A stretch of DNA of 32,154 bases from an uncultured Alphaproteobacteria bacterium (GTDB lineage: Bacteria; Pseudomonadota; Alphaproteobacteria; CADEGL01). The stretch spans positions 1 through 32,154 of the forward strand of contig CADEGL010000018.1 of assembly GCA_902826885.1 (NCBI GenBank). The letters run 5' to 3'. Positions 1-32,154 of the stretch are shown in pieces. The notes beneath the pieces were generated by a model, which was not told where the DNA came from, did not search any database, and was given only the letters and a program-made list of their open reading frames with translations. A program made the position numbers and the translations under genes. Numbering within the stretch: position 1 is the stretch's first letter; each line of letters starts with the position of its first letter.

Positions 1-197
1 ACGCCCAACGCCGCTTCCGCCTCGGCGATCGGAACCGCCGCTTCCAGCGACATATCGATATCGTGCCGCAGGATCAGATGGCGCGCGTTCGGCTCCGCAT
101 CCGCGAAGCCGCGGACCGCATAGCCGTGACCGAGAAGTTCGCGCACCAAGGCCACGTAGGCGGCGGTCGAGAATTCGCTATGGCCGGCTTGGCTCAT
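1..197 (-). CDS. Polysaccharide deacetylase-like protein, partial (3' end beyond window)
   Basis: Only the first 65 codons are visible, starting at the ATG at 197-195 and running off the left edge. The reading frame contains LRHDIDMSLEAA at about residues 43-54. This resembles the HDxD metal-binding motif of the NodB-fold deacetylase-like proteins found in O-antigen and capsule loci (WbmS-type). The start overlaps the stop of the preceding deacetylase as ATGA, so the two are probably translationally coupled. The role is inferred as sugar N- or O-deacetylation, or a non-hydrolytic relative. The second metal-binding motif and the catalytic base would lie outside the window, so activity cannot be judged. 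Confidence 0.7.
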   Translation of the reverse strand, partial: MSQAGHSEFSTAAYVALVRELLGHGYAVRGFADAEPNARHLILRHDIDMSLEAAVPIAEAEAALG

Positions 198-1519
198 GCG
201 ACGATCGCCAGCAACCGTTCATAAAAAGATGTCACCGGCGGCCGTCGTTGACCGGTATGGAATAGAACCACAAGCGAGCCGCCGAACTTGCGGCAAGCGT
301 CGATGACGCCGCGGCAGTCGGCCAAGGCCGCGTCCACGGTCAGGCTGCGGTACTTCCCGCCGAACAGGCCGAAATCCATGATCGACGTCGAGATTTGCTC
401 CAACGGCAAAGTTTGCCGCCGGCGCAGGCTGTAGGAAGCGTGCCGGCGGCAAGTGCCCGAACGAAAACCCGTGACCTCCGGCCAGCCAAGAGTGAGGTCC
501 AGCGTCATGCCGGCGTCGCTCCAGATATCCGGCGTGACGTCCGCGCTGTAGCGCAAGACATGCTGGCGGCCTTCGCGAACGGGGCGGCCCAAGACGGTCT
601 CCAGCCCCTCGCGTTGCCGCCGCCATTCGCCCGCGTCATTCGCGGTGGCGAAGCAGGGATGATAGCCGACGATATGCCCCCGCGACGCCATTTCGTCCGA
701 GAGTTGGCGGAGAAGGCGCGGCAGGCGGAGGACATAGGGGCTGTCCATGGAGTTCTCGCTTGGCCCCATGAAGTAGAAGCGACTCGGTACGCCATATTTT
801 TCGGATGCGCCCATGATATCGCGCGCGGTGCCCCACGGCTCGCCCGATAAGTAACTGTCGCCGAGCCGCCGGATCGCCCGCATGGGGTCGAAACGCTTCA
901 CGACATCGCCGGCGGCGTTACGCAACGGCTCCCATGGCCGGTGATAGCCTTTCAGCATGTCCACGTCGTGGGTCAGCAGAAGCTCGTAGCGCGAAGCGGC
1001 CGGCGGATCGTCTTGTTCCAGAAGCGCCGCGGCCAGATCGTGCGCCGCTTGATCGGCCAGAGGCGGGGCCGCGCCATAACGCCGGGCCGCCAGCGAAGCC
1101 GCGTAGGGAAAGCGTCCGTAGCGGTCGAGCGCCGGCGCGCCGCGCTCCTCCAGCCGCGACAGCAGGAAGAAAATAAGCCCGAGCGCGTCATACGCCAGGG
1201 CACCGCCCTGCCTGCGGCGCCGTGCGTCGTCAGGAGGCAAGAATGGCGCGCGGCCTTTGCCGTCCTCAAGCGCCGCGAAAGCCGTGCGGTCTAGATGGAT
1301 GCCCTCGCCGTCCACGCGGACGCCGCCGGGAAACAGGCCGGCCGGCACGGCGACCGCGCCGGCCGGTGCGTCGGGCCCATAATGTAAAATCCGATTCGCC
1401 TCGCTTGCGCGGACAAGCGGGTGACAGCGATCCAAGAAGGCGCAGGCATGCTCGATCTCGGGCCGAAACCGTTCCAACTCGGGCGCGAGGCTCAAGCGAT
1501 AGGGAAGCGGTGCGCTCAT
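194..1519 (-). CDS. Polysaccharide deacetylase family protein (NodB-like fold)
   Basis: A 441-residue protein with an N-terminal part of about 175 residues that I do not recognise beyond a resemblance to N-terminal extensions of other long deacetylases. A NodB-like domain follows, with THDVD at 183-187 in place of the classical TFDDG and GHIVGYHP at 281-288 as the likely metal-binding HxxxxH. The start is taken as the ATG at 1519, whose A is the last base of the upstream stop (TGATG); an in-frame start 12 codons earlier would lie inside the upstream gene. No signal peptide is obvious, so it may act on a cytoplasmic sugar precursor. It sits at the promoter-distal end of the operon beside a second deacetylase and an asparagine-synthetase-like gene. 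Family assignment is solid; substrate is unknown. Confidence 0.8.
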   Translation of the reverse strand: MSAPLPYRLSLAPELERFRPEIEHACAFLDRCHPLVRASEANRILHYGPDAPAGAVAVPAGLFPGGVRVDGEGIHLDRTAFAALEDGKGRAPFLPPDDARRRRQGGALAYDALGLIFFLLSRLEERGAPALDRYGRFPYAASLAARRYGAAPPLADQAAHDLAAALLEQDDPPAASRYELLLTHDVDMLKGYHRPWEPLRNAAGDVVKRFDPMRAIRRLGDSYLSGEPWGTARDIMGASEKYGVPSRFYFMGPSENSMDSPYVLRLPRLLRQLSDEMASRGHIVGYHPCFATANDAGEWRRQREGLETVLGRPVREGRQHVLRYSADVTPDIWSDAGMTLDLTLGWPEVTGFRSGTCRRHASYSLRRRQTLPLEQISTSIMDFGLFGGKYRSLTVDAALADCRGVIDACRKFGGSLVVLFHTGQRRPPVTSFYERLLAIVA

Positions 1520-3366
1520 CAACCCGTTCCGGCGATGCCGAAGCTGCGCACCCATGCGTCGTGCGTCAGAAGCTGGCGCAGCAGCTTGGTGTGCTTGGCG
1601 CGGCCTTCGAGATGCTCGTCGATACAGGCGGCCAGCGCACTCGCGTCGAGCACGCCGAAGGTCAAGGCGTCGAGGCGGCCGCGAATCTCCTTGAAGCGCG
1701 CCCTATGCGCCGGCTCGTCGCGGAAAAGACCCGTGACGTCGTGCCAAGAGCCGGTCGAATGGATGGTCGTCGGCGCGCGAAGCCGTCGCGCCACGCCGAG
1801 GCGGCGGAACGCGCCGCGCGCGAGCAGGGCGCCCGTTTCCAGCCACGGGTCCATGTCGGCCGCGAAATGCGTGTTGGCATTGGCCATTCGCGCCGTGTCC
1901 GGCGACAAACGCCGCAGGGCGTGCTTCACCATGCGGCCGCTGCAACGCCATGCCGGCGGCATGCGCACATAGACGTCGAACACTTCGTCATCGAAGGCCA
2001 GCATGCGCAGATTGCCCACCGCTCGCGTCGCCATCATGCCGGTAAAGGCATAATGCTTGGAGAGCGCGTGCAGGATGAAGGCGTCCCATGCGTTGTAGGG
2101 CTCGTTGGATTCGAGCCAGGGTGCCAGGGTTTCATGCAAGGCCTGCGCCTGGCTTTTCCACCAGGATTCGCGCCAGCCGGCCGCGGCGATGCGCCGGACC
2201 GTGGCTTGCGGCGGTCCTTGCCGAAGGCCGGCCAAGATATCGGTGCCGGTCGGTCGGGTGGGAATGGGGCGTAACGCGGGTAGGCGCGTGCGCGATCCGC
2301 CGATTTCAGCAAAGCGCGCCGGCAGGTAATAGCCGCGCAGGGTGAAGTCGAGGCCATGGCCCGTGTGGATGGTGCTGCAAGCCTCGCCCACGCGCGGAAG
2401 GAAAACGGACATCGCCGTCGATGCGGGATAGAGGCCGTTCGAGTCGATCACCGTCTGTTCCAGGATCGGCAGCGTGTCCGGCGGCGACGCGATCAACGTG
2501 TGATGCTGGGCACCGCAGAGCGCGGCGATGTCGCGCGCGATGGCCAGTTCCGGATTGTCGGCATAGCTGGCCGTGGTCCAGCATGTCATGGAGCCGCGCG
2601 GCGCGGCGGACAGAACCAGGCGGCTGTCGATGCCGCCCGAAAGAAGCAGTCCGCCTGCTGCCTGCCGCCGTGCGGCGTTGCGCAGCGCATCCGCCAGCAG
2701 GTCCGCGCCCTCGCGTTCGCTGAAGTCTGGTTTGCGCCAGACCAGCGGGCGGTACGGGCGTTCGCGCATGCCGGAGCCGTCGATCTCGACGATGGTGCCG
2801 GCGGGCACGGACTCGACGCCCGCAACCGAAGTGGCGCGACCGAAGGTGCGTTGCGTGGTGAAAAGCTGCGCCAGCGCCGAAGGGTTCGCCTTGCGGGGGA
2901 CACGCCGGTCGCCTAGCAGCGTGAAGATCTGTCCCGCAAAGACCGTCTCGCCGCCGCTGCGCCAAAGATGGATAGGGAAGCTGGCGTGGCGATCGGTGAT
3001 CAGGATCAGCCGGTGTGCCGCTCGTTCATAAAGAGCCAGAGCAAACAGTCCGTTTGCCCGCGCCAGACGGTCCAGCCGATTCTCGCGGGCCAGGCGCAAG
3101 GCCAGAATCGGCAGAGAGGCGGGTATCGCATCCCTTCCGCCCAATACGTCTTCCGGGTTGAAGATTTCGCCGATGGCCGCCGCGATCCAGCCGCCCTCCG
3201 CCGCCACGCCCACACCGCGATCATGATCGTGGGCCGCACAGCCGAGCGCGGCGCCGGTATCGGCGGCGCCGTGGCGCGCATAGCGCGCCGGCACGGTCGC
3301 AGCCAGCGGCGCCGGGTCCGCCGGCGCGCTCCTGTCGGCGCGATGAAGCCCGTAAAGCCCGATCAT
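1519..3366 (-). CDS. Asparagine-synthetase-like ATP-dependent amidotransferase lacking the glutaminase cysteine
   Basis: A 615-residue protein with the two-domain AsnB layout. The N-terminal class II glutaminase-like domain has NGLFALALYE at 105-114 and DRHASFPIHLW at 125-135. The C-terminal synthetase domain has the PP-loop SGGIDS at 243-248. It begins MIGLYG where active AsnB enzymes have MCGI, so the N-terminal nucleophile Cys is replaced by Ile and glutamine hydrolysis is unlikely. The start is fixed by an ATGA overlap with the FkbM gene stop at 3363-3366. AsnB relatives in polysaccharide loci are thought to amidate sugar carboxylates; here a uronic or nonulosonic acid carboxylate is possible, using free ammonia or another amine. 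This is inference. A different adenylation chemistry, as in beta-lactam synthetase, which also lacks this Cys, is an alternative. Confidence 0.85.
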   Translation of the reverse strand: MIGLYGLHRADRSAPADPAPLAATVPARYARHGAADTGAALGCAAHDHDRGVGVAAEGGWIAAAIGEIFNPEDVLGGRDAIPASLPILALRLARENRLDRLARANGLFALALYERAAHRLILITDRHASFPIHLWRSGGETVFAGQIFTLLGDRRVPRKANPSALAQLFTTQRTFGRATSVAGVESVPAGTIVEIDGSGMRERPYRPLVWRKPDFSEREGADLLADALRNAARRQAAGGLLLSGGIDSRLVLSAAPRGSMTCWTTASYADNPELAIARDIAALCGAQHHTLIASPPDTLPILEQTVIDSNGLYPASTAMSVFLPRVGEACSTIHTGHGLDFTLRGYYLPARFAEIGGSRTRLPALRPIPTRPTGTDILAGLRQGPPQATVRRIAAAGWRESWWKSQAQALHETLAPWLESNEPYNAWDAFILHALSKHYAFTGMMATRAVGNLRMLAFDDEVFDVYVRMPPAWRCSGRMVKHALRRLSPDTARMANANTHFAADMDPWLETGALLARGAFRRLGVARRLRAPTTIHSTGSWHDVTGLFRDEPAHRARFKEIRGRLDALTFGVLDASALAACIDEHLEGRAKHTKLLRQLLTHDAWVRSFGIAGTG

Positions 3367-4349
3367 GACAGGTGGGCTGCGCGCTCCTGGGGCAAGGCCA
3401 TGACATTGCCGCGCGGGCCGACAAAGACGCGATAGCCATAGGGTTCGAGCTGGGCCTTGGTGAGCTGCCAGATCTTGGTGCCGCCGCGCGAATACCAGCC
3501 GGCCAGCCGGATGCGCGGCCGCAGCTCGCGCAATGCCCGCGCGGCGCCGTCGATGGCCTCCACTTCGGCGCCGTTCAAGGTAAGGCTCAGCATGTCGAGG
3601 CGGCTGAGCCCGAACTCCTCGACCAGGCCGTCGACGCTGACGGTGCGGACACGTTCCTTCGCGGTGCCTTTGTGGACTTCCTCGATCAAGGTGTTGCCCT
3701 GGGCCACGCTGGTTTCGAGTTCCAGTTCGGTCGCCTCCTTCCATGCGGCGCGGTGAAGGGCCGTCACGTTGGCGATCTTGTTGTAGTTCAGGTTGCGCTG
3801 AAGCAGCGCGTGGCAAGCGCTGCTGGCTTCGATCGCGTAGATGTGACCGCCGCCGATTTCGGGAGCGATACGCAATTCGCCGAAGCCGAGGAACGCGCCG
3901 CAATCGACGAAGATTTCTCCGGGCTTCGGACGGAAAGCATCGGCGAGGACCGCGCGCACGGTTTCCGGCTGATCCGCAATGGCGTCCTTGTGCTGGCCGT
4001 GGAAACCGAACATCGCGTCCGCCGGATGGCCGGGTGGCTTCAGATCCGGCCTCATATGCGGAAAGATGTAGCGGTTGAGGCAGTCCTTCACGAGGCGGAA
4101 ATGGGTTTCCGGAATGCCGGCGGGCAGATCGCCGCGCAACAACCGGAATACCTCGCGATTGTCTTTTTCGGTGGCGAAGCCGTGAAAGCGCGGCCCGTCC
4201 TTAAGCTCGATCCATGGCACGTTCCCGTCCTGGCCGTAACGCAACTGGGGCGCGAGCTTGGCGATCTCGGCCAGCATGCAGGCATAGCTGCGGCGCCAGC
4301 GCGCCCGGTAGCCGGGGACCAGCATTTTCAATTCGATGGGAAGCTTCAT
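3363..4349 (-). CDS. FkbM-family methyltransferase-like protein
   Basis: A 328-residue protein with an FkbM-type SAM-dependent methyltransferase core. Motif I reads FVDCGAFLG at 147-155, followed by IYAIEASS at about 170-177, where an acidic residue usually contacts the SAM ribose. A C-terminal segment LDMLSLTLNGAE at 251-262 aligns with the usual KIDVEGAE motif, but the acidic residues there are replaced. About 140 residues precede the core. FkbM proteins usually O-methylate sugars in glycan and antibiotic clusters, and a sugar hydroxyl is the likely target. The start is set by ATGA overlap with the sulfotransferase stop (4346-4349), and its own stop overlaps the next gene the same way. The altered C-terminal motif leaves open changed substrate or weakened activity. 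Confidence 0.8.
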   Translation of the reverse strand: MKLPIELKMLVPGYRARWRRSYACMLAEIAKLAPQLRYGQDGNVPWIELKDGPRFHGFATEKDNREVFRLLRGDLPAGIPETHFRLVKDCLNRYIFPHMRPDLKPPGHPADAMFGFHGQHKDAIADQPETVRAVLADAFRPKPGEIFVDCGAFLGFGELRIAPEIGGGHIYAIEASSACHALLQRNLNYNKIANVTALHRAAWKEATELELETSVAQGNTLIEEVHKGTAKERVRTVSVDGLVEEFGLSRLDMLSLTLNGAEVEAIDGAARALRELRPRIRLAGWYSRGGTKIWQLTKAQLEPYGYRVFVGPRGNVMALPQERAAHLS

Positions 4350-5224
4350 GCGCGTGCCGCGAGGGATGTGGAAACAGGATCGTGGAGGCGGCGTGGGTCG
4401 TAGCCGCGAAAATAGCCGATGCGTTGCCGGGCATCGGCAGGCAGACGGTCGAGAAAGCGTTCGAACGTCGCGATGTCGTCGGCGGCGACCAGGGTCGCGC
4501 CGAAGCCCTGTGCCACGTTGTCGTTCATCGGCCCCCCGCCGCTGAGCGGCGTATGGGCAAGGCCGAGCGCGTCGAGGTGCCGCGCCATGATCGAAAGATC
4601 GGTCAGCTCCTCGGTCCGGATCTCGAGCAGCTTCGACACGCGTTCTTCGTCGGCCAGTGCTTGGGCACGCAGATAGACTTCGCACCATGCCCACAAATAC
4701 AGCTCGCCCGAGGACAAGGTGGCTGGGTCCAGGCGCAATTGGTTCGCGCTGGAATCCGGCCGGTTGTTGTCGAGATAGATGTTTTTTCCGCGATTGAGGA
4801 AGCTGCGCATGTTGCGGATGGGATCGCGCACCAGCCGGATCAATGTCGAGCCGGGAAGCGTTCGCGTGATGGGCCGGTGCAGACCCCGGATGAAGTATTT
4901 GCTGACATCGATATAGGTGTCAGCCTTGGCTCGGACGATGCGCCGCTCGATCCAGGCAAGCCGTTTCGCCGCCATGTGGTCGAGCGCCGCGTCATCGCCG
5001 GCGACGAACGCATCCAGGACCTTGCCGCGGCCGAGCAATTCGTGGGTTTCGACGAAGCGCCGGCGGAAGCGCCGCTCGTAGGAGTCCAGCGGCCGTGGGA
5101 GGATCGGGCGCACCTGCGGCTCCTCGAACAAGACCAGGGCACCTGGAACATGCCGGCGCAGCAGGGCGGACAGATAGCTCTGCCCGCTTCGGCCGGCGGT
5201 GGCGGTGAAGATGTAACGCGTCAT
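4346..5224 (-). CDS. Sulfotransferase family protein (PAPS-dependent)
   Basis: A 292-residue protein of typical soluble sulfotransferase size. A P-loop-like 5'-phosphosulfate-binding segment TATAGRSGQSYL lies at 7-18 and the 3'-phosphate-binding segment RLVRDPIRNMRS at 130-141. These two motifs define the PAPS-binding family that moves sulfate to hydroxyl or amino groups of carbohydrates. There is no signal peptide or membrane segment, so it should act in the cytoplasm on a sugar nucleotide or lipid-linked glycan. The ATG at 5224 lies 4 bp after the stop of the upstream unknown gene, and its stop overlaps the FkbM start. It belongs to the decorating cassette at the promoter-distal end of the operon. 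The acceptor cannot be read from sequence. Confidence 0.83.
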   Translation of the reverse strand: MTRYIFTATAGRSGQSYLSALLRRHVPGALVLFEEPQVRPILPRPLDSYERRFRRRFVETHELLGRGKVLDAFVAGDDAALDHMAAKRLAWIERRIVRAKADTYIDVSKYFIRGLHRPITRTLPGSTLIRLVRDPIRNMRSFLNRGKNIYLDNNRPDSSANQLRLDPATLSSGELYLWAWCEVYLRAQALADEERVSKLLEIRTEELTDLSIMARHLDALGLAHTPLSGGGPMNDNVAQGFGATLVAADDIATFERFLDRLPADARQRIGYFRGYDPRRLHDPVSTSLAARA

Positions 5225-5228
5225 CGCG

Positions 5229-6836
5229 TCATGGCCCGGCCAGAAGTCGCCGGAACGGCCCTGGATCGGGACGCATGCGCGCGGCTTCGTCGATGGCCTG
5301 ACCCAGCGTGTCGCGCGCGATGCGCGGCATGTTGTCCGAATCCCAACGCGCGGTCACGACGTGGCAACGTTGCTGCAGCGCCGTGCGGATCACCGGAGAG
5401 AACGGTGCCAAGCCGAGATCGACGAACACAATGGGCCGGTCAGAACAGAGGGCGGTCCAGAAGGCCGTGCTGAGAGCGAAATCGAAAATGAAGACGTCGG
5501 AATCCGCCATCACCGTCTCGAAGCGCTCCGACGTGGTGGGCCCGGCATCGGCAAGGGGATGGCGGCGGCCACGGAAGATACCTTCGGGATGCGGCTTCAG
5601 AAGCATCTCGACGGGCAGCGAGGCAAGCATTTCCGCCATGCGGAGCTGCCAGTCCAAATAGACGGGGTCGCGCAGGACCGGAGGGATCAGTTGCCGGAAA
5701 CCGTAAAGCGCGCCGGTGGCATAGACCACTTTGGGTCGTGGGCTGCCGGGCCGCGCGGCCAGGCCTGCGGCGCCGCGCAAATGCGGCTCGCCCGCGCCGT
5801 GAGCGATTTCCGGCAGGGGCAATCCCGGCACCGGCTGGGCGGCATCCTGCGCGCGGCAAAGCGCGGCGATGGCTTCGGTTGGGACCACGAAGCGCGTGCT
5901 GACCGAGGTTTCGCGCAGAGTGAGGGGATCGGGCGTGTCGATCATGCCGGTCGAACCGCCATGGTCGAAGCGCACCACTTCGCCGCCGCGCCGCATGACC
6001 TCGAGACCCAACGCCCGCGCGGGATAGTTGCCGCCGCTGCCCGACCATAGGCGCTTGGGGAGAGCCGGGGCGCGGCCGAGCGCGGCCATATCACGGGCTG
6101 CTTGGGCCACGTACTGATCGATCTTAGGCCGGACCAGGGCTGCGAGGCGGGCGCGCATCGGGCCGGTCAGGCCAGGCTCCGCGCACAGTGCGCTGGTCAG
6201 GGTCTCGGCAAGACTGTCCGGCACGTCCGCCGCGGGCGCGTCCTTGGTCCATGCCTCGAGCAACGAATCGCCATGAAGGAAAACCACGCGATATTCGCTT
6301 TGGGCCGCGGCTTCGCGCAGCATGGCGTTGTGGGTTACGGCCGTGATATCCGGCGCCAGAGTTGCGGCGGGCAGGCGCCACCAGGGCGTCCAGCTCGCGG
6401 TCCGCGCAAGGCGCCGGAGGAACATGGCGTTCGACGCACCACCGGGTTGCCCAAGTCGCTGGGGTGTCGACGGCGGTACATCGCTGTCTCCGCGCAGCCA
6501 ATCCAATTCCGGTGGTCCGCCCGCGATGCGAAGCCCTGTCGCATGCTCGGCCTGAACCAGGAGGGCGGCTTCCAGAAGGGCGCTTGCCGAGCTGACGCAA
6601 CGGCCGGCGGCCAGAAGTGCCGTGCGGCGATTGTCCTCGTGGGGCAGGGCGCCGATCGCTTCCAACAATGCGCGCTGGCGGCTGGCGACCGCGGCTTGCA
6701 AAGGCGCCATGGCCAGGGGCCAGGCCAGATCCTCGCGCCAGCGCGGCATGGCCGCGATGGCCGCCATGTCGAACGGGACCGCGCGCGGCGCGGTGGTGGC
6801 GCGAACCGTGCTTTCACGCACGGGGCAAGCCCTCAT
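5229..6836 (-). CDS. Unrecognised protein, possible GT-B-like glycosyltransferase
   Basis: A 535-residue protein I cannot assign to a named family. The C-terminal third looks like a nucleotide-sugar-binding Rossmann half: MLLKPHPEG at 411-419 is an HP-type motif like those of capsule, Kdo and CDP-glycerol transferases, and DVFIFDFALST at 447-457 followed by RPIVFVDLG at 467-475 resembles the donor-binding region of such enzymes. The N-terminal half is alanine- and arginine-rich with no motif I recognise. The gene sits directly after the CMP-sugar synthase of the Pse block, so it is a candidate nonulosonic acid transferase. The ATG at 6836 overlaps the upstream gene by 23 bp. A GTG at 6821, preceded by GAGG at good spacing, is a strong alternative start and would remove five residues. 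Confidence 0.7.
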   Translation of the reverse strand: MRACPVRESTVRATTAPRAVPFDMAAIAAMPRWREDLAWPLAMAPLQAAVASRQRALLEAIGALPHEDNRRTALLAAGRCVSSASALLEAALLVQAEHATGLRIAGGPPELDWLRGDSDVPPSTPQRLGQPGGASNAMFLRRLARTASWTPWWRLPAATLAPDITAVTHNAMLREAAAQSEYRVVFLHGDSLLEAWTKDAPAADVPDSLAETLTSALCAEPGLTGPMRARLAALVRPKIDQYVAQAARDMAALGRAPALPKRLWSGSGGNYPARALGLEVMRRGGEVVRFDHGGSTGMIDTPDPLTLRETSVSTRFVVPTEAIAALCRAQDAAQPVPGLPLPEIAHGAGEPHLRGAAGLAARPGSPRPKVVYATGALYGFRQLIPPVLRDPVYLDWQLRMAEMLASLPVEMLLKPHPEGIFRGRRHPLADAGPTTSERFETVMADSDVFIFDFALSTAFWTALCSDRPIVFVDLGLAPFSPVIRTALQQRCHVVTARWDSDNMPRIARDTLGQAIDEAARMRPDPGPFRRLLAGP

Positions 6837-7557
6837 AAGGCGTTTGCTTCACCTGCGCGTTCATGGACAGGAGGAGGGGCTGCGCCGTGAAGAGCGCGCG
6901 CAATGCATCCAAGCCAAACAGCGGATCGCGCGGGGCCAGCGCGTCGTAAACACGACAAGCCAATGCGTAATCGTCTCGTGTATCCACGACTAGCCGCCAG
7001 TGACGCAGATCTGGCCGGTGGTCGAGATAAAGCGCGGGATAGCGTTCTGGCCGGCGCCACAAGAACGGCGTGACATGCTCGCGCTCATAGGGATCGGCCG
7101 CTTCCGCATCGGCCTCACGCAAGGCCTTCATGCTCGTTACTTGAGTGTCGAAACCCAAGGGATAGCCGGATTCCATATCGTTGGATGCGTACGCCACGCC
7201 GCTCGCGCGAAATGCGGCCAGGATGGCGCCGCTGACTTCCGGATCGAGAAACGGACAGTCGGAGGTCAGGCGCATCACGATCTCGGCGCCATGGGCTTCC
7301 GCCGCCATCACCGTGCGCTTCAGCACGTCTTGCTCCGAGCCTCGCGTCACCGGCGTATCCAAGCCGCGGCACAAGACCGCGACCGGTTCGTGCGCGTCAC
7401 CTTCGGGAATCGCCACGATGACCTTGTCGATGCCGCGGATCGCGCGCGCGCGTTCAATCACGCGCGTCAGGATCGGTTTGCCGGCCAACGGCATCAGGAT
7501 TTTGCCTGGCAGCCGGCTCGAGGTCATGCGTGCCTGGATGACAGCGACGGCGGTCAC
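6814..7557 (-). CDS. SpsF-type cytidylyltransferase, probable CMP-pseudaminic acid synthase
   Basis: A 247-residue SpsF/KdsB-like nucleotidyltransferase. IQARMTSSRLPGK near the N-terminus is the nucleotide-binding signature, and RLTSDCPFLDPE at about 100-111 is the conserved metal-site region. The start is taken as GTG at 7557, forming a GTGA overlap with pseI. An ATG at 7581 would add eight residues inside pseI and lose the overlap. It follows pseI directly, and no separate PseF is visible in the Pse block, so it most likely makes CMP-pseudaminic acid from Pse and CTP. SpsF proteins partner NeuB-like SpsE in spore-coat loci, which supports the role. The family is clear; the exact substrate is inferred from position. 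Confidence 0.85.
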   Translation of the reverse strand: MTAVAVIQARMTSSRLPGKILMPLAGKPILTRVIERARAIRGIDKVIVAIPEGDAHEPVAVLCRGLDTPVTRGSEQDVLKRTVMAAEAHGAEIVMRLTSDCPFLDPEVSGAILAAFRASGVAYASNDMESGYPLGFDTQVTSMKALREADAEAADPYEREHVTPFLWRRPERYPALYLDHRPDLRHWRLVVDTRDDYALACRVYDALAPRDPLFGLDALRALFTAQPLLLSMNAQVKQTPYEGLPRA

Positions 7558-8612
7558 GGCTTGGGCGCCACCAAATCCCACGCGAGCGGCGTGCCGCGCG
7601 GAATCGCGCGTGCCGCCTTACGGCCCACCACTTCGGGCAGATGCTTGGGTGCGAGACCCAGGCCCGGGCGGATGGAGCGCACATTCTCGTTCGTGAGCAC
7701 CTCGCCCGCGGCCACGTCGCGCACGACATAGAGCGACCGGCGGAACAGGGCATTGCCGCGTTCGCTTGGCGCGCGCGTATCGCGTCCGGTGCCGAGCGCG
7801 GTGAAGGCCGTGCGGCTTTCCTCGACCAGCGTGCGCATTTCCGCGGGTTCGAGCGAGAAAGCGCCGTCCGGCCCGCCGTCGGCACGGCGCAGGGTCAGGT
7901 GCTTCTCGATGGCCACGGCGCCCAAGGCCACGGCCGCCACTGCGCAGGCCGTTCCCATGGTGTGGTCGGACAGGCCGACCAGGACGTCGAAACGTTCGGT
8001 GAGCGTGCGCAGGCGTAGAAGATTGCTGTCCTCGGGCGGCGTCGGATAGCCGCTGACGCAGTGAAGCAGCACGATGCCGCCGTCGCCCGCGCCGCGCGCG
8101 GCGGCGACGGCCTCTTCGATCTCGGCCATGCCGGCCATGCCGCTCGAAATGACCAGGGGCTTGCCGGTCGCGGCCGCGCGCTGGATTAGCGGAATGTCCA
8201 CGATCTCGAACGAGGCGATCTTGAAGGCGGGCGCATCCAGGCTTTCCAAAAGCTCGATGGCGGTGGGATCGAAGGGGCTTGAGAACAGGGTGATGCCGAT
8301 CTTGCGTGCGTGTGCGAACAGGCGCGGGTGCCAGTCCCACGGCGTGTGCGCCTCGCGGTAGAGGTCGTGCAGCGTGCGCCCGTCCCACAGCCCGCCCTTG
8401 ATGCGGAACTCGGGCCCGTCATGGTCGATGGTGATCGTGTCGGCCGTATAGGTCTGCATCTTGACGGCATCGGCCCCGGCCGCCTTGGCCGCGTCGATGA
8501 TCGCCAGGGCGCGGTCGAACTGGCCCATATGGTTCGCGGACATCTCCGCGATCACATAGGGCGGATGGCCGGGTCCGATCATGCGGCCGGCGATGGAAAC
8601 CGGTTGGATCAT
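7554..8612 (-). CDS. pseI: Pseudaminic acid synthase
   Basis: A 352-residue NeuB-family enzyme that condenses phosphoenolpyruvate with 2,4-diacetamido-2,4,6-trideoxy-altrose to give Pse5Ac7Ac. The N-terminal TIM barrel has IAEMSANHMG at 21-30, the PseI-type version of a motif that reads IAEAGVNHNG in the Leg/Neu synthase of this same operon. A C-terminal SAF (antifreeze-like) domain covers about 285-350, with RRSLYVVRDVAAGEVL near its start. Length matches the family. The ATG at 8612 follows the pseG-pseH stop by 7 bp, and its stop overlaps the cytidylyltransferase start as GTGA. Gene order pseG-pseH, pseI, CMP-synthase matches the last steps of the pathway. Assignment to Pse rather than Leg rests on the motif and on neighbours pseB and pseC. 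Confidence 0.92.
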   Translation of the reverse strand: MIQPVSIAGRMIGPGHPPYVIAEMSANHMGQFDRALAIIDAAKAAGADAVKMQTYTADTITIDHDGPEFRIKGGLWDGRTLHDLYREAHTPWDWHPRLFAHARKIGITLFSSPFDPTAIELLESLDAPAFKIASFEIVDIPLIQRAAATGKPLVISSGMAGMAEIEEAVAAARGAGDGGIVLLHCVSGYPTPPEDSNLLRLRTLTERFDVLVGLSDHTMGTACAVAAVALGAVAIEKHLTLRRADGGPDGAFSLEPAEMRTLVEESRTAFTALGTGRDTRAPSERGNALFRRSLYVVRDVAAGEVLTNENVRSIRPGLGLAPKHLPEVVGRKAARAIPRGTPLAWDLVAPKP

Positions 8613-8619
8613 GACTGCC

Positions 8620-10080
8620 TCAATGGGGCCGGCTCACATACCAGGGCCCGTCCGGCGCGTAGCCCGCGCGGGTGAACAGCGCCCGCGACGTGTCATTGCC
8701 AGGCAAGATTTGGGCGAGGAGCGGCGCCTCGGGCACAAGCCGCCGTGCCAGCGCCAGTGCCGCGCGCCCGAGGCCGATGCCGTGCCGCGCCGCGTCGATG
8801 CCGATCGATACTTCCCACCCGGCGCCGTCGCGGCGGTCGAGGCGGATGGTGCCCGCAGGGTCGTCGCCATGAAGGACGATGTTGTAGAGGCAATCAGGGT
8901 GGATGCGTCGCGCGGCGAACCAGGCGCGATGTTCTTCCCGCGTCGGCACGCGGGCATCTCGCGCGAAGCGGCGGGTTTCCGGCTGCACCTGCCAACCGAA
9001 CGTCACGGCTTCATCGTCCGCCGTCACCGGGCGCAGTCTGACGGGTGCGCCGTCCTTGGCGTGCTCCGGATCGATCCATGCGGCGATGCGCGCCGCGCCG
9101 CGCCCATCGCAGAGGGATGCGGCGACGGCGGCCATGGCCCGTTGCGCCGGGCGATCCTCGAGCAACGCGAGCGCCTGGTAGGCGGCATCCTTGCCGCCGG
9201 TTGCGATGCGGGTCGCGCCGGCTTTGGCCAAGGAGGCGGCGACCAGGCGCTGGTTGTCCGCGATCACGACCAGGATCGAAGGCAGACCCAGGCAACAGCG
9301 TTCCAGCGCGCTCACGCCGCCCGCGCCGATGGCGATGTCGGATGCGGCCAGAAGCGAGACCATGTCCGGCGCGTCCAGATGAAGCTGAAACCGATCGGGC
9401 ATAGCGGAGATGCGGGCGGTCACGCGGGCCGCGTGGCGCGCGCCATGGCCCAGGACCACGTCGATATGGAGATCGTCAGGCAAGCTCATATTCGAAAGTG
9501 CCGCCAGCACGGAACCGGTCTCGTCGTCCGGGTCGGTGCCGCCGAAATTGATCAACATCCTGCGATGATCGCGTGGATGCGTCGTGCGCCGCGCGCGCAT
9601 GATGGCGAACTCGGGCCGCAAGGGCGCGTAGGCCGGTCCGAGCAGAAGATCGGCATGCGCGGGCACATGGGCCGCATAGTCGCCCGCATTTCGGCCCGCC
9701 GTCGCATCCATCAGCGCATCGCAGTCGTGATCCCGGTCGGCCAAATCGTCGATCGCCAGGACGTGCCGCGCAAATTTCCGCGCCGCCGATTCATACGCGC
9801 GATCCAAGCCGTAGTGGTCCACAACCAGAAGATCACATCCTTCGGGCGCCGAGCGGCGCAACTCTTCCGCGTCGCGAAGGGCCGAGGGTTTCAAAGCCCG
9901 CGTTTCAAAGCCGCCAGCGATCAATTCGGGAACCACCGTCAGGCTTTCCTCACCGACCGCGAAGCGGCAGGTCCAGCCGTCGCGCTTGAGAGCGGCGGCC
10001 ACGGACAGGCAGCGCCGCACATGGCCGCTGCCGATCGCGGCCGAGGCATCCGCGCGGAACAGCGCCAGTTTGGATCGCAC
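8620..10080 (-). CDS. pseG: Bifunctional PseG-PseH fusion (UDP-sugar hydrolase plus N-acetyltransferase)
   Basis: A 486-residue fusion of two Pse-pathway enzymes. Residues 1 to about 340 form PseG, a GT-B-fold hydrolase that releases UDP from UDP-2,4-diacetamido-trideoxy-altrose. The N-terminal loop RADASAAIGSGHVRRC lies at 9-24 and AIGAGGVSALERC at about 250-262. Residues from about 346 to the end form a GNAT domain with the acetyl-CoA loop RHGIGLGRA at about 432-440, matching PseH, which N-acetylates the 4-amino group just before PseG acts. The start is taken as GTG at 10080, with GAGAAAG about 7 bases upstream; a TTG one codon earlier is possible. No separate pseH is visible, supporting the fusion as the source of both activities. 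Confidence 0.9.
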   Translation of the reverse strand: MRSKLALFRADASAAIGSGHVRRCLSVAAALKRDGWTCRFAVGEESLTVVPELIAGGFETRALKPSALRDAEELRRSAPEGCDLLVVDHYGLDRAYESAARKFARHVLAIDDLADRDHDCDALMDATAGRNAGDYAAHVPAHADLLLGPAYAPLRPEFAIMRARRTTHPRDHRRMLINFGGTDPDDETGSVLAALSNMSLPDDLHIDVVLGHGARHAARVTARISAMPDRFQLHLDAPDMVSLLAASDIAIGAGGVSALERCCLGLPSILVVIADNQRLVAASLAKAGATRIATGGKDAAYQALALLEDRPAQRAMAAVAASLCDGRGAARIAAWIDPEHAKDGAPVRLRPVTADDEAVTFGWQVQPETRRFARDARVPTREEHRAWFAARRIHPDCLYNIVLHGDDPAGTIRLDRRDGAGWEVSIGIDAARHGIGLGRAALALARRLVPEAPLLAQILPGNDTSRALFTRAGYAPDGPWYVSRPH

Positions 10081-10092
10081 CAATCGGCTTTC

Positions 10093-11538
10093 TCAGGGCT
10101 TGGCCGCAGGCAGCATGCCGCAACGCTCCAGCGACGCCACGATCTTATCGGCCATGATCGCGTTGCCGCGGCCCAATAGATGCGATGTGTCCTCATAGAC
10201 CCTTTCCGTCACGCCGGTGAAGGCGCCGGTCAAATCCACGAAGCATGTCATCTTGTGGTCGGGGAATTTCTCACCCATTCCGTCGAGCATGGCGCCGGCC
10301 TTCGCGAAATAGGCCAGGCGCGCGTCGATCTCGCGCTTGCTCATGCTCTTGTACATGCGCGCTTCCGTCCCGGCCGCCAGCGGCTTGTCGGGCGAGGCCA
10401 TCATGGGCGGCATGACGAAGAGAACGGGGATGCGAAACTCTTCCGCCGTGGCCGCCATCAACCGGGCACCGGTGTGATAGGTCTCGACCGCCGCATCGAT
10501 ATACGAATCGTCCGTGGGGTCTTCGGCAACCGAGGCCTCGCCGATCTTGGTTTCGCGCCCCGTCAGGTGGCGGAACAGATTGCCCGCTTTTTCCGATCCC
10601 TTCTCAATCACATAGCTGATGGCCAGTTCGTCCAAGAAATAGCGAACCTGGCTGACCAGGCTGCCGATGAAATCGGACAGCGAGCCGAGGACCGTGTAGC
10701 TGCCGTTCAAGCGCTCTTGGTAGTCGCGATGCTTGTCTAAACGGAAGGAGGTGAAGACGCGGCCTTGCTGATCGTAGATCTGTTTGGCGCGGCGGAAATC
10801 CACGGCGCCGCCATAGGAGATGATCAGGTCCGGCTCGTACGCCAAGAGGTCGGTGATCAGGTAAAGGTATTCCTGCGCCGAGCCATATGCGCCGACGCCC
10901 GCGTTGATCACCTCGAGCTTGTCGCGCCCCGGCGGCAGAGCGCCCTTGAGGCGCGCATCGAGCGCGTAAAACACCTTTGAAGGCAGGTTATCGAGCGGCG
11001 TTTCCGCACCGTCACCCTCGACCGTCGAGCCGCCGGTGACGATGACGCGATAGACGTTCGCGGGTTTTGGCTTCTCGTAGAAATACTCCAGCGATCCCGC
11101 GGCGGCGAAGCCCTGCTTGTTGGTCATGCGCCAGCCCACCAGGTCCCACACCTCGTTGGGCTGTTTCAGCATCGAGGTGTTGGGGCGCAGGCGCCAGCCC
11201 AGGATCGGATCGGCGATATGCCAGTGGGCCGAGGCCCACAGCGCGTCCTTGGTGCCGATATAGTCGATGCCAGGCACCTTGCGGGCGGGATTGTCGAACA
11301 GAATCGGCGAGAGCGTGTACCGGGTCAGCAGGAACTTATCGAGGAACTGCGCCGACTGGACGCCGCGCGTGCCGTACCAGATGAAGACGATGCCCAGGCT
11401 GACGATCTCAGCCGCGAGAACAATCGCGAGCAGGCGCAGAAGGATACGCCGCCAGTTGCGCGGTTTCCGTTTCGAACGCCAGTTCTGGAACATGGCTTCG
11501 AAGCGGTTGTTTTCCAGTTCGGGACGATGGTCGCTCAT
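10093..11538 (-). CDS. Membrane-anchored SGNH/GDSL hydrolase-like protein
   Basis: A 481-residue protein with a basic cytoplasmic N-terminus, one membrane segment at about 32-54 and a long extracytoplasmic domain. Residues 169-175 read GGSTVEG, the block I serine motif of SGNH esterases, and EDTSHLLGRGN at 449-459 supplies the DxxH of block V. It follows the MBOAT gene with a 7-bp gap; a second SGNH gene lies just upstream of the MBOAT. This arrangement is like AlgI with AlgJ/AlgX-type partners, in which the MBOAT passes acetyl groups across the membrane and the SGNH protein places them on glycan. Acetyl transfer is inferred; esterase action is the alternative. The ATG at 11538 is the only reasonable start. 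Confidence 0.85.
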   Translation of the reverse strand: MSDHRPELENNRFEAMFQNWRSKRKPRNWRRILLRLLAIVLAAEIVSLGIVFIWYGTRGVQSAQFLDKFLLTRYTLSPILFDNPARKVPGIDYIGTKDALWASAHWHIADPILGWRLRPNTSMLKQPNEVWDLVGWRMTNKQGFAAAGSLEYFYEKPKPANVYRVIVTGGSTVEGDGAETPLDNLPSKVFYALDARLKGALPPGRDKLEVINAGVGAYGSAQEYLYLITDLLAYEPDLIISYGGAVDFRRAKQIYDQQGRVFTSFRLDKHRDYQERLNGSYTVLGSLSDFIGSLVSQVRYFLDELAISYVIEKGSEKAGNLFRHLTGRETKIGEASVAEDPTDDSYIDAAVETYHTGARLMAATAEEFRIPVLFVMPPMMASPDKPLAAGTEARMYKSMSKREIDARLAYFAKAGAMLDGMGEKFPDHKMTCFVDLTGAFTGVTERVYEDTSHLLGRGNAIMADKIVASLERCGMLPAAKP

Positions 11539-11545
11539 GTGCGGC

Positions 11546-12931
11546 TCAGAACTCGAAGTAGATGAACGCGGCGGAGGAGCCGGTGCTGATGGTGATGGCC
11601 AGGGCCCACATGGCGGCGATGGCGGGCCAGACCACGGGCTTGGGCAAGCGCCGCGCCGCTGCCTTCACCAGGCGGTTGTCGTCGTAGCGGCACAGGGCGA
11701 TGAAGGCGGCGAAGAGGAAGAGCGGATAGGCCTGGGCAGCCGCGAAGCTGTTGACGTCACCCCAACTCTGAACGAACGGCGCGGCCAGCACCTTGGTGGC
11801 CGTGGAAAAGTCGGGCGAGCGAAAGAAGACCCAGGCCAAGGTGACGAAGTGAAAGGTCAGCAGCAGCCCGAGCCAGCCCGGCAGGCGGAAACCCGGTGCT
11901 ACGCGGCGAATCGCATGGCCCACGGCCACGCCCGCGCCGTGCAACGCGCCCCAAACCACAAAGGTCCAATTGGCGCCGTGCCATAGACCGCCCAGCACCA
12001 TGGTCACCAGGATGGCGCCGATCTGGCGCGGGAAGCCGCGCCGATTGCCGCCGAGGGGGATATAGAGATAGTCGCGCAGCCAATGAGACAGGGTGATATG
12101 CCAGCGGTGCCAGAAATCGACAATTGAGCGCGCGAGATAAGGCCGCGAGAAGTTGTTGGGCAGATAGACGCCGAGCAACAGGGCCGAGCCGATGGCCATG
12201 TCGGTGTAACCGCTGAAGTCGCAGTAGATTTGCAGCGAAAATCCGTACATGGCGAACAGATTCTCGAGCCCGGTATGCGCCGTCGGATCGGCGAAGATCG
12301 GCGAGATCGCATGCGAGATCGGGTCGGCGAAGACCAGCTTCTTGACCAGGCCGACGGAGAAGATGGCCAGCGCCGGCAGGATGCGGCGGCGCGCGAAGCT
12401 TCGAAGACGGTCGAGCTGAGGAATCAGCTCGTGCGGGCGCAAGATCGGACCCGCGATCAGATGCGGGAAGAAGATCACATAGGCCGCCAGCATTTGCACC
12501 CGTTCCTCGATGCGAAAGCGGCGCGCGAATACGTCCACCACATAGGCGATCAGGGTGAAGGTGACGAAGGAGATGCCGAGCGGTAGTGGCAGGTTCAGAA
12601 TCTTGATCGATGTGTCGGTTTCGCCGATCGAGAGGCGATAGAGGAAATCCGTGTACTTGAAGAAGATGAGGGGCAGGAGCAACGCGACGACGGTCGCGAT
12701 CATGCGCCGCTTGCGGCCGGCTTCGTTCTGCGCCCGGTCCATCCATAGTGCGCCGCCATAGGCCATCAGCATCAGAAGATGCGGCACGGGCGTGTAGATC
12801 GGCTCCCAGTAGCTATAGAAGATCGTGCCGCCCACGATGACGACAAGCAGCCGAAACCGTTGCGGGACCAGGAAATGGACCAGCAGGTAGACGGCGAAGA
12901 AGCCGAAATAGACGGGTGAGCTGAACAGCAC
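11546..12931 (-). CDS. MBOAT-family membrane O-acyltransferase (AlgI-like)
   Basis: A 461-residue polytopic membrane protein of the AlgI/DltB/PatA group. The diagnostic blocks are DFWHRWHITLSHWLRDYLY at 272-290 and GLWHGANWTFVVWG at 315-328, whose His318 is the expected catalytic histidine. Hydrophobic segments occur along nearly the whole length. Its role would be moving acetyl groups from cytoplasmic acetyl-CoA across the inner membrane for O-acetylation of a surface glycan. It begins with GTG at 12931 and has no clear Shine-Dalgarno sequence; a perfect 8-bp hairpin lies 15-33 bases upstream. SGNH genes on both sides are the probable partners. The module splits the Pse genes between pseC and pseG-pseH, so Pse or a Pse-containing glycan is the likely target. 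Confidence 0.92.
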   Translation of the reverse strand: MLFSSPVYFGFFAVYLLVHFLVPQRFRLLVVIVGGTIFYSYWEPIYTPVPHLLMLMAYGGALWMDRAQNEAGRKRRMIATVVALLLPLIFFKYTDFLYRLSIGETDTSIKILNLPLPLGISFVTFTLIAYVVDVFARRFRIEERVQMLAAYVIFFPHLIAGPILRPHELIPQLDRLRSFARRRILPALAIFSVGLVKKLVFADPISHAISPIFADPTAHTGLENLFAMYGFSLQIYCDFSGYTDMAIGSALLLGVYLPNNFSRPYLARSIVDFWHRWHITLSHWLRDYLYIPLGGNRRGFPRQIGAILVTMVLGGLWHGANWTFVVWGALHGAGVAVGHAIRRVAPGFRLPGWLGLLLTFHFVTLAWVFFRSPDFSTATKVLAAPFVQSWGDVNSFAAAQAYPLFLFAAFIALCRYDDNRLVKAAARRLPKPVVWPAIAAMWALAITISTGSSAAFIYFEF

Positions 12932-12945
12932 GTCGGTTTATGGGA

Positions 12946-12964
12946 CGAAGCGGTTTCCGCTTCG
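12946..12964 (-). other. Intercistronic hairpin between SGNH and MBOAT genes
   Basis: A perfect inverted repeat CGAAGCGG-TTT-CCGCTTCG (+ strand) lies in the 35-bp gap between the SGNH stop (12967) and the MBOAT GTG (12931). It begins three bases after the stop in the transcribed direction. The bases that follow are not T-rich, so it does not look like a normal intrinsic terminator. It could be a processing or stability element, or could limit ribosome access to the MBOAT start. Confidence 0.65.
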
Positions 12965-12966
12965 GA

Positions 12967-13935
12967 TCACGGATCTTTCAGGGCCGGATAGAGCGTGTCG
13001 GCCATGAGCTTGTGACCATGGGCGTTCGGATGCGGATCGCCCGGCATGGCCCAGATGCCGGTGGGGTCTTCGTGCTCGAAGGGCGGGTAGAGGTCGATGA
13101 AGGTGAAGCCGCGTTCGGCCGCGACCTGCGCCATCCGCTCGTGAATGTAGAGGAATGGGTAGTTGGTCAGCTGGTGTATGTCGGGCGTGATGGCCAGATA
13201 GACGCGGATGTGATGCGCGCCGGCATAGGCCTTGATGCGATCAAGGCCGGCCAGCATCTGCTTGTAACCCGGAGCGTTGGGATCGTAGACGGCGCGGTAG
13301 TGCGATTCCAGGTTGCCCATGCCGGTTTGGCCGAACAGGCGGTTGGCCGCGATCCATAAGGTCACGGCCAACTGGCTGTGACGCAAAATCCAGCTTCCGC
13401 CGCCTGCTGGCAGGATTTCGGCATCGTTGATGAAATAGTTGATGACGATGTCGGTCGGCTCCAGCTGGGTCAGCCGCTTCAGGAATAGCTCGCTATAGCG
13501 GGTGGTGTTGTAATTGCCGATGCCGGCGTTCAGCACCTGGACGTTCATGCCGTCCTTGCGGAATTTCTCCTCGATCAGAGCGGTCATGGTCTGGTCTTCG
13601 GGCACGCCCCATCCGAGCGTGATGGAACTGCCGAGGAACAGGATGCGGCGTTCGCCCGGCGCCAGAGGCTGCACCGGTCCGCCGCGCAGTCCGTATTCAT
13701 TGGTGCGGATGTCGACATTCTGGAGATGGGCGCTCGCGTTCGGCCGGTGTTCGTGGCCCATGAGCGGATCGTCGCTCTGCCGCTTGAGCGTGTTGGCGTA
13801 TTTCCACATCTCGATGTCGTAGTTCGTACCCGCGGAATTCTTCACGCGCAGGATCAATTCCGCGGCCGCCAGCGAGACGACCAGTGAAATGATCACGGCG
13901 ATCACGGAGAACAGGATGGTGCGGCCTTTGGTCAT
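12967..13935 (-). CDS. Membrane-anchored SGNH/GDSL hydrolase-like protein
   Basis: A 322-residue protein with a membrane anchor at about 7-27 and an extracytoplasmic SGNH domain. LFLGSSITLGWG at 99-110 is block I, with Ser104 as the likely nucleophile. NAGIGNYN at about 136-143 is a block II-like glycine segment, and GDPHPNAHGH at 299-308 supplies the acidic residue and catalytic histidine of block V. It is shorter than the SGNH protein on the other side of the MBOAT, so the two are probably not redundant; one may transfer and the other remove or relay acetyl groups. Its ATG overlaps the pseC stop as ATGA. Function in glycan O-acetylation is inferred from the neighbouring MBOAT. Confidence 0.85.
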   Translation of the reverse strand: MTKGRTILFSVIAVIISLVVSLAAAELILRVKNSAGTNYDIEMWKYANTLKRQSDDPLMGHEHRPNASAHLQNVDIRTNEYGLRGGPVQPLAPGERRILFLGSSITLGWGVPEDQTMTALIEEKFRKDGMNVQVLNAGIGNYNTTRYSELFLKRLTQLEPTDIVINYFINDAEILPAGGGSWILRHSQLAVTLWIAANRLFGQTGMGNLESHYRAVYDPNAPGYKQMLAGLDRIKAYAGAHHIRVYLAITPDIHQLTNYPFLYIHERMAQVAAERGFTFIDLYPPFEHEDPTGIWAMPGDPHPNAHGHKLMADTLYPALKDP

Positions 13936-15167
13936 CGGCGTCCCTTGTCGGTCCTGTTGTCGAGCCCCAGCGCGGCGGCGAGCGCGCGTACCACGCGCTC
14001 CACATCGTCACCGGTCATTTGGGCGGAAAGCGGCAGGCTGAGGGCCTCGGCATAGTAGCGCTCGGCGCCGGGCAGGCTCATGGCGCCGTAGCGGCCGCGA
14101 TAATAAGGCTGGCGGTGCAGGGGAAGATAGTGGACCTGGCTACCGACGCCGTCCTTCGCCATGGCGCGCATGCAAGCGCCGCGATCGACGCCCGCGCGGG
14201 CGAAATCAATTAACGCCACATAAAGATGCCAGCCAGGCGTGTCATGCGGTGTGCGCGACAAGGGCCGGATCACCGGCACATAGGCGGCCAGGGCGCGGTC
14301 GTAGAGCGCCACCAGCTCGCGCCGCCGGGCGGCGAACCGGTCGAGCTTCTTGAGCTGGCTCAGGCCCAGCGCGGCGTGGATGTCGGTCAGCCGGTAGTTG
14401 AAGCCCGGCTCCGGCATTTCGTAATACCAGGGGTTCGCGCTGCCGTCGGGCCCGAAAGCCTGGTCCTTGTCTTCGAACAAGGATGGCTCGCGCACCATGC
14501 CGTGGTTGCGCTCGCGGCGCAGGCGCGCGGCCAGCGTGCCGTCGTTGGTCGTGACCATGCCGCCTTCGCCGCTGGCGATGATCTTGACCGGATGGAACGA
14601 GAAGATGGCCATGTCGGAATGGCGGCAGGAGCCGACCGGCGCTTCCGGCCCGTCCGCGTCCCGATAGGCGCCGCCCAGCGCATGGCAGGCGTCTTCCACG
14701 ATCGCCAGGCCGCGCTTGCGCGCCCGCTTGGAGATCGCCGCCATGTCCGCGGTCTGGCCGTTCATGTGGACGGGGTAGACCGCCTTGGCCGCGCTGCCGG
14801 CGCGGGCAAGCGCGTCTTCCATCGACGCGTCGGTCATCAGCGCGGTCGACGGATCGACATCGGCGAACGTCACCTCCGCGCCCACATAGCGCGCACAGTT
14901 GGCGGTGGCGAGAAACGTGATGGCGGGAACGATGGTGCGGTCGCCCGCTTTGAGGCCGAGCGCCAAGGCAGTCATATGCAAGGCTGCCGTGCCGTTAGCG
15001 CAGGAGATGGCGTGCCGCGCGCCGACGCGCGCGGCGAAGGCCTCCTCGAAGGCCGTGACCGACGGGCCCGTGGTCAGGAAATCGCCGCGCAGCGCCTCGG
15101 CGACGGCGGCCACGTCGTCGTCCTCGATCAGTTGTTTGCCGTAAGGCAGGAACGGTGCCGTGGCCAC
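13932..15167 (-). CDS. pseC: UDP-4-amino-4,6-dideoxy-N-acetyl-altrosamine transaminase
   Basis: A 411-residue PLP-dependent sugar aminotransferase of the DegT/DnrJ/EryC1 family. Visible family signatures are ANGTAALHMTALAL at 57-70, EDACHALGG at 158-166 and SFHPVKIIASGEGGM at 190-204, with Lys195 the expected PLP-binding lysine. PseC transfers an amino group from glutamate to C4 of the PseB product. The identification rests on close match to PseC-type sequence and position immediately after pseB. The start is GTG at 15167, two bases after the pseB stop, with GGAA about 9 bases upstream. The LegC-type aminotransferase in this window, at 29195-30313, is clearly different in sequence. Confidence 0.92.
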   Translation of the reverse strand: MATAPFLPYGKQLIEDDDVAAVAEALRGDFLTTGPSVTAFEEAFAARVGARHAISCANGTAALHMTALALGLKAGDRTIVPAITFLATANCARYVGAEVTFADVDPSTALMTDASMEDALARAGSAAKAVYPVHMNGQTADMAAISKRARKRGLAIVEDACHALGGAYRDADGPEAPVGSCRHSDMAIFSFHPVKIIASGEGGMVTTNDGTLAARLRRERNHGMVREPSLFEDKDQAFGPDGSANPWYYEMPEPGFNYRLTDIHAALGLSQLKKLDRFAARRRELVALYDRALAAYVPVIRPLSRTPHDTPGWHLYVALIDFARAGVDRGACMRAMAKDGVGSQVHYLPLHRQPYYRGRYGAMSLPGAERYYAEALSLPLSAQMTGDDVERVVRALAAALGLDNRTDKGRR

Positions 15168-15169
15168 GG

Positions 15170-16189
15170 TCAGAGTTCCGTCAGGACCTTCTGGAAGGTG
15201 GCTTCATCGAGCCATTCCGCGTTCGCGTCGCTCGTGTAGCGGAATCCCTCGGGCAGGGATTCGATGCCGGCGTCCTGGTAGCGCTCGCGGTTCCAGAAGG
15301 CGAACTGGGGCTCGACCACGAACCGGTCCTTAAGCGCGAAGGTGGTGCGGGCGTCGTCCTCGGTCAGAAGCGCCTCGTGCAGCTTCTCGCCCGGACGGAT
15401 ACCGATGACCTCTTGCTCGAGTGACGGCGCCATCAGCTTCGCCAGATCGACGATCTTCATACTGGGCAGTTTGGGCACGAAGATCTCGCCGCCATGCATC
15501 ATGGCCAAGCTGGCCAGGACGAAATCCACACCTTGCTGCAACGTGACCCAGAACCGCGTCATGCGCGCGTCGGTGACGGGCAGGCTCTTCACGCCTTCCG
15601 CGATCAGCTTGCGGTAGAGCGGCACGACGCTGCCGCGCGAGCCCACGACGTTGCCGTAGCGCACGACCGAAAAGCGGGTGGGCAGGGAGCCCGCCAAGTT
15701 GTTGGCGGCCACGAAGATCTTGTCGGCCGCCAGTTTGCTGGCGCCGTAGAGATTGACCGGGTTGACCGCTTTGTCGGTGGAGAGCGCCACCACGCGCTTC
15801 ACGCCGCAGCGCAAGGCCGCGCCCACCACGTTCTCGGCGCCATGCACATTGGTGCGGATACATTCGAATGGGTTGTACTCGGCGGCCGGTACATGCTTCA
15901 GCGCGGCGGCATGCACGACAAAGTCGATCTCGCGCATGGCCATTTCCAGCCGGTCCTTGTCCCGTACGTCACCGATGAAGAAGCGCAGGTTCGGGTGGTC
16001 CGTGGCCCGGAAGGTCTGAGCCATGTCGTAGTGTTTCTGCTCGTCGCGCGAGAAGACGATGATGCGTTTGGGCTTGTGACGAGCCAGAAGGGTGGCCACC
16101 AGCTTTTGCCCGAACGAGCCGGTTCCGCCGGTGACCAGGATCGAGGCGCCGTCGAGAAGCGGCGCCGGATGGGCGAAGGATCTCAGCAT
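15170..16189 (-). CDS. pseB: UDP-GlcNAc 4,6-dehydratase (C5-inverting)
   Basis: A 339-residue short-chain dehydrogenase/reductase of normal PseB length, catalysing the first committed step of pseudaminic acid synthesis: UDP-GlcNAc to UDP-2-acetamido-2,6-dideoxy-arabino-hexos-4-ulose. TGGTGSFGQK at 20-29 binds NADP; STDKA at 137-141 and YGASK at 148-152 carry the expected catalytic Asp139, Lys140 and Tyr148. The ATG at 16189 is preceded by AAAGG at 6 bases and gives the standard N-terminus. An upstream in-frame start at 16267 would run into the ABC transporter gene and is unlikely. It heads the Pse block and lies 10 bp after the ABC transporter stop. Confidence 0.94.
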   Translation of the reverse strand: MLRSFAHPAPLLDGASILVTGGTGSFGQKLVATLLARHKPKRIIVFSRDEQKHYDMAQTFRATDHPNLRFFIGDVRDKDRLEMAMREIDFVVHAAALKHVPAAEYNPFECIRTNVHGAENVVGAALRCGVKRVVALSTDKAVNPVNLYGASKLAADKIFVAANNLAGSLPTRFSVVRYGNVVGSRGSVVPLYRKLIAEGVKSLPVTDARMTRFWVTLQQGVDFVLASLAMMHGGEIFVPKLPSMKIVDLAKLMAPSLEQEVIGIRPGEKLHEALLTEDDARTTFALKDRFVVEPQFAFWNRERYQDAGIESLPEGFRYTSDANAEWLDEATFQKVLTEL

Positions 16190-16199
16190 GGATGACCTT

Positions 16200-18029
16200 T
16201 CAAAGCCCGCCTGCCGCTGTGCGCGGCGCGGGACTGCCGTGGGTTTGTTTCGCGTGAGCCTGGGCATACCAGCCTCCGCGCTGAATCAGCTGATCGTGCG
16301 TGCCCCAATCCTCGACCCGTCCTTCGCGCAGGACGATGATGCGGTCTGCGCGTGCGATCGTGGAAAGACGGTGGGCGATGACGATGATCGTCTTATCGGT
16401 GGCCTCGCGGATATGGAACATCGCCGTGCGGAAATTCTCTTCCGCCTCGGCGTCCAGATTGCTGGTGGGTTCGTCCAGGATCAAGACGGGTGCATTGCGC
16501 ACGAGCGCACGCGCCAGATCCAACCGATGACGCTGCCCGCCGGACAGGCGAATGCCGTCTTCGCCTACGTAAGTGTCGTACCCCTCGGGCAGCGCCGTGA
16601 TGAAATCATGCGCGCCCGCCAGATTCGCGGCCGCCTCGATCTCCGTGTCCGTGGCCCCCGGTTTGCCGTAGCCGATATGCTCGCGCACCGTGACATCGAA
16701 GATCTGCGCGCGCTGAGGCGCATAGCTGATGCCCTGGCGCAGGCTCGGGCGCTCGAATGCCTCGATCGGCACGCCGTCGAACGTCAATTTGCCAGAGTCG
16801 GATTCGCGTAGGCGCAGAAGCATGTCGACCAGCGTGGATTTCCCCGCGCCGGACGGGCCGACCAGAGCCACCAGACGGTGCGCCGGGATCTCGGCATCGA
16901 CGCCGTTCAACGCCGGTGCCGAGCCCGCCGGGTAGCGGAAGACCACGTTTTCGAAGCGGATGCCTTGCTCCAGGTGCTCCAGCATGCGGCCTCCGCCGCG
17001 GGTCTCGCGCGCATCGCCCATGGCCTGCAACCGTTGTTCGAGCGCGCTCAGATGAGGCAGCGAGCCGATCATGCTCTGATACTGCCGCAGCGCTTCCTTC
17101 ACGGTCGGCAGTAGGCGGATCGCCACCACCAGAAGAACGCCAAACTCACCCAAGGTCACGCCCAGCATCGTGTAGCCGACATAGACCATCACCAGCATGA
17201 TCCCGATCGCGATAGGCTCGTAGAGGACGTCGCCGCGCGCGAGAAGAACGCGGGTCCGGATCATGCTGTCGCACTGGCTTTCGGAAAGCTTGCGCTCCAG
17301 CGCCATTTCCGCCTGTTCGGTGCCGGCCAGCCGGATCAGGCGCGGCGAATCCAGCCGCTGCACCAAGAAGGTCGAAAGGCTGCGATTGTCCCTCATCAAC
17401 TGTGCACCGCTTTGCACGGTTTTGCGGAAGACGCCGGCGAGAAAGACGCCCGAAATGGCCATGATGAGAAGGGCCAAGACAACGGCGGGGCCCGAGACGA
17501 TCATCAGAAGAGCAAACAGGACGCAGACCACGACCACATAGCAAGCGATCTGCGGCGGGCTGAACATCGCGTCGATCGCGTATTTGAGCTCGGTGGTCAG
17601 CGAGTTGACCATGGCGCCCACGGTTTCGGCGTCTTGATAGTTCGCGTCGGCGTGCAGATATCGCTGAAAGCCGTCGTTGCGCACGTCGCGGCCGATCTGC
17701 TCGCGCCGGGTGATCATGTAGCTTTGCCGGATATAGAAGACGACCTGGCGCATCAGAAAGGCGAAGAACATCAGGGCCAGCAGCGAGGCGAACCCCAGGG
17801 GGACGCCGAGTGCATCGTAGATCTGGACCAGATAGGTCCAAAGCCGGCTGCTCGAAGCCAGGCGCGTGACGTCACCGCCAGCTTCCATGTACTGGAAGAC
17901 CGGCAGAAACATGCCGATGCCGATGCCTTCGAAAACCGTACTCAGACCCTGCAGCCCGATGATGCCGAGCCAAACGGGGCCGCTGAGACCCATCCGGCGG
18001 GAAATTCGGAAGTATTCGCGAATCGTCAC
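16200..18029 (-). CDS. ABC exporter, fused membrane and ATPase domains (PglK/MsbA-like)
   Basis: A 609-residue half-transporter. The membrane domain covers about 1-330 with hydrophobic segments near 20-45, 80-100, 160-200 and 270-305. The ATPase domain has Walker A GPSGAGKST at 391-399, signature LSGGQRHRLDLA at 495-506 and Walker B VLILDEPTSNLD at 515-526, all intact. It should work as a homodimer in the inner membrane. PglK-type exporters flip lipid-linked oligosaccharides in N-glycosylation and some O-antigen systems, and no Wzx is visible in the window, so it is the best flippase candidate here. Lipid or peptide export cannot be excluded. It begins with GTG at 18029 in a GTGA overlap with the PtmE-like gene and separates the Leg half of the operon from the Pse half. 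Confidence 0.87.
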   Translation of the reverse strand: MTIREYFRISRRMGLSGPVWLGIIGLQGLSTVFEGIGIGMFLPVFQYMEAGGDVTRLASSSRLWTYLVQIYDALGVPLGFASLLALMFFAFLMRQVVFYIRQSYMITRREQIGRDVRNDGFQRYLHADANYQDAETVGAMVNSLTTELKYAIDAMFSPPQIACYVVVVCVLFALLMIVSGPAVVLALLIMAISGVFLAGVFRKTVQSGAQLMRDNRSLSTFLVQRLDSPRLIRLAGTEQAEMALERKLSESQCDSMIRTRVLLARGDVLYEPIAIGIMLVMVYVGYTMLGVTLGEFGVLLVVAIRLLPTVKEALRQYQSMIGSLPHLSALEQRLQAMGDARETRGGGRMLEHLEQGIRFENVVFRYPAGSAPALNGVDAEIPAHRLVALVGPSGAGKSTLVDMLLRLRESDSGKLTFDGVPIEAFERPSLRQGISYAPQRAQIFDVTVREHIGYGKPGATDTEIEAAANLAGAHDFITALPEGYDTYVGEDGIRLSGGQRHRLDLARALVRNAPVLILDEPTSNLDAEAEENFRTAMFHIREATDKTIIVIAHRLSTIARADRIIVLREGRVEDWGTHDQLIQRGGWYAQAHAKQTHGSPAPRTAAGGL

Positions 18030-19072
18030 GGCTTGTGGTCCCGCTCGGCGGCGGCCAGATCATGCGGGCGGCCGATGTCCCGCCAATATTCGTGGATCGG
18101 GAACAGTCCGATGGAAAGGCCGAGCGTGCGGCCCTCATTGAGAAGCTCCGGCATATCCATCGGCCGGTCCGCGGGCACCAGGGCCGCGAACTCGGGGCTT
18201 AGGAGATAGATGCCGCCGGCCACGAAATGGCCGATGCGGGGCTTCTCGTCGATGCGCTCGAACAGGCCTTCGGGTGTGTGCCGGATGACGCCGAACGGAA
18301 TATCGACTTCGTGCCGCGCGACGCCGATGGTGGCGTCGTAACCGTGGCGCGTGTGGAAGGCGGCCATGGCATTGAAATCGACGCCGCTGATCACGTCGCC
18401 GTTCACGACCAGGACGGCGCCACGCAAAGGGCGGGGAAGTTGGCCCAGGGCGCCGATCGTGCCCCGCTGCTCGCCTTCGTGGACAGTCTTGACCCGCGCG
18501 CGGGCGGCGCGCGCGCCGACGAAAGCATCGATCTGGTCGGCCAGATAGTGGACCGATACGAAGATCTCGGGCACGCCCGCGTCTTCCAGCGCCGTCAGCA
18601 CATGTTCCAGGATCGGCTTGTCGCCGACGTTCAGAAGCGGTTTGGGCGTGTCCTTGGTGCGTTCGCCCAGCCGCGTGCCGCGTCCACCGGCCATCACCAA
18701 GGCGGTTTCCACCGCCGCACTGGACGGAACGCCGGCTACCAGCACCTCGCGTACGCGTCCGTCCGCATCGACCACGGGCAGGAACGCTTTGTAACCGCCG
18801 ATCTTGCGCAGCTTTTCCTGATTGGCGGCCTCTTCTCCGATCCGCCCCACGAGAGGGTCGCGGTGCAGGCACTGGCTGACCGGCGCGTCCAGTGTGCCGC
18901 CGGCCAGCATCGCGCGGCGGATGTCGCCGTCGGTGAGGGTGCCCAGAAGCTTTCCGTCGGGACCGATGATCAGTTGGAACAGATGGTCGGTCGCGTTCAA
19001 GCGCGCTAGCGCGTCGCGCGTGGTCGCGGCGGCGCGGCAGAGATAAGGCGCGATATCAACCAGGCGTGTCAT
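18026..19072 (-). CDS. ptmE: CBS-domain sugar-1-phosphate nucleotidyltransferase (PtmE-like)
   Basis: A 348-residue protein joining an N-terminal CBS pair (about 1-118, LLGTLTDGDIRRAML at 42-56) to a nucleotidyltransferase with VMAGGRGTRLGERTKDTPKP at 126-145. This is the layout of Campylobacter PtmE, the glucosamine-1-phosphate guanylyltransferase that starts the GDP-linked legionaminic acid pathway. NEGRTLGLSIGLFPIHEYW and DIGRPHDL near the C-terminus match the family. In this operon it would supply the GDP-sugar precursor for Leg. The CBS pair suggests allosteric control by an adenylate ligand. ATG at 19072 follows the NeuA stop by three bases. GDP rather than UDP specificity is inferred from family and context. 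Confidence 0.82.
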   Translation of the reverse strand: MTRLVDIAPYLCRAAATTRDALARLNATDHLFQLIIGPDGKLLGTLTDGDIRRAMLAGGTLDAPVSQCLHRDPLVGRIGEEAANQEKLRKIGGYKAFLPVVDADGRVREVLVAGVPSSAAVETALVMAGGRGTRLGERTKDTPKPLLNVGDKPILEHVLTALEDAGVPEIFVSVHYLADQIDAFVGARAARARVKTVHEGEQRGTIGALGQLPRPLRGAVLVVNGDVISGVDFNAMAAFHTRHGYDATIGVARHEVDIPFGVIRHTPEGLFERIDEKPRIGHFVAGGIYLLSPEFAALVPADRPMDMPELLNEGRTLGLSIGLFPIHEYWRDIGRPHDLAAAERDHKP

Positions 19073-19075
19073 GGC

Positions 19076-19771
19076 TTATTCGATCACCGTGCCCGTCAGG
19101 CCGCATGCGTCGGCCGCTTGGGCCATCTTCCAGTCGTCTTCATCGTCGATGTCGAGCGCGGCCACGTCGTTCATCACCAGCGGCAAGGTCCGCGCCGGAA
19201 ACAGCGAGCCCGTCCGCCGCAGCGCCTCTGTCCGCACCAGGTAAAGCGCGCCGTTCGGCGTGAGCAAGACGTGTGGCTCGCTCTCGTCGGATAAAGGCGC
19301 GGCATAACCGTCCCGGCCGAGCGAGAAGAGGTGACGCGGCGCGCGGTCGATGCGCGCCATGGCGACGACGGCCTCCGCATCCGGGCGAGCGTCGAGTTTC
19401 GCCAACGCCTTGGCGATGCAGGCGCCATCGCGAAAGGGCGAAGTGACCTGCAGAACCATGACGGATGCCGGGTCCTGTCCCCGCGATTCCTTGAACCAGT
19501 CGACGGCGTGCAGAACGACGGGCGCGGTAGCCGCTTCATCATGGGACAATGTCGCGGGGCGTAAGAATGGCACCAGCCAGCCCAGAGCGGCGCCCGCCGC
19601 GGCGATCTCTTCGTCGTCGGTCGAAAGAACGCAGGTTGCTTGCGCGCCCGATCCCCGCAAGGCGTCGGCGGTGCGCGCCAGCAGGCTACGGCGGCCCAGG
19701 GTGCGCAGGTTCTTGCCCGGCAGGCGCTTCGATCCACCGCGTGCCGGCACGACGACGAGAAGCCCGCTCAC
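19076..19771 (-). CDS. neuA: NeuA-type CMP-nonulosonate cytidylyltransferase (probable CMP-Leg synthase)
   Basis: A 231-residue cytidylyltransferase whose N-terminal VVVPARGGSKRLPGKN (positions 6-21) is the CTP-binding signature of NeuA, LegF and PtmB. VLQVTSPFRDGACI at about 124-137 is the conserved LQPTSP-type motif, and MNDVAALDIDDEDDW near the C-terminus is also typical. The start is GTG at 19771, overlapping the preceding gene as GTGA; an ATG 30 bases upstream would lie inside that gene. As the Leg half of the operon lies upstream and the Pse block has its own SpsF-type enzyme, CMP-legionaminic acid is the likely product. Sialic acid activation is less likely because of the accompanying LegC. 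Confidence 0.87.
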   Translation of the reverse strand: MSGLLVVVPARGGSKRLPGKNLRTLGRRSLLARTADALRGSGAQATCVLSTDDEEIAAAGAALGWLVPFLRPATLSHDEAATAPVVLHAVDWFKESRGQDPASVMVLQVTSPFRDGACIAKALAKLDARPDAEAVVAMARIDRAPRHLFSLGRDGYAAPLSDESEPHVLLTPNGALYLVRTEALRRTGSLFPARTLPLVMNDVAALDIDDEDDWKMAQAADACGLTGTVIE

Positions 19772-20598
19772 GTCAGTCTCGCCCGCGCGTTTTTGGCCCA
19801 ATTCCCGAAACCCAACCGGAATGCGCGAAAGGCCGAAACATGTGTCGGGTCCGCGCGGAACGGGTCCATGTGCTCGGCCTTGGTCAGGTTCGAGGGATCG
19901 TCGAAATCATGCTTGACCGTATAAGCGATCACCCGATTCGTACCCGTGATCTGTATCGAGCCGCTCCACGCACTCTCGCCGGGCGCCAGCAGCGCCTCCA
20001 GCGCCAGACGTTTCGCCGACTGGGCCGGGACGCGCGTGCGCGGCAGTGATCTGCCGTCGCTCGTGCGCAGCTCGGTCAGGATGGGCATCTTGTAAGGGTT
20101 GACGAAAATGACGCTTTCTCCGAGCCCTTTGACCCGATCGATCCGGACGACAGGATAACCGTCCAGGTAATGGCCGAACTCGGCGATCTGGGCGATCACG
20201 CGCGGCTCGCCGAACTTGTACTGCACGCAGGTGAAGAAAGACTTCCGGCCGGGCGCGAAATACGCGGCATACTGCGCTGGTACTTCGGTGCCAACGAAAT
20301 CGGGCGTGTGGTCATGCGTCTCGGCGGCAAATTCGAGATACCCTCCGTCTACATCCCAGTCCGGCGTGGGCGGCCAGACGAATGTGCCCGGCGCGGCGCC
20401 GGCCAGATGCCCATTTTCAAAATGCAGATCGTCGATCCGTTCGTGCGCCAAGCGTTCCTGACGCCAGACCCGCCAGCTTAACGCGATACGGCCGCTGCCG
20501 CGCCGCAGGGTCGCGCCGAGAGCGTCCATGGGCACCGTCAGCGCGCAGCCGTAGCCGCCGGGCAGCCAACAGATTTTCGGCGGCAAGTACGCTTTCAC
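19768..20598 (-). CDS. Unrecognised protein, probably beta-rich
   Basis: A 276-residue protein I do not recognise. It is rich in aromatic residues and short alternating hydrophobic stretches, suggesting beta strands. There is no clear signal peptide or membrane segment. The start is GTG at 20598, overlapping the BFD-domain gene stop as GTGA, and its own stop overlaps neuA as GTGA, so it is embedded in the Leg-pathway part of the operon. Striking segments are KICWLPGGYGCAL at 8-20 with two cysteines, TPDWDVDGGYLEF near 85-97 and AYTVKHDFDDPSN near 223-235, rich in Asp and His and possibly metal-binding. The C-terminal half has a loose pattern similarity to the end of the neighbouring BFD-domain protein. 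No function is proposed beyond glycan-related. Confidence 0.75.
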   Translation of the reverse strand: MKAYLPPKICWLPGGYGCALTVPMDALGATLRRGSGRIALSWRVWRQERLAHERIDDLHFENGHLAGAAPGTFVWPPTPDWDVDGGYLEFAAETHDHTPDFVGTEVPAQYAAYFAPGRKSFFTCVQYKFGEPRVIAQIAEFGHYLDGYPVVRIDRVKGLGESVIFVNPYKMPILTELRTSDGRSLPRTRVPAQSAKRLALEALLAPGESAWSGSIQITGTNRVIAYTVKHDFDDPSNLTKAEHMDPFRADPTHVSAFRAFRLGFGNWAKNARARLT

Positions 20599-21524
20599 AG
20601 ATGATCCAGGGCGATCCGGTCGAGCGTCGGCGATGCGGTCATGACGTGAACCTTGCCGCGACCGCGGCCGCGATAGCGATAGGTAAGGGGCTGTCCGGGT
20701 TTGGCGTGCTTGGCCGAGGGTTCGATCACGCGCGCGCCGAAAGGCGGAACTTCGATACGCATCGGGGCGGTCGTCTCCTCGGCGAAGTCGAATTCGAGAA
20801 ACAGCGGGCGCGCAGCCACGTTTACCGCGGTGAACAGGATGCGCGTCTCGCCCGGAGCGTGGATCGCGGTCAGCCAGGCCCGGGGGTCTGGAGCCGCGCC
20901 CTGTATGTGCAACGTCGTGTTGCTGCGGGCGGCCTCCACCTCGAAATGCGGGCGGGTCGTTCCACGCACGCCGGGCGAAAGGCCCCAGCGGGATATCTCG
21001 ACGCTGCCGACCGACAGCGCCTCGCCGGACGGCGCCCCCGAGAACGTGATGGCTTTGCTTTCGCCGCAACCGACGTCATGGCGCTCGCGCCCGCTCACGC
21101 GGCCTTCGCCGTCGCGAACGGTCAGCACGAACCGGTGGGGCGGCACGCCGACTTTCTTGCCGAGCACCATCGGCTGGTTGACCAGCCACAGACGCTCCAC
21201 GATGCCGCGCCCGGACAAGAGCGGAATGGTGTTGGTGAGCCGGAACGGGATTTGCGGCGCGATGCGGTCGAGGACGTCGTATATGCGCCGCTTCAGCGGG
21301 CGCCGCTCCTGGCGCGCGACGTGGTGGCCAGCCGCCGATGTCCGGTCCTTTGGCGCGTTCACGAAAAGATATTCCACGTCCAGAAGGCACGCCGTGCAGC
21401 GGCTTCCCGCGTGGGTTTCCTCGAGAAACCGCTCGAAGTTCGAACCCGAGGCGGCCTTCTCCAAGTTGCCGCGCGTCAAGTTGAAGCAACCGCAGACGAT
21501 CTCTTGCCTGTTGTCTTCCGGCAT
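20595..21524 (-). CDS. Unrecognised protein with N-terminal BFD-like [2Fe-2S] motif
   Basis: A 309-residue protein. Residues 9-50 contain CGC at 11-13 and CTAC at 43-46, a CxC-x29-CxxC pattern close to the [2Fe-2S] site of bacterioferritin-associated ferredoxin-like (BFD) domains, where spacing is usually about 31-34. The remaining 250 residues look beta-rich and match no family I know; segments include RFVLTVRDGEGRV and MRIEVPPFGARVIEP. The start is the ATG at 21524, 11 bp after the amidotransferase stop; an earlier in-frame start would overlap that gene. Its stop overlaps the next unknown gene as GTGA. Possible roles are an iron-sulfur scaffold, electron transfer to an unknown sugar-modifying step or a zinc-binding mimic. 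The cluster type is inferred from spacing only. Confidence 0.78.
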   Translation of the reverse strand: MPEDNRQEIVCGCFNLTRGNLEKAASGSNFERFLEETHAGSRCTACLLDVEYLFVNAPKDRTSAAGHHVARQERRPLKRRIYDVLDRIAPQIPFRLTNTIPLLSGRGIVERLWLVNQPMVLGKKVGVPPHRFVLTVRDGEGRVSGRERHDVGCGESKAITFSGAPSGEALSVGSVEISRWGLSPGVRGTTRPHFEVEAARSNTTLHIQGAAPDPRAWLTAIHAPGETRILFTAVNVAARPLFLEFDFAEETTAPMRIEVPPFGARVIEPSAKHAKPGQPLTYRYRGRGRGKVHVMTASPTLDRIALDHL

Positions 21525-21535
21525 GGTCCGCGCCG

Positions 21536-22798
21536 TCAGTCCACCTTGTGCCGCAACTCCCATCCGTTGGCGCCCTTGCGCCATAGATGGGGTGAGCGGA
21601 AACGGTCGGCGGTTTCGAAGAACTCGGTTTCGTCCATATCGAGATAGGCCAGAAACTCCTTGAGGAATTTGCGCGGCACCTCGCCGTCATAGCGGCGCAC
21701 CAACGCCACGCCTTCCTCGCGGGTGATGTGGTGGTTGCGGATTTCCTGACTGGCGTCGTAGGTCGAGCGGCCCAAGCCGAACTTTATGAATGTCGTCCAG
21801 TAGTGATAGCCGTCGGTCTTGTCGTCGATGGAGTTGTACTTGGAATAGGTGCCTTCGGTGCGCTCGGTGTTGGCCTGAAAGCCCGCGTGCTCGACGGAAT
21901 AGTAGTAACACTCCTGCGGAGTCCATTTGAGGTAGTAACCCAGGTAATGCACCTGGATTTCCGCCTTCGCCAATTCCTCCGCATCGGCCGGCATATAGGG
22001 TTCCATGCGGCCGACTTCGATGCCGTGGGCCGGCAGTTCCTGCAGCGGAACGCCGCCGAAATACATCTGGGCGTTTGCCGCGCGGATGCGGGCGTAATAG
22101 GACGCGTCGCGCTGCGCCTGCTTGTTCTCCGTGATCGGGTTCCCGTACTCCGCTTCGTTCTCGCCGTAGAACACGAGCGGGATATTCATGCGCAAGGCCA
22201 TCTTGGGCGCATAGTTCTTCTGGCCAAGGATGAAAGGTTGAAACGGGTGCAGCAGGTTCTTGTAAGCCAAGGCCGTCAACTTGCGATGCACCTGGCCGTC
22301 GGGATGGAACAGGAAATTGTCGAACCCGGCCTTGTGCACCCAGCCTTGGAAATTGTGCCAGCCCACGTCGGTGTACAAATGCGGCGCCCACGTCACCGTC
22401 AGCGGATGCATGCCGTACTTCGCCTTCAGGACGTGCGAGGCATAGACGGAATCCTTGCCGCCCGAGCCCGGCACCAGACAGTCGTAGGAGCCGTTGCGCG
22501 AACGGTAGCGATCGCAGACTTCCTGCAACTCGCGTTCGCGCGCCTCCCAATCGACAAGCGTGTCCTTCATGCGCGCGTAGAGGCACGCATCGCAAATGCC
22601 CTCTTCATTGAGCGCCAAAGTCGTCTTCTTGGAATTGGCATGATGCTCAAACTCCACGGCCGACGCCGGCCGCTGGTTCGACATGACGCAGCTCTTGCAG
22701 AACCTCACGTTTCCCGGCAGCCCGTACTTGATCTCCAGCGGGCCTTCCTTCGGGTCCATCAGGTACGTCTTGCCGTCCTTCTCGATCGTATCGGCCAT
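21536..22798 (-). CDS. N-acetyl sugar amidotransferase (PseA/WbpG family)
   Basis: A 420-residue PP-loop ATPase. CKSC at 34-37 and CDAC at 69-72 form a probable zinc site, and PGSGGKDS at 110-117 is the PP-loop. This matches the WbpG/PseA family, which converts an N-acetyl group on a sugar into an N-acetamidino group using ammonia. The two genes just upstream encode HisH- and HisF-like proteins, the known ammonia-supplying partners of this family. The start is ATG at 22798 with GAGAG upstream, 10 bp after the HisH stop. It may act on Leg or Pse; its place within the Leg half and before neuA favours Leg, as with PtmG of Campylobacter, but this is inference. Downstream lies the BFD-domain gene. 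Confidence 0.92.
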   Translation of the reverse strand: MADTIEKDGKTYLMDPKEGPLEIKYGLPGNVRFCKSCVMSNQRPASAVEFEHHANSKKTTLALNEEGICDACLYARMKDTLVDWEARERELQEVCDRYRSRNGSYDCLVPGSGGKDSVYASHVLKAKYGMHPLTVTWAPHLYTDVGWHNFQGWVHKAGFDNFLFHPDGQVHRKLTALAYKNLLHPFQPFILGQKNYAPKMALRMNIPLVFYGENEAEYGNPITENKQAQRDASYYARIRAANAQMYFGGVPLQELPAHGIEVGRMEPYMPADAEELAKAEIQVHYLGYYLKWTPQECYYYSVEHAGFQANTERTEGTYSKYNSIDDKTDGYHYWTTFIKFGLGRSTYDASQEIRNHHITREEGVALVRRYDGEVPRKFLKEFLAYLDMDETEFFETADRFRSPHLWRKGANGWELRHKVD

Positions 22799-22808
22799 TA
22801 TTCTCTCG

Positions 22809-23429
22809 TCAGGGCGTGAAGCGGACAAAGCGCTCGATCAGGTTTAGGCCAACCGGACCGCTTTTCTCGGGATGGAACTGGAAACCGACGACGTTGCCGC
22901 GCCGAAATGCGACGGGCACATCCGCGCCGTTGACCGCGATGGTGGCGGCCACGTCCGCGCCGTCGGCGACGAACGGCGCATAGGAATGCACGAAGTACAC
23001 CATGGCGCCGTCGGGCGTGCCGTCGAAGAAGGCGCCGCGCGTTCGAAGCGCGCGCCAGCCGACATTGGGAATTCGGACCGCGTCGGGTCCGCCGTTGCCC
23101 TCCGGCAAGCGGCGCACGGCTCCCGCTATGAGGCCGAGGCCGTCGTGCCGTCCGAACTCCTCGCCCGCGTCCAGCATGACCTGAGCGCCGACGCAGATGC
23201 CCAACATGGGCACGCCGCGCGCTGCCGCGCGCTTCAACGGCTCGATCAGGCCACGCGATCGCAGTCCTTCCATGCAGTCGCCGAACGCACCCACGCCGGG
23301 AAGAACGATGCGTTCGGCGCGCTCGGCCGCATCCGCATCCGCGGTGATTTCGTAAGGCACATCCAGATGGCGCAGCGCCTGGCCCGTGCTGAACAGGTTG
23401 CCCCGTCCGTAATCGATGACCGTGATCAC
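22809..23429 (-). CDS. hisH: HisH-like glutamine amidotransferase subunit
   Basis: A 206-residue class I glutaminase. The catalytic triad is visible: Cys79 in LGICVGAQ (76-83), and His186 and Glu188 in FQFHPEKSG (183-191). PGVGAFGD at 44-51 is the family oxyanion region. It should hydrolyse glutamine and channel ammonia through the HisF-like partner to the PP-loop amidotransferase. The start is GTG at 23429, overlapping the hisF-like stop as GTGA, so the two are coupled. No other histidine genes are nearby and the partner HisF has an altered catalytic Asp, so a role in histidine synthesis is unlikely. Confidence 0.9.
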   Translation of the reverse strand: MITVIDYGRGNLFSTGQALRHLDVPYEITADADAAERAERIVLPGVGAFGDCMEGLRSRGLIEPLKRAAARGVPMLGICVGAQVMLDAGEEFGRHDGLGLIAGAVRRLPEGNGGPDAVRIPNVGWRALRTRGAFFDGTPDGAMVYFVHSYAPFVADGADVAATIAVNGADVPVAFRRGNVVGFQFHPEKSGPVGLNLIERFVRFTP

Positions 23430-24187
23430 GTCCGCACCGCGACGCCTTGATCCGCCAGGTAAGACTTCAATGCGGGAACCGGAGCGGTGCCGTAATGAAA
23501 GATGCTGGCACAGGCGACCGCGTCGATCGTGCCTGTCGCGACCAGCGACCGGACATGCTCGGGCGTTCCGGCGCCGCCGCAGGCGATCACCGGGATGCGC
23601 ACCCGCTCGTGAACCGCGCCGATCAGCGCGGAATCGAAGCCGCTCTTGGTGCCTTCCTGATCGACCGATGTGACCAGGATCTCTCCCGCGCCCAGCCGTT
23701 CCGCTTCCACCACCCAGTCCAGGACATCGATCCCGGTGGTCTCGCGGCCGTTATCGGTCAAGGCTTCCCATTTTCCGGGCGCGCGCCGTTTGGCCTCGAC
23801 CGAAAGGACGATGCATTGCGAGCCCAGCGCCTCGGCCGCTTCCTTGAGGAAGGCGGGCCGCGCGATGGCCGCGGTGTTGATGGCCACCTTGTCGGCGCCG
23901 CTGCGCAGCGCCGCGACGATATCGTCCAACGAACGGATGCCGCCGCCGACGGTCAATGGCACGAACACGTCACGCGCGGCTTCCTCGACCACCGCAAGGA
24001 TGTTGTTGCGGCCGTAGAGCGAGGCCACGATGTCCATGTAGACAATCTCGTCCACGCCCTGTTCGTAATAACGCCGCGCCAGTTCGCCGGGCTTGCCCAC
24101 GACGCGCAGCCCTTCCAGGTGAACGCCTTTCACGACGTTGGGACCTTTGATGTCCAGGCGCGCGATGATACGGACCGGCGGCTTCAT
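23426..24187 (-). CDS. hisF: HisF-like cyclase subunit, ammonia channel for sugar amidination
   Basis: A 253-residue TIM-barrel protein of HisF length. RLDIKGPNVVKG at 10-21 keeps the first catalytic Asp (Asp12), and TSVDQEGTKSG at 173-183 is conserved. The second catalytic Asp of true HisF, in a motif such as VAIDAKR, is Glu131 here (LSVEAKRR, 128-135), and the KDG after the first Asp is KGP. These changes suggest loss of imidazole-glycerol-phosphate synthesis with the ammonia tunnel retained. Start is ATG at 24187, overlapping the previous gene as ATGA. With HisH and the PP-loop enzyme it should form a dedicated amidination complex. Confidence 0.9.
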   Translation of the reverse strand: MKPPVRIIARLDIKGPNVVKGVHLEGLRVVGKPGELARRYYEQGVDEIVYMDIVASLYGRNNILAVVEEAARDVFVPLTVGGGIRSLDDIVAALRSGADKVAINTAAIARPAFLKEAAEALGSQCIVLSVEAKRRAPGKWEALTDNGRETTGIDVLDWVVEAERLGAGEILVTSVDQEGTKSGFDSALIGAVHERVRIPVIACGGAGTPEHVRSLVATGTIDAVACASIFHYGTAPVPALKSYLADQGVAVRT

Positions 24188-25662
24188 GCGGCGGCATTCT
24201 TGGCTTCGGTCAAGCTGTCGATCAGAGACCGATACGCGCTGTCGATGGCAACGTCCTCGATCTCGGCCGGCCGGAGGAAATTGTAGCCGCGCAGGTCGAA
24301 GGAGGTGGCGACGACAGCCTCCAGGAACCGCTGGCCGTCGGCCTTCGCTTTCTCGACGTCGATTCCGCCATCCAAAAGCCGGGACAATGTCGGCTTCAGT
24401 TCGGACAAATGCTCGATGACGGAGACGTGGGGTATGGCGTTGTAGAGATTGTGCCGGCCGAACGCGATGACAGGCTTGCCCATCACGGCCGCCTCGAAAC
24501 CGGCCGTGCCCGTGATCGTGAGCGTCACGTCGGCGGCACGCACGACATCGAGGCCAAGCTCCAACATGTCCATCATCACGACGTTCTTGAAGCCCATGAT
24601 CTGGTCGTAAAAGTCGACCGGACGGCGGCCGAGCGACCAGAACGTCTCCTTGACCACGAGCAATACGCCTGCCGGCAAATCCCGTGCGATCGCCGCGATG
24701 GTCTCGAGCTGGAAGAAATACTCGGGCGAAAGAGCCTGCAGCGACTGCTCGGGCTCGGTCTGCAAGGGATAGAATACGAATCGTTTGCCGGAGAGATCGG
24801 ACAGCTTCGCAAGGCCGGTCAGCCGCCTGGCGTCGCGCCACTTGCGGACCGCGTAGCCAAGCTCCTCGGTGAGATAATACCCTTTCCGCTTCTCGTACCG
24901 GCGCAGATGCCAATATGCCCGGCGCGCCGTCAGGTGGGCGAGCTGCTTGACCAGGCCCAGGGTGTTCGCATCCCGGATGAAATCCTGCCGCGGCTTGGCG
25001 TGGCCGTCGTAGGGACGCTCGATCGAACGAGCCGGCACGGAGCGCGCGCCGATTTCCCGATAGGCCGCGGCCAGGCGCTTGCTTTCGAACAGCAGATTTT
25101 CCGCCCAGTAATGATAGCCGAGATACCGCGCGGTCCCGATCGTCCGGTATGGGATTCCCATGACACGGGCGACCGTTCCTGGAACCGTGCCGCCCATAAG
25201 CATCAGGTCGGGCCGCTTTTCCTCGATCTGGTTTCGCCAGAACGAGATGGCCGTGTTGTAAGCGTGGAGAATCCGGGTCAGGTCGGCGTGTTCCGACAAG
25301 CGCGAACGGGGGTGGCGCGCGCCGCCCAGGGCGAAGCCGCGGCCGAAATGCCGATCGCCCAGGATCAATTCATTGTAGTGGAGGCCGAGCCAGCGCTCGT
25401 GGCTCTGGGCCTGCCGAAGTACCTCTTCGGGGGCCGGCGGTTCTCCGCGCGCCGCCGGGTAGAGAATGTTGGCGTCGGTGATCGACCGGAACAGGCCAGC
25501 CTCGCCCTTCCCGCGATAGAAAGCGCTTTCCTGGGGTGTGAAGCAGTAGAGGTCTATTTCCGCGCGGGCTTCCTGTTTCAGCCGCCGCGCGAGCGCGAGA
25601 AGCAGGAACCGGTACTCGGCGTCGGCGCACATCATTACGCGAAGGCGGGGATTTTCGGTCAT
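24184..25662 (-). CDS. Capsule-synthesis-like protein, possible glycosyltransferase
   Basis: A 492-residue protein resembling the capsule polysaccharide biosynthesis family. VFYPLQTEPEQS at 296-307 and TITGTAGFEAAVMGKPVIAFG at 382-402 match the typical layout, in which a nucleotide-sugar half-domain recognises the donor. Between them the family usually has KEHP; here it is KETF at 338-341, so the HP motif seems lost. The N-terminal part has LMGGTVPG near 155-162. It starts at ATG 25662, 6 bp after the stop of the AAC(3)-like gene, and overlaps hisF as ATGA. No membrane segment is evident. It may transfer a nonulosonic acid or another sugar, or may be a non-catalytic relative; the motif change makes the activity uncertain. 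Confidence 0.8.
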   Translation of the reverse strand: MTENPRLRVMMCADAEYRFLLLALARRLKQEARAEIDLYCFTPQESAFYRGKGEAGLFRSITDANILYPAARGEPPAPEEVLRQAQSHERWLGLHYNELILGDRHFGRGFALGGARHPRSRLSEHADLTRILHAYNTAISFWRNQIEEKRPDLMLMGGTVPGTVARVMGIPYRTIGTARYLGYHYWAENLLFESKRLAAAYREIGARSVPARSIERPYDGHAKPRQDFIRDANTLGLVKQLAHLTARRAYWHLRRYEKRKGYYLTEELGYAVRKWRDARRLTGLAKLSDLSGKRFVFYPLQTEPEQSLQALSPEYFFQLETIAAIARDLPAGVLLVVKETFWSLGRRPVDFYDQIMGFKNVVMMDMLELGLDVVRAADVTLTITGTAGFEAAVMGKPVIAFGRHNLYNAIPHVSVIEHLSELKPTLSRLLDGGIDVEKAKADGQRFLEAVVATSFDLRGYNFLRPAEIEDVAIDSAYRSLIDSLTEAKNAAA

Positions 25663-25668
25663 GGATGG

Positions 25669-26448
25669 TTACCGGCGATGCTCGCGCCGCCAATCGACGA
25701 GCGCGCGGACGGCGGGGGCGGCGTCGAAGAGGATCGTACGCGCGGCTCCCACGCGGCCTTGCCGCGCCAGGCCGCTCGATAGGAGGAACGCAAGCCCATC
25801 TTCGAACCAATCGATCGGATACTCGATGTCCTCATAGGCGGCCCATTGCGTCTTTCCGTCCGCCAGGATCGGCGCGCTCTTCTTCAGCCGGGTATTCCAG
25901 CCGACCAGGTGCTGAGTCAGATGGAAGAGGGACGCCGTATCGTTCGGGGCGCCCATCAGCAGGACACGACCGCCGAGATCGACAAGGTGCCCCAACGGCC
26001 CGTTGGGCCCGAACCGATCATGAAGAGGGTGAGCGCCGACGAGGCGCGCCGCCTTCGCGCCCACGGCCGAGAACGACGATTGCGGGTGAGCGCTTCGAAG
26101 GGCTTCGGGCCAATGGCGGAACAGCTCCGCCACCGTTCCCATGCCCCGCGTCGGAGTCCGGCGCGGGTCGTAGGCGGGTGTAGAACGGCGAATTTCGTCA
26201 TGCCATGCGGCCGGCACGGGCGGGTGGCGCCACTCGGCCGGGTCCGAGAGGTCGCCCGAAAAGGACGGCATCATCACGGTGCCCGTGGGCCCGACCGCTT
26301 CGAGAAGCCCCTCGATCACCGCGCGCGCACCGCCGACCGTGAAGCCGAGGCTTTTGAGGGAGCTGTGGACGCAAAGAATGTCGCCCGTGGCGACTCCCAA
26401 TGTTCCCAGATCCGCGGCGATGGACCGCCAAGTGGTCAGGCTGTCCAC
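25669..26448 (-). CDS. AAC(3)-family N-acyltransferase
   Basis: A protein of 259 residues if it starts at GTG 26448; the family is usually about 260-280 residues. CVHSSLKSLG near residues 26-35 is the CoA-binding signature of aminoglycoside 3-N-acetyltransferases, and RSAHPQSSFSAVG followed by GPNGPLGHL is the typical active-site region with conserved His. AAC(3) relatives occur in glycan clusters, and one role is N-acylation of an amino sugar. Here it could acylate an amino group of Leg or of a precursor. Drug resistance is not supported by context. The start overlaps the legG stop by 13 bp; a CTG nearer the stop is a less likely alternative. Confidence 0.82.
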   Translation of the reverse strand: MDSLTTWRSIAADLGTLGVATGDILCVHSSLKSLGFTVGGARAVIEGLLEAVGPTGTVMMPSFSGDLSDPAEWRHPPVPAAWHDEIRRSTPAYDPRRTPTRGMGTVAELFRHWPEALRSAHPQSSFSAVGAKAARLVGAHPLHDRFGPNGPLGHLVDLGGRVLLMGAPNDTASLFHLTQHLVGWNTRLKKSAPILADGKTQWAAYEDIEYPIDWFEDGLAFLLSSGLARQGRVGAARTILFDAAPAVRALVDWRREHRR

Positions 26449-27620
26449 GCGCGCTCGCGTCGCTGGGCCGGGGCGCCGTTCCACGGCGCGGTAAATCGCG
26501 CGTCGTCCGCGGCGAAGCATTTGTAGAGAAGGCGCCGCGCCTCGTGCGCCTCGGTTACGGCCTCGGCCACGCGCGGCGCGGCATGGCCGTCGCCGTAGGG
26601 GCATGACGGCGCCATTCGCTCCGGCACCGTGCGCAGCAGGCGCTCCACCGCGCCCGCGTCGGCGGGACAGTCGCGGACGTTCGCGCCGCGCTGGCGTCCG
26701 TCCTGCCGTTTACCCACATTGACGACGGGCAGGCCGAAGAGACCGGCCTCGATCACACCGCTGGAGGAATTGCCGACCATGACGGCGGCATGGCGCAGGG
26801 CGTTGGCATACAGCGATGCGCCCAGCGTGTCGCGGAACGCGGCGCGGCCGTGCCGGGCCAGAAAAGCGTCGATGCGCGTCCGCGCTTCGGCGCCGCCGGG
26901 ATCGGCGTTGGGCGCGGTGACCAGCGAAGGGCCCGGCGTCGCCTCCAATGCCGCCAGCACGGCGTCCACGGTCGCCAGCGGATCGGCGGCGTTGGTTTCG
27001 GGGTGGACGGTGACCAGGCGCAGGCCATCGATCGATTCCAGCCCGATCGCGCGGGCGAACGCGGCGCGGTCCATGGCCGGCGCCTCGACGAGGGAGTCCA
27101 GGCCCGGCGCGCCGGTAACCCGGATACGCCACGCTTCCTCGCCCATGCGCGCGATTCGCCCGGCGGCCTCCACGGTCGACGCACAATGCAGATGAGACAG
27201 CTTGGTGATGGCGTGGCGTGCCCGTTCGTCGCTCGCGCCATACGTCAGCTCGCCGCCATGCAGGTGAACGAGCGGAACGTTCAACGGCACAAGCCCCATG
27301 GCCACGGGCAGCATATCCAGCCGGTCCCCCATGAGAAGCGCGCGGCCGGGTTGAAGGCGGGCGCCCAGGCGGCCCGCCGCGTCGGCGATCCGCGCCATCG
27401 CCGCCGCCGCCGCCGGGCCGTCACCGCCGGCGATGTCGGCGCCCTCGGTGTGGCCGGTCGCGCTGGGCGGCAGGGCCGCGCGCACGGCGTTGTCGTCGGA
27501 GACGTGGGCGCCGGTGAACATCACGTGCAGATCGACGTCCGCGCGCGCGGCCAGGGCGCGCCATACCGGAGCCAGAATCCCCACATCCGCCCGCCCGCTG
27601 GAGACGCTGAGGATTCTCAT
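26436..27620 (-). CDS. legG: NeuC-like hydrolysing UDP/GDP-sugar 2-epimerase (LegG)
   Basis: A 394-residue GT-B-fold enzyme of NeuC/LegG type. LLMGDRLDML at 95-104, HLHGGELTYGASDERARHA at 119-137 and MVGNSSSGVIEAGLFGLP near 306-323 are the family signatures. LegG removes the nucleotide from the 2,4-diacetamido-trideoxy-glucose precursor and inverts C2, giving 2,4-diacetamido-2,4,6-trideoxymannose for the next enzyme. NeuC acting on UDP-GlcNAc is the alternative, but LegC and LegI in the same operon favour LegG. The start is ATG at 27620, overlapping legI as ATGA. Its C-terminus runs past the family core with an arginine-rich tail. Confidence 0.88.
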   Translation of the reverse strand: MRILSVSSGRADVGILAPVWRALAARADVDLHVMFTGAHVSDDNAVRAALPPSATGHTEGADIAGGDGPAAAAAMARIADAAGRLGARLQPGRALLMGDRLDMLPVAMGLVPLNVPLVHLHGGELTYGASDERARHAITKLSHLHCASTVEAAGRIARMGEEAWRIRVTGAPGLDSLVEAPAMDRAAFARAIGLESIDGLRLVTVHPETNAADPLATVDAVLAALEATPGPSLVTAPNADPGGAEARTRIDAFLARHGRAAFRDTLGASLYANALRHAAVMVGNSSSGVIEAGLFGLPVVNVGKRQDGRQRGANVRDCPADAGAVERLLRTVPERMAPSCPYGDGHAAPRVAEAVTEAHEARRLLYKCFAADDARFTAPWNGAPAQRRERAWTA

Positions 27621-28621
27621 CGTGTCAGATCGCCCGCGCGAATCGCGGCGTCCGTGCGCCGGGCGCGTTTCAGGCGGCGGCCGAACGGCGTTGCGCCGGG
27701 CGGCAGCCCGTCGGCGGGCCGTTTCAGCACGACATCGCTCTTGGCCAAAACCGTGCCTGCCGGCAGATCGCGCGTCGCGTGCCAGCTGCGGCGGACCAGG
27801 CGCGCGACGGCGGCTTCGCCGCGCGCGGGGCGCTTGATCCCGTCGCCCAGCGCCGCCGCCGTTTCGCGCAACCGCGCGATCATGGCGGCCAGTTCTCGGG
27901 GCTCCAGGGACGCCTTGTGGTCCGGGCCGGGAAGGCCGCGGTCGAGCGTGAAATGTTTCTCGATCGCCACAGCACCCAGCGCCACGGCGGCGACGGCGAC
28001 GTGATCCCCGAGTGAATGATCGGAATAGCCGACGGGCACGCCGAAGACGCGCCGCATGGTCTCGATCGCGCGAAGATTGATCGCTCCGACCGGCGCCGGA
28101 TAGAGCGAGGTGCAGTGAAGCAGCGTGATGTCGCGCGCTTTGGCGCGCCGCAGGACGGCGAGCGCGCGGCCGACCTCGGCCTTTGTCGCCATGCCGGTCG
28201 ACAGGATGACCGGCAGCCGAAAGCGCGCGAGGTCGCGCAGCATCGGTTCGTTCGTCAGCTCGCCCGAGGGAATCTTGATGCGATCCATGCCCATCGCGAC
28301 CAACGGCGCCGCCATCGCGCCATCGAACGGCGTCACCAGGAACCCGATCCGGGCGCGGCGGCACTCCTTGGCCAAGGCGGAGAAGTCATCCAGCGAAAGC
28401 TCCAATTTGCGCAGGAGCGAAAGCTGGTCGCGTACGCCACTATTCTTCTTCTGATACGCGGCCGTGGCCGCATGGCGGGAAACCAGCGTCTCGGCCCGAA
28501 AGGCCTGGAACTTGACGTAGTCGGCGCCCGCGGCGGCCGCCACGCGCACCATCCGCTTGGCGCGCGTCAGGCTGCCATTGTGGTTTACGCCCGCCTCGGC
28601 GATCACCAGCGGGCCGGTCAC
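27617..28621 (-). CDS. legI: N,N'-diacetyllegionaminic acid synthase (NeuB family)
   Basis: A 334-residue NeuB-type synthase condensing phosphoenolpyruvate with 2,4-diacetamido-2,4,6-trideoxymannose. VIAEAGVNHNG at 6-16 is the Leg/Neu form of the signature, in contrast to AEMSANHMG in pseI of this operon. VGYSDHSLGDHVAVAAVALG and EKHFTLDRGLPGPDHKASLEP are active-site and hexose-binding regions. A short SAF domain follows from about 270. The start is GTG at 28621, overlapping the acetyltransferase stop as GTGA. Neu5Ac synthase is the closest alternative; the LegC neighbour supports Leg. Confidence 0.9.
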   Translation of the reverse strand: MTGPLVIAEAGVNHNGSLTRAKRMVRVAAAAGADYVKFQAFRAETLVSRHAATAAYQKKNSGVRDQLSLLRKLELSLDDFSALAKECRRARIGFLVTPFDGAMAAPLVAMGMDRIKIPSGELTNEPMLRDLARFRLPVILSTGMATKAEVGRALAVLRRAKARDITLLHCTSLYPAPVGAINLRAIETMRRVFGVPVGYSDHSLGDHVAVAAVALGAVAIEKHFTLDRGLPGPDHKASLEPRELAAMIARLRETAAALGDGIKRPARGEAAVARLVRRSWHATRDLPAGTVLAKSDVVLKRPADGLPPGATPFGRRLKRARRTDAAIRAGDLTR

Positions 28622-29193
28622 GGCGTCCCGCCATGACGCGTGAGCGCCGGCACGAGCGTCTCATCCGCGATGGCGGCGCCCGGCAGAACCACGGCGCCCG
28701 CGCCGATTATGACGCAATGCCCGACCCGGCAACCGCCGAGAACGATGGACCCCGGCGCCACATGGCTGCCCGCGCCGATCACGCTGTCGTGCTCGACGAT
28801 CGCGCGCGTGTTCACGATCGCGCCGCGTCCGATCGTTGCGCCCGGCTGCACGATGGCTCCCGCCAGCACGATGGCGCCGTCTTCCAGCGTCGCGTCGGCG
28901 CTGACATGCGCCTGCGGATGCACGACGGGCGGCGCGGAATGACCGCGTCCGAGATAGGACTCGAGCAGGGCAAGGCGGGCCCTGAGTTGCGCGGGCGACA
29001 CGCCGCCGACGCCGATGACGATGGGGATGCCGTTGGCTTTGACATCGGCATCGGTGGTCAGGTGGGCGGCTTGCAACCAGGCCGCGGGCCGCGGGTCGGC
29101 ATAGGCCACGATGTCGCCGACGGAGGCACGCGCCGCTTCCACCACGGCCTTCGCGTGGCCGCCCGCGCCGATCAGGATGCAGGCTGCGGGCAT
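28618..29193 (-). CDS. PglD/NeuD-like sugar O/N-acetyltransferase (LegH role likely)
   Basis: A 191-residue protein with an N-terminal Rossmann-like sugar-binding region (ILIGAGGHAKAVVEA at 6-20) and a C-terminal left-handed beta-helix built of hexapeptide repeats from about 90 to 180. His135 in IVEHDSVIG aligns with the catalytic base of PglD. Right after LegC, it should acetylate the 4-amino group of the aminotransferase product, the LegH step. NeuD-like O-acetylation is the alternative. The ATG at 29193 is one base after the legC stop. No membrane segment is present. Confidence 0.87.
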   Translation of the reverse strand: MPAACILIGAGGHAKAVVEAARASVGDIVAYADPRPAAWLQAAHLTTDADVKANGIPIVIGVGGVSPAQLRARLALLESYLGRGHSAPPVVHPQAHVSADATLEDGAIVLAGAIVQPGATIGRGAIVNTRAIVEHDSVIGAGSHVAPGSIVLGGCRVGHCVIIGAGAVVLPGAAIADETLVPALTRHGGTP

Positions 29194-29194
29194 T

Positions 29195-30313
29195 TCAGCG
29201 GCTTGCCTTGCGCGGCCACTTGGCCAGCGCGGCGATCACGCGGCTCTGCTGTTCGTCCGTCAGCGACGAACTGCAGGGCAGCGAAACCACCGTGCCCGAC
29301 AGCTTCGCGGCCACGCCTGTCAGGCGCCGCGGCGCGTGCGCATAGGGCGCTTGGTCGGACAGGGTGCGCCAAAAGGTCCGCGCCTCGATGTCGTGTTCGG
29401 CCATATGTTCGACCAACGACCGTGCCTCGGCTTGGCTTCCGCAGCGCACGGAAGACAGCCAGCAGGCGCTTTCGCCCCAAGGCGCGCGTGGCGTGGGCCG
29501 AAGGTCGTTGCGGCCGGCGATGGCGCCGTCGTACGTGGCGGCGATGCGCCGCTTGGCGGCGACCATCTCCTCGAGCCGTTCGATCTGCGCCAGCAAGACG
29601 CCCGCGTTCAGATTGGTCATGCGATAGTTGAAGCCGATCGCGTCGTATTGGTACTCGGCACCGCTGCGCGCCTGGGCCGAGATCGCGCGCAGGCGCTTGG
29701 CCTGCGCTTCGTCGTTCGTGACGATCATGCCGCCGCCACCGGCGGTGACCGTCTTGTTGCCGTTGAAGCTGAAGATGGCCAAGTCGCCCAACCCGCCGAC
29801 AGGCCGCCCCTTGTAACGCGCACCGATGGCGCCGGCCGCGTCCTCGATCAGCGGCACGCCCGCTTTTTCACACAGAGCCAGCAACGGATCGACATCCGCC
29901 GGATGACCCAGCACGTGAACCACGACGACGGCCGCGATGCGTCCGGGGGGATCGCGAAGGATCGCCTCCAGGACCGCGGGATCGAGCGACCAGTTATCTT
30001 CCGTCACGTCCGCGAAGACCGGGATCGCGCCGGCATGGTGCGCGGCGTTGGCGGTGGCGGCGAAGGTCCAATCGGGAACGACGACGTGATCGCCTGGCTT
30101 TACGCCGGCGGCCACCATGGCCAACTGCAAAGCCGTCGTACCGTTCACCGACGCCACGGCGTGGGCGCGTCCGGCCAGGGCCGCCACCTGCTTCTCACAT
30201 TCCGTCACGAACGGACCGGCGGAGGAAACCCAATTGTCCTGAACGCAGCGTGACAGATACGCGCCTTCGTTGCCGCGCAGGTCGGGGACCGCCAGAGGAA
30301 TACGGTTTGTCAT
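29195..30313 (-). CDS. legC: LegC-type sugar-nucleotide aminotransferase
   Basis: A 372-residue PLP enzyme of the DegT/DnrJ/EryC1 family. ASVNGTTALQLAMVAAG at 54-70, IEDAAGAIG at 156-164 and FSFNGNKTVTAGGGGM at 181-196 carry the PLP site, with Lys187 expected to hold the cofactor. NWVSSAGPFV at 27-36 is typical of LegC/PglE-type enzymes. It adds the C4 amino group in legionaminic acid synthesis. It is the first gene after the promoter at 30457-30486 and has a leader of about 137 nt; no strong Shine-Dalgarno sequence precedes the ATG at 30313. The preceding dehydratase, LegB, is not in the window. Confidence 0.9.
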   Translation of the reverse strand: MTNRIPLAVPDLRGNEGAYLSRCVQDNWVSSAGPFVTECEKQVAALAGRAHAVASVNGTTALQLAMVAAGVKPGDHVVVPDWTFAATANAAHHAGAIPVFADVTEDNWSLDPAVLEAILRDPPGRIAAVVVVHVLGHPADVDPLLALCEKAGVPLIEDAAGAIGARYKGRPVGGLGDLAIFSFNGNKTVTAGGGGMIVTNDEAQAKRLRAISAQARSGAEYQYDAIGFNYRMTNLNAGVLLAQIERLEEMVAAKRRIAATYDGAIAGRNDLRPTPRAPWGESACWLSSVRCGSQAEARSLVEHMAEHDIEARTFWRTLSDQAPYAHAPRRLTGVAAKLSGTVVSLPCSSSLTDEQQSRVIAALAKWPRKASR

Positions 30314-30456
30314 CTCGGATTATGAAAAGGCAGCGCGGAAGCGTCGGTGAGGCAAAGCTACCGCAGTCCGGGTGCGGAGGTGCCCCCGAGGTCAAAACGG
30401 TCGGCGGGGGTGAACGCTATGAGTCACCGCGATAAATCAGCGTTCACCGGGCGAAC
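30314..30456 (-). promoter_or_regulatory. Leader region upstream of legC with inverted repeats
   Basis: No protein gene is seen here. Reading toward legC, it contains a 10-bp inverted repeat GGTGAACGCT / AGCGTTCACC (30409-30418 and 30439-30448, 20-nt loop), a CCCCCG / CGGGGG pair (30383-30388 and 30405-30410, 16-nt loop) and CCGCA / TGCGG (30361-30365 and 30373-30377). If transcription begins near 30450, the RNA 5' end would fold into a hairpin. Overlap between the first two repeats means they could compete. Whether this is a regulatory RNA or a DNA operator array is undecided. Confidence 0.45.
30442..30456. promoter_or_regulatory. Operator-like dyad O2 (GTTC-N7-GAAC)
   Basis: GTTCACCGGGCGAAC on the + strand. 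It is the promoter-proximal member of a pair with identical half-sites and 7-bp spacing. The start of O1 is exactly 21 bp away, two helical turns, so both would face the same side of DNA. It abuts the -10 hexamer and covers the expected transcription start. The regulator is unknown. Confidence 0.55.
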
Positions 30457-30486
30457 ATCATCGTTCATATCATGAACGGATGTCAA
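30457..30486 (-). promoter_or_regulatory. Sigma-70-type promoter for the leg-pse operon
   Basis: On the minus strand a perfect TTGACA (30486-30481) is followed after 18 bp by GATGAT (30462-30457), which matches TATAAT at four of six bases. Transcription would start near 30450, about 137 nt before legC. It is the best promoter in the window and lies just after the hairpin that closes the preceding gene. The long spacer and weak -10 are consistent with a regulated promoter. Confidence 0.6.
30463..30477. promoter_or_regulatory. Operator-like dyad O1 (GTTC-N7-GAAC)
   Basis: GTTCATATCATGAAC, extendable to a 7-bp perfect repeat CGTTCAT-ATC-ATGAACG (30462-30478). It lies inside the spacer between the -35 and -10 of the proposed legC promoter, a position usual for repressor or MerR-type activator sites. 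The half-sites are inverted, unlike the direct GTTC-N7-GTTC of alphaproteobacterial LexA. Confidence 0.6.
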
Positions 30487-30508
30487 GAAATCAGCCCCGG
30501 ATCGGGGC
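30487..30508 (-). terminator. Probable intrinsic terminator of the sulfatase-like gene
   Basis: A perfect 6-bp GC stem with a 3-base loop, GCCCCG-GAT-CGGGGC on the + strand (30494-30508). In the minus-strand direction it is followed by TGATTTCTTG, a moderately T-rich tail that runs into the -35 of the next promoter. The short stem and imperfect T tract mean termination may be partial, allowing some readthrough into legC. Confidence 0.5.
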
Positions 30509-30548
30509 GACCCAGGCTTTTGGCCCATTCCGCATCAAGAGATTTTAT

Positions 30549-30562
30549 ATTGAAATTTCAAT
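30549..30562. repeat. Perfect 14-bp AT-rich palindrome
   Basis: ATTGAAATTTCAAT reads the same on both strands and overlaps the last base of the sulfatase-like stop codon. It sits in the only AT-rich patch of a GC-rich window. It may be a protein-binding site or chance; no function is assigned. Confidence 0.5.
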
Positions 30563-32154
30563 TAGTTAATAGAGATCTTGCGTTCCGCGTCGACCGGAAG
30601 GGAAAAAGTCCTACAACCCCGCAACCCGAATATCTCGGCGCGCTCCCGGTAAAGCTGTTTGACCATGGCCGCGATGACGGGAAGCGCGTCCGGGGATACC
30701 GCGATATTTCGTAGCTCGCGCGAGTCCGCCCGCAGGTCGTAAAGCTGCTCGACCCGCAGTTCCGCGCCGCGCATGACGGCCATCATGCGATGGGCGTCCG
30801 AAGTGACGGTGAAATAGATATCGCGGCGCGCGAGGTCCGCGTTGCCGTGCCCGCAATTCTCCGACACGACGACGTCCCGGCCGCCCCGAAGGGCGCTGAT
30901 GCCCTTGAATGCCTGGTGTGTCTGAACATCCAGCGCGTCCAAAAACGTCGCCGTCACGCCCATGCTGTCGATCATGCCGGTCTCGGCCGGCGGACGCTGT
31001 GCGTTGGCCAACAGAAGCGGGACTTCGATATCCTCGTAATGCGTGCGGTAGCCGATCTCCGACTTCGCGCGCGGGCTTTCGGCGTAATAGAGACCGTGGT
31101 CGCCGGTGACCAAGACCACCGTGCGCTCCATTTGTCCGCTGCGTTCCAAGCTGTCGATCAGGCGCCCCAGCAGGTCGTCCACGTACATGACCGCCGTATC
31201 GTAAAGCCAACGGCGTTTGGTGCGTCCGGTCGTGCGTCCGATCAGCCAGCGCGGCCAATAGCGCAAGCGGCCAACCAGATGCAGTGGCCGGTTGATCGCC
31301 CGGCAGTCGTGCGCATCCATGGCGTGCATGTGAATGAACCAGTGCGCGTTCGCGCGTGATTCGACAAGACGGCATAAGGGCGCGATCAGATCGCCGAAGA
31401 TCACCGGAAAATGTGACATGGCCAAAAACGGCCATAGAGTCTGCGCGGCCGCCCACCGGCGCGTGCGCCATCGAACGGATTCCAGCGCGCGATGCCACAG
31501 AAGACGCGCGCCGCTCGGCTTGACCTCGCCCAGGAACCGCCAGTAGATGCCCGGCGCGATGCTGGACAGTTTTTTCAGAACGGCTTTCGGATCGCGTTGC
31601 AGCAGCGCCTTTTCCGCGGCGCAGTTCTTGGCAACGAGGCCGTTGATACGCTTCAGCTTCTCCGGCCACAAAGATTTGTCGTGGTGGACAATCATCTCTT
31701 CGATGCCGTCCAAAAGCAGGGCGACTTCCGCAACGACCTTGGCTTCGGCGCCCGCGTCGCCTTTTTGCGAAAGCTCGTAACGCAAGGTGCGGCCGATCCG
31801 CTGTTCCAACAGGACGCGAAAGTCGGATGTGGTCCGGACGGTGTCGAAGCCGCGCCCATAGCCGGTGGCCACGCCCAACTGATTGCAGCTTGCGAGCAAG
31901 TGAGTCTCGAACCCGGCTTCCCGCAAGGATTCCACGAAACTTCTGGGCCGCTCGCGGATGCCATGGTTATAGCCGCCGTGATCCAGCGGATAGGTGAGAG
32001 AGAACAGCGACGGCATGACGAACTGCGTCGACTGGGCATTGGTCACGACCTTGCGAACGAAGCCGCGCCTGGCGAGGCGATCCAGATTCGGCGTCAGGAA
32101 ACGGCGCGCCTCCGGGTCCGCCAGCACGTCGTAGCGCAGGGCGTCGATCAGAAG
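30562..32154 (-). CDS. Sulfatase/phosphotransferase-superfamily protein, partial (5' end beyond window)
   Basis: 530 codons are visible, and the frame is open through the right edge, so the N-terminus is missing. LLIDALRYD at the edge holds the first metal-binding Asp, followed by TPNLDRLARRG, the standard alkaline-phosphatase-superfamily opening. MHAMDAHD and VLVTGDHGLYY supply later metal ligands. The sulfatase CxPxR signature is absent: the aligned segment is TQFVMPSLFSL, with Val where Cys or Ser is expected. It is therefore probably not a formylglycine sulfatase; a nearby Thr might serve as nucleophile as in phosphoethanolamine or phosphoglycerol transferases. The GTG at 32127 is in frame but would cut off the metal-binding Asp, so it is not the start. 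A hairpin after its stop separates it from the leg-pse operon. Confidence 0.82.
   Translation of the reverse strand, partial: LLIDALRYDVLADPEARRFLTPNLDRLARRGFVRKVVTNAQSTQFVMPSLFSLTYPLDHGGYNHGIRERPRSFVESLREAGFETHLLASCNQLGVATGYGRGFDTVRTTSDFRVLLEQRIGRTLRYELSQKGDAGAEAKVVAEVALLLDGIEEMIVHHDKSLWPEKLKRINGLVAKNCAAEKALLQRDPKAVLKKLSSIAPGIYWRFLGEVKPSGARLLWHRALESVRWRTRRWAAAQTLWPFLAMSHFPVIFGDLIAPLCRLVESRANAHWFIHMHAMDAHDCRAINRPLHLVGRLRYWPRWLIGRTTGRTKRRWLYDTAVMYVDDLLGRLIDSLERSGQMERTVVLVTGDHGLYYAESPRAKSEIGYRTHYEDIEVPLLLANAQRPPAETGMIDSMGVTATFLDALDVQTHQAFKGISALRGGRDVVVSENCGHGNADLARRDIYFTVTSDAHRMMAVMRGAELRVEQLYDLRADSRELRNIAVSPDALPVIAAMVKQLYRERAEIFGLRGCRTFSLPVDAERKISIN

Follow-up and report, generated by a model that had tools for sequence, protein, structure and literature searches.

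A predicted BFD-type iron-sulfur protein with ASRAH-like beta-sandwiches and its coupled partner in glycan loci of Alphaproteobacteria

The stretch of DNA analysed here, hereafter the window, comprises 32,154 nucleotides of contig CADEGL010000018.1 (assembly GCA_902826885.1) from an uncultured alphaproteobacterium of the GTDB lineage CADEGL01. It carries an operon with WbuX-HisH-HisF, NeuB, NeuC, NeuD, and LegC-like genes, a NeuA/PseF-like synthase, a PtmE-like nucleotidyltransferase, a one-chain ABC exporter, and a PseB/PseC/PseI block; the names NeuB, HisF, PtmE, and PseI are presumed, having been given partly from the sequence. An earlier note, made from the sequence alone, had described within this operon a 309-residue protein bearing a CxC-x29-CxxC motif, coupled by a GTGA overlap to a second frame and through another to neuA, the two genes lying between a PP-loop amidotransferase and a CMP-sugar synthase. 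Each of these features was recovered (Table 1): both overlaps are exact, the cysteines are arranged as C11-x-C13 ... C43-x-x-C46 with 29 residues between C13 and C43, the upstream neighbour matches TIGR03573, and the downstream neighbour is NeuA/PseF-like, its match to TIGR03584 (PseF; E 2e-35) lying under that family's cut-off. We refer to the two proteins as P0001 and P0002.

Table 1. Positions in the window of the paired genes, their predicted domains, and selected neighbours
Feature	Position	Strand	Details
P0001, predicted BFD-ASRAH protein, 309 aa	20595..21524	(-)	ATG at 21524, TGA at 20595
P0002 (ORF2), second protein, 276 aa	19768..20598	(-)	GTG at 20598, TGA at 19768
GTGA overlap, P0001 stop / P0002 start	20595..20598	(-)	exact in sequence
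GTGA overlap, P0002 stop / neuA-like gene start	19768..19771	(-)	exact in sequence
BFD-like [2Fe-2S] domain of P0001 (predicted), residues 9-54	21363..21500	(-)	Pfam PF04324, E 3.1e-6
First ASRAH-like beta-sandwich of P0001 (predicted), residues 92-208	20901..21251	(-)	AF2 strands, VIA-align
Second ASRAH-like beta-sandwich of P0001 (predicted), residues 209-309	20598..20900	(-)	AF2 strands, hhalign with ASRT profiles
P0002 C-terminal region, about residues 150-235	19894..20151	(-)	Asn167-Pro168 invariant; hhalign against second sandwich
WbuX-type N-acetyl sugar amidotransferase (PP-loop)	21536..22798	(-)	NCBIfam TIGR03573, E 8e-109; upstream of P0001
CMP-sugar synthase (NeuA/PseF-like)	19076..19771	(-)	Pfam and NCBIfam; downstream of P0002
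One-chain ABC exporter	16200..18029	(-)	Pfam; distance correlation with the pair r 0.71
Capsule_synth-family glycosyltransferase-like gene (GT)	24184..25662	(-)	PF05159, E 1.9e-6

Several other genes of the window and of related loci were recorded in the course of annotation. An aminoglycoside 3-N-acetyltransferase-like (Antibiotic_NAT) gene at 25669-26604 sits in the nonulosonate operon, is absent from a locus of the same genus (L013), and probably encodes a sugar N-acetyltransferase, not a resistance function. A 487-aa frame at 8620-10083 joins a PseG-like region to a C-terminal GNAT acetyltransferase domain and is possibly a PseG-PseH fusion, while a GDSL lipase gene and, named by eye, MBOAT-like and AlgJ-like genes lie between two sugar blocks at 10093-13935 and suggest glycan O-acetylation. 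The GT and hisF are separated in L013 by a CDP-alcohol phosphatidyltransferase gene (7073-8026) that is absent from the window, and in two AT-rich marine genomes by a PhyH-like dioxygenase and an FkbM-like methyltransferase, assigned by eye (L026, 4529-6453; L027, 4367-6306).

The tight coupling of the two genes that the overlaps had suggested extends to their relatives. Our searches yielded 19 distinct P0001/P0002 pairs including that of the window, one of the 18 others being interrupted by a run of N; the genes are adjacent and in the same order in 19/19 loci, with gaps of at most 25 bp except at the locus with the run of N. The two frames are not products of chance, since they are intact in 18 more pairs and Fer2_BFD scores above its gathering threshold in P0001. 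P0002 was found in 10 of the 385 genomes of the class, and single-sequence and profile searches gave the same 10, so that the family appears to be rare and sharply bounded. Among the genome contigs, the single-sequence search returned no match and the alignment search returned seven loci, four of them already in the set. Wherever the host of a pair could be checked it was an alphaproteobacterium; an apparent spread to Gammaproteobacteria (L027) was rejected, as the genome concerned (G773) falls in an alphaproteobacterial GTDB family. The plasmids and viral contigs that were searched held no relatives of the pair, and a profile of the whole of P0001 run across the phylum gave, besides G000, just BFD-domain matches in other, mostly long, proteins. 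When both proteins were scanned against Pfam, NCBIfam, and PADLOC, the BFD domain was the sole match, and in Pfam, NCBIfam, and the PDB taken together no characterised family was strongly matched by both proteins, which leaves standing the earlier description of the pair as unrecognised.

The BFD-like motif itself proved genuine, scoring above the Pfam threshold (Fer2_BFD, 27.9 bits vs a gathering score of 26) and recurring in 17 of the 18 aligned P0001 members (E<=5), with Cys11, Cys13, Cys43, and Cys46 invariant in 18/18 aligned homologues. By sequence, the P0001 profile matched a single kind of protein in the PDB, the solved bacterioferritin-associated ferredoxins (Bfd; E 0.009), with the cysteines in register. 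P0001 shares with BFD proteins (PF04324; bacterioferritin-associated ferredoxin, NirB/NasC, the central domain of NifU) the CxC...CxxC motif and its spacing, together with a helical fold in residues 1-56; unlike in the known members, the domain is fused to two beta-sandwiches and located in glycan operons, and no bacterioferritin, nitrite reductase, or cluster-assembly genes were seen among the neighbours of the pair. To judge from these sequence comparisons, the domain would bind a [2Fe-2S] cluster. The modest E-value of the match to solved Bfd would also suit cysteines that bind zinc or some other metal or act as a structural dimerisation knot, with no iron-sulfur role, but the motif and its surrounding residues are in register with Bfd and the Pfam BFD model matches 17/18 members, and we regard such a role as very unlikely.

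The beta-rich remainder of P0001, which the earlier note could not assign, instead appears to be a pair of ASRAH-like beta-sandwiches. An AlphaFold (AF2) model built from 18 sequences (mean pLDDT 81.2, pTM 0.72) consists of the helical BFD part, a weak linker (residues 61-73), and two eight-stranded beta-sandwiches. With VIA-align, the best solved match was 1nc7_B (T. maritima TM1070; Z 10.3, 99 aligned residues, rmsd 3.1), which aligns with the first sandwich (residues 92-210), and the runner-up fold was SIDT1 (Z 8.2); Foldseek searches of PDB and viral models gave generic sandwich matches only, at low TM. TM1070 belongs to the ASRT (Anabaena sensory rhodopsin transducer) family of the ASRAH superfamily, beta-sandwich proteins that are predicted to bind sugars, although such binding is unproven for most of the superfamily, and that occur as tetramers, dyads, or tetrads; their hallmark is a nearly invariant Asn ending strand 2, and a conserved Trp opens strand 1 (PMC2739507). 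The second sandwich was compared with ASRAH by strand count and by sequence profile, and in hhalign two ASRT profiles, made from PDB and plasmid records, matched it above permuted controls (P 1.9e-4 and 4.9e-5). The ASRT profile did not rise above controls against the first sandwich, whose match to ASRAH is one of modelled structure. An invariant Asn ends the second strand of each sandwich, Asn116 in the first (strand 109-117) and Asn235 in the second (strand 228-235), and Trp217, present in many but not all members, lies in the second sandwich and has no counterpart in the first. P0001 has in common with the ASRT/ASRAH proteins (2II7, 1NC7) the eight-stranded sandwich, the invariant Asn closing strand 2, the dyad arrangement, and a carbohydrate gene context, at an identity of just ~8-9%.

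For P0002, no Pfam, NCBIfam, or PADLOC family and no credible PDB relative by sequence was found, in keeping with its having been called unassigned, and a single-sequence AF2 model reached a pLDDT of only 32. When the second sandwich of P0001 was compared with the C-terminal half of P0002 in hhalign, the score of 30.7 (P 7.8e-5) exceeded the control maximum of 20.9, and over its full length P0002 was colinear with the sandwich region of P0001 (29.9 vs at most 28.8 in all 120 permuted controls); the first sandwich did not score above controls against the N-terminal half. A sandwich-1/sandwich-2 match of P0002 was discarded as an artefact of overlapping columns. These comparisons suggest that the C-terminal half of P0002 and the second sandwich of P0001 are probably related and that P0002 probably has the same architecture over its whole length. 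The ASRT profile did not match P0002 directly, and its link to ASRT/ASRAH runs solely through P0001. A basic C-terminus is present in 19/19 P0002 sequences, and hydropathy gave no transmembrane segment or signal peptide in either protein.

Both proteins are rich in invariant polar residues: R191, H206, Q208, and H308 (the last near the C-terminus), along with P192, across the 18 aligned P0001 sequences, and Y110, D154, R222, H230, and H243, along with N167-P168, across the 19 aligned P0002 sequences. Such conservation, in loci whose recurring neighbours are tailoring enzymes, would be expected if the pair were itself a glycan-active enzyme, either an Fe-S-dependent oxidoreductase or a modifying enzyme, with an active site of invariant His, Asn, Arg, and Gln. 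No catalytic fold was detected, though, the sandwiches resembling binding domains in VIA-align, and annotation of the neighbourhoods revealed no dedicated reductase or other redox partner; an enzymatic role is unlikely.

The gene neighbourhoods bear on the step that the pair might serve. The earlier note had proposed that the pair serves a step not yet described, whether redox, scaffold, or regulatory, that is linked to amidination (WbuX-HisH-HisF) or to CMP activation, and had suggested surveying whether the pair always occurs with the acetamidino system. WbuX adjoins the pair in the window, P0002 is coupled to neuA by its GTGA overlap, and the distribution of the pair with respect to WbuX is indeed non-random, WbuX being present in 9/10 pair-bearing genomes vs 71/375 others (Fisher p 4e-6, the genomes not being fully independent). 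The association is not obligate, however: the pair occurs without WbuX, HisH, or HisF in G166 (locus L014), a genome rated 100% complete, and 71 genomes carry WbuX and lack the pair. The WbuX/WbpG/PseA-HisH-HisF system is accordingly a frequent neighbour of the pair, but most genomes that have it lack the pair, and the pair also occurs without it. Nor is the pair confined to loci with a nonulosonate synthase, for in two phosphonate clusters (L017 and L091) no NeuB or PseI lies within ~9-10 kb on either side of it. Together with weak co-variation with WbuX, HisH, HisF, and NeuA, reported below, these occurrences count against the proposed coupling; the pair probably takes no part in amidination or CMP activation, and a step specific to either is a highly improbable account of its function.

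In the two phosphonate clusters, the pair and a methyltransferase are embedded (L017, 7479-13150; L091, 7152-12779) among genes for a PEP mutase-nucleotidyltransferase fusion and a phosphonopyruvate decarboxylase (Ppd)-like TPP enzyme (Pfam-tested in L017), a content that suggests a phosphonate-decorated glycan. Relatives of an Asn-synthase/GATase-like frame of the window (1519-3903) recur beside the pair in both clusters, together with the sulfotransferase (4346-5224 in the window). A SAM methyltransferase of a single family (~257 aa, with a basic N-terminal extension) directly adjoins the pair in 10 of the 19 loci (L012, L015, L016, L017, L019, L069, L086, L087, L090, and L091), the window not being among them.

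Pairwise distances between homologues were compared across loci, each correlation resting on 5-18 partly related loci. P0001 distances followed those of P0002 (r 0.91, permutation p 0.0005) and of the methyltransferase (r 0.92); among the window operon genes the highest value was that of the Capsule_synth-type GT (r 0.89, 8 loci), followed by PtmE (r 0.77) and the ABC exporter (r 0.71), with NeuA (0.43), HisH (0.41), WbuX (0.35), and HisF (0.30) below these. In a matched six-locus subset the GT kept r 0.8 and WbuX, HisF, and HisH dropped to 0.1-0.15; in one 5-locus subset the exporter fell to r 0.3 and PtmE to about 0. The distances of the pair thus follow the GT, ABC exporter, and methyltransferase, and not the amidination and CMP-activation genes. 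In the same-genus genome (L013), the flanking genes are 72-93% identical to those of the window, vs 34% for P0001, 39% for P0002, and 47% for the GT, and the pair has been relocated so that it adjoins the GT; on the basis of this divergence and relocation, we read the difference as glycan-specific cassette exchange.

A different kind of regulator is conceivable, in which the pair never touches the growing glycan and instead acts as a sugar and iron/redox sensor, ASRAH sensing a metabolite and BFD sensing Fe-S status, and tunes the enzymes of the locus allosterically. Known BFD proteins have clusters that are labile or redox-active, and hydropathy places the pair in the cytoplasm, both of which would suit a sensor, as would the proposal that solo ASRT-like proteins sense sugars and act through contacts with other proteins (PMC2739507). 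If sugar supply were what the pair regulates, however, it would be expected to follow the sugar-synthesis genes, whereas it follows the GT, ABC exporter, and methyltransferase and is found with very different chemistries, including phosphonate; we hold this account to be doubtful.

The reading that we tentatively favour, at somewhat less than an even chance, is that of a sugar-binding complex in the cytoplasm that carries an Fe-S cluster and serves as a subunit for glycan-specific recognition or regulation when the glycan is assembled, tailored, or exported. We infer that P0001, as a BFD-type [2Fe-2S] domain joined to two ASRAH-like beta-sandwiches, and P0002, as a sandwich-type partner, would form an obligate cytoplasmic pair supplying up to four ASRAH-like units, like an ASRAH tetrad or tetramer, and that this complex would bind the product of the locus, a sugar or a lipid-linked glycan. 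It would act at the step of the GT, the adjacent methyltransferase, or the ABC exporter, and its cluster would be a structural element or a redox/iron-status switch, not a catalyst of nonulosonate synthesis. The Wzt C-terminal domain, the carbohydrate-binding subunit of an ABC glycan exporter, offers an analogue, in that it reads a glycan with a beta-sandwich close to a methyltransferase and an ABC exporter, as is proposed for the pair; the comparison is an analogy only, and unlike that domain the pair consists of separate soluble proteins with an Fe-S domain.

The BFD and ASRAH domain types are both already known. The open-access literature that was searched yielded no account of their combination, of the partner protein, or of the operon setting; no paper there joined an Fe-S domain to ASRAH, and terms for such a domain are absent from the ASRAH study itself (PMC2739507). 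A more ambitious version of the favoured reading, which we consider a speculative minority prospect, is a hitherto undescribed redox- or iron-gated machine, which would recognise a particular surface glycan within the cell and let it proceed to tailoring or export as the redox or iron state dictates; the composition of such a machine from a [2Fe-2S]-sandwich fusion, its sandwich-type partner, and in many cases a dedicated methyltransferase is put forward with equal reserve. To our knowledge, no Fe-S protein has been established in Leg/Pse-type glycan assembly. For ASRAH, whose sugar binding is predicted, the operon lets a candidate ligand be guessed, and if the gated machine is real, some bacteria would couple the finishing of their surface glycans to iron or redox state.
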